Below, in pieces: positions 1 to 64,000 of a stretch of 64,000 nucleotides of DNA (the stretch's first letter is position 1; the number at the start of each line of letters is the position of its first letter). The position numbers were made by a program, and so were the translations under genes. The stretch comes from Agromyces sp. Root81 (GTDB taxonomy: Bacteria > Actinomycetota > Actinomycetes > Actinomycetales > Microbacteriaceae): positions 580,875 through 644,874 of the forward strand of contig NZ_LMIR01000001.1 of the NCBI RefSeq assembly GCF_001429165.1. Reading direction: 5' to 3'. The notes below the pieces were generated by a model. That model had not been told where the DNA came from and made no database searches. It saw only the letters and a program-made list of their open reading frames with translations.

Positions 1-1326
1 CAGGCGGCACTGCTCATCGCCGGACACGCGACCGCGCTCTGGTCCATCGCGGTGCCCGCCGCCGTCGCAGGCATCGTCTGGATCTCCGCCCTCGCCGTGC
101 TGCACACGCGAGACGAACGACTGTTCGCCGTGGGTGCGGAGGAGTACAAGCGCCTGATGGGCGCCAGCACCATCGCGATCGGCGTCATCGCCGTGGCGTT
201 CCTCAGCATCGACGCCGAGGTGCCCAGCGCGTACCTGCTCGTGGCGTGGTCGCTCGGGGTGCCATTCCTCCTACTCGAGCGATGGGGATGGCGCCGATGG
301 CTGTCCCACGAGCGGCAAGCGGGTCGCGCACTGTCCTGCGCGATCGTCGTTGGCGACGCCGACGAGGTGGCGCAGGTCATCACCCGGATGAGTCGCGGGC
401 CGGCGGTCTACACGGTCGTCGGGGTCGCCGTGGACAGCCTCACCTCGAAGACGAGCCTGCCCATCGGCGAACGCACCTTCCCGGTGCTCTCCTCATCATC
501 GGCCGTCGCCGGCGCGGCCGAACGGCTCGGTGCCCAAACGATCGTCGTCGCCGGTGGCACCTCCGTCAGCCCCTCGTTCGTGAAGCATCTCGCTTGGACG
601 CTCGAGGGCACGTCGATCGACCTCGTGCTCGCGACACGACTGACCGAGGTCGCCGGGCCGCGCATCCACTTCCAGGCGATCGACGACCTCCCGCTCATGC
701 ACGTCGACATCCCCAGGTTCGAGGGCGGCAAGCATCTCGCAAAACGGGGTCTCGACATCTTCGGCGCCGGGTGCGCCCTCATCGTGCTCGCGCCGCTGCT
801 GCTCGGGATCGCGATCGCCGTGCGCCTCGACTCCCCGGGAGGAGCGATCTTCCGGCAGGAGCGCGTCGGCCGCGGCGGGCGCACCTTCACCGTCTTGAAG
901 TTCCGCTCGATGTGCGCGACCGCCGAGCAGGACCTCGCCGCCCTGCGCGACCGCGACCAGGGCAGCGGCGTGCTGTTCAAGCTGCACGACGACCCTCGCG
1001 TGACCCGGGTCGGCAGAGTGCTGCGCAAGTACTCGCTCGACGAGCTGCCGCAGTTCTGGAACGTCTTGGTCGGAAACATGAGCCTCGTCGGCCCGCGCCC
1101 GCCGTTGGCGAGCGAAGTCGAGGGATACGAGGCGCATGTCCGTCGGCGCCTGTACCTCAAGCCCGGCCTGACCGGCCCGTGGCAGGTGAGCGGACGCAGC
1201 GACCTGACCTGGGAGGAGAGCGTGCGGCTCGACCTCCACTACATCGAGAACTGGTCGCTCATCGGCGATCTGATGCTGCTCTGGCGCACCCTCCACGTCG
1301 TGGTGCACCCCGTCGGAGCCTATTGA
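1..1326 (+). CDS. Polyprenyl glycosylphosphotransferase (priming sugar-1-phosphate transferase), 5'-truncated by window edge
   Basis: Predicted to start EPS repeat-unit synthesis by moving a sugar-1-phosphate from a nucleotide sugar onto undecaprenyl phosphate at the membrane. The frame is open from base 1, so the true start and the first membrane helices lie outside the window. What remains shows N-terminal hydrophobic segments, a middle region of the CoA-binding-like type found in WbaP/WcaJ-type enzymes, one strongly hydrophobic helix at about 755-820, then the catalytic bacterial sugar transferase domain with KFRSM, DELPQFWNV, LVGPRPP and KPGLTGPWQVSGRS, all family hallmarks. It is the first visible gene of the plus-strand EPS operon, 13 bp before the next gene. 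Sugar specificity cannot be read from the sequence. Confidence 0.93.
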   Translation, partial: QAALLIAGHATALWSIAVPAAVAGIVWISALAVLHTRDERLFAVGAEEYKRLMGASTIAIGVIAVAFLSIDAEVPSAYLLVAWSLGVPFLLLERWGWRRWLSHERQAGRALSCAIVVGDADEVAQVITRMSRGPAVYTVVGVAVDSLTSKTSLPIGERTFPVLSSSSAVAGAAERLGAQTIVVAGGTSVSPSFVKHLAWTLEGTSIDLVLATRLTEVAGPRIHFQAIDDLPLMHVDIPRFEGGKHLAKRGLDIFGAGCALIVLAPLLLGIAIAVRLDSPGGAIFRQERVGRGGRTFTVLKFRSMCATAEQDLAALRDRDQGSGVLFKLHDDPRVTRVGRVLRKYSLDELPQFWNVLVGNMSLVGPRPPLASEVEGYEAHVRRRLYLKPGLTGPWQVSGRSDLTWEESVRLDLHYIENWSLIGDLMLLWRTLHVVVHPVGAY

Positions 1327-1339
1327 CGGGACGGACGAC

Positions 1340-1951
1340 ATGACTGGGCGCCGCATCCTCATCCTCGTGATCGCGTCGATCGCGCTCATCGCCGGCGCTG
1401 CCGGTGTGGCGAGCACCGTCTCGCAGTCGAGCCGCTCGCCGTTCGTCGCGGGTGGCGAGGCGGGCACGCTCGGAGACGCGGCGGCACCCGAACGGGCGGA
1501 TGACGCGGGCGAGGGCGCTCCTCCGTCGGGGGAGCCTGTGGATGGCGGAGGCCTGCCACCCGTCGAGAGCGAGGTCACGGCTCCCCCGGCAGTCGAGCGA
1601 CCCGCGGAGCCGGCCAGCGAGGTCGGCGGACGGGTCGAGGGATTCCCCGAGCTCATCCCGATCGTGGACGGGTCGAGGATCGTGTCGAGCGCGGTGACCG
1701 CAGACGGCGGTCGCCTCCAGGCGACCCTCGTCGCCGAGGCCTCCGTCGCACCGGAGGAGGTGCTCGCGAGCTATCGGCGGGACTTCGCGATGCTCGCGTT
1801 CGCCCCCGTCGAAGCGCCGTCGGTGGGTGGCAGCACTGCGCTCACGTTCACCAACGGCACCGACTCGGTGCTCGTCACGGTCACCGGCTCAGCGACCGGT
1901 GGAACCACCTACTCGGTCTTCGGGATGTTCGACGTCGGATCGGAGGGGTGA
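1340..1951 (+). CDS. Hypothetical membrane-anchored/secreted protein of EPS operon
   Basis: 203 residues with no family I recognise. An N-terminal hydrophobic segment (about residues 5-27) can serve as signal anchor. It is followed by a low-complexity Gly/Ala/Pro/Glu-rich linker to about residue 100 and a compact C-terminal domain of about 95 residues with alternating strands, ending in a Gly/Thr-rich stretch. The linker plus small domain suggests an extracytoplasmic accessory protein. The stop overlaps the GTG start of the following transporter, so the two are probably translated together. Confidence 0.75.
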   Translation: MTGRRILILVIASIALIAGAAGVASTVSQSSRSPFVAGGEAGTLGDAAAPERADDAGEGAPPSGEPVDGGGLPPVESEVTAPPAVERPAEPASEVGGRVEGFPELIPIVDGSRIVSSAVTADGGRLQATLVAEASVAPEEVLASYRRDFAMLAFAPVEAPSVGGSTALTFTNGTDSVLVTVTGSATGGTTYSVFGMFDVGSEG

Positions 1952-3240
1952 GGATGTACATCAGCCTGTCCGACCGCCGACGCCGCGAGGATGCCTCGAC
2001 CGGCGCACCGGCTGCGACCGGGCGCGCCGCCCGCGTGTCCTCCACCGTCGTCGCACTCGGCGTCGTGAGTCTGCTCACCGACGTCTCATCCGAGGCGACC
2101 GCGGCCGTGCTCCCCCTCTACCTCACCGCGGCGCTCGGCCTGTCCGTCGTGGCGTACGGCGTCATCGACGGCCTGTACCAGGGCGTCAGCTCGGTGGTGC
2201 GCATCGCTGCGGGGTGGGCGGCGGACCGGGGCGATCGCCCGAAGCACGTCGCCCTCGTCGGCTACGGGCTCTCCGCCGTCGCCCGGCTCGGCCTCCTGTT
2301 CGCCGGCGGCTTCGGCGCCATCACTGCAGTGGTCGTCGGCGATCGGATCGGCAAGGGCATCCGCACCGCGCCGCGCGACGCGCTGATCGCCGCCTCATCG
2401 CCGCCGACGGAACTCGGTCGGTCGTTCGGCTTGCACCGCATGCTCGACACCGTCGGCGCGGCCACCGGGCCCGTCATCGCGTTCGTCGTGCTGCTGCTGG
2501 TGCCGGAGGGCTATCGAACGGTGTTCGTCGTCTCACTCGCCTTCGCACTCCTCGGCGTCGTCGTGCTCGGCGCACTCGTGCCCGACCGGCGGCCACGCGC
2601 CGAACGCGCCCGCGATGGCGTCTCCTCCGCTCCGTTCCGGTGGCGCCTGCTCACCGCGCCTCGACTGATCCGACTGCTGGTGGCGGCCGGGCTCCTCGGC
2701 CTCGTCACGATCGGCGACGGATTCCTCTACCTCGCACTCCACGACCGGCTCGACTTCGCGCCGATGTGGTTCCCGCTCCTCTTCGTCGGCACCAATATCG
2801 TCTACCTCACCCTCGCGGTGCCGATCGGTCGACTCGGCGACCGTGTCGGCGGACGTCGCGTGTTCATCGGCGGCCAGGTCGTGCTGCTCGGCGCGTACGT
2901 CCTCGCTGCGCTGCCGATCGCGGGGGCCGGTGCCGTTGCCGCGACGATCGCGTGCCTCCTGGCTCTTGGTGTGTTCTACGCGGCGACCGACGGGATCCTC
3001 GCGGCGCTCGCTTCGGCGTTCGTCCCCGTGGCGGCGCGAACGAGCGGCATCGCCGCCGCGCAGACCGTCGTCGCTGCGACGCGCTTCATCGCCGCCACCG
3101 GATTCGGGTTGCTCTGGTTCGCGCTCGGCTCATCGGCCGCGCTCGTCATCGCCGCATGCACGCTCGCCGTGCTCATCCCCGTCGCGGCGCTCCTCCTGCG
3201 CCCACGCGCTTCGGAGGGAGGTGCATCGGCATGGACCTGA
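1948..3240 (+). CDS. MFS transporter
   Basis: Predicted 12-helix major facilitator permease of about 430 residues. The loop after helix 2 carries the MFS-type motif (GWAADRGDRPKH, about residues 88-99), and a second related sequence (GRLGDRVGGRRVF) sits in the second half, as expected from the family's internal duplication. The GTG start at 1948 overlaps the previous stop (GTGA); an ATG at 1954 is an alternative. Placement inside the EPS operon suggests export or import of a precursor or small molecule linked to the polymer. An MFS protein is not a standard part of a Wzx/Wzy pathway, and the substrate is unknown. Confidence 0.87.
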   Translation: MRMYISLSDRRRREDASTGAPAATGRAARVSSTVVALGVVSLLTDVSSEATAAVLPLYLTAALGLSVVAYGVIDGLYQGVSSVVRIAAGWAADRGDRPKHVALVGYGLSAVARLGLLFAGGFGAITAVVVGDRIGKGIRTAPRDALIAASSPPTELGRSFGLHRMLDTVGAATGPVIAFVVLLLVPEGYRTVFVVSLAFALLGVVVLGALVPDRRPRAERARDGVSSAPFRWRLLTAPRLIRLLVAAGLLGLVTIGDGFLYLALHDRLDFAPMWFPLLFVGTNIVYLTLAVPIGRLGDRVGGRRVFIGGQVVLLGAYVLAALPIAGAGAVAATIACLLALGVFYAATDGILAALASAFVPVAARTSGIAAAQTVVAATRFIAATGFGLLWFALGSSAALVIAACTLAVLIPVAALLLRPRASEGGASAWT

Positions 3241-4232
3241 CCGGTCGCCGTCTCTTCGTCGCCGTCGCGGCGGTGGTGCTGCTCGGCGGTGCCGCCGCCT
3301 ACGGCGCCGTCGCCTTCGCTGCTTCGCGGTCGGTGCCGCTCGGCTCGGCGTCGACTCCTCTCACCGCGATCGAACCGGACACCGTGCTCTTCCGGCAGAT
3401 GGGCGGCGGTGCGCTGCACGGGTTCGTCGCCTCCGTCGACGTCGACGACCCCGGCGGCCCGCGCATGACGTCTGACACCCCGTGCGACCGCCTCGACGCC
3501 GACGCCACGGGCCTCGTCTGCCTGCACTCCGATCTCGGCCTCACCACGACCTTCGAGACGCGGGTCCTCGACCGCCGGCTGCGGGTGCTCGAGAGCCGAC
3601 CCCTCGCCGGCATTCCGAGCAGAACCCGGCTCTCGCCCGGCGGCGAGCGCTTCGCGACGACGTCCTTCGTCACCGGGCATTCGTACGCGGGTTCGGAATT
3701 CTCGACGTCGACGATGATCGTCGGGCCGGGCGACACCGACTCCGGCGAACTCGAGGACTTCGCCCTCATCGTCGACGGCGCAGAAGTGACGGCGGCCGAC
3801 GTGAACGTCTGGGGCGTCGCCTTCGCCGACGAGGAGCGATTCTTCGCGACGGCATCGTCGGGCGAGCATCGCTGGCTCGTGCGGGGCGACCTCGGCGAGC
3901 GCACGCTCACCGCGTTGAGGGACGAGGTCGAGTGCCCGTCGCTCTCCCCCGACGGCTCGCGCATCGCCTTCAAGCAGAACCGTTCCGATAGCGCTCAGCC
4001 CGACTGGGCCATCGCGGTGCTCGATCTGGACGACGACCGGGTGACGGTGCTCCCCGAGCCGGCGTCGATCGATGATCAGGTGGAGTGGCTCGACGACGAC
4101 ACCCTGCTCTACGGGAGGACGCAGGAGAACTCGCCGGGCGACGCCGACGTGTACACGATCCGGGCGGACGGCTCCACCGACCCCGAGCTGTTCATCGAGC
4201 ACGCGTGGTCTCCGGCGGTGGTGCGACCATGA
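3231..4232 (+). CDS. Anchored beta-propeller-like (PD40/TolB-type) protein
   Basis: 333 residues starting at an ATG that overlaps the MFS stop by 10 bp. An N-terminal hydrophobic helix (about residues 7-29) acts as signal anchor. The remainder is made of short beta-rich repeats with the pattern seen in WD40-like PD40 propellers, clearest at about residues 234-250 (CPSLSPDGSRIAFKQN) and in later blocks with D-x-D turns. A propeller on the outer face of the membrane could bind glycan or protein. No catalytic motif is visible. The call rests on pattern and position, not on a family match. Its stop overlaps the next start (ATGA). Confidence 0.72.
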   Translation: MDLTGRRLFVAVAAVVLLGGAAAYGAVAFAASRSVPLGSASTPLTAIEPDTVLFRQMGGGALHGFVASVDVDDPGGPRMTSDTPCDRLDADATGLVCLHSDLGLTTTFETRVLDRRLRVLESRPLAGIPSRTRLSPGGERFATTSFVTGHSYAGSEFSTSTMIVGPGDTDSGELEDFALIVDGAEVTAADVNVWGVAFADEERFFATASSGEHRWLVRGDLGERTLTALRDEVECPSLSPDGSRIAFKQNRSDSAQPDWAIAVLDLDDDRVTVLPEPASIDDQVEWLDDDTLLYGRTQENSPGDADVYTIRADGSTDPELFIEHAWSPAVVRP

Positions 4233-5044
4233 GTGCGACCGTCACGCGGGTTCGGCTCGGCGGGGTGCCCGTCGACCTCCTCGGTCGAAGCGAGGCGATC
4301 GACACGATCTCTTCGCGCTTCGAGCAGTCGGTCGGCCGCCCCCTCGGCGTCGCCTCGATCAACCTCGACCACGTCCACTACTTCGGCGACGCCGCCCCGG
4401 TCGGCCACGCCCTGCACGACGGCGATGCCGCCCCCGTCGAGTGGCTGAACCTCGTCGACGGCGCCCCGCTCGCGGCCGCCGCGCGACGCATCACGCACCG
4501 CGACTGGCCCCGCCTGGCCGGCAGCGACCTCATCGACCCGCTCCTCGACCGCGCCGAACTCGCCCACAGCACGGTCGGATTCATCGGCGGCACTGCGACG
4601 ACGCACGAACACCTCGCCCGGCGCCTCGCACTCACCCACCCGGTGCTCCGTCTCGCCGGCTGCTGGGCCCCCGACCGGGCGGAACTGGTCGACGACGCGG
4701 TCGGCCGGGCGATCGCCGATGACATCGCGGCGCACGAGGTCGGCCTGCTGATCGTCTGTCTCGGCAAGCCGCGCCAGGAACTCTGGATCGAACGGTACGG
4801 GGCAGCGACCGGCTCCCGCGTGCTGCTCGCGTTCGGGGCGGTCGTCGACTTCCTCGCCGGCCGGATCGGGCGCGCACCGCGGTGGGTCGCCGACCACGGG
4901 ATGGAGTGGGCGTGGCGTCTCGCTCTCGAACCGCGCAGGCTCGCGCACCGCTACCTCGTCGACGGACCACCGGCCTACCTCGCGGTTCGCCGGTCGAGCG
5001 GCGCGCCCTCTGGTGCAGGACCAGAACGGAGGGCAGCCGGATGA
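4229..5044 (+). CDS. WecG/TagA/CpsF family glycosyltransferase
   Basis: 271-residue cytoplasmic glycosyltransferase of the GT26 type, which adds N-acetylmannosamine-like sugars to lipid-linked acceptors. The signature CLGKPRQELWIE lies near residues 174-185. An early Asn-Leu-Asp-His segment (about residue 45) and the strand FIGGTATTHEHLARRL are also typical. The ATG at 4229 overlaps the preceding stop, and its own stop overlaps the next ATG, so it is a coupled member of the EPS operon. It probably adds the second sugar of the repeat unit after the priming transferase. The ORF extends upstream without better starts; the overlap-coupled ATG gives the expected family length. Confidence 0.92.
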   Translation: MSATVTRVRLGGVPVDLLGRSEAIDTISSRFEQSVGRPLGVASINLDHVHYFGDAAPVGHALHDGDAAPVEWLNLVDGAPLAAAARRITHRDWPRLAGSDLIDPLLDRAELAHSTVGFIGGTATTHEHLARRLALTHPVLRLAGCWAPDRAELVDDAVGRAIADDIAAHEVGLLIVCLGKPRQELWIERYGAATGSRVLLAFGAVVDFLAGRIGRAPRWVADHGMEWAWRLALEPRRLAHRYLVDGPPAYLAVRRSSGAPSGAGPERRAAG

Positions 5045-8000
5045 CGCTCACCGAGCAGTCGGCGCCGGTCGCGGAGCACGCGACGGCACGGCCGCAGCAC
5101 CCACCCGTGATGCGTGGATCGATCGTGATCCCGGCGCACGACGAGGAGGCGGTGATCCTGCGCACGCTCGACGGCCTGCGCCCGCTCATCGAGCGGCGCC
5201 TCGTCGAGGTCGTGGTGGCGTGCAACGGGTGCTCCGACGGCACCGCGGCGCTGGCGGCATCCGTCGATGGGGTGACGGTGCTGCAGACTCCGCGCCCGTT
5301 GAAGACCGCGGCACTCAACGCCGCCGACGACGCCGCCACGCAGTGGCCGCGTCTCTACCTCGACGCCGACATCGCGATCAGCGCCGAGGCCGCGCTCGAG
5401 GTGCTCGATACCGTCTCCCGTGGCGAAGCGCTGGCCGCCCGCCCGGAGTTCCGCTACGTCATGGCCTCGGCCTCCGCACCCGTGCGTGCCTACTACCGAG
5501 CGAGAGACCGGCTGCCCAACACTCGAAGCGGACTCTGGGGGGCGGGCGCGTTCGCGCTCGGCTCCGAGGGGCACGCGAGGTTCGGCGAGTTCCCCCGGGT
5601 GATCGCCGATGATGTCTTCGTCGACCAGCACTTCTCGGCATCCGAGAAGCGCATCGTGCCGACGAGCCCCGTTCCGGTGCGCGTACCACAACGCGTCCGG
5701 AACCTGATGGCGGTGCTGCGCCGGCAAGCTCGGGGCGCTGGCCAGCTCGCCATCAGATCAACGAGCGGCACGGCGCCGTCGACCGTGCGGCAGCTCCTCC
5801 GCTCCGTCCGCGGGCCTCGCTCGGCCGCAGACGCCCTCGTCTATGCGGTGCTGAGCACGGCGTCACGGCGCCCATCGTTGCGGCGCCGTCCGAGCCTGTC
5901 ATGGGAGCGCGACGAGTCCACGCGCGTCGCGGAGCCGACGCGCATCGCGGAGCCGAAACCACGGCACCGATCGGCCGGTCAGCCGGCGACGTTCGCCGGC
6001 ATCGACGATCCCGCCGAGGTTGCCGCGATCGTCGTGACGTACGAGAGCCGCTCGTGCATCGATGGGCTGCTGGACTCGCTCCGCGCCGAGGCCGAGGCCC
6101 ACTCGATCCGCGTGATCGTCGCCGACAACGCGTCGAGCGACGGCACCCTCGAGCACGTGCGCGCCCGCCACCCCGATGCGATCGCGTACAGTACCGGCGC
6201 GAACCTCGGCTACGCCGGCGCCATCAACAGCAGCGCGGCGATGATCGGCGCGGCGCGCGGCATCCTCGTCCTGAATCCCGACGCGGTCGTCGACCCGGGC
6301 TGCGTGCAGGCCCTGCTCGATCGACTCGATGCGAGCGGTGCAGGAGCGGTCGTGCCGGCCATCCGCGAGGCGGACGGCGCGATCTCGAGGTCCATCCGCC
6401 GGGAGCCCAGCCTGCTCGGCACGCTCGGCGACTCGCTGTTCGGGGCCCGACTCCGACGACGGCCGATGCGGCTCTCGGAGACGGTCTTCGCCCCGCGCGC
6501 ATACGACTGCGCGCACCCCATCGATTGGGCCACCGGCGCGGCGATCCTCTTCGATGCCCGACGCTCGCGGGCCGTCGGGGCATGGGACGAACGGTACTTC
6601 CTGTTCTCCGAGGAGACCGACTACTTCCGCAGACTGCGCGACGCCGGCGGCACCGTCTGGTTCGAACCGGCGGCGGTCGTCACCCATGCGCAGGGCGGAT
6701 CGGGACGCTCGCCCGCCCTCAACGCCCTCTCGGCCGTGAACCGCATCCGCTACGTGCGGAAGTACCACCTGCGCGCCTACGCCGCCGCATTCCGGTGCAT
6801 CGCGGTGCTCGCCGAGGTCCTCCGGGTCGGCCGCCCGCAGAGCACCGGCGCCCTCGGCGTCGTGCTCAACTCGGACCGGTGGGCCTCCGATATCCCCCAC
6901 GCGCCGCAACCTGCGGCCGCGAACGGCGGATCGCCTCCGGCCGGCATCTCGTTCGGCTACCTCGTGCCGGAGTTCCCCGGACAGACCCACACCTTTTTCT
7001 GGCGTGAGATCGAGGAGCTCCGCCGCCTCGGCGCACGGCCTCGGATCGTCTCCACCCGGAGGCCGAGAACCGCCGCAGGCGCCCACGTCTGGGCCGAGCG
7101 CGCCACAGCCGAGGCGAGCTTCTTGTTCCCCGGGTCGCCGGGCCGACTGCTCGAGGCGACGTGGCTCCTCCTGTCCACGGCCGCGCGCGGGCGACTCGGT
7201 CCGCTCACCCGCGAGATGGGGCGCGCTCTCGAGGAAGTCGACATCGGTCGCATGCGACTCCTCGGCCTCGCGATCGCCGGCGCCGAACTCGCGATGCTCG
7301 CCCGCCGGGAGGGCTGGCGACACGTGCACGTGCATTCGTGCGCGGACTCGGCGTGGATCGCCCTCTTCGCCCACCTGCTCACCGGGTTGCGCTACAGCCT
7401 GACCGCGCACGGCCCGCTCCGCGATTACGGCGGCGGTCAGAAGGCGAAGTGGTCGCGTGCGGCATTCGGATTCGCGATCACCGAGCGGCTCCGAGGCGAG
7501 ATCCTGGCCGAGCTCGACGGCAGCCTCCCCGGCGAATTCGCCGTGGCTCCGATGGGTGTCTCTCCCGAACGATTCTCGCGCCGGACGCCGTACCGGCCGT
7601 GGGTCCCCGGCACGACGGCCCAGGTCTTCAGCTGCGGCCGGCTCAATCCGAGCAAGGGCCACGACGACCTCGTGCGCGCGCTGGCGCTGCTCGTCGCCGG
7701 CGGCCACGACGTCGAGCTGGTGATCGCCGGCGAGGACGACGGCGATTCGGGGTACCGCGGCCGACTCGAGGGCCTGATCGACGCCTCGGGCCTCGCCGAT
7801 CGGGTGGCCCTGCTCGGCTCCGTCTCCGAGGAGGCGGTGCGCGCCGAACTCGAACGCGCGCACGTCTTCGCCCTCGCGAGCCATGCCGAACCGCTCGGCG
7901 TCGCCATCATGGAGGCGATGGCGATGGGGGTCCCGGTCGTCGTGACGGGCGGCGGAGGCGTGCCGGAGCTCGTCGAGGACGGCGTCACGGGCCTGCTCGC

Positions 8001-8199
8001 CAGGGCGCACGCCCCGTGGATGATCGCGGGCGAGATCGCACGTCTCCTCGGGCGGCCCGAGCTCGCCTCGCGGCTCGGTTCGCAGGGGCACGACCGCGTG
8101 ATCCACCGGTTCACCAGTGCGACGAGCGCCGCGATGCTGCTCCAGCGGGTGGAGACGAGTGCGCGGATATCCGCCGGTGACGGTCGGAGCCTCTCATGA
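5041..8199 (+). CDS. Three-domain glycosyltransferase fusion (GT2 - GT2 - GT4)
   Basis: 1052 residues holding three complete-looking glycosyltransferase domains. Domain 1 (about 24-240) is GT-A/GT2: SIVIPAHDE, ACNGCSDGT and a DAD metal motif (YLDADIAI). A basic linker with a short repeated VAEPTRIAEP element follows. Domain 2 (about 325-590) is a rhamnosyltransferase-like GT2 with VVTYESR, ADNASSDGT, an NPD motif and FSEETDYFRRL. Domain 3 (about 635-1035) is GT-B/GT4, with the acceptor-side start GYLVPEFPGQTHTF, GRLNPSKG, and the nucleotide-sugar site EPLGVAIMEAMAMGVPVV. The ATG overlaps the WecG stop and the gene's own stop overlaps the next start. Such activities are usually separate proteins; here one chain may add three successive sugars. 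I see no frameshift between domains. Confidence 0.92.
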   Translation: MTLTEQSAPVAEHATARPQHPPVMRGSIVIPAHDEEAVILRTLDGLRPLIERRLVEVVVACNGCSDGTAALAASVDGVTVLQTPRPLKTAALNAADDAATQWPRLYLDADIAISAEAALEVLDTVSRGEALAARPEFRYVMASASAPVRAYYRARDRLPNTRSGLWGAGAFALGSEGHARFGEFPRVIADDVFVDQHFSASEKRIVPTSPVPVRVPQRVRNLMAVLRRQARGAGQLAIRSTSGTAPSTVRQLLRSVRGPRSAADALVYAVLSTASRRPSLRRRPSLSWERDESTRVAEPTRIAEPKPRHRSAGQPATFAGIDDPAEVAAIVVTYESRSCIDGLLDSLRAEAEAHSIRVIVADNASSDGTLEHVRARHPDAIAYSTGANLGYAGAINSSAAMIGAARGILVLNPDAVVDPGCVQALLDRLDASGAGAVVPAIREADGAISRSIRREPSLLGTLGDSLFGARLRRRPMRLSETVFAPRAYDCAHPIDWATGAAILFDARRSRAVGAWDERYFLFSEETDYFRRLRDAGGTVWFEPAAVVTHAQGGSGRSPALNALSAVNRIRYVRKYHLRAYAAAFRCIAVLAEVLRVGRPQSTGALGVVLNSDRWASDIPHAPQPAAANGGSPPAGISFGYLVPEFPGQTHTFFWREIEELRRLGARPRIVSTRRPRTAAGAHVWAERATAEASFLFPGSPGRLLEATWLLLSTAARGRLGPLTREMGRALEEVDIGRMRLLGLAIAGAELAMLARREGWRHVHVHSCADSAWIALFAHLLTGLRYSLTAHGPLRDYGGGQKAKWSRAAFGFAITERLRGEILAELDGSLPGEFAVAPMGVSPERFSRRTPYRPWVPGTTAQVFSCGRLNPSKGHDDLVRALALLVAGGHDVELVIAGEDDGDSGYRGRLEGLIDASGLADRVALLGSVSEEAVRAELERAHVFALASHAEPLGVAIMEAMAMGVPVVVTGGGGVPELVEDGVTGLLARAHAPWMIAGEIARLLGRPELASRLGSQGHDRVIHRFTSATSAAMLLQRVETSARISAGDGRSLS

Positions 8200-9530
8200 G
8201 ATGGCGCACGCGCACGGCGGTGGCGCTGTCGGTCGGCGGCGTCGCCGTCGCCGGCGCGATCGCGATCGCGATCGTCGTCGCGTCGAGCGCTACGACGCGC
8301 GCAGCGTCCGATGCTCCGGCCGGCCCCCCACCCGACTCGGCATCGGAGTCCGGCGCCGTCACGGTGCGGGCGGTCGACGGCGGCGCCGACTACTACGGAC
8401 ACTTCGAGGACGGGCTCCCCGACGACCCCGGCTTCTTCCCGATCGGAGTCTGGTTCGCGAGCGTCACCTCGTCGTCGGACACGGAGGCCGACCGCAGCAT
8501 GGGCGTCAACACCTACGTCGAGCTCACCGCGAACTCCTCGCTCGAGCTCATCGCCGATGCGGGCATGCACGCCATTCCGAGCGTGCCGGAGGACGGCGCC
8601 GCCGGCCTGCTCGTGGCCGACGAGGTCGACATGTGGGCGGGGCCGGGAGACGGGGCTTGGACGGGAGCGTACCCGGGCGACGGCCAGGTGTGCACGGGCG
8701 ACGTCGCATGCGGGTACTCGATCATGGCCGAGCTCGTCGACGGGGCGCCCGCCGGCCTCATGACCGTCGCCAACTTCGGCAAGGGCGTCGCCTTCTGGGA
8801 GTCGGATGTGGAGGCGCAGCGGTTCCTCGAGTTCACCGACGTCGTCTCGACCGACGCCTACTGGTTCACAGACCCCAACATCTGCGGGGCGACGGAAGGC
8901 GGATGGGGCCCGGGCGACGGCGAGGCGATCCCCGACGGCGAGTGCCGGATCGCCGCGAACTACGGGTGGACCGTCGAGCACCTGCGCTCTCTCGTCTCGC
9001 CGGCGTCGTCGAAGCCCGTCTGGCAGTTCGTCGAGGTCGGCCAGCCGTTCGGCGACGGCCCGGTGGTGACAGGTGCACAGATCCGCTCGGCCGTGTGGAG
9101 CGGCATCATCCACGGGGCTCGCGGGGTCGTGTACTTCAATCACGGTTTCGGTGATGCCTGCAGCACCGAGAATGTGCTGCGCGACGCGTGCGGCGATCCG
9201 GTTCGTGAAGAGGTCGCTGCACTGAACCGACAGCTGGCCGATCTGGCCCCCGCGCTCAACGCGCCGTTCGTCGATGGGCTCGTCGACGTCGACGGCTCCG
9301 TCGACGTCGCGGTCAAGCTCATCGACGACGGGTTCACGATCATCGCCGGGGCGACGAGCGCGAACGACGGCGAAGTCGGCTTCACGATCGAATGCGGGAA
9401 CGCCGCGACCGCGACCGTGGTCGGAGAGGACCGCACGATCCCGGTGGTCGACGGCCGCTTCTCCGATCGGTTCCCCGACAGCGACACCGTTCACGTCTAC
9501 CGGCTCGAGGGGGGCACCTGTGATCTCTGA
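8196..9530 (+). CDS. Secreted glycosidase-like (TIM-barrel-like) protein of EPS operon
   Basis: 444 residues. An N-terminal hydrophobic helix (about 8-30) gives secretion or anchoring. The body reads like a glycoside-hydrolase barrel: alternating strands and helices, clustered acidic residues at strand ends (VADEVDMW, VVSTDAYWFTD, KPVWQFVEVGQPF) and aromatic residues in loops, then a small beta C-terminal domain (about 355-444). Catalytic acids cannot be assigned with certainty; Glu in QFVEVGQ and Asp/Glu in ADEVD are candidates. Lying between glycosyltransferases and the polymerase, it may trim or release the polymer. The ATG overlaps the preceding stop, and its end overlaps the next gene by 11 bp. 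Confidence 0.72.
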   Translation: MRWRTRTAVALSVGGVAVAGAIAIAIVVASSATTRAASDAPAGPPPDSASESGAVTVRAVDGGADYYGHFEDGLPDDPGFFPIGVWFASVTSSSDTEADRSMGVNTYVELTANSSLELIADAGMHAIPSVPEDGAAGLLVADEVDMWAGPGDGAWTGAYPGDGQVCTGDVACGYSIMAELVDGAPAGLMTVANFGKGVAFWESDVEAQRFLEFTDVVSTDAYWFTDPNICGATEGGWGPGDGEAIPDGECRIAANYGWTVEHLRSLVSPASSKPVWQFVEVGQPFGDGPVVTGAQIRSAVWSGIIHGARGVVYFNHGFGDACSTENVLRDACGDPVREEVAALNRQLADLAPALNAPFVDGLVDVDGSVDVAVKLIDDGFTIIAGATSANDGEVGFTIECGNAATATVVGEDRTIPVVDGRFSDRFPDSDTVHVYRLEGGTCDL

Positions 9531-10977
9531 CCCGAACGCCGGCTCGCTCGCGCCGACCATCGATGTCGACCGCGCCGGGCAGCCGGTGCCCGTGCGCGGG
9601 AACGTGCCGCTGCTGCTGCGGTTCACGCTCATGGCGATCTTCATCTTCCCGGCATCGATGGTGATCGAACCGATCGGGGCTTCTGGAACCGTGCCGATCC
9701 TCCTCTGTCTGCTGCTGCTGCTCTTCTGGCTCGCGTCGTGGATGTGGGGCCTGCACGACCCCGTCCCCGTGCGACATCCAGGCCGGCTCGCGATCTCGCT
9801 GCTGCTGCTCGCGTCGTTCGCGTCGTACGCCGCCTTGTACGCCGGCTGGACCGGAGGCAGCACCGACGTCACCCGCGCGGCCGCGGACCGGTGGCTGCTG
9901 CTGCTCGCCGCGAGCACCGCCCTCGTGCTCGTCGTCGCCGAGTCCATCCGCAGCATGGCGGATGCCCTGCAGGTCGTCCGGGCGCTGCTCACGGGCGCAT
10001 TCTTCTGCTGCCTCGTCGGCGTCGTGCAGTTCACGTTCCGAGTGAATCCCGTCGAGTGGATCCAGGCCGCGATGCCGGGATTCGCGTACAACGGCGGGGA
10101 CACGCCGTTCCAGATCCGTGGTGCACTCATGCGCGTCGCGGGCACGACGTTCCACTCGATCGAGTTCGGCGTGGTCGCGTCGATGCTGATCCCGCTCTCG
10201 ATCTGGCGGGCGCTGAACGACCCGTCCGGCCGCCGGTGGTTCCACTGGGCCCAGACCGCACTCCTGGTCTTCGCCGTGGCCACCACGGTGTCCCGCTCCG
10301 GCATCTTCGCACTCGTGGTCGCGCTCGTCGTGTTCCTGCCTTTCCTGCCCCGGGTGATCCGCCGGCGGGTGCTCCTCGCCTCTCCCTTCGTCGTGGCTGC
10401 CCTGTTCCTCTTCGTGCCGGGTTTCGTCGGAACGATCGGCGCGGCGCTCGGCGCCGATTCATCCGATCCGTCGATCGCGACGCGGGTCAACAACTACCCG
10501 CGTGTGGCGCTCATGCTCGACACACGCCCGTTCCTCGGCGCCGGGCCGGGCAACTACTCGCCGCCCGATGCGCTGAAGATCCTCGACAACCAGTACCTGG
10601 GTGCGATCGTCACCCTCGGTCTCGTCGGCCTCGTGGCGACGATCGTGTACTTCGTGCTGCCCGCCATCGCGGCGATCCTCGCAGCCAGGGCCGCCGCCGA
10701 CCCCGTGCTCAAGGGCCTGGCGGGCGCCGTTGCCGCGGGAACCCTCGTCGCCGCCGCCTGCTCGATGACCTTCGACTCGCTCTCGTTCCCCGTGTTCGCC
10801 CTGCTCTATCCCGCCTTGGTCGGGCTCGCAGGAGGCGTCTGGCGCCTCGTGCGCGCCCGAGCAACCGGGTCGGGCGACCACCGAACGCCGGAGTCCCGAC
10901 ACCATGCCGTTCCGGTCGCGACGGGGCGACCAACGACGGACACGACCCGAACCCGTCCCGATGGCGAAGGAGCCTGA
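9520..10977 (+). CDS. O-antigen ligase/Wzy-like polysaccharide polymerase
   Basis: 485-residue polytopic membrane protein with roughly 11-12 hydrophobic segments and a large outside loop between later helices, the layout of the O-antigen ligase/polymerase family. The loop region holds ATRVNNYPRVALMLDTRPFLGAGPGN, resembling the Wzy_C-type segment with conserved Arg and a PFLG-GPGN element. I take the GTG at 9520, which overlaps the upstream gene by 11 bp, because the frame upstream is a shadow of that gene. It probably joins lipid-linked repeat units on the outer face of the membrane. A basic, low-complexity tail ends 3 bp before the next ATG. Confidence 0.87.
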   Translation: MISDPNAGSLAPTIDVDRAGQPVPVRGNVPLLLRFTLMAIFIFPASMVIEPIGASGTVPILLCLLLLLFWLASWMWGLHDPVPVRHPGRLAISLLLLASFASYAALYAGWTGGSTDVTRAAADRWLLLLAASTALVLVVAESIRSMADALQVVRALLTGAFFCCLVGVVQFTFRVNPVEWIQAAMPGFAYNGGDTPFQIRGALMRVAGTTFHSIEFGVVASMLIPLSIWRALNDPSGRRWFHWAQTALLVFAVATTVSRSGIFALVVALVVFLPFLPRVIRRRVLLASPFVVAALFLFVPGFVGTIGAALGADSSDPSIATRVNNYPRVALMLDTRPFLGAGPGNYSPPDALKILDNQYLGAIVTLGLVGLVATIVYFVLPAIAAILAARAAADPVLKGLAGAVAAGTLVAAACSMTFDSLSFPVFALLYPALVGLAGGVWRLVRARATGSGDHRTPESRHHAVPVATGRPTTDTTRTRPDGEGA

Positions 10978-10980
10978 GTC

Positions 10981-11943
10981 ATGGATCCCACCGGAGTGCT
11001 CAGTTCTCTGTGGAAGTACCGCTGGTTCGTCCTCCCGGCGATCCTCCTCACGCTCGGCGTGGCCGCCTACGTCTACGCCCTCGGGCCGCGGAACTACGAG
11101 TCCACGATCAGCTACGCCCTCGTGAATCCGAATGTCCCGACCGAGGCCGACATCGAGCGCGACCCCGCGCTGGCGCAGCTGAACGGCGACAACCCCTACC
11201 TCCGCTCGACGGACCCGAACCTCGTCGCGAACGTGGTCATCACGCGCCTCAAGTCGCCCGCGACCGCAGCGTACCTCGAGGACACCGGCTTGAGCCGCGA
11301 CTTCACAGTGGCGCCCGGCGTCGGCGGCAGCGGCTTCATCGTCGAGATCACCGGTGTCGGTTCGACGCCGGAGCAGTCGGTCGGCACGTCTGCTGCGCTC
11401 GGCGAGATGTTCGAGCGGGAGCTGCGCACGATCCAGGAGGTCAACGGCGCCGACGAGCGGTTCCTGTTCACGTCGCTCGTGGTCGCCCAGGCGGACCAGG
11501 CGTCGGAGCAGTTCTCGAGTCGGCTGCGCGCCGTCGTCATCGTGCTGATCGGCGGCATCGTGCTCGTGTTCGGTGCGGTCTCGCTCGGACGGTCGATCGA
11601 CGCGGTGCAGGTGCGGCGTCGATTGCGCGCCGAGAGCGACGCGGAGTCCCTCGGGGAGGTCGGCCTCGCGGTAGGCGCGGAGGCGGAATCGAGCGGTCCG
11701 CAGACGGCCGTGGCCGGCGAACCGGACGGACCGGCGTCGGACGGACCCGCGCCGGACGGACCCGCGCCGGACGACTCCGAGCCAGTCGGCCCCGAGGTCG
11801 CCGGCCGCGCCGAGATGGACGACGAATCGGACGGGTACGACCTCGATCAACCCGGCGAAGCCGATCGGCCCGACGAGCCGGACTCGCTCGACGATCCCGA
11901 CGCCGACGCGCGCGAGCTCGAACTCCCCGGCGCACGGCGATGA
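10981..11943 (+). CDS. Wzz/chain-length-determinant-like membrane protein
   Basis: 320 residues. It has the two-helix plan of polysaccharide co-polymerases: TM1 at about 15-35 after the start MDPTGVLSSLWKYRWF, an outer domain of about 140 residues, and TM2 at about 182-202. Unlike tyrosine-kinase-linked versions, the C-terminus after TM2 is not a kinase. It is a roughly 115-residue acidic Pro/Asp/Glu-rich tail that includes a tandem repeat. The likely role is control of chain length together with the Wzy-like neighbour. Last gene of the plus-strand arm; its stop is 4 bp from the stop of the opposing arm. Confidence 0.85.
   Translation: MDPTGVLSSLWKYRWFVLPAILLTLGVAAYVYALGPRNYESTISYALVNPNVPTEADIERDPALAQLNGDNPYLRSTDPNLVANVVITRLKSPATAAYLEDTGLSRDFTVAPGVGGSGFIVEITGVGSTPEQSVGTSAALGEMFERELRTIQEVNGADERFLFTSLVVAQADQASEQFSSRLRAVVIVLIGGIVLVFGAVSLGRSIDAVQVRRRLRAESDAESLGEVGLAVGAEAESSGPQTAVAGEPDGPASDGPAPDGPAPDDSEPVGPEVAGRAEMDDESDGYDLDQPGEADRPDEPDSLDDPDADARELELPGARR
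11725..11769 (+). repeat. Tandem repeat, 3 x 15 bp, in Wzz-like tail
   Basis: Three adjacent 15-bp units of the form GACGGACC(G/C)GCG(T/C)CG encode a repeated Asp-Gly-Pro-Ala-(Ser/Pro) pentapeptide. In-frame repeats like this can change copy number without breaking the protein, altering the length of the disordered cytoplasmic tail. Confidence 0.85.
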
Positions 11944-11947
11944 CGGG

Positions 11948-12829
11948 TCAGCCGAGATGCCCGGCGAAGCGGCGCATCGCATCCCGCCGCACCACGAGCG
12001 CCGTGCCCGACTTCGCCGACACCATGACCGCGACATCCGTCTCGGCGACCTCGTCGAGGAAGTGATCGAGCCCATTGCGATCGAGGGCGATCTCGTCGGG
12101 GTGGCTCCGGCAGCGCATGTCGACCGTCACCCCGGTGAGCGTCGTGCCGAGCACCTCCTCGACGTAGACGCCGTAGAGGATCATCTCGGAGAAGTGCAGC
12201 TCGTGGCCGATGGCCGTCGCCCACGCGCGCCCGGTCGCGTCCTCGATGCGGCGGAGCATCGCCCGAACGATCGCCGGGTCCCACGCGCACGGCCAGGAGA
12301 TGTAGTCGGGCAGGCTGCTCGGCATCTCGGGCGACAGGCCGAGGAGCCGCCGGGCGACCTCGTGCCAGATCACGTGGCGCGGCAGCGAGTCGGTGACCGC
12401 GTCGGGCAGCCGGTAGAGCGGCAGGCGGCCCCCCGGCGCGAAGGTCTCCCCGTCGAACGGGCGGATGAACTCGACGTCGGAATCGACGATGAGCGCGATG
12501 TCGGAATCGACGGATGCCGCGGCGGCGAGTTTCACGATCTGCTGCGCGATCCATCCGCGCACCGGCGGGAACGGCGACTCGATGTTCACCCACGCGTTCA
12601 TCCCCAGCGCCTTGCGGAGTTGGGGCGGCATGACGGCGGCCACGTCGACGATGATCGCTCCGGCCGCGGCCAACGGGGCGAACTTGTGCAGGTCGCGACG
12701 CGGAACGATGATGCGGTGCTTCGTCGCCGCCGGCGCGAAGCGCGCGACGGACGCATGAAGGTCACGGCACAGCTCGTAGTCGGGAGCGTAGCTCGGCGTG
12801 ATGACGGTGAACCCCGGCGCGCCCGTCAT
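11948..12829 (-). CDS. DUF6492-like putative glycosyltransferase
   Basis: 293 residues beginning at the ATG at 12829, which overlaps the upstream gene's stop. The protein opens with FTVITPSYAPDYELC, has an RIIVPRRDL strand, and carries an acidic DxD-type element (ALIVDSDVEF, about residues 107-116). Trp/His-rich segments follow (WIAQQIVKLAAA, ISWPCAWDP). The arrangement fits a family of GT-A-like proteins of unknown acceptor (DUF6492 as I recall it). Last gene of the minus-strand EPS arm. A role as polymer-decorating transferase is inference. Confidence 0.78.
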   Translation of the reverse strand: MTGAPGFTVITPSYAPDYELCRDLHASVARFAPAATKHRIIVPRRDLHKFAPLAAAGAIIVDVAAVMPPQLRKALGMNAWVNIESPFPPVRGWIAQQIVKLAAAASVDSDIALIVDSDVEFIRPFDGETFAPGGRLPLYRLPDAVTDSLPRHVIWHEVARRLLGLSPEMPSSLPDYISWPCAWDPAIVRAMLRRIEDATGRAWATAIGHELHFSEMILYGVYVEEVLGTTLTGVTVDMRCRSHPDEIALDRNGLDHFLDEVAETDVAVMVSAKSGTALVVRRDAMRRFAGHLG

Positions 12830-14088
12830 CGGCCCGGCCGTTCGGCAGCGGCGTTCAGGAGCGGCCGGCCGCCGACGCCGACCTCCTCGAGGATGGTGGC
12901 GGCGACGACTTCCTGGGCGAGGTCCCACCCCACGCCGTGTCGTGCGCTGAAGTCGGCCGCGTGCGCTGCATGGTCGAGATTGTCCTCGGATTCGACGAGC
13001 TGCGCCAGGGCGAGAGCGATCCGCCCCGGACTCGACGGCGCCCAGACAGCATCGGGGTGATGTAGCACCGCTCGCGAATGCACGGTGTCGTTCACGACCG
13101 GAATGGCGCCCGACGCGAGCATCTCCTCGACGACGAGCGTGATGTTCGTGAACGACAGGGCTGGGCCGCCGACGACCCGGTTGTACAGCTCATTGAGCTG
13201 CTCGGGCGACAGGGTGCCGTGCTGGATGACCGGAACGCGCCAGTCGGACACCCGGTCGCCGACGATGTGGATCTCCTGCTCGGGATGCATGCCGTGAAAG
13301 GCATGCAATGCGAGCTTTCCGAGCAGGTAACCGCGGCGGTCGTTGCCCCGCTTCGCATAGAAGACGATGCCCGACCGCGACGAGCCGTCGAGGATGAGCC
13401 GGTATGCGTCGCCGTCACGGCCGAATGGCGCGAGTATTGACCCGACGTCGATCGCCGCGAGCTCCGCCTGCACCATCTCGCCGAGTGCGATCGTGCGGAA
13501 TCCGAATCGGTAGCTGTCCTCGGCGAGCGCGCGGACGGACCCGTGCGGGTGGAAGAGCGGTTCGAAGTCCTGCACGAAGTAGAGCCGGGCCATCGGCGCC
13601 GTGCCACGGGAGGCGAGCACGTGCGCCGTCTCCCACGAACTCGCGACCATCGCCTCCATCCCGTCGAAGGCGGGTGCCGCCGCCGCATCTCGCACCTCTG
13701 CCCGCAGCCATGGCCAGTTCTCGCGGATCAGCCGCTCATGACGACGAACGTCGCCGCCGCGGGCATCGTAGAGGTAGACGGTCGAGGCGATGCCACGCGC
13801 CTCGGTGCCCGCGATCATGCGGAACAGCGTCGTGTGGCCCCCGGAGCCGGGTCCCGGCGCCGTGCACAGCCAGCCCACCGTGATCGGTTCACCGTCACGG
13901 TGCGGTCGCGGTCCCGGCAGGAGACGTGCATCGAGCGGGTCCGCGAGGTCCGCCTCTGCGATCGCCGACTCCAGTTCCGCGGCGCCAGTGCGCCGGTAGA
14001 GCTCGTAGGCGGCCCGGCGCAGCACGCCGCGCGCGCCCTCACGTCGGAGCCGCGACCCGATCTCGGCGATGCTCACGCGGCCGGCCAT
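12826..14088 (-). CDS. Glycosyltransferase, WsaF-like (GT4/GT-B)
   Basis: 420 residues. The motif YFVQDFEPLFHPHGS (about residues 178-192) is typical of WsaF-type rhamnosyltransferases. The C-terminal half has the GT-B nucleotide-sugar domain, with FYAKRGNDRRGYLLGKLAL, HIVGDRVSDW and an acidic site LSFTNITLVVEEMLASGAIPVVND. An N-terminal helical stretch of about 45 residues precedes the first Rossmann half (ITVGWLCTAPGPGSGGHTT). Its first 16 bp overlap the end of the upstream aminotransferase. Probably adds a deoxyhexose to the EPS repeat unit; the donor is inferred from the family. Confidence 0.87.
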   Translation of the reverse strand: MAGRVSIAEIGSRLRREGARGVLRRAAYELYRRTGAAELESAIAEADLADPLDARLLPGPRPHRDGEPITVGWLCTAPGPGSGGHTTLFRMIAGTEARGIASTVYLYDARGGDVRRHERLIRENWPWLRAEVRDAAAAPAFDGMEAMVASSWETAHVLASRGTAPMARLYFVQDFEPLFHPHGSVRALAEDSYRFGFRTIALGEMVQAELAAIDVGSILAPFGRDGDAYRLILDGSSRSGIVFYAKRGNDRRGYLLGKLALHAFHGMHPEQEIHIVGDRVSDWRVPVIQHGTLSPEQLNELYNRVVGGPALSFTNITLVVEEMLASGAIPVVNDTVHSRAVLHHPDAVWAPSSPGRIALALAQLVESEDNLDHAAHAADFSARHGVGWDLAQEVVAATILEEVGVGGRPLLNAAAERPGR

Positions 14089-15248
14089 GCGCGGCTCCGT
14101 CCCTCGAGGCCCCTGGCGTGGACGAACTCCTCACCCTCGGGAGGGAACCCGAACGCCTCTCGGATGGCCCGCACCACCCGGACGACCTGCCGTGCCGACA
14201 TGTGCGGGAAGATCGGCAGGCTGAGGATCTGCGACGACGCGGCATCCGTCACCGGGCAGTCGGCGATCTTCATTCGCTCACCGGCGAGCGCGGGCGAACG
14301 GTGCAGCGGGACCGGGTAGTGGATGCCGCTGGCGATGCCCGCCGCCGCGAGCTCGGCGAGCACGTGCTCACGGTTCGGCACCCGCACCACGTAGAGGTGC
14401 CAGACATGCTCGTTGCCCTCGGCGGTCACCGGCAGCACGACCTCGTCGATGTCGTGCAGCAGCGCGTCGTAGACGGCGGCGATCGCGCACCGCCTGGCGT
14501 TCCAGTCCTCGAGGTGCTTGAGCTTGGCGGAGAGCACGATCGCCTGCACGGCGTCCAGTCGCGAGTTGAACCCGAACACCTCATGCTCGTACTTGCGCTC
14601 GCTGCCGTGCGAGCCGATCATGCGCACCCGTCGTGCGATCGACGCGTCGTCTGTGGTGACGGCACCACCGTCACCTGCTGCCCCGAGGTTCTTGCCGGGG
14701 TAGAAGCTCGTGGCCGCGATGCGGCCGATGCTCCCGGCGACCTGTCCGAGGCGCCGTGCGCCGTGCGCCTGCGCCGCATCCTCGACGACGACCGCGCCGA
14801 CGCGTCGCGCGACGGGCACCAGGCGCTCAACCGGTGCCGCCTGTCCGTACAGGTGCACCGCCACGATCGCCTGCGTCGCCGGCCCCGCCGCGGCCTCGAC
14901 GGCTGCGGGGTCGATCAGCAGCGTTCGCTCGTCGACGTCGACGAGCACCGGGACGCCGCCGGCCCGGATGACCGCCTCCGCTGTCGCGATGAACGTGTTC
15001 GCGGGGAGGATCACCTCGGCGCCCGGCCTGACGCCGACGGCGCGCAATGCTGCCTCGAGTGCGTCGGTGCCATTGCCCATCCCGATGCAGTGACGCGAAC
15101 CCGTGAACGCAGCGTACTCGTGCTCGAACGCCTCGACCTCCGGTCCGCCGATGAACGCGCCGGAGGCCAGGGCGGCCCGCAGCCGCGGGAGCACCTCGTC
15201 ATCGACCTCGTGCTGCTGTGCGGCGAGATCCGTGAATGGCACGGTCAT
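14073..15248 (-). CDS. DegT/DnrJ/EryC1/StrS-family sugar aminotransferase
   Basis: 391-residue PLP-dependent aminotransferase that converts a nucleotide-linked keto-sugar to an amino-sugar. It opens with VPFTDLAAQQHE and includes GNGTDALEAAL for cofactor phosphate, EDAAQAHGA with the PLP-contacting Asp, and the Schiff-base lysine in SFYPGKNLGAAGDGG (about residues 183-197). The C-terminal IHYPVPLH motif is also typical. The ATG at 15248 overlaps the upstream flippase stop (ATGA), and this start gives normal family length; the open frame upstream is antisense shadow. It is one of two DegT enzymes in this arm, so two amino-sugar steps are likely. Confidence 0.94.
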   Translation of the reverse strand: MTVPFTDLAAQQHEVDDEVLPRLRAALASGAFIGGPEVEAFEHEYAAFTGSRHCIGMGNGTDALEAALRAVGVRPGAEVILPANTFIATAEAVIRAGGVPVLVDVDERTLLIDPAAVEAAAGPATQAIVAVHLYGQAAPVERLVPVARRVGAVVVEDAAQAHGARRLGQVAGSIGRIAATSFYPGKNLGAAGDGGAVTTDDASIARRVRMIGSHGSERKYEHEVFGFNSRLDAVQAIVLSAKLKHLEDWNARRCAIAAVYDALLHDIDEVVLPVTAEGNEHVWHLYVVRVPNREHVLAELAAAGIASGIHYPVPLHRSPALAGERMKIADCPVTDAASSQILSLPIFPHMSARQVVRVVRAIREAFGFPPEGEEFVHARGLEGRSRAWPAA

Positions 15249-16759
15249 GACGCGACCTCCTCGTTGTGCGTGGCTTCGTACGGCTTCTGCACAGCCGCGT
15301 CGGCACCGTTCCGACCGGCCCTCGACCGGAACGCGGCGACATAGCGGAGGCCGAGCGGCAGCGTTGCCGCAAGGTACGCGACGATGCCGGCGACGCCGCC
15401 GGCGAGCACCGCGACGATGGGGGAACCGGCGGTCGATGCCACGAACCCCGAAGCGAGCGCGCAGGCGCCCGCGCCGACGGCGGGCAGCAGCGACGCCCGT
15501 AGGATGGCGGCGGCCGAGGCCCCGACGCCGCGCTGCACGAGCGCGAGGTAGATCGGCACGACCACGAACCAGGCGACGACCGCGTGCGCATACCCGGCAC
15601 CTGCGATCCCCCACTGCGAGACGCCGAACCAGAGTGCCGGGGCGAGGGCGATGAGCCAGACGACCTGCACCCAGAACAGCCCGAGCGTACGACCCGCGCC
15701 CACGCAGAGATCGGCGAACAGCTCGCTGAGGATCCGCGCCATCCCGAAGATGCCGAGGCCGAGCATGGCGGATGCCGCGGGCGCCCACCGCTCCCCGAAC
15801 AGCGTGACCATGAGCGGGCCTGCGATGCCGATGAGCAGCGCCGAGATCGGGAACGCCGCGAAGGAGAGCCCTCGCACGACGCGAACCGCCTCGCCGGGCA
15901 GCGTGCCCGCGGCATGCAGCCGTCCGAACGCTGGCACGGCGACCGTGCGCACGATCGCCGTCACGACGCTGCTCGGCAGGCTCGCGAGGTTGAAGGCCAT
16001 GAGGTAGAGGCCGAGCGCGACCGGGTCGAGCAGCCGACCGACGACGACGTAGTCGAGGTTCAGGGTGGCGAAGACGACGAGGTTCGCGGCGGCGAGCGGG
16101 AGGCCGAGACGGAGGATGCCGCCCGCCTCGCGCCGGTTCCACCCGGGCGCGTACCGCCGCGGCGTGATGATCCAGTACCCGACGGCCGCGACGAGCTGCC
16201 CGCCGACCCGCGACCAGGCGAGCGCCAGCGCCCCCCACCCCCAACCGGCCATCGGCACGACAAGCACGATCGAGACGGCGATGTTCGCGAGGTCGACCGC
16301 GATCCGGCGACCCTGGAGGAAGTCGCGCCAGACCATCGCGGTCGGCACTGAGCAGAGCCCGGCGAGCGCGACGGTGATCGAGAGCACCCTGATGACGTCG
16401 GCCGCAGCGGGGTCGCCGAGCACCGTCGCGAGCCACGGCGCCGTGACGACCATCGTCCCGGTGAGTGCTGCGCTCGTGATCAGTGCGATCGTGAACACCG
16501 TGGGCGCGATCTCGTCGGGGTCACGGTCGCCGCGGCCGAGCGCCGCCGTGGCACCGAGCTCGGCGATGTTCAACGCGATCGTCTGCACGACGAGCGCCAC
16601 GGCGAGTGCGCCGAAGTGCTCCGGCGCGATGAGCCGGGCGACGATGATCGTCGCGACGAAGCTCAGCACACGCGAGGCGCCGACATTGACCGCGCCCCAC
16701 ATCGCACCCCGGCGCACGCGTCGGGCGAGCGGGGTGGGAACCGGGGTCGCGTCGGTCAT
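15245..16759 (-). CDS. Lipopolysaccharide/EPS repeat-unit flippase (Wzx-like, MOP superfamily)
   Basis: 504 residues with about 12-14 hydrophobic segments, starting MTDATPVPTPLARRVRRGAM. The first helix region (GAVNVGASRVLSFVATIIVARLIAPEHFGALA) is the typical opening of polysaccharide-synthesis MOP transporters. The basic C-terminal tail is cytoplasmic. It is expected to flip undecaprenyl-linked repeat units to the outer face for the Wzy-like enzyme encoded in the other arm. Both ends overlap neighbours by 4 bp. The ATG at 16759 is chosen by this overlap and by length. Confidence 0.92.
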   Translation of the reverse strand: MTDATPVPTPLARRVRRGAMWGAVNVGASRVLSFVATIIVARLIAPEHFGALAVALVVQTIALNIAELGATAALGRGDRDPDEIAPTVFTIALITSAALTGTMVVTAPWLATVLGDPAAADVIRVLSITVALAGLCSVPTAMVWRDFLQGRRIAVDLANIAVSIVLVVPMAGWGWGALALAWSRVGGQLVAAVGYWIITPRRYAPGWNRREAGGILRLGLPLAAANLVVFATLNLDYVVVGRLLDPVALGLYLMAFNLASLPSSVVTAIVRTVAVPAFGRLHAAGTLPGEAVRVVRGLSFAAFPISALLIGIAGPLMVTLFGERWAPAASAMLGLGIFGMARILSELFADLCVGAGRTLGLFWVQVVWLIALAPALWFGVSQWGIAGAGYAHAVVAWFVVVPIYLALVQRGVGASAAAILRASLLPAVGAGACALASGFVASTAGSPIVAVLAGGVAGIVAYLAATLPLGLRYVAAFRSRAGRNGADAAVQKPYEATHNEEVAS

Positions 16760-17850
16760 GACACCCCCATGTGGCGCCACACCGTCCAGCGCACCCGGTC
16801 GAGCTGGCGTCGGGTCGCCTCGATGCCGCGATGGCCGAGGTCCGGCGGCGCGCCGCCCTCCATCCGGAGCAGCCGCCGCACCACAGCACGCCCGCGACGA
16901 CCGCGCAGCGACGACCGTCGAATCTGGCCGGCGACCCGGAACAACTCGGATGCCTCGTCGACCCCGCCGCCACGATCGAGCTCGCGTTGCGCGAGCAGCA
17001 GCGCCTCGCGGGCGATCGCCCGTTCGGCGCGGGCGATCAGCCGGTCGTGCTGCGGCACCGCCTCGCGGGCGCCTGGTGCGGCGAGTCCGCGGAAGGCGAG
17101 TGCGCGATGACGGAGGTCCTCGGCCATCCCGGCAAAGGCGGTGAGATGCATGTTCGACGCGTGCACGCGGTACATGGCCTGCACGGGCCCGTTCACGCGC
17201 GCGACATCCCACCTGGCCGCGGTGCGCAGCCAGTACTCGAGATCGCCCGAGTGCGGCAGTGCCGGGTTGTACGGGCCGACGTCGCGCATCGCCGCGGTGC
17301 GCATGACCACCTCGGGCGAGAGGATGAAGCTGCGGCCGCGCCAGCACGCCACCGTGATCCACTCGCGGCCGCGCCACACGGTGCAGCTCGTCCGTCGGAT
17401 CCTCGCCGACTCGGCCGACGCCGGCATCGGGCCAGCGGCGTCGTCGAACTCGAGCGGCCGGCCGTAGACCATGCCGACGGTCGGCTCCGAGAGCATGAGA
17501 CGGGTCGCCCGCCCGAGCGCGCCGGGCGCGACGATGTCGTCGGCCGAGATGAGTGCGACGAACTCGGTCGTCACCGCCGCGAGTCCGTCGTTGTACGTCG
17601 CGATGTGACCGGTGTTCTGCGCGTGCGCTATGACGTTGACCCGCCGGTCCCGTGCGGCGATCCGGCGCGCCACCTCGAGCGAGTCGTCGGTGGAGGCATC
17701 GTCGACAATGATCACCCGGGGGTCGACATCGCGCTGCTCCAGCACGGCGCGCGCCGCGACATCCAGATACCGACCGTAGTTGTAGCAGGGGATGACGACG
17801 GTGACGCCTGGACAGACGCCGCCCGATCGCGGCCACCGCAGCTTCATCAC
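16756..17850 (-). CDS. GT2 family glycosyltransferase
   Basis: 364 residues with a single GT-A domain: VTVVIPCYNYGRYLDVAARAVLEQRDV, IIVDDASTDDS, and the acidic ISADDIV metal site (about residues 101-107). After the catalytic domain comes a roughly 120-residue Arg-rich helical tail without membrane helices. GTG at 17850 (overlapping the upstream stop) or the adjacent ATG at 17847 can start it. It probably adds one residue of the repeat unit on the cytoplasmic face. Confidence 0.92.
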   Translation of the reverse strand: MMKLRWPRSGGVCPGVTVVIPCYNYGRYLDVAARAVLEQRDVDPRVIIVDDASTDDSLEVARRIAARDRRVNVIAHAQNTGHIATYNDGLAAVTTEFVALISADDIVAPGALGRATRLMLSEPTVGMVYGRPLEFDDAAGPMPASAESARIRRTSCTVWRGREWITVACWRGRSFILSPEVVMRTAAMRDVGPYNPALPHSGDLEYWLRTAARWDVARVNGPVQAMYRVHASNMHLTAFAGMAEDLRHRALAFRGLAAPGAREAVPQHDRLIARAERAIAREALLLAQRELDRGGGVDEASELFRVAGQIRRSSLRGRRGRAVVRRLLRMEGGAPPDLGHRGIEATRRQLDRVRWTVWRHMGVS

Positions 17851-18494
17851 GCACCGCCGGCCTCGGCGTACCGCATCGGTGAGGCCGGAACGCCGACCCA
17901 GGTCGCTCCGGCCGGCACGTCGTGGAGCACCACCGCGCCCATGCCGATCACGGCGTCGGCGCCGATCGACAGGTGCTGGCGTACGGCGGCGTTCATGCCG
18001 AGCGTGGCGCGCCGCCCGACGCTGACGCCGCCGCCGAGGGAGACCCCGGCGGTGAGAGTGGCGAAGTCGCCCACCATGCAGTCATGGGTGATGGTCGTGT
18101 TGGGCATCACGACGACGTGGTCGCCGAGCAGCGCGTCAACGGTCACGACGACGCCGGCGAGCAGGATCGAGCCCACGCCGATCGGGCTCTCGCCCGGATT
18201 GCGCACGCTCGGGTCGATGAGCGTCGCGTACCGCGAGCGGTCGACACCGAGACGGGCGAGCCGTGCGACGACCCGCTCCCGCGCCGCGCCCGACCCGATG
18301 CAGACGAGCAGCCGAGCCTCTGGGATGCTGAGCACCCTGTCGATCGGCCCGATCACCGGCACCCCGGCGACAGGATAGGGCAGGCGCGACGCGTCGTCGT
18401 CGACGATGCCGATCGGGTCGAGGCCCGCCGCGCGAGCGACGACGATCGCCTCGCGGGCGAGGCCGCTCGCGCCGATCACCAGCAGCGGATGCAT
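17847..18494 (-). CDS. NeuD/PglD-like sugar O/N-acetyltransferase
   Basis: 215 residues: an N-terminal PglD-like Rossmann-type domain (LLVIGASGLAREAIVVARAAG, about 4-24) followed by a left-handed beta-helix of hexapeptide repeats (about 100-200; VVMPNTTITHDCMVGDFATL with the candidate catalytic His, and GMNAAVRQHLSIGADAVIGMGAVV). The family N-acetylates UDP-amino sugars or O-acetylates sialic-type sugars using acetyl-CoA. Coming directly after an aminotransferase (4-bp overlap), N-acetylation of the new amino group is the simplest reading. Confidence 0.91.
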   Translation of the reverse strand: MHPLLVIGASGLAREAIVVARAAGLDPIGIVDDDASRLPYPVAGVPVIGPIDRVLSIPEARLLVCIGSGAARERVVARLARLGVDRSRYATLIDPSVRNPGESPIGVGSILLAGVVVTVDALLGDHVVVMPNTTITHDCMVGDFATLTAGVSLGGGVSVGRRATLGMNAAVRQHLSIGADAVIGMGAVVLHDVPAGATWVGVPASPMRYAEAGGA

Positions 18495-19645
18495 CAGGCC
18501 ACCGCCCCGCGGATGACCGCGACGACGCGGTCGATGTCCGCATCGTCGAGACCGTGGTGGAGCGGCAGGATCAGCGTGCGATCGGTGAGCCGCTCAGTCG
18601 TCGCGAGCGTCGCGTCGCCCGTGTCCCTGAACGCGTAGGCGGGCTGCCGGTGCGCGGCCATGATACCGCGCCGTGCGGAGATGCCCGCCTCGGCGAGCGC
18701 GGCGAGCAGCCCGTCGCGCCCGAGCGGATACGGCTCGGAGACCTCCGCCCAGTACGACTGGAAGTTGCTCGAACCGTACGGCCGATCCTCGACCGGCCTG
18801 ACGCCGGCGAGCCCGGCGAGCCCCTCGGCGTAGCGGCCGGCGAGCTGCCGACGCCAAGCCACCATCTCGTCGAGCCGGCCGAGTTGCACAAGGCCGATGG
18901 CCGCCTGCACGTCGGTCATCCGGTAGTTGAACCCGACCTCGTCGTATGCCTCGGCCGGGGCGAGGAGGCTCGCGTGCCGGTCGGCGGCGGAGATGCTCAT
19001 GGCGTGCTCGCGGAGACGACGGGCACGGCTCGCCCAGTCGGCTCGCGCGGTCGTGAGCATGCCGCCCTCGCCGGTCGTGAGGAGCTTCCGCGGATGGAAC
19101 GACCAGGCCGCGATGTCGGCGCCCGAGCCGACCGGTGCGCCGCGGTAGCGCGATCCCGCGCCGCATGCGGCATCCTCGACGACGACGACGCCGATCGGGT
19201 CGCAGAGCGCTCGGATCGGCTCGAGATCGACCGGCATCCCGCCCTGGTCGACGGCGATGACGGCGCGAGTGGCCGGCGTCAGAGCTGCGGTAATCGTCTC
19301 GGCCGTGAGGTTGCCGGTCGCGGCCTCGACGTCGGCGAACACCGGTCGGGCGCCGACGTACACGACGGCGTTGGAGGTCGCGATGAACGAGAACGACGGG
19401 ACGACGACATCGTCGCCGGGCCCGATCCCGGCGACGACGAGGGCGAGGTGCAGGGCCGCGGTGCAGCTCGAGGTCGCAACCGCGTGCCCGGCCCCCATGC
19501 GCTCGGCGAACACGTCTTCGAACGCGGCGACCTTCGGGCCCTGTGCGATCCATCCCGACGCGATGACCTCGGCCACGGCGTCGGCCTCCTCTGCGCCGAG
19601 CCAGGGGCGCATGACGTCGATGCGGGTCGCCTGCGGGGCGCTCAT
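18494..19645 (-). CDS. DegT/DnrJ/EryC1/StrS-family sugar aminotransferase (second copy)
   Basis: 383 residues from the ATG at 19645, which overlaps the upstream epimerase stop. PLP-fold motifs: SSCTAALHLAL, VVVEDAACGAG with the PLP Asp, and the internal aldimine lysine in SFHPRKLLTTGEGGML (about residues 176-191). The substrate-loop sequence WIAQGPKVAAFED matches PglE/PseC-like members. With the acetyltransferase downstream and the oxidoreductase two genes upstream it forms an oxidise-aminate-acetylate set, as in the Wlb and Pgl pathways. It differs clearly from the DegT gene at 14073, so the two are not a recent duplication. Confidence 0.94.
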   Translation of the reverse strand: MSAPQATRIDVMRPWLGAEEADAVAEVIASGWIAQGPKVAAFEDVFAERMGAGHAVATSSCTAALHLALVVAGIGPGDDVVVPSFSFIATSNAVVYVGARPVFADVEAATGNLTAETITAALTPATRAVIAVDQGGMPVDLEPIRALCDPIGVVVVEDAACGAGSRYRGAPVGSGADIAAWSFHPRKLLTTGEGGMLTTARADWASRARRLREHAMSISAADRHASLLAPAEAYDEVGFNYRMTDVQAAIGLVQLGRLDEMVAWRRQLAGRYAEGLAGLAGVRPVEDRPYGSSNFQSYWAEVSEPYPLGRDGLLAALAEAGISARRGIMAAHRQPAYAFRDTGDATLATTERLTDRTLILPLHHGLDDADIDRVVAVIRGAVA

Positions 19646-20634
19646 CTCATCACCGACCTCGACGCGGCGATGTCGGTGCGCAGCGGCCGCCACCAGTCCA
19701 CGAGCTCGCGGAGGCCCTGTTCGAGGCCGATCCTCGCCTCGAAGCCGAGCTCGCGGCGCGCGGCCGCCGTGTCGGCGAGTCGGCGCTCGACCCCGTTCAC
19801 GTTACGGGCGGGTCCGTGCTCGACGTCGGCGTCGGAGCCCATCGCCGCAAGGAGGGCCCGCGCGAGCTCGAGCAGGCTCGTCTCGCGCCCGCTCGCGATG
19901 TTGTAGATCCCGTCGTCGACATCCGATGCGGCGGCGAGCAGGTTCGCCCGTGCGACATCGTGCACGTTCACGAAGTCCATGGTCTGCGCGCCGTCGCCGA
20001 GCACGAGCGGGGGCAGCCCGTCGGCGATCCGCTCCATCCAGCGCACGAGCACCTCGGTGTAGTACCCGTGCACATCCATGCGCGGTCCGTACACGTTGAA
20101 GTAGCGCAACGCCACGAACGGCAGGCCCTCCATCGCGCGGAAGCTGCGGAGCAGCCCCTCGCCGAACGACTTCGCGGCCCCGTAGAGGGTGTCGTTGTTG
20201 TGGTGATGGTGGCGTTCGCCGGTCGGGAACTCCTCCGCCATGCCGTACACGGACGCACTCGAGGCGACCACGAGCTTGCCGGCCCCGTGACGCGCCGCGG
20301 CCTCCACGACGTTGAAGGTGCCGTCGACGAGCACCTCGAGCGCGAGCCGCGGCTCCTCTGCGCACTGCGTGATCCGGATCGCGGCCTGGTGGAAGACGAG
20401 GTCCTTGCCGCGCGAGAGCCGGTCGACGATCGCGCGGTCGCGGATGTCGCCCTCGACGAGCGAGACCCTCCCCGACGCCAGCGCGGCGGCGAGGTTCTCG
20501 ACGCGTCCGCGCACGAGGTTGTCGAGCACGTCGATCGAGGCGGCACCGGCCTCGAGCAGCTGGTCGACGATGGTCGACCCGATCGTCCCGGCACCGCCGG
20601 TGACCAGCACTCGCGATCCCGCCAACCCGGTCAT
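19642..20634 (-). CDS. NAD-dependent nucleotide-sugar epimerase/dehydratase
   Basis: 330-residue extended SDR enzyme. It has the NAD site VLVTGGAGTIGSTIVDQLLEAG (Gly-rich turn, about residues 10-17), the DNLVRG adenosine-binding acid, the active-site SSASVYG and a YGAAK catalytic Tyr-Lys pair. Conserved YFNVYGPR and a C-terminal VNGVERRLAD segment resemble UDP-glucose/UDP-glucuronate 4-epimerases. An unusual HHHHNN run sits between the Ser and Tyr motifs. The ATG at 20634 overlaps the upstream stop. It provides an epimerised or dehydrated nucleotide sugar for the repeat unit; the substrate is not settled. Confidence 0.92.
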   Translation of the reverse strand: MTGLAGSRVLVTGGAGTIGSTIVDQLLEAGAASIDVLDNLVRGRVENLAAALASGRVSLVEGDIRDRAIVDRLSRGKDLVFHQAAIRITQCAEEPRLALEVLVDGTFNVVEAAARHGAGKLVVASSASVYGMAEEFPTGERHHHHNNDTLYGAAKSFGEGLLRSFRAMEGLPFVALRYFNVYGPRMDVHGYYTEVLVRWMERIADGLPPLVLGDGAQTMDFVNVHDVARANLLAAASDVDDGIYNIASGRETSLLELARALLAAMGSDADVEHGPARNVNGVERRLADTAAARRELGFEARIGLEQGLRELVDWWRPLRTDIAASRSVMR

Positions 20635-21698
20635 CGCACGACCTCCAGCTCGCTCGGCAGCTCGTCGCGTTCGACCGGGGCGAGGCTTCCGGCGGCCGCG
20701 AGACTGCGCGTGGCCGCTTCGAGCACCCGCAGGACGCGCAGCGCGGCTCGGCCGTCGGTCCGGGCCGGTCGGCCGGCCCTGATGCTCGACGCGAACTCGG
20801 CCACCATCGCCGCGAGCGGCTCGTGCTCCGGCAGCGCCGGCGACCAGGTGTCGCCGAGCCGGTACGAGATCGTCGCAGCGGTCCGGTCCGATGGGTCGTC
20901 GGATGCCGCGGCGAGGTCGACGCCGCGATCGTAGACACTCACCCGTTGCTGGGGGTTCAGGTCGTCCCACACGAGCGTGCGGCGGGAGCCGCCGATCACC
21001 ATGCGGCGGATCTTCGTGGGGCTCAACCAGTTGACGTGCACGTGCGCCATCGCACCTCGCGCGAGCGGGATCGAGAGGTAGCCGAGACACGACCGGCCGG
21101 CGCCCAACGGATCCGAGCCCTGGGCGGCGACGGCTTCGGCCGTGAGCCCACCGGGAAGGATGAAGTCCATGATCGACAGGTCGTGGGGCGCGAGGTCCCA
21201 GAACACGTCGACGTCGGACTGGATGAGGCCGAGGTTGATGCGCACCGAATCGATGAAGAGCAGGTCCCCGAGCGCTCCCTCTTCGACGAGCTCGCGGATC
21301 TTCTGCACCGCCGGCGTATAGCAGTAGGTGTGGTCGGCCATCAGCACGAGGCCGGCGGCCTCCGCCGAGCGGATCATCGCCCCGCCGTGGTCGGTGCTGT
21401 CGGCGAGCGGCTTCTCGACGAGCACGTGCTTGCCGGCGCGCAGGGCCGCGAGCGCGAGGCCGTGGTGCGTTCCGGCGGGCGTCGCGATGGCGACCGCATC
21501 GAGAGTCGGGTCGGCGAGCAGCTCGTCGACCGAGTCGGTCACGTCGACATCGCCGAAGCCGCCGACCACCCGTCTCGCCCGGTCGAGGTCGAGGTCGCAG
21601 ACGTAGGCGAGTCGCCAGTCGTCGCTCGACCGCAGATTGCGGACGAGGTTCGGCCCCCAGTAGCCCGCCCCGATCACGGCGATGCCCAGTCGGTCCAT
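20631..21698 (-). CDS. Gfo/Idh/MocA-family oxidoreductase (WlbA-like)
   Basis: 355 residues. N-terminal Rossmann fold with GIAVIGAGYWGPNLVRNL; the conserved VEKPLA lysine-proline motif lies near residues 94-99. ADHTYCYTPAVQKI and DLAPHDLSIMDF match the sugar-3-dehydrogenase branch (WlbA/WbpB type), which oxidises C3 of a UDP-acetamido-uronate. The ATG at 21698 is preceded on the coding strand by a purine-rich GGCGGAG ribosome site. It is the first step of the inferred oxidise-aminate-acetylate route with the downstream DegT and NeuD-like genes. The branch assignment comes from motifs and context. Confidence 0.91.
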   Translation of the reverse strand: MDRLGIAVIGAGYWGPNLVRNLRSSDDWRLAYVCDLDLDRARRVVGGFGDVDVTDSVDELLADPTLDAVAIATPAGTHHGLALAALRAGKHVLVEKPLADSTDHGGAMIRSAEAAGLVLMADHTYCYTPAVQKIRELVEEGALGDLLFIDSVRINLGLIQSDVDVFWDLAPHDLSIMDFILPGGLTAEAVAAQGSDPLGAGRSCLGYLSIPLARGAMAHVHVNWLSPTKIRRMVIGGSRRTLVWDDLNPQQRVSVYDRGVDLAAASDDPSDRTAATISYRLGDTWSPALPEHEPLAAMVAEFASSIRAGRPARTDGRAALRVLRVLEAATRSLAAAGSLAPVERDELPSELEVVR

Positions 21699-21742
21699 GT
21701 TCTCCGCCTTCCGCCGTCCGCGCAGGAGCGCTGCGTGCCGGA

Positions 21743-24700
21743 TCACCCTCCGGGCGTGAACAAGACGTCCGCCCAGTAGTTGTGGGAACTGACGGTGCCC
21801 GGATAGCCGGCGCCGTACACATAGACCCCGCCGACGGAAACGGTCGAAAGCGGTGCGGCGACGACCGCCTCGGCCAACGCGCCGAGGTCGGCGGCATACC
21901 GGCCGCGCGGGGTGGAATATGTGGCCCGGTACTCGACGGCGGGGGTGATCGGCACCGGGGCGGCGAAGTAGACCGTCTGCCATCCGCTCACGGTCTCGCC
22001 GATCGAGGTGGCGGAGGCGAGCTCGGTGCCGTCGGGAGCCCAGAGTCGCACGATGTGCGTGTTCGCGTCTCCGGTGGCCTTGTAGAAGCGGATCCCGCTC
22101 ACGGTGCCGGCCTGGGTCGAGGTGAAGCGCATCCCCAACTGGATGAGGGTGGCGTCGTCGAAGTCGGTCCTGGCCGGCACGGCGGTGTCAGGGAAGAACG
22201 ACATGGACGTCGGCTGGGCCCTGGTGGTGAAGCTCCAGTTGCCGCCCGCGGGGCTCTGCCCGCCGATCGAGACCGCGGCGCTGTACGTCGTGACCCACTG
22301 CAGCGGCTGATCGGGCACGAACGACACCGTCGAGCTCGCGGCATCCCATTCGCTGTGCCCGGCGACCGGGCCCGATGGCCCGGTGAGGGCGATGGTGGGT
22401 GTCGTGACAGGGGAGGCGGACAACTGGGCTGATATCCGCTCCCCCGTCCCGACGTCTGTGCGCCCCGCTGCGGGGCTGGTCGAGACGACGGTCACCGGGG
22501 CGACGGTGGCCGTCCGGAAGAGCACGTCGACGAAGTAGTTCGTCTGGTTCCACGTGAAGGTCGGCATCGCGCCGCCGGCGCCGTAGCGGTAGCGGCCGTT
22601 GCCGGCCGCCGGCGCCACAAGGGGGCCGGAGGATGCCGCGCCCTGGAAGTAGCCGCCGGTGGCCGCGTAGTGACCCTGCGGTGCCAGGTACGACACGACG
22701 TACTCTGCGCCGACCTGGAGCGGGATCGGCGTCTCGAGCAGGGCGGTCTGCCAGCCGGTCGCGGTCTCGTCGGTGAAGGTGACCGTGGCGAGACGGGTTC
22801 CGCTCGCGTTCCACAGCGAGCCGGTGTGCGTGCCGCCGTTGCCGGAGCCCTTGTAGAAGCGGATCGCCGTGACGCTTCCGGCGCTCGTGGCGGTGAAGGA
22901 GACGCCGAGCTCGACCGACGAGCCGTCGTCGATCGAGGTCGAGGCCGGTGTCGCATTGCCGAACAGCGAGTAGCTCGTCGTCGTTCCGCTGGAATCGGCC
23001 GTGGTGAACGACCAGGTGCGCGTCGCGAGGGCCGAGCCGGCGTCGGAGCGCACACCCGACAGTGAGACGGTCACTGTCGCGGCGTTCGGCAACGGCGCGG
23101 AAGGCGTGAACGTGATCGTCGTGCGGTCGGCCGAGAGCGCCGCCGATCCAGCGATCGGGCTGCCGGCGCTCGTCGCCGACATCGTGAAGCCGGGCGCGAC
23201 GGGCACGGAGAGCTTCGCCGAGATCGTGCTGGCGCGGTCGACGTCGAGCGCGCCGGCGGCGGGCGTCGTCGCGACGAGGGCGATGGGGTCAGCGCCCTTC
23301 TCGAAGACGACGTCGACGAGGTAGTTGGTCGTGCTCGTGCTACCTGGGAATCCCGTGCCGTAGGTGTACGCACCGGCGTTCGCCGCGGCGCTGAGCGGGC
23401 CGTACGCGACACCTCCGCCGGCGAATGCTCCTGGCGTCGCCGAGTACTTTCCGACCGGGGCACGATAGGCGGCGACGTACTGCGTGCCGGCCTTCACGTT
23501 CACCGGCACGGCGAAAGTGACGGTCTGCCATCCGCTCGTGCTCTCGCCGGCGAAGGTCGCCGTGGCGAGTTCGGCTCCGGCGGCCGACCAGAGCGTGCCG
23601 ATGTGCTGGCCGGTGTTGCCCGCCCCCTTGTAGAACGCGACGCCGGTGACGGTGCCGTCGACTGCCGGAGTGAACTTCACGCCGAGCGTGACCGCAGCGG
23701 AGTCCGCGACCTCGAGCACCGACGGGGTGGTCGAGTCGTTGAACAGGCGGCACGGGCAGACGCCGGCCGCCGGCGTGGGCTTGACCGTCGTGAACGTCCA
23801 GCGCGAGACCTCGGCCGGCGGCGTGGTCGCGCCGGACGCGGTCGCCTTGAGCACGACGGTGTAGCTCACGAAGCCGTTCAGCGGTGCCGTCGGGGTGAAG
23901 GTGGCGACCCGGGCAGCGGCGTCGTAGCCCGTCGTCCCGGCGACGGCGTTGCCGAGCTGGTCGGTCACCGTGAAGCCGACGGAACCGGCGACGACGGCCT
24001 TCAGGAACCTGGCACTCATCGCCGTGCCGAGGGGCACGCTCGTCGAGCCGGGCAGGGGCCAGAGGTTCGATGCGGCGAGCGGCGTCGAATCGGACGACTC
24101 GTAGATCGCGTCGACGAAGTAGTTGCTGCTCTCGAACGAGTTCGACGGATGCTCGCCCGGCGCACCGTAGACGGCGGCGGGCGGGGCGCCGAAGCCACCG
24201 TCGACGAGCAGCGGCTCATGGGCGATGCCGGACGCCCAGAAGGCGTTGGACTGCACCGAGTAGTGCCCGCGCGGCGCGGTGTACGACACGGTGTACCTGG
24301 TGCCCGCGATGACGGGCACCGAGGGTGAGAAGGTCGCCTTCTGCCAGCCCGACCCGGTCTCCCCGGTGAAGGTCACGGTGGCGAGCCGCTCGCCGAGCGG
24401 CGACCAGAGCGAACCGGCGTGCACGCCGGTGTTCGCGGCCGACTTGTAGAAGCGTACGCCGGAGATGTATCCGTCGTCGGTCGGTGTGAACCGCAGGCCG
24501 AGTTCGACGGCGGAGGCGTCGCCGGAGTCGACGACGACGGGCACCTGCGTGCCGAAGACCGAGTACGGTCCGACCACAGCGGTTGCGATCGTGGCCGCCT
24601 GGCCCGGCAGGTTGGCGCTGTCGTCGATCGCCCGCGCACGGATCTGGGCGGCGCCGCGGCCGTGCTGCACGTAGGTGTAGCTCCAGTTCGTCGTTCCGTT

Positions 24701-26482
24701 CGCGGGATGCCACGAGGTGCCGCCGTCGGTCGAGACCTCCACCCCGGCGACCCGTCCGCCGACGTCCGCGGCGGTGCCGGTGACGACGACGGTGGCACCG
24801 TTGGCGATCTGCGCCCCGGCGCCCGGCGCGGTGATGGCCGCGGTCGCGGGCGTCGTGTCGGTGCTCGCCGCGGCGGCCACGAGGCCGGACTGCAGGGTCG
24901 TCGGGAACGCGCGCATGTCGGCGAGCACATTGACCTGCGCCTGCTGCATGCGCTGGTCGGCGGGCGCACCAGCCCCGTCGTGCTCCTGGTCGAGGCCCCA
25001 GGCCCACTGGATCGACCCGGCGGAGAAGATGAGGGCGCCGCTCGGCGCACGGTACAGCGTGAGGTGGTGCGTGGTGGTGCCGGGCAGCACGGTGTTGCCG
25101 TAGTCCTGCAGGTACTGCGGAGTCGGCCCGGTCGTCGTCGAGAGCCGGATGAGCCCGGGCGGACGCGAGCCGTTGTCGAGGTCCTCGTTGGACTCGTACC
25201 CGATGGTGTGCGGGGCGAGGGCGGCGCTCGTTCCGTTCGCGAGGTTCGCGAGCGAGGTGCCGCGCCAGAGCCGGAGCTTGCCCTCCGCCGCCGACACCGT
25301 TACCGGGAGGTCGTTGTGGTTGGCCATGTAGAGCGTGCCGATGAGCGCGTTCTCGGGTCGGTTGGCCCCGGCCGAGGTCGGGGCGAACCGGGGGTCGCGC
25401 CACGTGCCGGTCCACTGGGTGGTGGGGTCGATCTTCTGGTTCGCCCAGGTCTCCTTGTAACTGACGAGAGTGCGATACGGCGTGGCGCTGGAATCGGCGG
25501 ATGCGGCGTAGCGCGTGCGCCAGTACCCGTCGTTTCCGCCGAGGAACTGCAGGTTGACGCCGGCATCGCGGGCCGCCTCGATGTTCGCCCGCTGCGCGCC
25601 CGACCAGTATTCGTCGTGTCCGACCGAGAGGAAGACCTTGTGGTTGCGAAGCAGCGCGCCGTTGCGATCGCTGTCGACGCCGGCGAGGTAGGTCACGTCG
25701 TAGCCGTTGCGCTCGAGGAAGCGCACCTGCGCGTACTCGCTCGAGAAGTAGAAGTCTCGGCCGTTGTTGTCGTCCCTCGTCGCGAACGGCCGGTTGTAGC
25801 TCAACTTGTAGGCGCGCCCGTTCTGGCCGCCTGCGTAGAAGTTCGAGCCGCCGTAGCCGTTGTAGGCCTGCCAGGTCGGGTCGGCTGTCTGGAAGACGAC
25901 GTCCGAATGGCTGGCGTCGTTGCGCACGATGAACGTGATGTGACTCTTCCCGCCCGTGTCGGCCCGGCTGAGCAACGCCACGTACACGCCCGAGACCGCA
26001 TCGGCGGGCGCGTTCCACGATGCGGAGACCTTCCAGTTGCCGCAGTCGACGAGTTCGGTCGCGACGTCGGTGATGCATCCGGGCTGGGTCTGCGGCAGCG
26101 TGGCGCTCGGCGAGACTGTGGCGACCTTGCGGGCGCCGAGGCCCTGATACCAGCCGGTGCGGTAGATCGCGATGGAGTACGCGCGAGCGGTCGTCTTGAC
26201 CTTGAGGTCAAGTCGGGCACCGGCGTTGACGCTGATGTCGGTCGCGAAACCCTGGATGTCATCGGAACCGGCGCCGTCGATGTCCCACTCGGATGGACTG
26301 GCGCCCGGCTTCGCGTTCTCACAGGCGACCGGGTTGGCGCAGGCGGCGAACGCGGCCTCCGGAAGGCCGATGAGGCCGGCCGCGATGAGACCGAGCACGG
26401 CGACCGAGGTGATCACGGCGGCGAGAACTCGAACCCTCGCAGTTCGAGGGCGGCAAGCTGGGGGCTGGGCTGGGTGGGACAC
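21743..26482 (-). CDS. Very large secreted protein: dimethylformamidase-beta-like domain, Ig-like domains and four DUF4082 modules
   Basis: About 1579 residues. From the GTG at 26482 (AAGGGC ribosome site about 9 bp upstream) a 46-residue Sec signal ends AAFA; an upstream frame extension to 26590 would hide it. Residues about 50-560 resemble the N,N-dimethylformamidase beta-subunit C-terminal type, with FLSVGHDEYWSGAQR and LGGNDGYWRTRY. An Ig-like domain (about 570-640) follows. Then DUF4082 modules at about 640-800, 910-1065, 1170-1330 and 1425-1579 alternate with Big_5-type Ig domains. Each module has a GxRFYK(S/G)xGNxGxHxGxLW pattern. There is no sortase motif or C-terminal anchor, so it is probably released or glycan-bound. 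Amidase activity is doubtful without the partner subunit. It lies upstream of the sugar-nucleotide genes and may share their transcript. Confidence 0.86.
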   Translation of the reverse strand: MSHPAQPPACRPRTARVRVLAAVITSVAVLGLIAAGLIGLPEAAFAACANPVACENAKPGASPSEWDIDGAGSDDIQGFATDISVNAGARLDLKVKTTARAYSIAIYRTGWYQGLGARKVATVSPSATLPQTQPGCITDVATELVDCGNWKVSASWNAPADAVSGVYVALLSRADTGGKSHITFIVRNDASHSDVVFQTADPTWQAYNGYGGSNFYAGGQNGRAYKLSYNRPFATRDDNNGRDFYFSSEYAQVRFLERNGYDVTYLAGVDSDRNGALLRNHKVFLSVGHDEYWSGAQRANIEAARDAGVNLQFLGGNDGYWRTRYAASADSSATPYRTLVSYKETWANQKIDPTTQWTGTWRDPRFAPTSAGANRPENALIGTLYMANHNDLPVTVSAAEGKLRLWRGTSLANLANGTSAALAPHTIGYESNEDLDNGSRPPGLIRLSTTTGPTPQYLQDYGNTVLPGTTTHHLTLYRAPSGALIFSAGSIQWAWGLDQEHDGAGAPADQRMQQAQVNVLADMRAFPTTLQSGLVAAAASTDTTPATAAITAPGAGAQIANGATVVVTGTAADVGGRVAGVEVSTDGGTSWHPANGTTNWSYTYVQHGRGAAQIRARAIDDSANLPGQAATIATAVVGPYSVFGTQVPVVVDSGDASAVELGLRFTPTDDGYISGVRFYKSAANTGVHAGSLWSPLGERLATVTFTGETGSGWQKATFSPSVPVIAGTRYTVSYTAPRGHYSVQSNAFWASGIAHEPLLVDGGFGAPPAAVYGAPGEHPSNSFESSNYFVDAIYESSDSTPLAASNLWPLPGSTSVPLGTAMSARFLKAVVAGSVGFTVTDQLGNAVAGTTGYDAAARVATFTPTAPLNGFVSYTVVLKATASGATTPPAEVSRWTFTTVKPTPAAGVCPCRLFNDSTTPSVLEVADSAAVTLGVKFTPAVDGTVTGVAFYKGAGNTGQHIGTLWSAAGAELATATFAGESTSGWQTVTFAVPVNVKAGTQYVAAYRAPVGKYSATPGAFAGGGVAYGPLSAAANAGAYTYGTGFPGSTSTTNYLVDVVFEKGADPIALVATTPAAGALDVDRASTISAKLSVPVAPGFTMSATSAGSPIAGSAALSADRTTITFTPSAPLPNAATVTVSLSGVRSDAGSALATRTWSFTTADSSGTTTSYSLFGNATPASTSIDDGSSVELGVSFTATSAGSVTAIRFYKGSGNGGTHTGSLWNASGTRLATVTFTDETATGWQTALLETPIPLQVGAEYVVSYLAPQGHYAATGGYFQGAASSGPLVAPAAGNGRYRYGAGGAMPTFTWNQTNYFVDVLFRTATVAPVTVVSTSPAAGRTDVGTGERISAQLSASPVTTPTIALTGPSGPVAGHSEWDAASSTVSFVPDQPLQWVTTYSAAVSIGGQSPAGGNWSFTTRAQPTSMSFFPDTAVPARTDFDDATLIQLGMRFTSTQAGTVSGIRFYKATGDANTHIVRLWAPDGTELASATSIGETVSGWQTVYFAAPVPITPAVEYRATYSTPRGRYAADLGALAEAVVAAPLSTVSVGGVYVYGAGYPGTVSSHNYWADVLFTPGG

Positions 26483-26714
26483 GGGCAGGCCCTTGGAACG
26501 TGGGACTCGACGCCACGTCAAAGCAAAAGAGCAGTGCCTCGGCGCGCAATCAGGTGTGGGCGCAGGCCGTATCGGTCTGGGTGAAAACACGATCCGAACT
26601 CAACATTGAATTCTTCTCATGTTTCTCGGGGGTGAGACCAGTTGTACTCTCGTCGCCGGGCCGCCGCTGCCCCCACTTCGGATGACATCCGGTCGGAGCG
26701 TCGCCCGCCGACCG
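26483..26714 (-). promoter_or_regulatory. Leader region ahead of the minus-strand EPS arm
   Basis: 232 bp without a gene. It holds an AT-richer patch (about 26575-26635) that stands out in this GC-rich DNA and is the natural place for the promoter of the secreted-protein/EPS transcript. I cannot assign -35 and -10 boxes with confidence, and no strong terminator hairpin is visible. Confidence 0.35.
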
Positions 26715-27010
26715 TCAGTCCGCCGCCGGATCCGGCGCGGCAATGATCTTCAACCGGTCGATGAGCTCGCCTGCGTGGTTCGTGCTCAGGATGACGCGGG
26801 TGAACTCGCCGGCCGCGAGCTCGAGCACGACCGCCGAGCGCTTGCCCTTCATGATCACGAAGTCGGTGCCGCCGTGGTACTTCCACACGCCGACGGCGAC
26901 GACGAGCGGGATCTCGGTGCCGCGACGACGGATACCGCGGATCCAGATCCACGGGTCGTCGGTGATGGTCGCCGAGCGGATGTCGTCGCGCTGCACCACG
27001 AGGTCGTCGG
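26715..27010 (-). pseudogene. Truncated hypothetical protein (C-terminal fragment)
   Basis: The minus-strand frame codes for a coherent C-terminal domain of about 98 residues: RDDIRSATITDDPWIWIRGI, then VVAVGVWKYHGGTDFVIM, KRSAVVLELAAGEFTRVILST and a final helix. It has the hydrophobic pattern of a small beta-rich conserved protein. Upstream of about 27010 the same frame becomes an Arg/Pro/Ser-rich run typical of non-coding frames, and no suitable start codon with a ribosome site is seen. I therefore read it as a gene whose 5' part was lost at a DNA junction. The open frame continues to 27233 if the gene were intact. Function not recognised. Confidence 0.5.
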
Positions 27011-27349
27011 AGCGAGCGCGTGACGCGCGCCGCCAAGGCGGCCGCCGCACCCGAGACAGCGGCGGCCGCCGATATCGAGGCGGACGCGGAGACCGAGGTG
27101 GGGTCGCCGACGCGACGACCGATGCCGCCCCGGAGACCGACCCCATGGCGACCGTGCCCGAGTCTCCGCAGGCTGAGCCGATGCTGCTTCGCCGAGACAT
27201 GGGCTGACGACGTGGCCGAGAGCGGTGCTTCATCGGCTACTTCCTCGCCGACCGGTTGCGCCTGGCGGCCGAGATCGTGTGGACCGAGTACCGGCGCGAG
27301 ACGGAGTCCGCTTTGGCTCGTGACGATCGTCCGCATGTAGGAGTGGATC
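27010..27349 (+). pseudogene. Frameshifted coding remnants, identity unknown
   Basis: Three consecutive stretches in different plus-strand frames look protein-like: an Ala/Glu-rich run (AAKAAAAPETAAAADIEADA, about 27030-27100), then DATTDAAPETDPMATVPESP up to a stop at 27207, then [20 protein letters not shown] (about 27230-27290). None has a start codon with a ribosome site. The pattern fits a decayed gene broken by small indels. The family is not recognised and the call is tentative. Confidence 0.3.
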
Positions 27350-27378
27350 GGCCCCGCCGACAGGCAAGTCGCGGGGCC
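27350..27378 (+). terminator. Inverted repeat, terminator-like hairpin
   Basis: GGCCCCGC (27350-27357) and GCGGGGCC (27371-27378) form a perfect 8-bp stem with a 13-nt loop. No T-run follows on either strand, so termination strength is uncertain. It separates the two decayed plus-strand regions. Confidence 0.4.
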
Positions 27379-27429
27379 AACTCGAACCGCCCTCGCCGCG
27401 CGGCCCTACGCCCGCGCGCTTCCAGGAAG

Positions 27430-28132
27430 GAGGGTACGGGCTTATCCCAAGACGCTTATAGGCGCTGTCGATCTCGTCGAGCGGGCCTGGACAAATGGCA
27501 CGCCACCGGATTCGACATCACGAGGATCGACTCTCGTCGACGAGCTCGGCCGCGACTACGGCGAGATCCGCGCCTCGTCGACGACGGCCGTAGCTCCTTG
27601 CCAGTGGACGCCAGCGGCATCGGCGGCGGACTGATCGTGCACGAGGTGCCGGTCGGCGGCACAGGCGGCTACGCGGGCGAGTTCGGTCAGAACCGGCCCG
27701 GGGATCGCCGCCGCGAACGATCGGCTGGCCACATGGGGCGTGCTCGAAGACGAAGTCGATCGTGCTCGCCTGCTCGCCGCCGTCGGACCCGCAGCCGCCG
27801 ATGAGCCGACGCTGCGCGCTGCACTGTCGGCCTCGGATTCACGCGAGGTCGCCGACGAGGTCGAGCGCCAGCGGAGGATCCTCGCCACAGCACTCGGTAA
27901 CGTCATCAACGTCCTGAACCCATCCCTCGTGGTGCTCGGCGGATTCCGTGCAACCATCGCCGAGCGGGACCTCGCCGCATTCGAACTCGCCGTCGCCGCT
28001 CAGGCGCTCCCGCACGCGACCGAGGAGCTCTCGATCCGCGTCGCCTCGCTCGGCGAGGACCGACTGCTCATCGGCGCCGCCGAGATCGTACTCGCAGACC
28101 TCCTCGCCGACCCGCTCCGCGCGGCAGGCTGA
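27430..28132 (+). pseudogene. ROK-family kinase/regulator, degraded
   Basis: Pieces of a ROK protein survive in different frames. GIGGGLIVHEVPVGGTGGYAGEFGQ (about 27617-27690) matches the ROK segment between the sugar site and the zinc loop. A frameshift near 27690-27740 leads into a 130-residue piece (27740-28132) that includes LEDEVDRARLL, LGNVINVLNPSLVVLGGF and the terminal helices of the fold. The zinc-binding Cys residues expected just before LEDEV are gone, and the N-terminal ATP-binding and HTH parts are missing. A separate coherent stretch (about 27443-27633, TLIGAVDLVERAWTNGTPPD) ends in a stop and may be another broken gene. No product is expected. Confidence 0.68.
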
Positions 28133-28408
28133 GCGCCGAGCACGGTAGGAACCGTCCCGGAAGAGTCGACCCGCCTCAGTTCGTGGCGCGAACGAGAATG
28201 GCCGAATGAGGCGACAGTGGTTCCGACCCCTCGTCGCGGGAACGCGTCGAGCATGTAGTCACCGTCGAGGCGCTCTGGCAGGCGGCCCGCAAGGTCAACG
28301 CGGGATCTGCTGATGTCGTCACGGCCGAAGCAAGACTGCATGAGGGTGGGTCCATGTCAGACCGTCATCGTGGCGCACACGACAGTGATGACGGGCACGA
28401 CATCACCG
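28133..28408. other. Intergenic stretch without an intact gene
   Basis: 276 bp between the ROK remnant and the LysE-type gene. I see no ORF with a ribosome site, no tRNA and no strong hairpin. It continues the decayed zone that begins at about 27 kb. Confidence 0.6.
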
Positions 28409-29056
28409 TTAAGGCGTCGCGGGCTTGCTCCCAGAGATGACGAGAATCCCGCCCAAACCGATCATCAGGGCGCCGCCCGTGGCTGACATGGCGGACATGC
28501 GCCGCGGCGAGCGACCGAACCAGTTGCGGGCGGCACTCGAGGCGACCACCCATATCGAGTCGCAGACAAGCCCGATCACCAGAACCACCACGCCGAACTC
28601 CACCAGCTGCAAGGGAACCGAGCCGGAGCGGACGTCGACGAACTGGGGCAGCACCGCGACAAAGAACGCTATCGTCTTCGGGTTCGTCAGACCGACAACA
28701 AACCCCTCCGTGACCTGTCGAAACGGAGCACGAGGAACGGCGCGCCCGGTTGTCGCTGCGGCGGCATCCTTCCGGTGGCGGATGGCGTGCACGCCCAGGT
28801 ACGCAAGGTAGACGGCTCCAGCGATCTTCACGATGGTGAAGACGACGACCGACTGCGCGATCACCGCCCCAACACCCAATGCCACCGCGATCACGATCGG
28901 GATGCCGCCGAGGGCGATGCCCAAGATACTCAAGAAGCCACTGCGACGTCCGAGAGCGATGGAGCGCCCAATGGTGAACAGGACACTGGGTCCCGGGATG
29001 GCGATCAGGACGAACGCGGCGACGACAAATGCGAGCAGATTCTCGATTGGGGCCAT
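28409..29056 (-). CDS. LysE/RhtB-family amino-acid exporter
   Basis: 215 residues with six hydrophobic segments and the family's start region LLAFVVAAFVLIAIPGPSVLFTIGRSIALGRRSGF, including the conserved PGP motif (about residues 20-22). GLTNPKTIAFFVAVLPQF in the middle is another hallmark. It is expected to export an amino acid or related small molecule; the substrate cannot be read. It stands alone between a decayed region and the pucR-type gene, on the same strand as the latter but with a gap of about 200 bp, so it probably has its own promoter. Confidence 0.91.
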   Translation of the reverse strand: MAPIENLLAFVVAAFVLIAIPGPSVLFTIGRSIALGRRSGFLSILGIALGGIPIVIAVALGVGAVIAQSVVVFTIVKIAGAVYLAYLGVHAIRHRKDAAAATTGRAVPRAPFRQVTEGFVVGLTNPKTIAFFVAVLPQFVDVRSGSVPLQLVEFGVVVLVIGLVCDSIWVVASSAARNWFGRSPRRMSAMSATGGALMIGLGGILVISGSKPATP

Positions 29057-29253
29057 CCGAGAAGCCTAGGACACGTCACCTTTTGGCTGAGTCAGGTCAA
29101 AGACCGACCCCCCGACCGATCGAGTAGCGGCGCTCAGAACCACTCTCCCAACGGCACCCGCAATGACCGACTCACGCAACGGGGCTACCCGATCGCGACG
29201 ATGCCCACCAGACGCCCAATAGCGTCGGCGTCACCGATCCTCACGAAGCTCAG
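29057..29253. other. Intergenic spacer between pucR-type gene and lysE-type gene
   Basis: 197 bp. It should hold the promoter of the LysE-type gene (minus strand) and the end of the PucR transcript. No box or hairpin is clear enough to mark. Confidence 0.4.
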
Positions 29254-30828
29254 CTACCCGTCGAGTCGTAGCGCGAGGCGTACGGCGAGACGCCCGCTGG
29301 GCTCATCGAGGTCGATCGGCACGAGTTCACGTGCGCGCCGCAGACGCTGAAGCACCGTATTACGGTGCACGTGCAACAGTTCAGCGGTCTCGCTCGTGTT
29401 CGATTCGAGGTCGAGATACGTGCGCAACGTCCGCACCAGTTGCCCGCTCGTGTCCGCGGCGCGAAGCGGTGCAATCAGCGCAGTGACGACCTCCCGGGTC
29501 ACGCCGTCGGGGATCCAGCTTTCGACGAGTCGATTCGCCGTCATGGCGTCCGAGCGCTGGACGACAGCACTCCCATGCTCCGCCTCGGCGAACGCGAGGG
29601 CATGCCGAGCCTCACCAAGGGACGCACCGAGCCCGGCTACACCCTCGCGGGCACCTCCGATGCCTGCGTAAAGGCGAAGACCGGGATATGTGCGCTCGAC
29701 GCCGTTCAGCGCCGCCTTCAGCCGCGCCGCGATCTGTCCGATCGCGGCGCCGTCCTGGCTCGTGCCTGCAGTGACCCAGAACGCCAGGGTGCGGTCCAAC
29801 CCGATCGGACGCATCTGGAAGGCGTGAGCGTGGAGCCCGTCGTCGAGGGCATGCGCGATGGTGGCGCGGGGTAGCGCCGAGACGGCGCTCTCGGCGCGGA
29901 TCTGCACTGCGACGTGCCATCCGAAAAGCTGCCAGCCCCGTGCGGTGGCCTGTTCCACCTCCCCGAGCGTGATGTTGTCGCCTCGAGTGAGGAGATCACC
30001 AAGCAGAGCTCCGGCGTCGCGGTTCTCGCGCTCAAAGGCGAGTGACGTTTGGGCGAGATGTGCCGAGAGCGCGAAGGTTGCGATGCGGAGGGCCGTAAAC
30101 ACGTGGCTCAAGCGCGAATCGAGTCCCCGCGCGACGAGGGCGGCCAGCCAGAACCGTGGATGGTCGCCCACCAGTGGGAACGCCGGCGCAAGCAGGAGTC
30201 GCTGGCCGTTGCCGGCATCGAGTGATGTGTCAACGAGGTCACCCCGTCGCTCTGAGAGTGCGATGCGCTCGGCGATCGCGGTCCGCCCGCCCAAGGCGGG
30301 ACCGGCGACCGAACGCCCATCCGCTCCGACCAAAGCGACCGGGACGTCGAGTGCGTTGGAGACTCGGGTTACGATCACGGCGAGGTCGGCAGCCGGCTGC
30401 TGCAATGTCTCGCTCAGAAGGCGGATGGCGCCGGCTCCCACGAGCTCAGGGTCGCGTACGAGCTGCTCGACGCGGGACTGCAACTCGCTCGGGTCGAGTT
30501 CGACCTCGCGCCATATCGCGATGCCGAACCGCACGGCCAGGCGCTCTGTCGAGAGCGGGATGCGGTCTGGGCCCGACTCCACGACGAGACAGCTGACTCG
30601 CACGGCGGCCGCGCGGCGCAGGATGAGGTCGAGGGCAACGTCGCCGCTACGTGCGACCTCCCGCGGGACGATCACCAGTGAGTTCGGTCGCTGGCGACCT
30701 GCGTCCTCGGTGTTCGCGATCGTCGCAACAGTTGTGACCACACGGTCGAGAGTCTCCTCTCCACCACACATACGCGCTCGGCTCGCCTCGTCGGCGAACG
30801 TTTGAACAACCGCTCGGACGGTGAGCAC
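29254..30828 (-). CDS. PucR-family transcriptional regulator
   Basis: 524-residue cytoplasmic regulator. Residues 1-120 resemble the PucR N-terminal sensor. A middle GGDEF-like/CdaR-type region (about 255-400) includes WHVAVQIR and LRLYAGIGGAREGVAGLGASLGEARHALAFAE. The C-terminal PucR helix-turn-helix (about 455-515) reads LRTYLDLESNTSETAELLHVHRNTVLQRLRR. I choose the GTG at 30828 because a strong GGGAGGTGG ribosome site lies 6-7 bp upstream; the frame extends to 30867 without a site. PucR members often activate purine or allantoin (a hydantoin) catabolic genes in response to substrate. It is divergent from the DUF917/HyuA/ABC cluster and is its obvious regulator. Confidence 0.91.
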   Translation of the reverse strand: MLTVRAVVQTFADEASRARMCGGEETLDRVVTTVATIANTEDAGRQRPNSLVIVPREVARSGDVALDLILRRAAAVRVSCLVVESGPDRIPLSTERLAVRFGIAIWREVELDPSELQSRVEQLVRDPELVGAGAIRLLSETLQQPAADLAVIVTRVSNALDVPVALVGADGRSVAGPALGGRTAIAERIALSERRGDLVDTSLDAGNGQRLLLAPAFPLVGDHPRFWLAALVARGLDSRLSHVFTALRIATFALSAHLAQTSLAFERENRDAGALLGDLLTRGDNITLGEVEQATARGWQLFGWHVAVQIRAESAVSALPRATIAHALDDGLHAHAFQMRPIGLDRTLAFWVTAGTSQDGAAIGQIAARLKAALNGVERTYPGLRLYAGIGGAREGVAGLGASLGEARHALAFAEAEHGSAVVQRSDAMTANRLVESWIPDGVTREVVTALIAPLRAADTSGQLVRTLRTYLDLESNTSETAELLHVHRNTVLQRLRRARELVPIDLDEPSGRLAVRLALRLDG

Positions 30829-30866
30829 GGTCCACCTCCCTGTGCAGAGTGCTGATGATGCGGTCA

Positions 30867-30895
30867 ACTATAGGCATACTGCCCCGTGACTCCAA
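30867..30895 (-). promoter_or_regulatory. Candidate sigma-70-type promoter for the pucR-type gene
   Basis: On the minus strand TTGGAG (30895-30890) and TATAGT (30872-30867) are separated by exactly 17 bp, about 40 bp before the GTG start at 30828. It lies inside the 106-bp divergent region, so a regulator bound here could control both directions. A plus-strand promoter must lie in the same stretch but is not clear. Confidence 0.5.
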
Positions 30896-30934
30896 CGAGT
30901 CGGTCGGGGATCCTTGCTCGAAAGGAGATCCAGC

Positions 30935-32008
30935 ATGCGATTCACTAGCTCTGACGTAGCGCCCATGGCGCTGGGAGCCGCGGTGCTCGGCGGCGGCGGC
31001 GGGGGCGAGCCGTACGTCGCGGAAGTCGCGCTTGCCGAGCTCATGCGCCGACACGGCCCGATAGATGTGGTGGCCGTCGACGAACTGGACGACGACGACA
31101 GGGTTGCACCGATCGCGCTGATCGGGTCACCGTTTGCCATCGGCGAGAAGCTGCTGAGCCTCGAAGCCATCGACTTGCTCGCATCGGAATCGCCCGCCCG
31201 CGGGCCGGCCCCGACCGCAGTCATGCCCTACGAAATGGCCGGCGTCAATGCGATCTACCCGCTTGCGGCCGCCGCGCACCTCGGTGTTCCCTGCGTCGAT
31301 GCGGACTTCACCGGGCGCGGAGTGCCGGGACTGGACCTCACCGTGCTCGAACTCGATCATTCCCATCCTCGAACTCATCTGCTTTGCGATTCCCGCAGTC
31401 GCTGGGTGGAGCTCACGACCTCTGCAGGGTTCTCGACGGAGCAACTCATCCGGCCGGTTGTCGAGACCATGGGCTGGCTCGCCGCGCTCAGCACATCCAC
31501 GCTCACACCCGAGTTCCTCGCAGCGCACACGCTCGACGGGACACTCAGCCGTTGCCTCGAGATCGGCACCGTGTTCGCGGAACTGTCGACGATGAATGCA
31601 GTGGGCGTGGATCAGGCGCTTCGTCGAATCGATGGGGTTCGCCTGGCAGAGGGGGTCGTCTCGCAGCGCGTTTCCCAAGCAGACACGACCGGGCAAAGGT
31701 CTTCGGTCACGATTGCGCCCGACACCGCGGGTGAAGCGCTGACCCGTATCGAACTGCGCAACGAGTTCCATGTCGTTGCGCGCGACGGAATCGTACTCGC
31801 GACCATCCCCGACATCATCGTGGTTCTTGCTCGCGAGACGTGGACGCCACTCTCGGTCGAAGACCTTGTTCCAGGTCGTGGAGTCACGGTGATCGCGCTC
31901 GCATCGCATCCGCGCTGGAGGACGCCCGACGGCGTTCGGCTTGCCGGCCCGCGAGCGCTCGGACACGGAATCGACTACGTCGACTTCGCCAAGCAGGTGG
32001 CGTCGTGA
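30935..32008 (+). CDS. DUF917 protein (S-methyl-thiohydantoin desulfurase-like), copy A
   Basis: 357 residues from an ATG with an excellent AAAGGAGATC ribosome site (the frame's earlier start at 30914 lacks one). The Gly-rich N-terminal motif AAVLGGGGGGEPYVAE (about residues 16-31) and the central VPCVDADFTGRGVPGLDL (about 122-139) identify the family. The ending HPRWRTPDGVRLAGPRALG is shared with copy B at 38578. The family was long of unknown function; members include an enzyme acting on S-methyl thiohydantoins. Copy A lacks segments of copy B between about 140 and 180. First gene of the divergent cluster, overlapping the next gene by 4 bp (GTGA), which suggests the two products act together. 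Confidence 0.86.
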   Translation: MRFTSSDVAPMALGAAVLGGGGGGEPYVAEVALAELMRRHGPIDVVAVDELDDDDRVAPIALIGSPFAIGEKLLSLEAIDLLASESPARGPAPTAVMPYEMAGVNAIYPLAAAAHLGVPCVDADFTGRGVPGLDLTVLELDHSHPRTHLLCDSRSRWVELTTSAGFSTEQLIRPVVETMGWLAALSTSTLTPEFLAAHTLDGTLSRCLEIGTVFAELSTMNAVGVDQALRRIDGVRLAEGVVSQRVSQADTTGQRSSVTIAPDTAGEALTRIELRNEFHVVARDGIVLATIPDIIVVLARETWTPLSVEDLVPGRGVTVIALASHPRWRTPDGVRLAGPRALGHGIDYVDFAKQVAS

Positions 32009-33444
32009 CCACCGTGCCGCCGAATGGCGGCGGGCTGCGCCTCGGAATCATCACCGGGACTTCGCACGTCGAAGTTGCAGCAATCGACCGCGATGACGAG
32101 GTCGTCGCCGCCGGCCGTTGGGAACGCGAAGTCCTCATGGAAGACCAATCCGGCGACGGACTCGGGTGGAGCACATCGGTGGAACACGCGCTTGCATCGG
32201 TCGTCGACGCCACGGCATCGACGCGAATCCAGTCAATCGTGGTCGGCGGAACCCACCTGCGCGAGACGCTCGATAGCCGACGTCCGCTTGCGCGCGTGGG
32301 TGTACTGCGCCTCGGAGCGCCTGCGACGACGGCCGCGCCACCATTCGCGGGCTGGCCCGACTCACTCGTGCGCCGCATCGGCGGCCCGCGAACGATTGTC
32401 GCCGGAGGGGCGGACCTCGACGGCAGCGACCTCGCCCAACTTGACGAAGCGGCAGTGATCCGGTTCGCGAAGTCGTGCGACGGCGCGATCGACGCCATTG
32501 CGATCTCCGGCGTGTTCTCGCCCGTTGCTGCCGCGGGCGAGCTTCGAGCCGCGGATCTCGTCGCTGATGTGCTCGGCCCGGCCGTGCCCGTCACAGTCAG
32601 CCACAGCATCGGCGGCTTCGGCCTTCTTGATCGAGAGAACGCCGGCATCCTCAATGCCGCCCTCATCCCGGCAGGAGAGCAGATGGTCGCGAGCACACGT
32701 GCAGTGCTCACGCGGCTCGGGATCGATGCCGAGCTCTTCTTCGTGCAGAACGATGGGACCCTCCAGGTAGCCGCCGCTGCGACCTCAACGCCGATCCGAT
32801 TTCTCGATGGCAGCCTCGCTGCGACGATCCGCGGTGCAGGGTGGCTCGCGGCAACATCTGATGCTGTCGTCGTTGCCCTGGAGTCGGCCTCCACGCGAGC
32901 GGGAGTGCTGCGCGAGCGCTCGGTCGCACTCGAAATCGGACCGTCGATCACCGCCGGGGTTCGAATGAATGTCGAGTTGCCGCTCGGATACGCTCTCGAC
33001 GCTGGCAGCGTTGCCGAAGCCGTCGAACTCATGAGTCGACACGCACCGCAGGTGCCGACGATCATCGTCGGGGACGGGGCCGTCCCCTCGGCCGGCCTCG
33101 GTCGCGTTCCTCGATACGCCGAGATCGCCGGTGCGGTCGGCGCGGCCCTCGCGCCGGTGAGCGCCGTGGCGTGGGAAGTCGTGATGGCGGGCAGTGATGA
33201 GGCCTCCCGTATCCGCGACGCCCGCCAGCGTGCTGTCGACCTGGCGATCCTCGCCGGCGCCGACCCATCGACGTCGGAGGTCGTCGCCGTTGGCGAGACC
33301 GACCTCAGCCAGATGCTCGGCGGCGCGAGGCGCCTCCGATTTCGTGCCGAGGGGCGACCGTTCACCCCGACTACAGAACCGCACCACACCGAGCGCGCCG
33401 AAGCGCACCACCAGGAGAGACAAGAGAGCAGGGAATCACCATGA
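32005..33444 (+). CDS. HyuA-like (hydantoinase/oxoprolinase A) protein with degenerate ATP site
   Basis: 479 residues from a GTG overlapping the previous stop. It aligns by eye with the intact HyuA-like protein at 37016: AGGADLDGSDLAQLDE, SGVFSPVAAAGELRAADL, GLLDRENAGILNAAL and VQNDGT are shared. But the nucleotide-binding elements are lost. The first phosphate loop DVGGTNTD is replaced by ITGTSHVE (about 16-23), GTTHFINA by GGTHLRET (81-88), and the second phosphate loop DVGGTTSDIG by ALESASTRAG (291-300). I infer a non-ATPase partner or regulator of the DUF917/HyuA pair. The frame is intact and coding-like, so it is not a simple pseudogene. Its stop overlaps the binding-protein start (ATGA). 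Confidence 0.8.
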   Translation: MTTVPPNGGGLRLGIITGTSHVEVAAIDRDDEVVAAGRWEREVLMEDQSGDGLGWSTSVEHALASVVDATASTRIQSIVVGGTHLRETLDSRRPLARVGVLRLGAPATTAAPPFAGWPDSLVRRIGGPRTIVAGGADLDGSDLAQLDEAAVIRFAKSCDGAIDAIAISGVFSPVAAAGELRAADLVADVLGPAVPVTVSHSIGGFGLLDRENAGILNAALIPAGEQMVASTRAVLTRLGIDAELFFVQNDGTLQVAAAATSTPIRFLDGSLAATIRGAGWLAATSDAVVVALESASTRAGVLRERSVALEIGPSITAGVRMNVELPLGYALDAGSVAEAVELMSRHAPQVPTIIVGDGAVPSAGLGRVPRYAEIAGAVGAALAPVSAVAWEVVMAGSDEASRIRDARQRAVDLAILAGADPSTSEVVAVGETDLSQMLGGARRLRFRAEGRPFTPTTEPHHTERAEAHHQERQESRESP

Positions 33445-34463
33445 GGAAGACATCCTTTGCCAGCGTCGCCGCCCTCGCGGCAATTGCATCACTCGCCCTG
33501 TCGGGCTGCACAGCTGAGTCCGAGCCGGCCGCCGAGGGAGGCGATGAGCCCTACACCGTTTGGTACGCCGACGTGATGGACGCGAACCCCATTGCCAACG
33601 CGATCACCCAGGGATTCAACGAGGTGCTCACCGAAAATGGAGTAGATGTCGTGCGGTCGCTCGCCGTCGACCCTACGACTGGCAACATCGACCTCGCCGT
33701 CCAGTCCCAGGCGCTCACTCGAGCGGTGTCGGCGAACCCCGACGCCATCGCGTACTTCGTGCTCGACCCGACCGCGTCCCGACCGCAGATCGAGCAGGCG
33801 AAAGAGGCCGGCATCCCCGTGTTCGCGGCGTTCGGCAAGCCCGACTTCGAGGTCAACGGGTACATCTCGCTCGCCGACGAGGCTCAGGGCTACGCCGCAG
33901 CGAAGTACCTGGCCGACAATCTGCCCGAGGGCGCGAAGGTCGCGGTGATCGGCGGCCCGGCGACACCGAACGTGCTTGCCGAGGAGGCTGGCGCGATGAA
34001 GGCGCTTGAGGAGGCCGGAGTCGAGATCGTCGGCGACGTCGAGCAGCAGCGCAACCTCGCCGACAACGCCGCCGGGGGGAAGGAAGTGATGCAGGGCATC
34101 CTCTCGCGATTCCCCGATGTGCAGGGCGTCTTCTCGTACAACGACGATTCCGCCCTCGGCGCGATCGCGGCGGCCAAGCAGGCCGGTGCCGACGTCGCGT
34201 TCACAAGCCGCAATGGCACCGCTGACGCCGTCGGTGCGGTGCAGGCAGGAGACCTGCTGGCGACGTGCGATCTGCAACCGCTCGAGGTCGGTCGGGCGCT
34301 CGGACGTGCCGTGCTCGCCCAGCTGACTGGCGAACGCGACTACCAGGGCACCGAGGAGATCGAGGGCCCGACGAGCGACGCCTGTCTTGTCACCGCTGAG
34401 AACGCCGCCGACTGGAAATCGCCCGAAGACCAGATCGACTTCGTCGACATCACCCTCGGCTGA
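33441..34463 (+). CDS. ABC importer substrate-binding lipoprotein (RbsB-like)
   Basis: 340 residues. Lipoprotein signal peptide with lipobox LSGC (Cys23), so the mature protein is tethered outside the membrane. The body is a type I periplasmic-binding fold (Peripla_BP_4): YTVWYADVMDANPIANAITQGF, LDPTASRPQIEQAKEAGIPVFA (hinge strand) and VQGVFSYNDDSALGAIAAAKQAG, the last typical of ribose/xylose-type binding proteins. The ATG overlaps the upstream stop, linking uptake to the DUF917/HyuA pair. The ligand is unknown; although the fold is usually sugar-binding, some members bind purine nucleosides or other small molecules. Confidence 0.91.
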   Translation: MRKTSFASVAALAAIASLALSGCTAESEPAAEGGDEPYTVWYADVMDANPIANAITQGFNEVLTENGVDVVRSLAVDPTTGNIDLAVQSQALTRAVSANPDAIAYFVLDPTASRPQIEQAKEAGIPVFAAFGKPDFEVNGYISLADEAQGYAAAKYLADNLPEGAKVAVIGGPATPNVLAEEAGAMKALEEAGVEIVGDVEQQRNLADNAAGGKEVMQGILSRFPDVQGVFSYNDDSALGAIAAAKQAGADVAFTSRNGTADAVGAVQAGDLLATCDLQPLEVGRALGRAVLAQLTGERDYQGTEEIEGPTSDACLVTAENAADWKSPEDQIDFVDITLG

Positions 34464-34466
34464 CGC

Positions 34467-35972
34467 ATGAGCACCCTCATCGGATTGCGCGATGTCTCGG
34501 TCGACTACTCGGGGAACCGTGCACTCGACTCTGTGACTCTCGACGTACACGCCGGCGACGCTCTCGCCGTCGTGGGGGCGAACGGCTCGGGCAAGACGAC
34601 TCTGCTCAACGTGCTCACAGGTCAGCGGCTGCCCAGCGACGGTGCAGTCATCGGTCCCGAGGGTGAGCTGCGGCTCGTCTGTCCGGCCGACGCACTCGCC
34701 CTGGGCATCGTGCTCGTGCCGCAGGAACCGCAGATGGCACCGACACTGCCGGCGTGGGAGAACCTCCTACTCGGGGCCCGCTCGCTCACCGCCTCAGCGC
34801 CGAACCGAGCCGATCGTGATGCGGCCCGACGCAGAGTGCGTGCAGTATTGCCTCACATCGACCCCGACACGGTGGCCGGAGACCTTCGCAAGGCTGATCG
34901 GGCCGTGTTGGGCCTCGAGCGTGGAATGCTGGCCTTGCCGCGGATCCTCGCGCTCGACGAACCCACCGCCGTACTCGGTGAGCAGGGCGTCGATCTCGTC
35001 GAACAGGCCACGAAGGCGATCACGGATACCGGGGGCGCGGTGGTGCTCGTCAGCCATCGTCTGCGCGACATCGTGAGGTTGGCAACTCGGGTGGCGGTGC
35101 TCGTCGATGGCCGGCTCGTGCTCGATCGCCCGGTCGCCGAAGTCTCGGTGGAGAAGATCGTCGACACGCTGGCGGCCGGTCGTGGAGTTGAGGTCGCACG
35201 AAGCAGGGGGCAGCGTGCGCGCCCCTCGAGACAATCAGTCTCACCTGTGCTGGAAGTGACGACGGATCGCGAACGATCCGGTCTCGAGTTCGAAGGGCTC
35301 GCCGTGCACGCGGGCGAGATCGTCGGCATCGCCGGTATGGCCGGCAGCGGTCGTAGCCGACTCTGCAAGCTCGTCGCAGGCGTAGCTGGCGACACCGACG
35401 GCGTCCGGTACGAGGGCGCGGCGGTACCCCGCACGGCTCGTAGCGCGCGTCGCGCTGGGATCGCCTACATCCCCGAGGATCGCCTGCGCGAAGGCGTGTT
35501 TCCATCACTCTCGGTCGCGAGCAATATCGAGATCGGGGACCTTGTGCGCCGCGGACTCGCCGCGATCGTACCGTTCAAGCCGGCCGCCTCCGCGACGGCG
35601 CGCGTCATCGAGCGGTTCGGGATCCGCACACCTTCCCAATCGGCGGACATCACGGCACTCAGCGGGGGCAACGCGCAACGTGTCGTCGTGGCGCGAGAAC
35701 TCATGAACGAACCGCGGCTCCTCATCGCCGACGAGCCGACACAGGGAGTCGATCGGACTGGGCGGGCGGCGATCCACGACCTCCTCCGCGACTTCGCAGA
35801 GCGCGGGGGCGCCGTCTTGCTTGTGAGCTCCGAATTCGAGGAACTGCAGGAATTGGCCGACCGGCTGTACGTGATGGCCGACGGCCGCATCGTCAGCGCG
35901 GAACCCGTGACCACCCCCTACTCGCGGCTCGTCGCCCTCGCCACCGGCGTCGACGAGTCGGCCTCCATCTGA
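34467..35972 (+). CDS. ABC importer ATPase with two nucleotide-binding domains (RbsA/MglA-like)
   Basis: 501-residue duplicated ATPase. NBD1 has Walker A GANGSGKTT (about 36-44) and Walker B ILALDEPT (about 157-164), but its signature region reads LRKADRAVLG instead of an LSxGQ motif. NBD2 has the usual altered P-loop GMAGSGRSR (about 290-298), a proper LSGGNAQR signature and LLIADEPTQG. It powers import with the neighbouring permease and binding protein. It starts 3 bp after the previous stop and ends 12 bp before the permease ATG. Confidence 0.93.
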   Translation: MSTLIGLRDVSVDYSGNRALDSVTLDVHAGDALAVVGANGSGKTTLLNVLTGQRLPSDGAVIGPEGELRLVCPADALALGIVLVPQEPQMAPTLPAWENLLLGARSLTASAPNRADRDAARRRVRAVLPHIDPDTVAGDLRKADRAVLGLERGMLALPRILALDEPTAVLGEQGVDLVEQATKAITDTGGAVVLVSHRLRDIVRLATRVAVLVDGRLVLDRPVAEVSVEKIVDTLAAGRGVEVARSRGQRARPSRQSVSPVLEVTTDRERSGLEFEGLAVHAGEIVGIAGMAGSGRSRLCKLVAGVAGDTDGVRYEGAAVPRTARSARRAGIAYIPEDRLREGVFPSLSVASNIEIGDLVRRGLAAIVPFKPAASATARVIERFGIRTPSQSADITALSGGNAQRVVVARELMNEPRLLIADEPTQGVDRTGRAAIHDLLRDFAERGGAVLLVSSEFEELQELADRLYVMADGRIVSAEPVTTPYSRLVALATGVDESASI

Positions 35973-35984
35973 AAGGTGCGGACC

Positions 35985-36962
35985 ATGACACAAGAGACCC
36001 AGATCCGCGAACCGGCGCGTCGCGCCGAGGCGCGCGGCTACCTGCGCGATCATGCCACCGACCTCGTTCTGCCGATCGCCCTGGTCGTGCTCATCGTCGT
36101 GGGATTGACCCTGTTCCCGAGTTTCCGATCGGTCGGCAACTTCGTGAACATCCTGACCTTCTCCTCGATCCTCCTCATCGTGGCAATCGGCGAGACGTTC
36201 GTCGTGATCGGACGAGGTGCCGACCTCTCCGTCGGGTCCATGGTCGGCTTCTCGGGTGCGATCCTCGCGATCCTCGTGATCGACGGCTGGCCACCCGTGC
36301 TCGCGGCGGCGACTGCGCTCATGTTCGGCGTCGGCATCGGCATCGCGCAAGGACTGCTGATCGCGAAGCTCCGGATCTCCTTCCTCATCGTGACGCTCGG
36401 CACATTCGCGATCCTGCGAAGCCAGGTGCAGGTGCTCCTGCAGGGCCAGAGCAAGACAGTGTCGGTACCGTTCCTCGAAACGCTGGCGACCGGGCGCGTC
36501 GGGCCGATTCCGATCATCGTGATCGTCGCGGTGCTCGCATACCTCCTTGCGACCTGGGTGCTTCGCGGCACCGGGTTCGGGCGGGCGCTGTACGCCGTCG
36601 GCTCGAGTCCTGAAGCCGCCCGCCTCGCAGGCATCCCGGCCGCCAAGGTCACCATCATCGCATTCGCGATCAGTGCTCTCGCCGCTTCCTTCGCCGGCCT
36701 GTTGACGGTCGGATCGCTCGGCTCGGCGCAGACGACCGCGGGCACCGGCATGGAGATGACCGCGCTCTCGGCCGTGCTGCTCGGCGGAACCCGGTTCTCC
36801 GGCGGATACGGAAGTGCGACGCGCACGCTCTTCGGTGTCCTCTTCCTCGGTGTGCTCAACAGCATCCTCTACGCCGCGGGCGTCAGCTCGTTCTGGCAGG
36901 GCACGGCATCGGGACTCGTCCTCATCGCCGCCGTCGCCCTCGATCGAACGCGCAAGGACTGA
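35985..36962 (+). CDS. ABC importer permease (RbsC-like)
   Basis: 325 residues with about 8-10 hydrophobic helices and the family segment LRGTGFGRALYAVGSSPEAARLAGIPAAKV, which carries the EAA-like loop contacting the ATPase. GGTRFSGGYGSATRTLFGVLFLGVLNS near the end is also typical. The ATG at 35985 is preferred over a GTG at 35976 because AAAGG lies 8 bp upstream. Only one permease is encoded, so a homodimer is expected. Confidence 0.93.
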   Translation: MTQETQIREPARRAEARGYLRDHATDLVLPIALVVLIVVGLTLFPSFRSVGNFVNILTFSSILLIVAIGETFVVIGRGADLSVGSMVGFSGAILAILVIDGWPPVLAAATALMFGVGIGIAQGLLIAKLRISFLIVTLGTFAILRSQVQVLLQGQSKTVSVPFLETLATGRVGPIPIIVIVAVLAYLLATWVLRGTGFGRALYAVGSSPEAARLAGIPAAKVTIIAFAISALAASFAGLLTVGSLGSAQTTAGTGMEMTALSAVLLGGTRFSGGYGSATRTLFGVLFLGVLNSILYAAGVSSFWQGTASGLVLIAAVALDRTRKD

Positions 36963-37015
36963 CCGCTGCGCACGGTCGTCCACTCCACACCACACTCGAA
37001 TCAAAGGAGAACACC

Positions 37016-38575
37016 ATGCCACTGCGCATCGGAATCGATGTCGGCGGAACGAACACCGACGCCGTTGTGCTCAACGGACGTCACGTCGTCGCCGCGACCA
37101 AGGCGACCACTACACCGGATGTCACCGGCGGCATCCTTCGTGCACTGACCGACGTGCTGCCGGGCATCGATGTCGCCGAGATCTCGTCGGTCTTCATCGG
37201 CACCACGCACTTCATCAATGCGATCGCCCAGGCCCGCGATCTGGAGCCCGTTGCAGCCGTCCGGCTCGCGACGCCGCCGCAGTCGCTCCTCCCGATGATC
37301 GATTGGCCCGAGCGTCTGCTCGGAGTCGTCGGCGACCATTTCTACGTCGTAGCCGGTGGTGCGCAGTTCGACGGCAGCCTGTTGAATGAGCTCGACGAGG
37401 ACGGGCTCCGAGGTGTCGCGGCGACGATCGCGGCCGCAGGCGTGCGGCAGGTCGCCCTCAGCTCGGTCTTCTCCTCGGTCAACCCCGAGCCCGAGATCCG
37501 CGCTGCCGAGATCCTCCGCGAGGAGCTGCCCGGCGCGAGGATCACCCGCTCCGCGCTCGTCGGCCGCGTTGGACTCCTCGAGCGTGAGAACGCGACCATC
37601 CTCAACGCCTCGCTGCTCGGGCTCGCCGAGCGCGTCATTGATGGACTAGAACGGGTGGTCGAGAGCCTCGGAATCCGTGCGCCGATCCTCCTCTCGCAGA
37701 ACGATGGCACCGTCATGACGCTCGATCGCGCCCGCGAGTTCCCGATCTTCACGATCGCCTCGGGTCCGACTAACTCGATGCGCGGTGCAGCTCTCCTGTC
37801 GGGGTACGATCACGGTGTCGTGGTCGACGTCGGCGGAACGACGTCGGACATCGGAATGCTTCAGCACGGATTTCCGAGGGAATCCACAGTGGCGATGAGT
37901 CTCGCGGGAATCCGCAGCAACTTCCGCATTCCCGACGTGCTCTCGCTCGCCCTCGGTGGCGGCACCGTCATCGGCGATGGCGGAGGGCGGGTCGGACCCG
38001 AGAGCGTTGGATACCGCATCGCTGCGGAGGCGCTCGTCTTCGGCGGTGGCACGATGACGTTCACCGACATCGCCGTCGCCGGCGGAGCCGCGCCGATCGG
38101 CGACGCCAACGGCGTGGCAGGCCTACCGAACGACCTGGTGACCCGTGCCCTCGGGGTGGCGGGCGAGCGGCTCGTGGCGGCGATCGAACGAGCGAAGCTG
38201 ACCTCCGGGGACGTTCCGGTCATCGCCGTCGGGGGCGGTGCTGCGCTGTTGGCCGCGGTACCGGGCCTTGACGGGATCATCATCCCCGACCACGCCGGGG
38301 TCGCCAACGCGGTGGGTGCCGCCTTCGCGGAGGCCGGCGGCGAGATCGACCGTGTCTACAAGCTCAGTGGCCGGACCCGAGCGGAGGTGCTCGAGTCCGC
38401 CATGGCCGAGGCCCGAGGGCTTGCGATCGGGGCCGGTGCCGACCCATCCGACGTCCGCATCATCGACGCCGAGGACATACCTCTCACCCACCTGCCCGGC
38501 GGTCTCGCCGTGCACGTGCGCGTGAAGGCAGTCGGTCCATTCCTCAGCCCCGTTGCGATTCTGGAAGGAATCTGA
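37016..38575 (+). CDS. HyuA-like (hydantoinase/oxoprolinase A family) ATPase
   Basis: 519 residues after an AAAGGAG ribosome site. ASKHA-type ATP-grasping motifs are intact: DVGGTNTD (8-15), IGTTHFINA (61-69), ILLSQNDGT (224-232), IASGPTNSMRGA (247-258), DVGGTTSDIG (271-280) and GGGTVI (314-319). The length is near that of DUF917-linked members and shorter than the roughly 690-residue HyuA of classic HyuAB hydantoinases; no HyuB gene is present here. It probably couples ATP hydrolysis or phosphorylation to ring opening of a cyclic amide or ureide. It is followed at 2 bp by DUF917 copy B, the mirror of the order seen at 30935-33444. Confidence 0.9.
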   Translation: MPLRIGIDVGGTNTDAVVLNGRHVVAATKATTTPDVTGGILRALTDVLPGIDVAEISSVFIGTTHFINAIAQARDLEPVAAVRLATPPQSLLPMIDWPERLLGVVGDHFYVVAGGAQFDGSLLNELDEDGLRGVAATIAAAGVRQVALSSVFSSVNPEPEIRAAEILREELPGARITRSALVGRVGLLERENATILNASLLGLAERVIDGLERVVESLGIRAPILLSQNDGTVMTLDRAREFPIFTIASGPTNSMRGAALLSGYDHGVVVDVGGTTSDIGMLQHGFPRESTVAMSLAGIRSNFRIPDVLSLALGGGTVIGDGGGRVGPESVGYRIAAEALVFGGGTMTFTDIAVAGGAAPIGDANGVAGLPNDLVTRALGVAGERLVAAIERAKLTSGDVPVIAVGGGAALLAAVPGLDGIIIPDHAGVANAVGAAFAEAGGEIDRVYKLSGRTRAEVLESAMAEARGLAIGAGADPSDVRIIDAEDIPLTHLPGGLAVHVRVKAVGPFLSPVAILEGI

Positions 38576-38577
38576 TC

Positions 38578-39657
38578 ATGTTGCTCATCGACGAGGCTGC
38601 ACTCGACGACATCACCCTCGGCTCGACGGTCCTCGGAGCCGGCGGCGGCGGCGACCCGTATGTGGGCATGCTGCTCGCGCGCGACGCGATCCGCCGCTTC
38701 GGCCCGGTACCGCTGGTGCCGCTCGACGAGATCGCCGACGACGCGAACATCGTCTTCATCGCCGGTATGGGCGCACCAGGTGTGCTCATCGAGAAGCTCC
38801 CCCGTGCCGCTGAGTACGAGCGGGTGCTGCGGGAGCTCGAACGGTTCACCGGTATCACCTTCGACTACGTCTGTCCTGCCGAGGCGGGCGGACTGAACGC
38901 CGTGACGCCGTTCGCGACCGCCGCCGCGGCGGGGGTGCCGGTGGTCGATGCTGATGGCATGGGTCGTGCCTTTCCTCACCTCGAGATGGTCACGCCGACG
39001 CTTTACGGCGGCAGTGCGACGCCGATGGTGATGGTCGACGAGCACGGGAACAACATGTACCTCACCACGGAGGCGAATCCGTGGGCGGAATCGTACGCGC
39101 GAGCAGCTGCGGTGGCGAGCGGCGCAAACACGGCGATGGCCCTGTACCCGATGACCGGTGCTCAGGCGAAGGAACGCCTCGTGCGCGGCGCCCTGACCGT
39201 CGCGGCTGAGATCGGGAGAACCATCAAGCAGGCGCGCGTCGACCATGTCTCTCCCGTCGATGCTGTACTCGAGAACCAAAATGGCGTCCTGCTGTTCCGC
39301 GGCAAGGTCGAACAGGTCGAGCGCCGCAACGAGGGCGGCTGGACCATCGGCACCGCGAATCTCAGCGGCCTCGACGAAGATCGTGGACTCTCGTTCGTGC
39401 TGCACTTCCAGAACGAGAATCTGGTGGCGGAGCGCGACGGCGCCATCGTCGCGACGACCCCTGACCTCATCATGGCGATGGAGCTCGATTCCGGCCAGCC
39501 AATCCCCGCTGAGGAGATCCGATACGGCTACCGCGTCGCGGTGATCGGGTTGCCGAGCGACCCGCACTGGAGAACGCCCGCCGGCATCGATCTCTCGGGC
39601 CCGCGGCGCTTCGGCTACGACTGGGACTTCGTGCCGGTGGAGGGGTTCCGCCGGTGA
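38578..39657 (+). CDS. DUF917 protein (S-methyl-thiohydantoin desulfurase-like), copy B
   Basis: 359 residues. Motifs: STVLGAGGGGDPYVGML (about residues 15-31), VCPAEAGGLNAVTPF (about 99-113), VPVVDADGMGRAFPHLEM (120-137), and SDPHWRTPAGIDLSGPRRFGYDWDFVPV near the end. Its sequence is nearer to what I know of the family than copy A. The ribosome site GGAAGGA precedes the ATG at 38578. It is sandwiched between the HyuA-like ATPase (2 bp) and the amidohydrolase (4-bp GTGA overlap), so the three probably work in sequence on an imported heterocycle. Confidence 0.89.
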   Translation: MLLIDEAALDDITLGSTVLGAGGGGDPYVGMLLARDAIRRFGPVPLVPLDEIADDANIVFIAGMGAPGVLIEKLPRAAEYERVLRELERFTGITFDYVCPAEAGGLNAVTPFATAAAAGVPVVDADGMGRAFPHLEMVTPTLYGGSATPMVMVDEHGNNMYLTTEANPWAESYARAAAVASGANTAMALYPMTGAQAKERLVRGALTVAAEIGRTIKQARVDHVSPVDAVLENQNGVLLFRGKVEQVERRNEGGWTIGTANLSGLDEDRGLSFVLHFQNENLVAERDGAIVATTPDLIMAMELDSGQPIPAEEIRYGYRVAVIGLPSDPHWRTPAGIDLSGPRRFGYDWDFVPVEGFRR

Positions 39658-40958
39658 GTCGCCTGGTTTTGCACGGCGGCACCGTATTCGACGGCACGGG
39701 TACCGAACCCCGTGCGGTCGACGTCGCGATCGAAGCCGGGCGGATCGCCGCCGTCGGCGACGCACTCTCGGGCGATGCACGCATCGACGTCACGGGCATG
39801 CTCGTGGCTCCGGGCCTCATCGACTGCCATGTCCACGCGCAGTTCGACGGCATGGACGTGGTGAAGGCGGCATCCCAACCATTCTCGATGCAGTTTTTCG
39901 AAGCCGCGCGCAATCTTTCAACGATGCTCTATTCCGGGGTGACGACGGCGCGTGACGGCGGCGGCATCGATCTGGGTGTGAAGACAGCAGTCGAAGCCGG
40001 GCTCGTGCGTGGCCCGCGACTCGTGATCGCGATCACGGTACTCAGCCAAACGGGCGGGCACGTGGACGGCTGGAACGTGCATGGCGATGTGCAACGGTTG
40101 CTCGTGCCTCATCCGGGGCGCCCCGACACGGTGGTCGATGGCGTCGACGCCATGAGGAAACGTGTGCGGGAGATCATCCGGGCTGGCGCTGACACCATCA
40201 AGGTCTGCGCGTCGGGCGGGGTGATGTCGCCGCGCGACGATCCGCAGCATCCGCAGTTCTCGCTCGAGGAACTCGAGGTCTGCGTGCAGGAAGCTCGCGC
40301 GGCCGGCCTCGATGTGATGGCTCATGCGCACGGAGCGGCGGGCGTGAAGCAGGCGTTGCGCGCCGGCGTGCGCTCGATCGAGCACGGCGTCTACCTCGAC
40401 GACGATGCGATCGAGCTGTTCCTCGAGACCGAAGCCTGGCTCGTGCCGACGCTCCTCGCACCGATCGCCCTCGTCGAAGCCATCGATGCCGGAATGAGCG
40501 TGACGCCGGACATGGAACGGAAGGCGCGTGGGATCGCTGGGGCGCACCTTGCCTCGGTGGCTCGCGCCCATGCGGCCGGCGTGCGGATCGCGATGGGCAC
40601 TGACAGCGGAGTGTTCGCGCACGGCCACTCAGCGAAAGAGCTTCACTGGCTCGTTCGCGCCGGCCTCAGCCCGCAGGAGGCCTTGGTTGCCGCGACCTCA
40701 TCGGCCGCTGAGCTGCTCCGGGTCGATGGGGAGATCGGCACAGTCGGCGAGGGCAAGGCGGCCGATCTGATCGTCCTCGGCGCGGATGCGTGGAACTTCG
40801 AGCGATTCTCCGAGAACCTCCGCCTCGTGATCCATGACGGGGTCATCGTGTCGGATCGACGCCCACTCGAAGAGCGAGTGGGACACCATCAACGCGCATA
40901 TCCAGGCTCATTCCTACAATCGCATGTCAGCGACGGCGCCCGCGACAGCGGGTTCTGA
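39654..40958 (+). CDS. Metal-dependent amidohydrolase (imidazolonepropionase/prolidase-like)
   Basis: 434 residues. All metal ligands of a binuclear amidohydrolase are present: H59 and H61 in DCHVHAQFDG, the carbamylatable lysine K183 in TIKVCASGG, H224/H226 in MAHAHGA, H244 in SIEHGVYL and D317 in GTDSGV. The subgroup includes imidazolonepropionase-like and Xaa-Pro dipeptidase-like enzymes. The GTG overlaps the DUF917 stop. As last gene of the cluster it could hydrolyse the N-carbamoyl or amide product of ring opening, or open the ring itself. It appears cytoplasmic, with no signal peptide. Confidence 0.91.
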   Translation: MSRLVLHGGTVFDGTGTEPRAVDVAIEAGRIAAVGDALSGDARIDVTGMLVAPGLIDCHVHAQFDGMDVVKAASQPFSMQFFEAARNLSTMLYSGVTTARDGGGIDLGVKTAVEAGLVRGPRLVIAITVLSQTGGHVDGWNVHGDVQRLLVPHPGRPDTVVDGVDAMRKRVREIIRAGADTIKVCASGGVMSPRDDPQHPQFSLEELEVCVQEARAAGLDVMAHAHGAAGVKQALRAGVRSIEHGVYLDDDAIELFLETEAWLVPTLLAPIALVEAIDAGMSVTPDMERKARGIAGAHLASVARAHAAGVRIAMGTDSGVFAHGHSAKELHWLVRAGLSPQEALVAATSSAAELLRVDGEIGTVGEGKAADLIVLGADAWNFERFSENLRLVIHDGVIVSDRRPLEERVGHHQRAYPGSFLQSHVSDGARDSGF

Positions 40959-41236
40959 GTTTGGCCCGGATCGAAAGCACAGAACGAGAGCCGCACAGCG
41001 CGCACGGTCGTGACGAAGGGGCGCAGGGGCGCAGGGCGCGCAGGGTCGAAGCTTCAAGGCCTCGAGAAGTTGCCGAGTCGAAGCAACTCCGGGACAACCG
41101 ACCTCCGCATGGTGAACGTGCTCGATCGGGACGACTTCACACTCATCGCAGCAAGGCAGTGCAAATCTCCGCGTCCCAACGGGCCTCCGCGCCCGTCCAT
41201 ATCTCGTAAGCAACATTCGGACGGAGGGAGCAAAGC
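40959..41236. other. Intergenic stretch after the catabolic cluster
   Basis: 278 bp. It ends with a clear GGAGGGAG ribosome site for the gene at 41237. A run of GGGGCGCA-like repeats lies at about 41018-41045. No gene or strong terminator is visible. A minus-strand frame with a cysteine-rich patch (CCDECEVV) crosses it but has no supported start. Confidence 0.5.
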
Positions 41237-41725
41237 ATGTTGGACTTGAACTTGTGGGCGGTACTCCTGGCTGCGGCGTCGACGCTACTCGTAGGATCGG
41301 TCTGGTACGCGCCGAAGGTCTTCGGCACTCGATGGGCCCTTCTTGCGAAGGTCGATCTTGAAAACCCATCGAACGCGACCGGAGCGATTCTCGCAACGAC
41401 AGTAGTGAGCTTCGTAACTGCCATCGTCCTCGCGCTTGCAACCCACACCGCGTGGCTCGCGTTCGATGTCAGCTACTTGGAAGCAGCTCTGGCAACAGCC
41501 GTTCTGATGTGGGCCGGATTCACGGCGGCACGATTCGTGACCCATGATGCATTCGAAGGCCGGCCGGTAGCGCTCACATTCTTGAACGTCACCCACGAGC
41601 TCGTCACCGACGCGCAAGACATCACCGACCTGCTCGACTCCACCGCGGGCTTCTCTGGCGACCGCACCTTCGCCTACTCCACCACCCGGCACTTCAGCCG
41701 CAGCGGCGCCGACCTCATCCTCTGA
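41237..41725 (+). CDS. DUF1761-type membrane protein with a foreign C-terminus (chimeric)
   Basis: 162 residues. The first 124 (NLWAVLLAAASTLLVGSVWYAPKVFG, three further hydrophobic helices, then FLNVTHELVT) match the DUF1761 layout, where a last membrane helix should follow HELVT. Instead the frame continues into a polar 38-residue tail (DAQDITDLLDSTAGFSGDRT and on) unlike the family. That tail resembles the C-terminus of some other protein, probably from the conjugative element whose coupling-protein gene comes next. The change point, near 41609, marks a recombination or deletion junction. The ATG has a strong ribosome site. The fused product may be unstable. Confidence 0.75.
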   Translation: MLDLNLWAVLLAAASTLLVGSVWYAPKVFGTRWALLAKVDLENPSNATGAILATTVVSFVTAIVLALATHTAWLAFDVSYLEAALATAVLMWAGFTAARFVTHDAFEGRPVALTFLNVTHELVTDAQDITDLLDSTAGFSGDRTFAYSTTRHFSRSGADLIL

Positions 41726-43014
41726 GGCAGCGCGATGACAGAGCAGACACGACGGATGTCTCGGGCGCGGTGCATGCCGCGGATGCGACGGGCGCGATGA
41801 GCACGACACGAGTACAACGCGCCCTCGACGACGAACTCGCCAGCCTCGGTATCGGGCTCTTGATCGGCGCGGCCTGCCTCGCGCTCCTGCTCCGCGCCGC
41901 GGGCGCGGTCGCGGCGTGGGCGACCGGACTCCCCCAGCCGGCGCGCGGGCCGGAAGCCGGACTTGCCGTGCTCCTCCGGCCCGGGCGATCCCACTGCCGT
42001 GCTGGACGCGCCCGGCCTGCACCCGTCGCATTCTGGATCGCCGCCACCGTCCTGATCGGCACGGCCATCGCGGCAACCGTGTGGTCATGGCGGATGCTGC
42101 GCACCGCCGGCCGAACCACGAAGACCGACCCCCACCACATCCCAGGCATCGCCACCCGCGCCGACGTCAGCCACGCGGCATCCCGCAGCGCCCTCATGAA
42201 ACGCGCCGCCCACTTGCGACCCTCACTGACTGATGCGAAGCCGACCGACGTTGGATACGTCCTCGGTCGCTCCTGCGGCACGGATGTTTGGGCGAGCATC
42301 GAGGACTCGATGCTCATCATTGGGCCGCCTCGCTCCGGCAAGGGCGTGCACATCGTGATCAACGCGATCCTCGATGCCCCCGGCCCTGTGGTCACCACTT
42401 CGACCAGGCCCGACAACCTCACAGCCACGCTCCGCGCCCGCAGGCGTATCGGCCCCGTGGCGGTGTTCGACCCACAGCAGCTCGCTGCCGGAGTGCCCGC
42501 TGGCCTGCGCTGGTCACCGATCCGTGGCTGCGAGGACCCGCTCACTGCGATGATCCGCGCCACCGGACTCGCCGCTGGTGGGGTCGACGGCGGCGGCTTC
42601 TGGGAAGCCAAGACCCGCACCGCACTCCAAACCCTCCTCCACGCCGCAGCACTCGACCACCGCCCACCCGCCGAGCTCTACCGTTGGACCCTCGACCCCG
42701 CCGCAGCCCACGACGCCGTCGCGATCCTTCTCGGCAACCCCGCCGCCGCCACCAGGTGGGGCGACTCGCTCCAGGCCATACTCGAAGCCGACCCCCGCAC
42801 CCGCGACTCGATCTGGCAGGGCGTGTCCCTCTCCCTCGGCGCCCTCGCCGACCCCCGCGTACTCGACGCCGTCTCCCCCGGCGACGGCGAGGGGTTCGAC
42901 CCCGAAGCGTTCCTTCGCAGCAACGGCGCCCCTTACCTGCCCGCGACCGGCGCCGGAGCGAACAACTCCGCCGCTCTCGTTGCCGCGTTCGTCGAAGACC
43001 TCAATGAGACCGCC
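41609..43014 (+). mobile_element. Remnant of an integrative conjugative element beside tRNA-Ala
   Basis: About 1.4 kb of conjugation-gene sequence lies between a truncated chromosomal membrane-protein gene and a tRNA gene. The left edge is where the DUF1761 homology stops, the right edge where coupling-protein homology stops. No integrase, relaxase or clear direct repeats flank it. tRNA 3' ends are common att sites for tyrosine integrases, and this tRNA's 3' end faces the remnant. I infer past insertion followed by a large deletion. Confidence 0.6.
41797..43014 (+). pseudogene. VirD4/TraG-type conjugative coupling protein, truncated
   Basis: From the ATG at 41797 the frame gives two membrane helices (about residues 14-35 and 69-90), SMLIIGPPRSGKGVHIVINAI with the Walker A motif (about 171-183), VAVFDPQQLAAG, and GAGANNSAALVAAFVEDLNETA, all matching VirD4/TraG-like ATPases that bring DNA to a type IV secretion channel. 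After NETA (about 43013) homology ends, before the Walker B region that should follow, and the frame runs on without a stop to 43302, across the tRNA gene. A stretch at about 41970-42035 also reads better one frame over, suggesting compensating indels. Not expected to be functional. Confidence 0.75.
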
Positions 43015-43145
43015 TTCGTCGTCCGAGGCGATTCGTTGTGGATCGCTGTGGAACGGGGCGGAAATCCAAAAAGGCCCCAAAAAGGCCCCAGAAGCCCTGT
43101 TTCAAAGAAAAGAACCCCTGAGAACTTGACGTTCATCAAGGGCTT

Positions 43146-43221
43146 TGGTGGATCTGAGGGGACTCGAACCCCTGACCCCCTGCATGCCATGCAGGTGCGC
43201 TACCAGCTGCGCCACAGACCC
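43146..43221 (-). tRNA. tRNA-Ala (anticodon GGC)
   Basis: On the minus strand a 76-nt cloverleaf begins GGGTCTG and ends with discriminator A plus encoded CCA. The 7-bp acceptor pairs GGGTCTG with CAGATCC, one G-U pair included. The anticodon arm CCTGC-ATGGCAT-GCAGG gives anticodon GGC (Ala). The T-loop GGTTCGAGTCCC is standard. It lies upstream of rsfS in opposite reading to the ICE remnant, with its 3' end toward the remnant. Confidence 0.96.
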
Positions 43222-43314
43222 GTTCTGCCTCGCTTGAGGCAACGAATTGAGCTTACACCAGCCTCCGCCCGCAGACGAAATCGAGGGACTCTCGACCGGT
43301 GAAGCCCGCTTCGA

Positions 43315-43689
43315 TCAGCTGCTCGCAGCGAGCAACGGCGCCACGGGAAGCGCCGGGCAGTCGGCCCAGAGACGCTCGAGGCCGTAGTAGAGCCGCTCCT
43401 CCTGGTGGAAGACGTGCACGACGAGATCGCCGAAGTCGAGCAGGATCCAGCGCCCGACCTGGTGGCCCTCGCGGCGCCTGGTCGGCGTACCGGCACGGCC
43501 GAGCACGTCTTCGATCTCGTCGGCGATCGCCATGACGTTGCGCTCGGAGTTGCCGGTCACGATGAGGAACACGTCGGCGAACGGGAGCTGGCGCGACACG
43601 TCGAGCGCGACGAGGTCGTCGCCGCCCTTCGAGTCGGCCGCACGCGCTGCCAGCGCGAGCGTTTCGAGGGCCTGGTCGGATGCAGTCAT
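43315..43689 (-). CDS. rsfS: Ribosome silencing factor RsfS
   Basis: 124 residues of the RsfS/Iojap family, which binds ribosomal protein L14 and blocks 30S-50S joining in starvation. Motifs: LALAARAADSKGGDDLVALDVS, LPFADVFLIVTGNSERNVMAIADEIED, and EGHQVGRWILLDFGDLVVHVFHQEERLYYGLERLW, all typical. The ATG at 43689 gives the usual length; the frame upstream is spurious. It sits in the customary nadD-rsfS neighbourhood, here separated from nadD by a proline-rich membrane protein gene, and is followed by tRNA-Ala on the same strand. Confidence 0.96.
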   Translation of the reverse strand: MTASDQALETLALAARAADSKGGDDLVALDVSRQLPFADVFLIVTGNSERNVMAIADEIEDVLGRAGTPTRRREGHQVGRWILLDFGDLVVHVFHQEERLYYGLERLWADCPALPVAPLLAASS

Positions 43690-43723
43690 GCGCTCACTTC
43701 CGGTGCGTGATGGATGTCTCGGA

Positions 43724-44794
43724 TCAGAACAATCCCGCCATGGCACCGATGACGAGGGTTGCCACGACGCCGAGCGCGAGCACTCCGGCGGTCACGGCGA
43801 GCACGAGCGGAACGTTCATGCCCTCCTTCTTCGGCGGAGCGATCATGGCGCGGGAAGCGCCCTGGGTGCTGATGGCACGAGTCGCCGCGACAGGCGCGGC
43901 GCCGGTGCCGACGTCTTCGATCTGGTCGAACAGGCGATCGACGTCGGAGGAGTCGATGCGGCTCGGGTGCACGCCGCTCGCGCCGAACGAGCGCGGCAGG
44001 TCGATGGAGCCGGTGGCGATGATCTCACCGCTCGCGGCGAGCGGTGTGCCGAGCGAACCGTGGTCGGGCAGCGTCGGCAGGATCAGCGCGTTCGTGGTCG
44101 TCGGAACGCCGTGGCTCACGCCACCGCGCGAGAGCAGCTGGTCGAACGGCTCGGCCGACTCGACCGGAGCGTTCAGTTGCGAGGTCCAGTGCCCCACTGC
44201 GGGCGACGGCGCGGCGTATGCGTCGTCGGGCTGAGCCGGATGCGTCGGCCCCGCCGAAACAGGGAAGGACACGGCAGGGCCGGGAATCTCGCGGGTCGCG
44301 CCCTCCTGCTCGGCTTCATCGTCTTCGAGATCGAACTCGTCGAGCTGGGCGCCGTCGAGCATGGCACGCAGTTCACGGCGCGTGAGCGTGCGCTCGGGCG
44401 TCGTGGCCTCGTGCGCGGACTGCGCCGAAGGCTGCGGTGCAACCGCAGGCGCCTGGGGCGACACGGGTCGCGGTGCGAACGGGCTCTGCTGCGGGGGCGC
44501 GGGCGGCGCCGCGGCGGGCGGCGCTGTGAATGCGGAGGGAGCCTCGCCGAACCCGCCGGCGGGGCGGGGAGCGGCGTAGGCGGGACTCGCCGCGGACACA
44601 GGGAGCGAGGGGGCCGGAACCGACTGCGCCGGCGCAGCCACGGGCACCGGCTGCGGAGCCACGGGCACGGGCGCCGGAGCGGGCGCGGCCTGCACGGCGG
44701 CATCCGGGGTCACCGAAGGCTCCTGCTGCTCCAGCAGTCGCTCGCGTTCGCGCATTTCGCGGCGCGTCAGCGGCGGATCCTGCGACGACGTCAT
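43724..44794 (-). CDS. Proline-rich protein with C-terminal membrane helix, between nadD and rsfS
   Basis: 356 residues, no recognised family. The order is a basic N-terminus ([18 protein letters not shown]), a long Pro/Ala-rich disordered stretch (about 27-130), a second copy of the basic element ([11 protein letters not shown], about 138-148), an acidic patch, a Ser/Thr-rich region with [12 protein letters not shown], and a single C-terminal hydrophobic helix (about 331-353). It would be a tail-anchored protein facing the cytoplasm. The repeated LTRRE(M/L)R element suggests a binding motif. The ATG at 44794 overlaps the nadD stop, so it is coupled to nadD. Confidence 0.82.
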
Positions 44795-45390
44795 TCGACA
44801 CTCCGGTAGAGATGGTGCTTGGAGATGTACTGGACGACCCCATCGGGCACCAAGTACCAAACCGGGAAACCCCGGTGCACCCTGCTCCGGCAATCGGTCG
44901 ACGAGATCGCCAGTGCCGGAACTTCCAGCAAGCTTACGTCTTGCTCGGGCAAACCCGAAACGGACAGCACATGTCCCGGGCGACTCACAGCAACGAAGTG
45001 CGCGAGATCCCAGAGCTCCTGCACGTCTTTCCACGACAGGATCTGCGCGATCGCGTCCGCTCCGGTGATGAAGTAGAGGTCGGCGTCGGGCCGTTCGCTG
45101 CGGATGTCGCGCAACGTGTCGATCGTGAACGTCGGCTTCTCGCGATCGATGTCGACCCGGCTCACGGTGAAGCGCGGGTTCGACGCCGTGGCGATCACGG
45201 TCATCAGATAGCGGTGCTCGGCCTGCGTGACGTTCGACTTGTACGTCGGTTGGCCAGTCGGCACGAACACGACCTCATCGAGGTCGAGCGACTGCGCGAC
45301 CTCGCTCGCCGCGACCAGGTGGCCGTGGTGAATGGGGTCGAACGTACCGCCCATCACTCCGATGCGAGGCCGGCGCTCCGCGACCATCAT
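44791..45390 (-). CDS. nadD: Nicotinate-nucleotide adenylyltransferase
   Basis: 199 residues. Makes nicotinic acid adenine dinucleotide from NaMN and ATP in NAD synthesis. It has the nucleotidyltransferase motif [12 protein letters not shown] (about residues 14-25), [23 protein letters not shown] and ISSTDCR near the C-terminus, all diagnostic. GTG/ATG starts are adjacent at 45390/45387. Cytoplasmic. In an operon with the coupled proline-rich gene and rsfS downstream and with a 72-residue membrane-protein gene 16 bp upstream. Confidence 0.97.
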
Positions 45391-45406
45391 CGCGTGCCCG
45401 CCCGCC

Positions 45407-45625
45407 TCAGTGGCTGCCGTGCTCTTCTCCGTGGCGTGCGGCGTAGGCCGCGGCCTTGGCAGCGTGGCGGTTCGCCACGTCTCGGTACGACGCGACGACG
45501 AATCCGAGGGCGGCGAAGATGATGAGCGCGATGAGGCCGTAGACCCAGGACTCCATCGGCAGCTCTCTCGCGTGCACCGTCTCGGTCAACACCGTCGCGG
45601 TCTGCACTGCGGTGACAAGGCTCAT
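45407..45625 (-). CDS. Small single-helix membrane protein
   Basis: 72 residues: a short N-terminal stretch, one hydrophobic helix ([20 protein letters not shown], about residues 28-47), then a His/Ala/Lys-rich cytoplasmic tail ending HGEEHGSH. The ribosome site AAGGAACGG precedes the ATG. Small proteins of this kind are often found between proA and nadD in related actinobacteria, as I recall. Function unknown. Confidence 0.8.
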
Positions 45626-45676
45626 TCGCCGTTCCTTTCGAATCCTGCGGGTCGTGCTCCAGACAGTCTAGCGAGG

Positions 45677-46945
45677 TCAGCTGCGCACATGTCCGGCACC
45701 ACGCACGATCCACTTCGTGCTGGTCAGTTCGGGCAGCCCCATCGGGCCACGGGCGTGCAGCTTCTGCGTGGAGATGCCGACCTCCGCGCCGAAGCCGAAC
45801 TCGGCGCCGTCGGTGAACCGGGTCGATGCGTTCACCATCACCGCGGCGGCGTCGACCTCGTTGAGGAAGCGCTCCGCGTTGCCGAGGTCGTTCGTCACGA
45901 TCGACTCGGTGTGCTTCGTCGAGTAGCGGCGGATGTGCTCCATCGCTTCGTCGATCGAGTCGACGACCCCGACCGAGATGTCGAGCGACATGTGCTCGGT
46001 GGCCCAGTCCTCATCGGTGACGGGCGCCACCTCGGGCCGGATCGCCCGAACGCGATCGTCGCCGTGCACGGTCACTCCGGATGCCTCGAGGCGCGCGAGC
46101 ACCGGCGGCAGCAGCCGCTCGGCCGCATCGGCGTGCACGAGCAGCGTCTCGAGGGCGTTGCAGACGCTCGGGCGCTGGGTCTTCGCGTTGTGCACGAGTT
46201 CGACCGCCCAGTCCTCGCGAGCGCTCTCGTCGAGGAACATGTGCACGACACCGGCTCCGGTCTCGATCACCGGGACCTTCGCCTCGTCGACGACGGCTCG
46301 GATGAGTCCGGCGCTGCCGCGAGGGATCAGCACGTCGACGTAGTCGCGGGCCTGCATGAGGTGCCGGGCGCCGGCGCGACCGAAGTCGTCGACGGTCTGC
46401 ACCGCATCGGCGGGCAGGCCGACCGCATCGAGCGCATCGCGGAGCACTCCGACCAGCACCCGGTTCGTCTGCTCGGCGGCCGTGCCGCCGCGGAGCACCA
46501 CCGCATTGCCGCTCTTCAGTGCGAGAACGGCGATGTCGATCGTGACGTTCGGCCGCGCCTCGTAGATGGCGCCGATGACGCCGAGGGGAACCCGGATCTG
46601 GTCGATCCGCACGCCGTTCGGCAGCGAGCGGCCGCTGACCGTGTCGCCGACGGGGTCGGTGAGGCCGATGACCTCCCGCACCGCCTCCGACAGCGCGGCC
46701 ACACGCCGCTCGTCGAGGGTGAGGCGATCGAGCAGGCCGGTGCCGAGCCCCGCGGCTCGACCGGCCTCGAGATCGAGGGCGTTCGCGGCGATGATCTCGG
46801 CGGTTCGCGTCGCCAGCAGCTGCGCCACCTGTTCGAGCGCCGCGTCCTTCTCGGCCGTCGAGGCGCGGGCGAGGCGCCGCGAGGCGTCCTTCGCGGCCGC
46901 GAGGCGGGCGTCGATCACCGAGACGTCGAGGTCGGGCTGGTCCAT
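45677..46945 (-). CDS. proA: Gamma-glutamyl phosphate reductase
   Basis: 422 residues of the aldehyde-dehydrogenase fold. Reduces gamma-glutamyl phosphate to glutamate semialdehyde with NADPH, the second step of proline synthesis. [20 protein letters not shown] (about 118-137), [26 protein letters not shown] and the catalytic-cysteine segment [16 protein letters not shown] (about 248-263) are diagnostic. [10 protein letters not shown]-type ending is also present. The start at 46945 lies 9 bp after the proB stop, so the two are cotranscribed. Confidence 0.97.
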
Positions 46946-46954
46946 GCCCCAAGC

Positions 46955-47773
46955 CTAGGCGAGCGGCGTGTCGCGCTCCGTCGTGTGACGTGCGGGCGCC
47001 GGGTCGAACCAGGTGCCGATGTCGTGACCCGCGAGTGCTTCGGCGACGAGCGGCGTCGCCGTGATCAGCACGGATGTGCCGGCTTCGGCCGCGATGCGGG
47101 CTGCAGAGACCTTGGTCTCCGCTCCCCCGGTGCCGACCCCTGCGCGGCCGACGGAACCGATCTCGACACCGGCGAGCTCGTCGCCGTACGCCACATGGGC
47201 GATGCGCTCGGCTCCGTCGAGATGCGGCGGCTTCGTGTACAGCGCATCGACGTCGGAGAGCAGCACGAGCAGGTCGGCGCCGATGAGCTCGGCGACCAGT
47301 GCCGCGAGACGGTCGTTGTCGCCGAAGCGGATCTCGTGCGTCGCGACCGTGTCGTTCTCGTTCACGATGGGCAGGATGCGGAGGGCGAGGAGCCGGTCCA
47401 TCGCGCGCTGCGCGTTCGATCGGGGCGTCGCGTGCTCGAGGTCGCCGGCCGTGAGCAGCACCTGGCCGGCGAGCACGCCATAGCGGTCGAGGCTCGTCTG
47501 GTACCGCCACATGAGCACGTTCTGGCCGACGGCGGCAGCGGCTTGCTGCGTCGCGAGGTCGGTCGGCCGTCCGTCGAGACTGAGGAGCGGGAGCGCCGTG
47601 GCGATCGCTCCGGAGGACACGAGCACGATCTCCGCACCGCGCGCGTGCGCGGCCGCGAGGGCGTCGACCAGCGGACCGATCTGCTCGGCGTTCTCACCAC
47701 TGATCGACGAGGAGCCGACCTTGACGACGATGCGGCCGGCGGCGGGGATCTCGGAGCGGCTCGCGGGGGTCAT
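46955..47773 (-). CDS. proB: Glutamate 5-kinase, without PUA domain
   Basis: 272 residues. Phosphorylates glutamate in the first step of proline synthesis. Amino-acid-kinase motifs are [12 protein letters not shown] (about 14-25), [21 protein letters not shown] with [12 protein letters not shown], and [10 protein letters not shown]. The protein ends soon after the kinase fold; the C-terminal PUA domain that makes the E. coli enzyme about 367 residues is absent. This may change feedback control by proline or simply reflect the lineage. The ATG at 47773 overlaps the obgE stop by 4 bp. Confidence 0.96.
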
Positions 47774-49374
47774 TCCCGATCCTCGCCGTTCGAGTCCTTC
47801 CCGGCATCGGCGGCCGCTGCCTTCGCCGGGGCGTCGGCAGCACTGTTCGCCGCTGCATCGGCCGCCGTCTGCTCGTCGGCTTCCGACCACATTCCGGCGG
47901 TGCGCTCGCGCTCGAGCTCTGCGCGGGCCTCCGCCTTGGCGTCCATGCGCTCGTAGTACTCGCTGCGACGCTCCGCGCGCGTCGCACGGCGGTTCTCGTC
48001 GAGCCGGGTGTCGGTACCGCGCGGTGCGGTGATGAGCTCGGCCGTCGAGGTGAGCGTCGGCTCCCAGTCGAAGACGACGCCGGAGCCCTTGCCGATCACG
48101 ACCGTCGAACCGGCGTCGGCACCGGCGCGCACGAGCGCGTCTTCGACACCGAGCTTCGCGAGGCGGTCGGCGAGGAAGCCGACGGCCTCGTCGTTCGCGA
48201 AGTCGGTCTGCTGCACCCAGCGCTCGGGCTTCTGGCCGAGCACGCGGTACATGGTGCCGTAGCTGCCGCCCTCGGCGCGCACGGTGAAGCCGGGGTCGTT
48301 GGAGGCCTTCGGCCGCAAGACGATGCGCTCGGGAACCGGCGTCGCCTCGGCTTCCGCGCGAGCCGTGTCGACGAGCTCGCCGAGCGCGAATCCGAGCTGG
48401 CGCAGACCCTCGTGGCTGACGGTCGAGATCTCGAACACGCGGTAGCCGCGCGCCTCGAGGTCGGGGCGCACGAATTCGGCGAGCTCACGCGCCTCGGGCA
48501 CGTCGATCTTGTTGAGCGCGATGATCTGGGGGCGCTCGAGGAGCGGCAGCTGGCCGTCGGGCACGGGGTACGCGGCGAGTTCGGCGAGGATGACCTCGAG
48601 ATCGGTGATCGGGTCGCGGCCGGGTTCGAGTGTCGCGCAGTCGAGCACGTGCAGCAGGGCCGAGCAGCGCTCGACGTGGCGGAGGAACTCGAGTCCGAGG
48701 CCCTTGCCTTCGCTGGCGCCCTCGATGAGACCGGGGACGTCGGCCACGGTGAAGCGGTGGTCGCCGGCCTGGACGACGCCGAGGTTCGGGTGCAGCGTCG
48801 TGAACGGGTAGTCGGCGATCTTCGGGCGCGCGGCCGACATGGCGGCGATCAGGCTCGACTTGCCGGCGGACGGGTAGCCGACGAGCGCGACATCCGCGAT
48901 GGACTTGAGCTCGAGCGTGATGTCGACCTCGTCGCCGAGCGTGCCGAGCAGGGCGAAGCCTGGTGCCTTCCGCTTCGTGGTCGAGAGGGCGGCGTTGCCG
49001 AGACCGCCGAGGCCACCGGCCGCCGCGACGAAGCGCGTGCCGGGCTCGGTGAGGTCGGCGAGTTCTTCGCCGTCGGTGTTCTTCACGACGGTGCCGACGG
49101 GCACGGGGAGTTCGAGGGTCTCGCCCAGGGCGCCGGAACGGTGGTCGCCCATGCCGGGCTGTCCATTCGCGGAAGAGCGGTGCGGGCGTCCGTGGTAGCC
49201 GAGCAGCGTCGTCACCTGCGGGTCCGCGATGAGCACGATGTCGCCGCCGTTGCCGCCGTTGCCGCCATCGGGGCCGGCGAGCGGCTTGAACTTCTCACGG
49301 CGAACGGAGACGCAGCCGTTCCCGCCATGACCGGCACGCAGGAACAGCGTCACCTCGTCGACGAAGCTGACCAT
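47770..49374 (-). CDS. obgE: GTPase Obg/CgtA
   Basis: 534 residues. Essential GTPase that binds the 50S subunit and links ribosome assembly to ppGpp. Order: Gly-rich Obg fold (1-158; [38 protein letters not shown]), G domain with P-loop GYPSAGKSS (about 167-175), [16 protein letters not shown] and NKID, then the OCT domain (about 350-430; [18 protein letters not shown] is at its start). A roughly 100-residue charged Ala/Glu/Arg-rich tail follows, longer than in E. coli. It lies downstream of rplU-rpmA behind a terminator hairpin. Confidence 0.97.
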
Positions 49375-49402
49375 GCTGCATCCTCCAAACCGAGTAAAAC
49401 AC

Positions 49403-49430
49403 GTGAGGGCGGGCCGAAGCCCGCCCTCAC
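49403..49430 (-). terminator. Rho-independent terminator after rplU-rpmA
   Basis: A perfect 12-bp stem closed by a C(UUCG)G tetraloop when read on the minus strand: GTGAGGGCGGGC, loop, then its complement, followed by GTGTTTTA. It lies between the rpmA stop (49447) and the obgE start (49374). It should end most ribosomal-protein transcripts, so obgE-proB-proA depends on read-through or its own promoter. Confidence 0.85.
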
Positions 49431-49446
49431 GATGAACGTCGATCGA

Positions 49447-49704
49447 CTATTCGCCGACCGCCACGATGTTGACGACCTTGCGGCCGCCCTTGTTGCCGAA
49501 CTGCACTGCACCGGCCTCGAGCGCGAACAGGGTGTCGTCGCCACCGCGACCGACGCCCGCGCCCGGGTGGAAGTGCGTGCCGCGCTGGCGGACGATGATC
49601 TCGCCTGCGCCGACGACCTGGCCGCCGAAGCGCTTCACGCCGAGGCGCTGCGCGTTGGAGTCACGACCGTTGCGAGTGGAGCTTGCTCCCTTTTTGTGTG
49701 CCAT
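49447..49704 (-). CDS. rpmA: 50S ribosomal protein L27
   Basis: 85 residues starting [17 protein letters not shown], the classic L27 opening, then [23 protein letters not shown] and [16 protein letters not shown]. It sits near the peptidyl-transferase centre of the ribosome. There is no N-terminal cleaved extension of the Firmicutes type. It lies 17 bp after rplU in the standard rplU-rpmA pair. Confidence 0.98.
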
Positions 49705-49721
49705 TTCGCTTCTCCCAGGCC

Positions 49722-50030
49722 TTACTTGATTCCAGTGACCTTGACGCGCGTGAGGTCCTGACGGTGCCCCTGGCGCTTCTTGTAGCCGGTCTTGTTCTTG
49801 AACTTCTGGATCACGATCTTCGGACCGCGGAGGTCGTTGAGAACCTCGGCCGTGACCGTGACCTTCTCGAGCGCCTTGGCGTCGGAGGTGATCTTGTCGC
49901 CGTCGACGAGGAGCACCGCGGCGAGCGTGACGTTGCCGTCCTTGTCTGCCTTGATGCGGTCCATCGTCACGATGGTGCCGACTTCGACCTTCTCCTGCCG
50001 ACCGCCGGCGCGCACTACTGCGTAAACCAC
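49722..50030 (-). CDS. rplU: 50S ribosomal protein L21
   Basis: 102 residues starting with a GTG ([18 protein letters not shown] after the initiator) and ending with the family's [33 protein letters not shown]-like ribosome site lies about 9 bp upstream. First gene of the rplU-rpmA transcript; binds 23S rRNA. Confidence 0.98.
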
Positions 50031-50295
50031 TACTCGTACCTATCTCTGGGGAGCCCGAGGGCTCCGACTGTCTGATGGGGTGTCACTGCACGGTCGCCCC
50101 AGCGGGAAGAAGGGTGGTGACTGGCAGAAAACTGTGTGCAGGCGATTCTGGAGTTCGGTGAACCGAGTTCCGGAGACCTGCGGATGGGCGCACCGTGATA
50201 AGCGGCGGCACCAACGGTCGAGTTTACCGGATGTCGGGAGGCCGGTCAAACGCGCTGCACCGGCGAGTCGCGGGCTCGCCGCGTAGGATCGGCCC
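50031..50295. promoter_or_regulatory. Divergent region between rplU and the DUF4031 gene
   Basis: 265 bp with no gene. It must hold the rplU promoter and leader (minus strand) and the promoter of the DUF4031 gene (plus strand). A short inverted repeat (GGAGCCC-gag-GGGCTCC, 50050-50066) lies in the rplU leader and could be a small hairpin. I see no assigned leader-RNA family. Confidence 0.45.
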
Positions 50296-50589
50296 ATGAC
50301 CGTGCTCATCGACACGCCGCTCTGGCCGAAGCACGGCACTGTCTGGGCTCACCTCGTCAGCGACGAGTCGATCACCGAACTCCGCGAGTTCGCTGAGAGT
50401 ACGGGATTGCCGCCGAGATCGTTCGATCTCGACCACTACGACGTGCCGGTCGAGCGGTACGACGACCTCGTCGCGGCCGGGGCCGTGCCGGTCTCGCCTC
50501 GGGAGCTCGTCGAACGACTCCGCCGGAGCGGGCTGCGCGTCACGCCGCGTGAACGGCGCGAGCGCGCAGCCCGGGACTCACTCGGCTGA
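50296..50589 (+). CDS. DUF4031 domain protein
   Basis: 97 residues. The sequence VLIDTPLWPKHGTVWAHLVSD, then FDLDHYDVPVERYDDLVAAGA and a final RLRRSGLR, is that of the short DUF4031 family of actinobacteria. The start MTVLIDTP is at 50296. The conserved Asp/His/Trp residues near the N-terminus hint at metal or ligand binding, but no function is established that I know of. Its last 12 bp overlap the end of the convergent RNase E/G gene. Confidence 0.9.
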   Translation: MTVLIDTPLWPKHGTVWAHLVSDESITELREFAESTGLPPRSFDLDHYDVPVERYDDLVAAGAVPVSPRELVERLRRSGLRVTPRERRERAARDSLG

Positions 50590-53241
50590 GTCGGATGCCG
50601 CGTCGTCGCCCGAGCCGTCGGCCCGGGTGATCACGGGCGGGCCGCCGGCGGTGGTGCTGAGCGCCGTCGTCGAGACGCGGCGGCTGCGCGAGCGACCCTC
50701 GCCGGCCTTCTTCGGGGCCGGGAGCGCGTCGAGCACCGAGTCGAGGAGCACCTCGGTCTCGGCGACCCGGACGGGCCGCTTGCGCGACGCGGGCGCCACG
50801 GGCAGGTCGAGGATCTGCGTGACCTCAGGTGCCGGCTGCACGGGCTCCTGCTGCGCCTCGACCGGCGCGGGCTCGGCGGCGGCGGTCGCCGGTGCGGCGC
50901 CCTGCTCCTGCGAGACGCGACGGTGACGGCCGCGACGGCGACCACCCGAGGTCTCGGCCGGCTTCTCGCCGGCGTCGGCCTGCGGGGCGACCGGCGCGCG
51001 GCCCGCGGCATCCGCTGCCGGCTCTTCGGGCTTCTGCTCCGTGTGCGGAATCGTCGACGCGGCGATCTGCGCCAGCGCGTTCTTGACGTCGTCGGTGATC
51101 GCGTGGGTGCCGGTGTGCGCCTTCGGTTCTGCCGGAGGCTGCGTCGACGGCTGCTGGTTGCCACCGCGACCGCGGCGACGCTCGGGCTGCGACTGCTGAG
51201 CCGAACGGTGCTTCACGACGGGCTCGTGGTGCACGATGATGCCGCGACCGGCGCAGACCTCGCAGGGCTCGCTGAACGACTCGAGCAGCCCGAGGCCGAG
51301 CTTCTTGCGGGTCATCTGCACGAGGCCGAGCGAGGTGACCTCGGCGACCTGATGCTTCGTGCGGTCGCGCGAGAGGCACTCGACGAGTCGGCGCAGCACG
51401 AGGTCGCGGTTGGACTCGAGCACCATGTCGATGAAGTCGACGACGATGATGCCGCCGATGTCGCGGAGCCGGAGCTGGCGGACGATCTCTTCCGCCGCCT
51501 CGAGGTTGTTCTTCGTGACGGTCTCCTCGAGGTTGCCGCCGGAGCCGACGAACTTGCCCGTGTTGACGTCGACGACGGTCATCGCCTCGGTGCGGTCGAT
51601 GACGAGCGAGCCGCCGGAGGGCAGCCACACCTTGCGGTCGAGCGCCTTCTCGATCTGCTCGCTGATGCGGAACTCGTCGAAGGAGTCGCGCTCACCGTCG
51701 TACGCCTCGACGCGCTCGAGCAGGTCGGGAGCGACCGCGCGGAGGTACCGCTCGATGGTCTGGCGCGCTTCGTCGCCCTCGATGACCATCTTCTGGAAGT
51801 CCTCGTTGAAGACGTCGCGCACGATCTTGATGAGCAGGTCGGGCTCGGAGTGCAGCAGCGCAGGCGCCTGCACCTTCTCGAGCTGCGTCGAGATGTCGGC
51901 CCACTGCGCGATGAGGCGGTTCACGTCGAGCGTGAGCTGCTCTTCGGTGGCACCCTCGGCCGCGGTGCGCACGATCACGCCCTGGTTGTCGGGCAGCACC
52001 TCCTTGAGGATCTTCTTCAGGCGCGCGCGCTCGGTGTCGGGGAGCTTGCGGCTGATGCCGTTCATCGAGCCGTTGGGCACGTACACGAGGTAGCGACCGG
52101 GCAGCGAGACCTGGCTCGTGAGGCGCGCGCCCTTGTGACCCACCGGGTCCTTCGTGACCTGCACGAGCACCCGGTCACCGGGCTTCAGTGCGAGCTCGAT
52201 GCGGCGCGGCTGGTTCTTCTCGCCGTTCTCGGCTGCGGCCTCCCAGTCGACCTCGCCCGAGTACAGCACAGCGTTGCGGCCACGGCCGATGTCGACGAAC
52301 GCGGCCTCCATGCTCGGCAGCACGTTCTGCACGCGGCCGAGGTAGACGTTGCCGATGAGCGATGCGTCCTGGTTGCGAGCGACGTAGTGCTCGACGAGCA
52401 CGCCGTCTTCGAGCACGCCGATCTGGATGCGGCCGCCCTTCTCGCGCACGACCATCGAACGGTCGACCGACTCGCGGCGGGCGAGGAACTCGGCCTCGGT
52501 GATCACCGCGCGGCGGCGGCCGGCGTCGCGCCCGTCGCGCCGACGCTGCTTCTTCGCCTCGAGCCGCGTCGAGCCCTTGACCTTCTGCGGCTCGGTGATG
52601 AGCTCGACCTCGCGGGGCTTGCGCACCTTGACGACCGTGTTGGCGGGCTCGTCGGCATTCGCACGGCCCTCTTCGCCGCTGCGACGGCGCGTGCGCCGCC
52701 GGACGGTCGACGACTCGTCGTCGTCGCGCTCGCGACCGGCGCGGTCGTCACGGGGCTCGCGCTCACGTCCGCCGCGGTCGTCACGACCGCCGCGCTCCTC
52801 GCGCTCGGGCCGATCGAAGCCCACGAGCACCGGCGGCGCGTGGAAGATCAGCGAGGTCGTGGTGAGCGTCGCAGGGATCGGCGAGACCGCGACGGTCTCG
52901 ACGACCGCCTCGACGACGACCTCGGCAACGGGCGCAGCGGATGCCTCGGCATCGGCTGCCACGGCCGGCTCGCCCTCGGGCGAGGCGGACGGGGCGGCCA
53001 CCGCAGCTGCGTCGACGCTCGCGGCGTCGACCGTCTCGTTCGCGGGGACGACCGGCGCAGCGGCATCCGGCACCGCCTTCTCGGCGACCGGCGTCGCCGG
53101 CGTCTCGACCGCGGGCGTCACCTTGCTGTCGACCGACTTCGCGCGACCGCCGCGCCGAGCGCCGAAGAGGCCGCCGCGACGTCGGGTCGGGCCGTTGCCG
53201 GCCTCGGGTTCGTTCGTGTTCTTCTCGTTGCCTTCCACCAT
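50578..53241 (-). CDS. rne: Ribonuclease E/G
   Basis: 887 residues. Endoribonuclease for mRNA turnover and rRNA/tRNA processing. The order is an N-terminal disordered region rich in Glu/Ala/Arg (about 1-265), an S1 domain (about 268-375; IQIGVLEDGVLVEHYVARNQ), an AU-1/RNase-E-like domain, a DNase I-like catalytic core with the two metal aspartates in VVDVNTGKF and GIIVVDFIDM, the Zn-link CEVCAGRG (about 640-647), and a C-terminal Pro/Ala/Arg-rich disordered region. The catalytic core in the middle with tails on both sides is the actinobacterial arrangement. A TAGGAG ribosome site precedes the ATG at 53241. Confidence 0.96.
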   Translation of the reverse strand: MVEGNEKNTNEPEAGNGPTRRRGGLFGARRGGRAKSVDSKVTPAVETPATPVAEKAVPDAAAPVVPANETVDAASVDAAAVAAPSASPEGEPAVAADAEASAAPVAEVVVEAVVETVAVSPIPATLTTTSLIFHAPPVLVGFDRPEREERGGRDDRGGREREPRDDRAGRERDDDESSTVRRRTRRRSGEEGRANADEPANTVVKVRKPREVELITEPQKVKGSTRLEAKKQRRRDGRDAGRRRAVITEAEFLARRESVDRSMVVREKGGRIQIGVLEDGVLVEHYVARNQDASLIGNVYLGRVQNVLPSMEAAFVDIGRGRNAVLYSGEVDWEAAAENGEKNQPRRIELALKPGDRVLVQVTKDPVGHKGARLTSQVSLPGRYLVYVPNGSMNGISRKLPDTERARLKKILKEVLPDNQGVIVRTAAEGATEEQLTLDVNRLIAQWADISTQLEKVQAPALLHSEPDLLIKIVRDVFNEDFQKMVIEGDEARQTIERYLRAVAPDLLERVEAYDGERDSFDEFRISEQIEKALDRKVWLPSGGSLVIDRTEAMTVVDVNTGKFVGSGGNLEETVTKNNLEAAEEIVRQLRLRDIGGIIVVDFIDMVLESNRDLVLRRLVECLSRDRTKHQVAEVTSLGLVQMTRKKLGLGLLESFSEPCEVCAGRGIIVHHEPVVKHRSAQQSQPERRRGRGGNQQPSTQPPAEPKAHTGTHAITDDVKNALAQIAASTIPHTEQKPEEPAADAAGRAPVAPQADAGEKPAETSGGRRRGRHRRVSQEQGAAPATAAAEPAPVEAQQEPVQPAPEVTQILDLPVAPASRKRPVRVAETEVLLDSVLDALPAPKKAGEGRSRSRRVSTTALSTTAGGPPVITRADGSGDDAASDSAE

Positions 53242-53515
53242 CTCTGGTGCACTCCTACGCCGGTTCCGACAGCCGCGCCGTCGTCCCGTACTCGTCTGGA
53301 GCGGCTCCGCGCTTGCGCCGAGCCGCCGAATCCTTCATTACTGCGACCGGCAGGTTGCCTGTGTCGCCACGTCTTGCGGTGCGTTCACCGCCCACTCGGA
53401 TGCGCTGCATCCTCAAAGCCCTCATTGGCGTCGTGCCGGGCGCGGCCCGGACGACTCCTTCGATTATCGCATGATCTCGCAGCTGGGGGCGGAATCGGCA
53501 TGCCATAATCCGAGC
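53242..53515. promoter_or_regulatory. Divergent region between rne and the VKOR-family gene
   Basis: 274 bp without a gene. It should contain the rne promoter and 5' leader; RNase E genes often control themselves through this leader, but I see no defined structure. The right end contains the candidate VKOR promoter listed separately. Confidence 0.4.
53504..53509 (+). promoter_or_regulatory. Candidate -10 box giving a leaderless VKOR transcript
   Basis: CATAAT lies 6 bp before the ATG at 53516, the distance that places transcription start at or next to the A of the start codon. There is no ribosome-binding sequence before the ATG. Leaderless mRNAs are common in actinobacteria. The -35 region is poor. 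Confidence 0.5.
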
Positions 53516-54142
53516 ATGCAGGACTCCCCCAGCCGTTCCCGGCCCATCGGCCTCGCCGTCTTCCTCCTGATCGCCGGGGGCCTGGGCCTCCTGGCAGCGT
53601 ACGAGCTCTCCCTCGAGAAGGTGCTCTCGCTCATGGACTCGTCGCACATCCCCTCGTGCAACGTCGGGGTCCTCGTCGGCTGCAGCACCAACCTCGCCTC
53701 CTGGCAGGGCGCCGTCTTCGGATTCCCGAACCCGTTCATCGGCCTCATGGCGTGGCCCGTCGTCATCACCATCGCCATGGCGATCCTCGCCGGGGCGACG
53801 TTCTCCCGCTGGTTCTGGGCGGCGTTCAACGTCGGTGTCGCCGGCGCACTCGTCTTCGTCGGCTGGCTCATCTACCAGAGCATCTACGTGCTCGACGTGC
53901 TGTGCCCCTGGTGCATGCTCACGTGGGCGGTCACGATCCCCTTGTTCTTCGCGCTCACGCTCTACAACCTCCGTGAAGGCAACATTCCGGCGTCGGCGCG
54001 CGTCCGGCGACTGGCGGGCAGCTGGCTCGGATGGGTGCCGCTCATCACCGTCGTCTGCTACGCCGTGGTCGTGCTGCTCGCCCAGGCGCAGATGGACGCG
54101 ATCCCGCGGGTGATCATCGACCTGCAGAACGCCTTCAGCTGA
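53516..54142 (+). CDS. Vitamin K epoxide reductase (VKOR) family membrane protein
   Basis: 208 residues with five hydrophobic segments. The family's redox cysteines are present: C48 and C56 in SCNVGVLVGCSTNLASWQG and the active pair C130-C133 in LDVLCPWCMLTW. In actinobacteria VKOR re-oxidises a DsbA-like thiol oxidase and passes electrons to quinone, supporting disulfide formation outside the cell. No DsbA partner is fused or adjacent. The ATG at 53516 is selected because the frame upstream is an antisense shadow of rne and because of the -10 box just before it. Confidence 0.93.
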   Translation: MQDSPSRSRPIGLAVFLLIAGGLGLLAAYELSLEKVLSLMDSSHIPSCNVGVLVGCSTNLASWQGAVFGFPNPFIGLMAWPVVITIAMAILAGATFSRWFWAAFNVGVAGALVFVGWLIYQSIYVLDVLCPWCMLTWAVTIPLFFALTLYNLREGNIPASARVRRLAGSWLGWVPLITVVCYAVVVLLAQAQMDAIPRVIIDLQNAFS

Positions 54143-54147
54143 GACGC

Positions 54148-54188
54148 GGATGTCGCGGCGCCCGGGTGACCAGGGCGCCGCGACATCC
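54148..54188. terminator. Bidirectional terminator hairpin between VKOR-family gene and ndk
   Basis: A perfect 16-bp inverted repeat (GGATGTCGCGGCGCCC at 54148-54163 and its complement at 54173-54188) with a 9-nt loop lies 6 bp after the VKOR-family stop and 27 bp from the convergent ndk stop. Its position between convergent genes supports termination in both directions. U-runs are weak. Confidence 0.75.
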
Positions 54189-54214
54189 GTTCAGCGATGC
54201 CGAGGCTCGACGCC

Positions 54215-54634
54215 TCAGAACCAGAGGTCGAGCTCGCGCTCGGCCGACTCGACCGAGTCGGAGCCGTGCACGAGGTTCTGCTGCACCTTCAGGCCCCAGT
54301 CGCGGCCGTAGTCGCCGCGGATCGTGCCGGGAGCCGCCGTCGTGGGGTCGGTCGTGCCGGCGAGCACGCGGAAGCCCTCGATGACCCGGTTGCCGGCTAC
54401 GCGCATCGCGACGATGGCGCCCGACTCCATGAACTCGATGAGGGGCTCGTAGAACGGCTTGCCCTCGTGCTCGGCGTAGTGGCGGGCGAGCAGCTCGCGG
54501 TCGGGCTGCACGAGGCGGATGTCGACGAGGGAGTAGCCCTTGGCCTCGATGCGACGGAGGATCTCGCCGGTGAGGTTGCGTGCGACGCCGTCGGGCTTGA
54601 CGAGCACGAGGGTCTCTTCGATGGGGGTCGTCAT
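54215..54634 (-). CDS. ndk: Nucleoside diphosphate kinase
   Basis: 139 residues. Balances nucleoside triphosphates by phosphate transfer through a histidine. ETLVLVKPDGVARNLTGEIL at the start and the active-site NLVHGSDSVESAERELDLWF at the end (catalytic His about residue 120) are diagnostic. The ATG at 54634 overlaps the stop of the DUF4233 gene, so it is the last gene of an ileS-folC-DUF4233-ndk chain with 4-bp overlaps. Confidence 0.98.
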   Translation of the reverse strand: MTTPIEETLVLVKPDGVARNLTGEILRRIEAKGYSLVDIRLVQPDRELLARHYAEHEGKPFYEPLIEFMESGAIVAMRVAGNRVIEGFRVLAGTTDPTTAAPGTIRGDYGRDWGLKVQQNLVHGSDSVESAERELDLWF

Positions 54635-55074
54635 TGCTGTTCCTTCCATTGCGCGGCCGCTGCCGCTCGTTCTCGGTCGATACGTGCGCCGGCGACCATG
54701 CAGTACCACCACATGCCGCCGAAGAGCGCGCCCACGACGAACATCGCGGGGTTGAGGAAGCCCGACGCGAGGATGAGCACCTGGATGACCCAGCCGAGCG
54801 TGTACGCCCAGCTGTATCGCAGGAGCCCGATCGTCACGATCAGGGCGAGGATGATGACACCGCCGGCCGCGAGCGCGACCCACGAGGGCAGGGCGCCCTC
54901 GACGCCGCCCTGGGCGAGCCCCCAGATGACGAGGGCGGCGAGGAAGACCACGATGACCTCGAAGCCGAGCACGATGGCGCCGAGGCTCTGCCGGATGGAG
55001 CGCGGCGGCGCCGCAGGCGCGGCAGCGGCCGGCGTGGTGTCGTCGGGTTCGGGCGTCGATGTCGAGTCGCTCAT
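54631..55074 (-). CDS. DUF4233 membrane protein
   Basis: 147 residues from the ATG at 55074, which overlaps the folC stop. A Pro/Ala/Thr-rich cytoplasmic N-terminus (to about residue 30) is followed by four hydrophobic helices with SLGAIVLGFEVIVVFLAAL, LRYSWAYTLGWVIQVLILASGF and GALFGGMWWYCM, the DUF4233 pattern. This family is regularly located between folC and ndk in actinobacteria. Function unknown; position alone suggests a link to growth or nucleotide/folate supply. Confidence 0.93.
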   Translation of the reverse strand: MSDSTSTPEPDDTTPAAAAPAAPPRSIRQSLGAIVLGFEVIVVFLAALVIWGLAQGGVEGALPSWVALAAGGVIILALIVTIGLLRYSWAYTLGWVIQVLILASGFLNPAMFVVGALFGGMWWYCMVAGARIDRERAAAAAQWKEQQ

Positions 55075-56432
55075 GCGCGTCCCCATTCACGGTCTGCGGC
55101 GATGCCGATGGCCTCGCCAACGAGCACGATGGATCCGGCGACCACGACGGCGCGCTTCGGCCCGGCCTCGGCCCAGGCGCGGGCCTCGTCGAGGGCATCG
55201 TCGAGGCGCTCGACGGCCTCGACCCGGTCGGCGCCCGCCGCACGGGAGACGGATGCCGCGAGCTCGTCGGCCCTGATCGCACGGTCGGAGTCGGGGACGG
55301 TGACGATGAATCGGGTCGCGAGCGGTGCGAGGGCGCCGACGATGCCCTCGACATCCTTGCCGGCGAGCACGCCGAGCACGAACGCGACCTCGTCGAAGTC
55401 GAAGTACTCCCCGAGCGCGGCCGCGAGCGAGGCGGCACCGTGCGGGTTGTGGGCGGCGTCGACGAGCACCGGCGGCTCGGTGCCGACCATCTGCAGGCGC
55501 CCGGGCGAGGTCACCCCGCCGAGGCCCTGCTGCAGCACCTCGTCGGCCAGGCGCATCGTGCCGGCGCCGAGGAACGACTCGACGGCGGCGATCGCCACGG
55601 CGGCGTTCTCGGCCTGATGGCGCCCGAAGAGCGGCAGCGCGAGGTCGCGGTAGTCGCCCGCGAGGCCCTTCACCGAGATGAGCTGCCCGCCCACGGCGAC
55701 GCGCGAGTCGAGGACCGCGAAGCCACCGCCCTCGACGGCGAAGGTTCCGCCCTGATCGGCGGTCGCGTCGCGCAGCACCGTCAGCGCCTCCGGTGACTGG
55801 AACGCGGTGACGACAGCGGCCTCGGGCTTGATGATGCCGGCCTTCGTGCGGGCGATCTCCTCGATCGTCGTTCCGAGCGCCGACTCGTGGTCGAGGTCGA
55901 TGGGCGTGAACACGGCGACCTGGCCGTCGGCCACGTTCGTCGAGTCCCACTCGCCGCCCATGCCGACCTCGAGCACCACGACGTCGACGGGGGCGTCGGC
56001 GAAGCACGCGAATGCGAGCGCGGTGAGCGTCTCGAAGAAGGTGAGCCGGGGCTCGCCCGCGGCGTCGAGCTCGGCATCGACGATCGCGATGAACGGCTCG
56101 ATCTCCTCCCAGTTGCGGGCGACCGCCTCGTCGGCGACGGGCTCGCCGTCGATGAGGATGCGCTCGGTGAACCGCTCGAGGTGCGGACTCGTCATGAGCC
56201 CGGTGCGCAGGCCCCCGGCGCGCAGGATCGACTCGATCATGCGGCTCGTCGAGGTCTTGCCGTTCGTGCCGGTGATGTGGATCACGGGCGCGGCGCGATG
56301 CGGGTCGCCGAGGATCTCCACGGCTCGGCGCGTGGCGCCGAGGCGCGGCTCGGGGGCGGCTTCGCCGACCCGTTCGAGGAGACTCCGGTACACGGCGTCG
56401 GCCGCGTCGGCGTAGTCGAGTTCGTCGGTCAT
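55071..56432 (-). CDS. folC: Bifunctional folylpolyglutamate synthase/dihydrofolate synthase
   Basis: 453 residues of the Mur-ligase-like family. Adds glutamate to dihydropteroate and to folates with [22 protein letters not shown] (P-loop, about 53-71), [55 protein letters not shown] and [12 protein letters not shown] are typical. It starts at an ATG overlapping the ileS stop by 4 bp. Cytoplasmic; the ileS-folC pairing is common in this lineage. Confidence 0.97.
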
Positions 56433-59400
56433 GCCTTCGCCACCTCCACGGTCAATCGCGAGGACTCGCCGACCGGCTTCGCCTCGCCGTCGGGGGTTCC
56501 GGCGATCACGGACAGTTCGGTCGCGAGCGTCTCGCCGGCGATGAGTTCACGGTGTCGCTCCGCCGCCGCCGCGCCGACCTCGTCGAGCGTGAGCGTGAGG
56601 CGGATGCGGTCGCCGACCTCGAGGCCGGCTGCCTTGCGCGACTCCTGCACCGCACGCACGACGTCACGCGCGAGGCCCTCGGCCTCGAGTTCGGGGGTCG
56701 TCGCGGTGTCGAGGATCACGAACCCGCCGTCGGCGAGCAGCGCGAGCGCGCTCGACCCGTCGCCGGAGCCGCCGGCTTCGAGCACGAGCTCGTACTCCCC
56801 CGCCTCGAGCGCGATGCCGCCGGCGACGACCGAGTCGCCCTCGACGCTCCAGTCGCCAGAGCGGGCGGCCTGGATCGCCTGCTGCACGGTCTTGCCGAGC
56901 CGGGGACCGGCGGCGCGTGCGTTGACGGTGAGGCGCTTCGTGACCCCGAAGCGCTCGGCGCTCGAGACGTCGAGCGTCACGAGCTCGACGGCCTTGACGT
57001 TGAGCTCGTCGCGCAGGATCGCCTCGAACGGCGCGAGCGCCGCGGCATCCGTCGCGACGACCGTGAGCCGCGCGAGCGGGAGGCGCACGCGACGACCCGA
57101 CTGCTTGCGCAGCGACAGCGCGGCGGAGCTGATCTCGCGCACCGAGTCCATCGCCGCCACGAGATCGTGGTCGACCGGGAAGGCGGCGGCGTCGGGCCAG
57201 TCGGCCAGGTGCACGCTGCGCCCGCCGGTGAGGCCGCGCCAGATCTGCTCGGAGACGAGCGGCAGCAGCGGGGCGGAGAGACGCGTGAGCGTCTCGAGCA
57301 CGGTGTGCAGCGTGTCGAACGCCTCACTGCCGGAGCCGTCCGCCCCGACGCCCGCCCAGAAGCGGTCACGCGAGCGACGCACGTACCAGTTCGTCAGCAC
57401 GTCGCCGAAGTCGCGCAGCTTCGCCGCGGCGAGCGGCGAGTCGAACGCCTCGAAGTCGGCCGTGACGCCGGTGACGAGCTCGCCGAGCTTGGCGAGCAGG
57501 TAACGGTCGAGCACGTCGGTCGAGTCCGTGCGAGCGGATGCCTCGTAGCCGCCCTCGCTCGCCGAGTTGGCGTACAGCGAGAAGAAGTACCAGGTGCTCC
57601 ACAGCGGCAGCATGAACTGCCGCACGCCCTCGCGGATGCCCTCCTCGGTGACGATGAGGTTGCCGCCGCGCAGCACCGAGCTCGACATCAGGAACCAGCG
57701 CATCGCGTCGGAGCCGTCGCGCTCGAAGACCTCGGAGACGTCGGGGTAGTTGCGCAGCGACTTCGACATCTTCTGCCCGTCGCTGCCGAGCACGATGCCG
57801 TGGCTCACGACGTTCGTGAACGCGCGCCGGTCGAACAGCGCGGTCGAGAGCACGTGCATGACGTAGAACCAGCCGCGCGTCTGGCCGATGTACTCGACGA
57901 TGAAGTCGGCGGGGTTGTGGCTGTCGAACCACTCCTGGTTCTCGAAGGGGTAGTGCACCTGTGCGAACGGCATCGAGCCCGAGTCGAACCAGACGTCGAA
58001 GATGTCGGGGATGCGCCGCATCATCGAGCGACCGGTGGGGTCGTCGGGGTTCGGGCGCACGAGGTCGTCGATGTACGGGCGGTGCAGGTCGGGTTCGCCG
58101 TCGGGGTTCACCGGCAGGCGGCCGAAGTCGCGCTGGAGCTCCTCGAGCGAGCCGTAGACGTCGATGCGGGGGTACTCGGGGTCGTCGCTCTTCCACACCG
58201 GGATCGGCGAGCCCCAGTAGCGGTTGCGGCTGATCGACCAGTCGCGCGCGCCCGCGACCCACTTGCCGAACTGGCCGTCCTTCACGTTGTCGGGCACCCA
58301 GTTGATGTCCTGGTTCAGCTCGCCCATGCGGTCGCGGAACTCGGGCACGCGGATGAACCAGCTCGAGACGGCCTTGTAGATGAGCGGGTTCCTGCAGCGC
58401 CAGCAGTGCGGGTACGAGTGCTCGTAGCTCGCCTGGCGGAGCAGGCGCCCTTCGGCCTTCAGCAGCTGGGTGAGCGGCTTGTTCGCGTCACTCCACAGGA
58501 GCCCCGCGACATCCGTCACCGCCGGCAGGAACCGGCCGCCCTCGTCGAGCGAGATGATGACCGGGATGCCCGCGGCCTCGGAGATCTTCTGGTCCTCCTC
58601 GCCGTAGGCGGGCGCCTGGTGCACGATGCCGGTGCCGTCTTCGGTCGTGACGTAGTCGGCGACGAGGATTCGCCAGGCGTTCTCGAGCCCGTAGGCCTCG
58701 ACGTCGGCGTAGTAGTCGAAGAGACGGTCGTAGGCGACGCCCTCGAGCTCGTTGCCGCGAACCGTGCGGGAGACCGCGGCGCGCGCCTCGTCGGCGGACT
58801 CGTAGCCGAGCTCCTTGGCGTAGTTGCCGACGAGGTCGATCGCCAGCAGGTACTCGCCGCTGAGCACCTCGGTGTCGGATGCCACGGCGCCCGAGACGGC
58901 GGTGCCGACCTCTTCGCGCAGCACGGTCGCGTCGGGCGTGCCGTTCGGCCCCGCGGGCACGACGGCGTACTCGATGTCGGGCCCGACCGCGAGGGCGAAG
59001 TTGGTGGGCAGGGTCCACGGCGTCGTCGTCCACGCGAGCGCCCGCACGGCCGTGAGGCCGAGCGACTCGGCCTTCGCCCCGACGAGCGGGAACGTGACCG
59101 TGACCGTCTGGTCCTGACGCATCTTGTAGACGTCGTCGTCCATGCGCAGCTCGTGGTTCGAGAGCGGCGTCTGGTCGCGCCAGCAGTACGGCAGCACGCG
59201 GTAGCCCTCGTAGGCGAGGCCCTTCTCGTGCAGCGTCTTGAACGCCCAGATCACGCTCTCCATGAACGTCACGTCGAGCGTCTTGTAGTCGTGCTCGAAG
59301 TCGACCCAGCGCGCCTGGCGGGTGACGTACTCCTGCCACTCCTTCGTGTAGCGGAGCACGGCGTCGCGAGCGGCCTGGTTGAAGGCCGCGATGCCCATCT

Positions 59401-59746
59401 CCTCGATCTCGCTCTTGTCGGTGATGCCGAGCTGCCGCTCGGCCTCGAGCTCGGCGGGCAGGCCGTGGGTGTCCCAGCCGAACCGGCGGTGCACCTGCTT
59501 TCCGCGCATGGTCTGGAAGCGCGGGAAGAGGTCCTTCGCGTAGCCCGTCAGCAGGTGCCCGTAGTGCGGCAGGCCGTTGGCGAACGGCGGGCCGTCGTAG
59601 AAGACCCACTCGGGAGCGCCCTCGCGCTGGTCGATCGAGGCCTGGAACGTGCCGTCGGCCTTCCAGAAGGCGAGCACGTCGCGCTCGACGGCGGGGAACT
59701 CGGGTGAGGGGGCGACACCGTGGTCGTCTGGGGTACGGGGGTACAC
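56429..59746 (-). CDS. ileS: Isoleucyl-tRNA synthetase
   Basis: 1105 residues; the length and editing domain point to the long eukaryote-like type found in many actinobacteria. Charges tRNA-Ile and edits valine. The HIGH-type motif is HYGH (61-64) in [20 protein letters not shown] occurs at about 656-660 ([13 protein letters not shown]). An editing domain lies between, with [12 protein letters not shown]. The start is a GTG at 59746, 5 bp after AAGGAG. The isoleucine T-box leader upstream regulates it. Long-type enzymes are often less sensitive to mupirocin; that is inference. Confidence 0.97.
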
Positions 59747-59751
59747 GCTCG

Positions 59752-59962
59752 CTCCTTGCGGGGACGGATGCTCTCACGAGGACGCCGGTGCTCGATCGAG
59801 CGCCGCCGCGGTACCACCTCGCTTGCGAGTCGCGCCGTGCGGCCGACTCGCCCCTCATTGCCGGCTGTGACGGGCCGCCCCGTTCGGTTCTACTGCCGAG
59901 CGGATGCCGCGTGGCTCCCACCTGGGTTCTTCCGAAGACTCCCCGGTGATGGCCGGATCGAC
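59752..59962 (-). ncRNA. T-box leader of ileS (isoleucine, translational type)
   Basis: Read on the minus strand. The T-box sequence AGGTGGTACCGCGG is at 59819-59806 and pairs with the tRNA acceptor end. A very short stem I (CCGG-CCAUCA-CCGG) at the 5' end carries the specifier AUC (59950-59948), which reads tRNA-Ile. Stem II and a GC-rich middle follow. Downstream, a GCTCGATCGAGC element and pyrimidine stretches can pair with the AAGGAG ribosome site (59757-59752). No U-run terminator occurs before ileS, so control is probably at translation start: uncharged tRNA-Ile should free the ribosome site. This matches the ultrashort-stem-I class of actinobacterial ileS. Confidence 0.9.
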
Positions 59963-60015
59963 GTCGTTTGCTTCACGACTGCTGCACCGGCCGAGGGCCG
60001 GATCGAAGTCGTTGG
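59951..60015. repeat. Direct repeat pair upstream of the ileS T-box
   Basis: GGCCGGATCGACGTCGTTTG (59951-59970) and GGCCGGATCGAAGTCGTTGG (59996-60015) match at 17 of 20 positions and are 45 bp apart. The first copy runs into T-box stem I. A TTGACG -35-like box (60021-60016, minus strand) abuts the second copy, but I see no good -10. This may be a duplicated leader or promoter segment. Confidence 0.7.
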
Positions 60016-60023
60016 CGTCAAGA

Positions 60024-60419
60024 CTACCGCGTCGGCATGGGGCGGAGCACGCCGGAGGCGCGGGGCGCCGAGCGGTACGCCTCGCTGATGAGCGCCAGCA
60101 GGGCGGCTTCAGGCAGCTCGTGGTTCTTCGCCTCGTCGACGAGGTCGTACACGGCACCTGCGAGCGCGGCGTGCCCGCCGATGCGCACGGCGACGACCGC
60201 ACCCCTGCCGCGATGGAGCTCGATGAGGCGTTCGTCGCGAAGCCGGTGATAGGCGCGGAGCACCGTGTGCACGTTGACGCCGAGCGAGTCGGCGAGTTCG
60301 CGAGCTGCGGGCAGGCGCTCGCCGCCCGAGAGCCGACCGTCGATGATCGACGCGCGCAGCCCGGAGGCGAGCTGCTCGAAGAGCGGCGCATCGAGGGTCT
60401 GGTCGAGCCGGATCAGCAT
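60024..60419 (-). CDS. Short GntR-family transcriptional regulator (YtrA-like)
   Basis: 131 residues from the ATG at 60419. The winged helix (about 6-72) reads PLFEQLASGLRASIIDGRLSGGERLPAARELADSLGVNVHTVLRAYHRLRDERLIE, the GntR pattern. The C-terminal part is only about 55 residues, as in YtrA-type members, which usually control a neighbouring ABC transporter. A TTG at 60425 is an unlikely alternative start. There is no ribosome site. It is divergent from the peptide/nickel-type importer and shares its 124-bp promoter region. Confidence 0.92.
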   Translation of the reverse strand: MLIRLDQTLDAPLFEQLASGLRASIIDGRLSGGERLPAARELADSLGVNVHTVLRAYHRLRDERLIELHRGRGAVVAVRIGGHAALAGAVYDLVDEAKNHELPEAALLALISEAYRSAPRASGVLRPMPTR

Positions 60420-60431
60420 CTTCAAAGTCTA

Positions 60432-60454
60432 TTGTTCTAGTGGAATACGAACAA
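60432..60454. promoter_or_regulatory. Candidate GntR operator / promoter overlap
   Basis: TTGTTC-N11-GAACAA is a perfect 6-bp inverted repeat 13 bp from the GntR start. On the minus strand TTGTTC (60454-60449) is also a -35-like box, 17 bp from TAGACT (60431-60426). The boxes sit just before the ATG at 60419, so that transcript would be leaderless. A regulator bound here would block its own transcription and could control the divergent transporter. Confidence 0.6.
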
Positions 60455-60543
60455 CTTGCTTGTCGGGACTGCACGCCGATGTCAGGATGAGTTCGGGCCA
60501 CGCCGATGCGAGCCCGCCCCAGCTCCCCACCGCAAGGACCTCG

Positions 60544-62205
60544 ATGCGTGCTGCACCCGTGACCACCTCCCCGCTCGTGCGCAGGCTCGGCATCGCCGGC
60601 GTCGCCCTCGTCTCGACGATCGCACTCGCCGCCTGCCAGGCACCCGCACCCGAGGCATCCGGCGAACCGGTGTCGGGCGGCACGCTCAGCTACGCGAGCG
60701 GCGACGCCGAGCCGACCTGCCTCGACCCGCACGTCGGCGGCAACTACCCGCAGGCGCTGCTCGCCGGCCAGTTCCTCGAATCCCTCGTCTCGCGCGACGA
60801 CTCGGGCGAGATCATCCCCTGGCTCGCGGAATCGTGGACGGCCGACGCCGACGGCCTCACCTGGGAGTTCACCCTTCGAGACGACGTCGCATTCACCGAC
60901 GGGACGCCGCTCGACGCCGAGGCGGTGAAGGTCAACGTCGAACATCTGAAGGACCCGGCGACCCAGTCGTCGACGGGCTACCTCGCGCTCGGCAAGGTCG
61001 ACCGCGTCGAAGTCGTCAGCGACCAGGTGGCCCGGTTCGTGATGACCGCCCCCGACAGCGCCCTGCTCGAGTCCCTCAGCCAGCCCTGGCTCGCCATCGA
61101 ATCCCCCGCCGGTCTCGCCCGCGGCATGGACGAGAACTGCCAGGCGCCCATCGGCACCGGCCCCTTCGTCGTCGACGAGTGGGTAAAGCAGGATCGCGTA
61201 TCGCTCGTGCGCAACGATGACTACACCTCCCCGCCCGCCGACGCGGCGCACGAGGGGCCGGCGTACCTCGAAGCGATCGACTGGCGCTTCGTCCCCGACG
61301 CCGCATCGCGATACGCGGCACTGCAGGGCGGCCAGGTCGACGTCATCGACAACCCCCAGCCCGACACCATCGCGGCCGCGAAGTCGAACGACGCACTCAC
61401 CTGGCTCGATGCACCGCGCCCCGGCGCCGCGAACCGCATCGAGCTCAACTCGGGTCAGGCCCCGTTCGACGATGAGCGCGTGCGTGAGGCGTTCATCCGC
61501 GCGGTCGAGGTCGACGACGGCATCGACGCGCTCTTCTTCGGCACGGCGGAGCGGTCGTATTCGCCCCTCTCCTCGGTCGAAGGCGTCGCGTACTCCGACG
61601 ACTCGCTGTTCGAGCCCGACCTCGACCGGGCGAATGCGCTCCTCGATGAAGCCGGATGGACGGAGCGCGACGCCGACGGCTATCGCGTGAAGGACGGCGT
61701 GCGGTTGACGCTGCGCTTCCCGGTGAGCACGAACCAGTCGATCCCCGCCGAGCAGTCGCTCTTCGAGCAGGTCCAGGCGACGGCCGGGGCAGCCGGCTTC
61801 GACGTCGTGATCGAGCTCCTCGACCTCTCGAGCTGGTACGGCGCGCTCGCGGCGCACGAGTACGAGATCGTGAGCGCCCCCTACACCAAGGTCGGCCCAG
61901 ACGTCCTGCGCATCCTGTACCACTCCGACAGCATCACGCCCGCGCCGAGCGGGTACTTCGCGAACCTCGCCCAGCTCGACGACCCCGAGGTCGACGCGCT
62001 CCTCACCGATGCCGCGTCGACGACCGACGCCGGCTCCCGCGCCGAGCTCTACGAACGCGCCCAGCAGTTGATCCTCGGCGGTTACTACCTGCTGCCGCTG
62101 TACGACCAGCAGAACAGCTTCCTGCTCAGCACGTCCGTACAGGGGGCCCGCGCGATGCCGACCGTCTCGACGCCGACGTTCTATGACGCCTGGCTCGCCG
62201 ACTGA
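60544..62205 (+). CDS. ABC importer solute-binding lipoprotein (SBP_bac_5, peptide/nickel/opine type)
   Basis: 553 residues. The ATG at 60544 follows AAGGA by 5 bp. Lipoprotein signal with lipobox LAAC (Cys31). The SBP_bac_5 fold is shown by SGGTLSYASGDAEPTCLDPH, LAESWTADADGLTWEFTLRDDVAFTDGTPLDAEAVKVN (about 99-136), GTGPFVVDEW and the late ANALLDEAGW. This class carries oligopeptides, opines, nickel or related solutes; the ligand cannot be read. Its end overlaps the permease gene by 23 bp. Confidence 0.94.
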   Translation: MRAAPVTTSPLVRRLGIAGVALVSTIALAACQAPAPEASGEPVSGGTLSYASGDAEPTCLDPHVGGNYPQALLAGQFLESLVSRDDSGEIIPWLAESWTADADGLTWEFTLRDDVAFTDGTPLDAEAVKVNVEHLKDPATQSSTGYLALGKVDRVEVVSDQVARFVMTAPDSALLESLSQPWLAIESPAGLARGMDENCQAPIGTGPFVVDEWVKQDRVSLVRNDDYTSPPADAAHEGPAYLEAIDWRFVPDAASRYAALQGGQVDVIDNPQPDTIAAAKSNDALTWLDAPRPGAANRIELNSGQAPFDDERVREAFIRAVEVDDGIDALFFGTAERSYSPLSSVEGVAYSDDSLFEPDLDRANALLDEAGWTERDADGYRVKDGVRLTLRFPVSTNQSIPAEQSLFEQVQATAGAAGFDVVIELLDLSSWYGALAAHEYEIVSAPYTKVGPDVLRILYHSDSITPAPSGYFANLAQLDDPEVDALLTDAASTTDAGSRAELYERAQQLILGGYYLLPLYDQQNSFLLSTSVQGARAMPTVSTPTFYDAWLAD

Positions 62206-63166
62206 GCAGCGCCGCTCCTTCGGCGGTGCGACCCTTCGCCGCGCCGGCCTGCTCGTGGCCGGCGCGGTGTTCGTGCTGTGGGCGGTGGCCACGCTGACCT
62301 TCTTCGCGATCCGGCTGATCCCCGGCGATCCGGCGCAGGCGATCCTCGGCGGCCCAGGATCGCAGGCGTCCCAGGAGGCGCTCGATCAAGTCCGGAGCGA
62401 CTACGGGCTCGACCAGCCGCTCATCGTGCAGTACTTCGCGATGCTCGGTCGCCTGCTCACGGGCGATCTCGGAACGTCGTACGCCCTCAAGCTCCCCGTC
62501 GCCGACCTGCTCGCGGCCCAGCTCGGCGGCACGCTGCTCCTCTCCGCCCTCTCCCTGGTGCTCGCATGGGTTCTGGCGCTCGGTCTCGCGATCTGGTCGA
62601 CCGGGCGCGGCAGGATCGCGAGCGCCGTCGGCGAGGGCATCGAGATCACGGCCGCTGCGCTGCCGCACTTCTGGCTCGCCGCCGTGCTCATCGCGGTCTT
62701 CAGCGTGGCGCTGGACTGGCTGCCACCGGTCGGGACCGGCACTCCCGCCGGGTTCGTGCTGCCCGTCGTGACCCTCGCGATCCCGCTCGCGGGATTCCTG
62801 GCCCAGGTCATGCGCGACAGCCTCCTCGACGCGATGCAGCAGCCCTTCGTCATGTCCGCCCGGGCCCGCGGCGAGAGTGCCGCCGGCTTACGCGTGCGCC
62901 ACACGATCCGGCACGCATCCCTGCCTGCCATCAGCCTGTCGGGCTGGGCACTCGGCTGGCTGCTCTCGGGGGCGGTCGTCGTCGAGACGATCTTCGCGAT
63001 GCCCGGGCTCGGTCGCACCCTGCTGCAGGCGGTGACGCTCCGGGACATCCCGGTCGTCACGGGAGTGGTGCTGCTGGTCGCGCTCGTCTACGTGCTCATG
63101 ACCGTGCTGACCGATCTCGCCGCGCGCATCGCCGACCCTCGGTTGCGCCAGGAGTCGGGCCGATGA
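62183..63166 (+). CDS. ABC importer permease (DppB/NikB-like)
   Basis: 327 residues with six hydrophobic helices. Typical opening: VLWAVATLTFFAIRLIPGDPAQAILGG, then DQPLIVQYFAMLGRLLTGDLGTSYALKLPV. The coupling loop is ARARGESAAGLRVRHTIRHASLPAI. The ATG at 62183 lies inside the end of the binding-protein gene; the frame is clear. It forms the channel with the DppC-like partner. Confidence 0.94.
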   Translation: MTPGSPTEQRRSFGGATLRRAGLLVAGAVFVLWAVATLTFFAIRLIPGDPAQAILGGPGSQASQEALDQVRSDYGLDQPLIVQYFAMLGRLLTGDLGTSYALKLPVADLLAAQLGGTLLLSALSLVLAWVLALGLAIWSTGRGRIASAVGEGIEITAAALPHFWLAAVLIAVFSVALDWLPPVGTGTPAGFVLPVVTLAIPLAGFLAQVMRDSLLDAMQQPFVMSARARGESAAGLRVRHTIRHASLPAISLSGWALGWLLSGAVVVETIFAMPGLGRTLLQAVTLRDIPVVTGVVLLVALVYVLMTVLTDLAARIADPRLRQESGR

Positions 63167-64000
63167 GCGATCTCGAACTCCAACAGGCCACAGCGGTCTC
63201 GGCTGCGGCGCATGCGCCCGCCCGCCGCAGAGGTCGGATGCCGCGGACCGGCACCCTGGTCGCGGGGGCGTTCGTGCTCTTCCTCCTCGCAGCGACCGTC
63301 GCGCCCGAACTCGTCGCGACACAGGATCCCAACGCGATCTCCCCCGTCGACGCGTTCCAGTCGCCGTCGCCCGCTCATTGGTTCGGCACCGACGAATCGG
63401 GTCGCGACATCTACAGTCGCATCGTCGCGGGCACCGCCACCTCGCTCCTCATCGGGGTCGCTGCGACCGCGATCGGCCTTGCGCTCGGGCTCGTGCTCGG
63501 GGTGCTGGCGAGCTTCGGCGGCCGGATCGTCGACTTCGGCGTCAACCGGCTCGTCGAGGTGCTCTTCGCCTTTCCCGGGCTCCTCCTCGCACTGCTCGTC
63601 ATCGTCGTGTACGGTCCCGGACCCGTCACTGCGACAGTCGCGGTCGGCCTCTCCACGGCGCCGGGCTACGCCCGGATCATCCGTGGCCAGCTCGTCTCGA
63701 TCCGCTCATCGCAGTACGTCGAAGCGGCGCGGGTGCTCGGCCGCTCCCCCGCACGCATCCTCGCTCGGCATGTTCTGCCGAACGCGCTCATCCCGATCTT
63801 CGTGCTCGCGACACTCGGCATCGGGCAGGCGATCGTCTGGGCCGCCGCCCTCAGCTATCTCGGGCTCGGCGCCCAGCCCCCGGCCGCGGAATGGGGTGCG
63901 ATGCTCGCCGCCGGCCGCACCTACCTCGCGACCGCATGGTGGATGACGGTGTTCCCCGGGCTCATGATCGTCGGCACGACCATCGCGACGACGGTGCTCG
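63163..64000 (+). CDS. ABC importer permease (DppC/NikC-like), 3'-truncated by window edge
   Basis: At least 279 residues visible, starting at an ATG that overlaps the DppB-like stop (ATGA). It begins with a cytoplasmic N-terminus and a first helix (TLVAGAFVLFLLAATVAPELVA). The family motif PAHWFGTDESGRDIYSRIVAGTATSLLIG (about 66-94) follows, and the EAA loop EAARVLGRSPARILARHVLPNALIPI lies about 185-210. The gene runs off the right edge a little before its expected end. ATPase genes for this importer are expected beyond it. Confidence 0.93.
   Translation, partial: MSDLELQQATAVSAAAHAPARRRGRMPRTGTLVAGAFVLFLLAATVAPELVATQDPNAISPVDAFQSPSPAHWFGTDESGRDIYSRIVAGTATSLLIGVAATAIGLALGLVLGVLASFGGRIVDFGVNRLVEVLFAFPGLLLALLVIVVYGPGPVTATVAVGLSTAPGYARIIRGQLVSIRSSQYVEAARVLGRSPARILARHVLPNALIPIFVLATLGIGQAIVWAAALSYLGLGAQPPAAEWGAMLAAGRTYLATAWWMTVFPGLMIVGTTIATTVL

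Follow-up and report, generated by a model that had tools for sequence, protein, structure and literature searches.

The cluster at 29254-40958 of the window (the whole 64,000-nt stretch analysed: the soil actinobacterium Agromyces sp. Root81, GCF_001429165.1, contig NZ_LMIR01000001.1, 580,875-644,874, forward strand) holds two HyuA–DUF917 pairs, one with intact ATP motifs and one without. We tentatively propose that the intact pair, HyuA–DUFb, is an active enzyme and that the other, HyuA*–DUFa, has been retained as a non-catalytic partner, most likely as a sensor for the neighbouring PucR-type regulator. Judged by its genes, the operon probably imports a small ring-shaped amide and opens it with ATP.

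The PucR-type regulator is followed by DUFa–HyuA*, a CUT2 (Rbs-type) importer, HyuA–DUFb and an amidohydrolase (Table 1). Reading frames and Pfam matches confirm the gene order and families of the original prediction. All genes exceed the Pfam cut-offs for their expected families, with the partial exception of HyuA*, which passes Hydant_A_N (32.7 versus 25.2 bits) but not Hydantoinase_A (21.4 versus 22.9). DUFa and DUFb each carry both Pfam domains of the DUF917/S-Me-THD-like superfamily above cut-off. The importer is of the CUT2 type by its Pfam content: a Peripla_BP_4 binding protein (SBP), a fused double ATPase and a BPD_transp_2 permease in one operon. A C-terminal HTH_30 (73 bits) and a GGDEF-like domain (38.5 bits) place the regulator in the PucR/CdaR type; the N-terminal PucR domain PF07905 was not found in it at E 0.001. 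The predicted 4-bp overlaps are present at three junctions: DUFa/HyuA* (32005-32008, GTGA), HyuA*/SBP (33441-33444, ATGA) and DUFb/amidohydrolase (39654-39657, GTGA). Gaps of 2–3 bp lie at HyuA/DUFb, SBP/ATPase and ATPase/permease, and 53 bp precede HyuA. Starts were judged by eye from overlaps or Shine–Dalgarno-like context: GTG 32005 is likelier than 31840 for HyuA*, ATG 30935 is preferred over TTG 30914 for DUFa, and GTG 30828 is likelier than TTG 30867 for PucR. The GC content is lower here (66–68% versus 69–73%), with part of a conjugation gene and a tRNA-Ala located downstream; no flanking direct repeats resembling attachment sites were found that could mark the ends of a genomic island.

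Table 1. Features of the cluster, in window coordinates, with the basis of each assignment.
Feature	Coordinates	Strand	Basis
PucR/CdaR-type regulator	29254..30828	-	HTH_30 and GGDEF-like (Pfam); start context; identity to the regulator of related clusters
Divergent intergenic region PucR/DUFa	30829..30934		GGCA-N3-TGCC; operator or promoter candidate only
DUFa, DUF917 (S-Me-THD-like), HyuA* partner	30935..32008	+	Pfam; column comparison
HyuA*, short hydantoinase-A paralogue, ATP motifs lost	32005..33444	+	Alignment; model
Substrate-binding protein, SBP (Peripla_BP_4)	33441..34463	+	Pfam; lipoprotein signal by inspection
Double ATPase, CUT2 importer (RbsA-like)	34467..35972	+	Pfam/NCBIfam
Permease, CUT2 importer (RbsC-like)	35976..36962	+	Pfam/NCBIfam
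HyuA, short ATP-dependent hydantoinase/oxoprolinase-type kinase subunit	37016..38575	+	Pfam; intact motifs
DUFb, DUF917, proposed hydrolytic partner of HyuA	38578..39657	+	Pfam; model; HyuB-free genome
Zinc amidohydrolase, Xaa-Pro dipeptidase/arginine carboxypeptidase/ochratoxinase kind	39654..40958	+	Pfam/NCBIfam; inspection

HyuA keeps both ATP phosphate motifs (DVGGTNTD and DVGGTTSD), matches Hydantoinase_A at 94.5 bits, and aligns its D8 and D271 to D11 and D295 of CapA. A search of the whole genome (99.97% complete) for HyuB (PF02538) gave no match, the same search being positive in 6 of 14 control genomes. Because the genome lacks HyuB, DUF917 is the partner at hand for HyuA. Both bacteria and archaea have short HyuA–DUF917 pairs: in a redundant survey set drawn from the two, including the window, 151 of 154 intact HyuA genes have a same-strand DUF917 gene within 400 bp, and the exceptions are a fragment at a contig end, which is counted twice, and a single long HyuA. 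The survey loci were retrieved by similarity to HyuA*, and all counts describe that sample, in which some genomes appear twice. This gene content agrees with the earlier suggestion that, without HyuB, DUF917 serves as the partner. The DUFb model (pLDDT 94.8) has the 2o3i fold (Z 39.4, r.m.s.d. 2.3, 336 aligned), a comparison made for DUFb alone. A fold relationship between DUF917 and HyuB was set aside, as no HyuB-like chain is among the best 50 DUFb-model matches listed, which falls short of a disproof. From these sequence features we consider HyuA–DUFb likely to be an ATP-dependent cyclic-amide hydrolase.

In the proposed route, the operon would be catabolic and PucR-controlled. The CUT2 importer would bring in a small cyclic amide, HyuA would phosphorylate the ring carbonyl oxygen with ATP to give an imidoyl phosphate, and DUFb, paired with HyuA on genomic grounds and replacing HyuB, would hydrolyse this intermediate and open the ring; the amidohydrolase may then cleave the linear amide. 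DUF917 is chemically apt for an imidoyl phosphate, because one kind in the family takes its name from the hydrolysis of an S-methyl thiohydantoin, in which a ring C=N carbon likewise bears a leaving group. Against the desulfurase equivalogs (NCBIfam NF058532 and NF058529, S-methyl thiohydantoin/thiohydantoin), DUFa and DUFb score 88.6 and 116.4 bits for S-methyl thiohydantoin desulfurase (cut-off 450) and 61.4 and 98.8 bits for the second (cut-off 440). These scores are too low for desulfurase identity of either protein. Thus, the uptake-and-degradation route of the original prediction holds to the extent that gene content supports a single operon for uptake and hydrolysis next to a PucR-type regulator, whereas its thiohydantoin reading is not favoured.

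HyuA* lacks the ATP phosphate motifs of an active HyuA: both aspartates are gone (D8 to I and D271 to A, HyuA numbering), as are the counterparts of HyuA residues 307–330 and 340–385, about 70 residues. According to PMC8453981, D11A and D295A in CapA significantly reduced the product of caprolactamase. HyuA* is very probably not an ATPase. Both predicted pairs are therefore present, but not as two equal enzymes, a reading ruled out by the loss in HyuA* of the ATP-site aspartates critical in caprolactamase. The HyuA* model (pLDDT 86.8) has the fold of CapA and of the Apc alpha subunits. DUFa deviates at 14 of the 48 columns conserved in DUF917 proteins with intact partners, including K243, R249, G254, G258, Q278, R319 and F345 (DUFb numbering), the first four being conserved in 95–99% of 152 such proteins. 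Losses of conserved columns number 7–15 in DUF917 with a degenerate HyuA, against a median of 0 (90th percentile 2, maximum 16, n = 152) with an intact HyuA, so that a few intact-partner proteins are equally diverged. The relatives of HyuA* evolve under purifying selection (dN/dS 0.12 for two same-genus orthologues and 0.42–0.57 among loci L094, L200 and L201); with their frames open and dN/dS below 1, pseudogenes are ruled out for the family, and for HyuA* of the window itself the judgement is based solely on its uninterrupted frame and its overlaps. HyuA*–DUFa may thus represent a decayed copy that has lost its ATP chemistry, of a family retained by selection as a non-catalytic partner.

The arrangement is not due to chance, because a PucR gene divergent from DUFa–HyuA*–HyuA–DUFb recurs, without the importer, in three related genomes (L094/L202, L200 and L201). 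Identities to the window are 72–76% for DUFb, 75% for HyuA, 54–55% for DUFa, 41–43% for HyuA* and 50–51% for PucR, such that HyuA*, DUFa and PucR diverge faster than HyuA and DUFb. The GGCA-N3-TGCC intergenic region is an operator or promoter candidate, two of three conservation tests being within or near chance: 19 of 24 bases match in L201 (equalled in 0 of 100 shuffles), 17 of 24 in L200 in a different register (2 of 100) and at best 16 of 24 in L094, within chance (9 of 100). Degenerate pairs are found at five other loci. In the HyuA tree, eight of nine degenerate HyuA proteins fall in one supported group (99/96; clade read from the drawn tree) and L080 stands apart, with long branches; in a DUF917 tree built by a quick method, the partners of L080 and L108 lie elsewhere, indicating that degenerate partners arose at least twice. 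A plasmid search with HyuA* gave matches in 106 records, none reaching 60% identity.

A PucR gene adjoins all nine degenerate pairs, overlapping or within about 140 bp. Among non-redundant actinobacterial loci, this is true of 5/5 degenerate versus 9/27 intact pairs (Fisher p 0.01) and, across all phyla, of 6/6 versus 6/41; intact pairs entered both counts only with 1200 bp of sequence flanking them on each side, and L200, L201 and the window are outside them. A same-strand PucR gene lies within 300 bp of 4/7 degenerate pairs versus 1/123 intact pairs (170 bp off), when DUF917 is taken only within 400 bp of a HyuA. The same-strand overlaps with degenerate pairs are ATGA in L077, GTGA in L078 and L079, and TGATG in L108, whereas none of the 123 intact pairs is overlapped or abutted by PucR on the same strand. 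Six further loci have a lone DUF917, with no HyuA beside it, overlapping or abutting a same-strand PucR gene (from frame extents, with approximate starts). These proteins have lost 14–19 of the 48 conserved columns, and their existence shows that PucR coupling does not require HyuA*. The window is inside the same-strand and lone-DUF917 counts; L043–L073 were left out, as short, from these, from the actinobacterial count and from the 120-locus tblastn searches below. PucR adjacency is partly inherited, because the degenerate pairs are related by descent, L078 and L079 belong to a single genus, and a divergent placement like that of the window is seen in 25 of 29 intact pairs adjoining PucR. On balance, we give an even chance to HyuA*–DUFa sensing a ligand for PucR; the decayed DUF917 would be the sensor core. 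More broadly, it is possible, if somewhat doubtful, that a dead hydrolase copy (decayed DUF917 with or without a decayed HyuA*) forms a nutrient sensor of a new kind: PucR-type regulators would have acquired it at least twice as their partner for ligand sensing, often with overlapping genes, and active HyuA–DUF917 would be a HyuB-free ATP-dependent ring opener.

Alternatively, HyuA*–DUFa could be the structural or allosteric half of one heteromer with HyuA–DUFb, like alpha and alpha' of acetophenone carboxylase, a two-alpha complex described in PMC5214803. Both pairs share one operon in the window, L094, L200 and L201, where the degenerate pair, transcribed divergently from PucR, lies inside the enzyme operon, as expected of a subunit, and the HyuA* fold is closest to the Apc alpha-type chain 5l9w_b (Z 26.7, r.m.s.d. 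3.6, 414 aligned). However, the sole DUF917 of genome G710, and likewise of G688 (a single contig, 99% complete), belongs to a degenerate pair. In L077 and L108 it is the degenerate pair that overlaps PucR, the intact one being encoded on the opposite strand. Both Apc subunits keep their ATP motifs. We regard such a heteromer as unlikely.

DUFa may still be an enzyme, because most conserved acidic residues are kept (E72, E102, N107, D124, D126, E280 and D296). It would then actively hydrolyse imidates or thioimidates without ATP, scaffolded by HyuA*, and the two pairs would catalyse consecutive steps of a single pathway. The named DUF917 activity is that of a desulfurase (by family name only), and several intact clusters have extra DUF917 genes. 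The low equivalog score of DUFa, its loss of K243, R249, G254 and G258, and the additional loss of E102 in its L078 and L079 counterparts make this improbable.

The importer and amidohydrolase are add-ons, because in the three closest relatives the importer is absent and the amidohydrolase missing or internally deleted, and both are rare elsewhere: among 120 loci of other HyuA–DUF917 pairs (tblastn E 1e-15), four have an amidohydrolase relative, four have relatives of both ATPase and permease, and none has a binding-protein relative. The CUT2 class extends beyond sugars. An ordinary sugar importer inserted between unrelated catabolic genes, leaving the cluster as no single pathway, would fit the CUT2 sugar type, the ribose-type nearest relatives of the binding protein and the importer-free relatives, but is very improbable given the HyuA*/SBP overlap, the short gaps, the four loci with ATPase and permease relatives, and the AI-2 and B6 members of CUT2 listed by NCBIfam. 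These ribose-type relatives of the binding protein are weak, and its similarity was rejected as a guide to the substrate. Candidates are a cyclic dipeptide, a lactam or a hydantoin. By inspection, the amidohydrolase has HxH, Lys, two His and Asp, which we take to be the usual metal ligands. At 281.8 bits against Xaa-Pro dipeptidase NF051886 (cut-off 500), it is a relative rather than an assigned orthologue. A cyclic dipeptide is a lead suggested indirectly by this enzyme kind, by oligo_HPY matches that fall short of the Pfam threshold in 7 of 10 transporter ATPases picked from the surroundings of other pairs, and by PMC11055893.

The original prediction knew of no described pathway with this gene set, in agreement with the open-licence PMC literature searched, where we found no paper assigning a reaction to a short HyuA–DUF917 pair. 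If DUF917 replaces HyuB, many 'hydantoinase/oxoprolinase' genes would encode enzymes of a second ATP-dependent ring-opening class. A sensor role for the dead copy would exemplify an enzyme turned regulator partner and offer a route to the substrate, as such a sensor would be expected to bind either the enzyme's own ligand or one related to it.

Among known systems, the excerpted text of PMC11055893 places DUF917, called uncharacterised and proposed to comprise hydrolases of hydantoin-like rings (hydantoinases), in cyclodipeptide-oxidase-like clusters with peptide-type importers and racemases (AroM/hydantoin racemase); the HyuA partner, ATP and degenerate copies are not treated in that text. 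HyuAB, OPLAH and CapAB resemble the present system in a HyuA of the CapA sequence family, both phosphate motifs, the cyclic-amide substrate class and a neighbouring second subunit. They differ in that HyuA of the window has 519 residues versus 696 in CapA, DUF917 stands in place of HyuB/CapB (PF02538, Asp-His-Asp-His metal site), and an ATP-dead second pair is present. The acetophenone carboxylase core (alpha alpha' beta gamma) likewise has two different HyuA-like chains per cluster, of which chain b is nearest to HyuA* in fold, but both of its chains have ATP motifs, and no HyuB-like beta or gamma subunit is seen here. The thiohydantoin desulfurases and CV_3147 (PDB 2o3i) share the DUF917 family, and the latter the fold of DUFb; DUFa and DUFb differ from the desulfurases in scoring far below their cut-offs and in adjoining HyuA genes. 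In ROK repressors of the NagC/Mlc kind, an ASKHA kinase fold has become a transcriptional sensor, an analogy in working to the role suggested for HyuA*–DUFa. There, the helix-turn-helix is fused to the ASKHA protein, whereas the PucR-type regulator of the window is a protein of its own, with a putative partner that includes DUF917.

The cluster at 29254-40958 contains, gene for gene, what the original prediction had described, and sits in a 4.16 Mb host genome that is 99.97% complete, with the window inside a single contig. HyuA*, the degenerate paralogue of HyuA, has lost both phosphate motifs and lacks HyuA residues 307–330 and 340–385. Its predicted model (pLDDT 86.8) retains the HyuA/CapA/Apc fold, matching 5l9w_b (Z 26.7, r.m.s.d. 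3.6, 414 residues aligned) and 6yra (Z 24.9, r.m.s.d. 3.5, 422 residues aligned). Our survey collected 161 HyuA-like frames, 154 of which were classed as intact. Some degenerate frames from outside the window keep the aspartate of motif 2 and have lost the glycines and threonine after it. Of the 46 residues at 340–385, degenerate proteins retain 0 to 15 (seven distinct frames tested), against at least 41 in 153/154 intact proteins; the remaining one is truncated where its contig stops. By a simple Nei–Gojobori calculation, dN/dS is 0.12 for the degenerate copies of L078 and L079 and 0.42–0.57 among those of L094, L200 and L201, where the intact copies give 0.21–0.25, about half as much. Three Bacillaceae loci carry, near the standard pair, a second and very divergent HyuA–DUF917 pair, with D[VF]GGSTIDIG as phosphate 2 motif and a long branch in the HyuA tree.

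Features and loci, with coordinates on the sequence named
Feature	Locus or source	Coordinates (strand)	Remark
1615-aa protein	window	21743-26590 (-)	N,N-dimethylformamidase-like domain, four DUF4082 stretches, Ig-like domains
PucR	window	29254-30828 (-)	PucR/CdaR-type regulator
PucR/DUFa intergenic region	window	30829-30934	short element common to same region of L201 (19/24 bases); contains GGCA-N3-TGCC
DUFa	window	30935-32008 (+)	DUF917 partner of HyuA*
HyuA*	window	32005-33444 (+)
CUT2 importer	window	33441-36962 (+)
HyuA	window	37016-38575 (+)
DUFb	window	38578-39657 (+)	DUF917 partner of HyuA
Amidohydrolase	window	39654-40958 (+)
Type IV secretion fragment	window	41770-43302 (+)
tRNA-Ala	window	43146-43221 (-)
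Amidohydrolase	L094 (= L202)	13972-14565
Degenerate pair, importer, PucR genes	L078	4953-16997
Second Bacillaceae pair	L105	5905-7503
Second Bacillaceae pair	L114	5078-6667
Second Bacillaceae pair	L115	5035-6609
Degenerate HyuA	L077; G1022
Degenerate HyuA	L078/L079; G710/G688		one genus
Degenerate HyuA	L080; G963		motif 1 kept, motif 2 lost
Degenerate HyuA	L094 (= L202); Spongiactinospora rosea
Degenerate HyuA	L108; Actinomycetota MAG
Degenerate HyuA	L200/L201; G1083/G1034

A PucR gene lies within 500 bp of 7/7 degenerate pairs and 32/154 intact pairs in the survey; the two further degenerate pairs, in L200 and L201, have one at about 110–140 bp. With redundancy removed, the counts are 6/6 degenerate versus 6/41 intact across all phyla (L078 and L079 both counted) and 5/5 versus 9/27 in actinobacteria (p 0.01). 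Orientation separates the two classes better than adjacency does: four of the seven degenerate pairs have a same-strand, overlapping PucR, and a same-strand PucR stands beside one of 123 intact pairs, at 170 bp. The junctions with degenerate pairs read ATGA (L077), GTGA (L078 and L079) and TGATG (L108).

When all DUF917 genes in 121 loci were checked, six further same-strand contacts with PucR, overlapping or abutting, were found (L037, L038, L041, L042, L082 and L162), none with a HyuA beside the DUF917; in most of these clusters there is also an intact pair whose HyuA is of the same kind as that in the window. PucR coupling thus occurs without need of HyuA*, so that the sensor proposal now leans mainly on DUF917. 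In L038, L041, L042, L082 and L091, a single intact HyuA has two or three DUF917 genes nearby. The six lone proteins have lost 14–19 of 48 conserved columns and the partners of degenerate HyuA 7–15; for partners of intact HyuA the median is 0 (90th percentile 2, maximum 16, n = 152). K243 and G258 (DUFb numbering) are lost in all six lone proteins. K243 and R249 are each lost in 8/9 partners of degenerate HyuA, and kept in 95% and 99%, respectively, of the partners of intact HyuA. The stretch that holds these residues is a candidate contact with active HyuA. On the DUF917 tree, degenerate partners must have arisen two or more times, and intact relatives near both degenerate sets (L059/L086, L029 and L072/L093) also lie by PucR.

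Judged by gene order and decay, HyuA*–DUFa may sense a ligand for PucR. The six lone contacts and the column losses bring this proposal, in our estimate, from just short of balanced to evenly balanced. The same evidence slightly raises a broader reading, which still stands at somewhat less likely than not: that a dead copy of a cyclic-amide hydrolase (a decayed DUF917, with or without HyuA*) was recruited more than once as a PucR sensor, HyuA–DUF917 itself being a ring-opening enzyme of a HyuB-free class. Alternatively, HyuA*–DUFa could form half of a heteromer with HyuA–DUFb, and its position inside the enzyme operon in the window fits such a subunit equally well. However, G688 and G710 each have one DUF917 in the whole genome, belonging to the degenerate pair, so in these two genomes no intact HyuA–DUF917 enzyme exists of which the dead pair could form half. 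The degenerate pair of L078 is lined up with genes for a branched-chain-type ABC importer and a luciferase-like monooxygenase, and two PucR genes come after this row.

The two-pair arrangement, for which the original prediction had proposed a search across actinobacteria, recurs in part: three loci from a single family, L094, L200 and L201 (S. rosea belongs to the Streptosporangiaceae), keep the order PucR, DUFa–HyuA*–HyuA–DUFb, but the importer is absent. All three clusters are followed by a zinc-type dehydrogenase gene. The S. rosea amidohydrolase follows DUFb with a GTGA overlap as in the window, and has an in-frame internal deletion of ~200 residues (about 110–312 of 434), outside which it is 58–64% identical to the window protein. 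As this remnant shows, the amidohydrolase was not a novelty of Agromyces; no match to it was found in L200 or L201. The intact and degenerate pairs of L077 are transcribed divergently, and PucR follows HyuA*. The intact pair of L108, accompanied by a hydantoin/Asp-Glu-type racemase and a cytosine/purine-type permease, lies opposite PucR–DUF917–HyuA*, which is encoded on the other strand. The core thus consists of both pairs plus PucR; in the window, importer and amidohydrolase have been added to it.

The cluster region is lower in G+C than its surroundings. Among 10 other genomes of the genus, a HyuA* search gave distant matches only (≤42% identity) in three and, at the thresholds used, none in seven; the cluster is thus rare in the genus and may have been acquired. 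No island ends were found around it. Downstream lies a 22.3-bit match to a type IV secretion DNA-transfer protein; this fragment, whose frame crosses a tRNA-Ala gene on the opposite strand, looks like the remnant of a mobile element.

As had been predicted, HyuB, the usual β partner, is absent, here from the whole genome, in which the two Hydant_A_N and two DUF917 matches all lie in this cluster. A same-strand DUF917 occurs within 400 bp of 151/154 intact HyuA genes, the other three being a long HyuA and a fragment at the end of a contig, which two overlapping loci share. Together with the missing HyuB, this association suggests that DUF917 is the hydrolytic partner of HyuA. The sole strong match of the DUFb model (pLDDT 94.8) is 2o3i, an uncharacterised structure (Z 39.4, r.m.s.d. 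2.3, 336 residues aligned). HyuA itself (519 residues, both phosphate motifs present) can be aligned with N-methylhydantoinase and the caprolactamase CapA. Its D8 and D271 correspond to CapA D11 and D295, mutants of which show significantly reduced product formation (PMC8453981). Many genes named as oxoprolinases may encode lactamases or cyclic dipeptide hydrolases, as suggested in PMC6061476. Hydantoinases are described in PMC5214803 as α–β pairs that phosphorylate an imidate. By analogy with the thioimidate chemistry implied by the family name S-methyl thiohydantoin desulfurase, DUF917 might hydrolyse an imidoyl phosphate.
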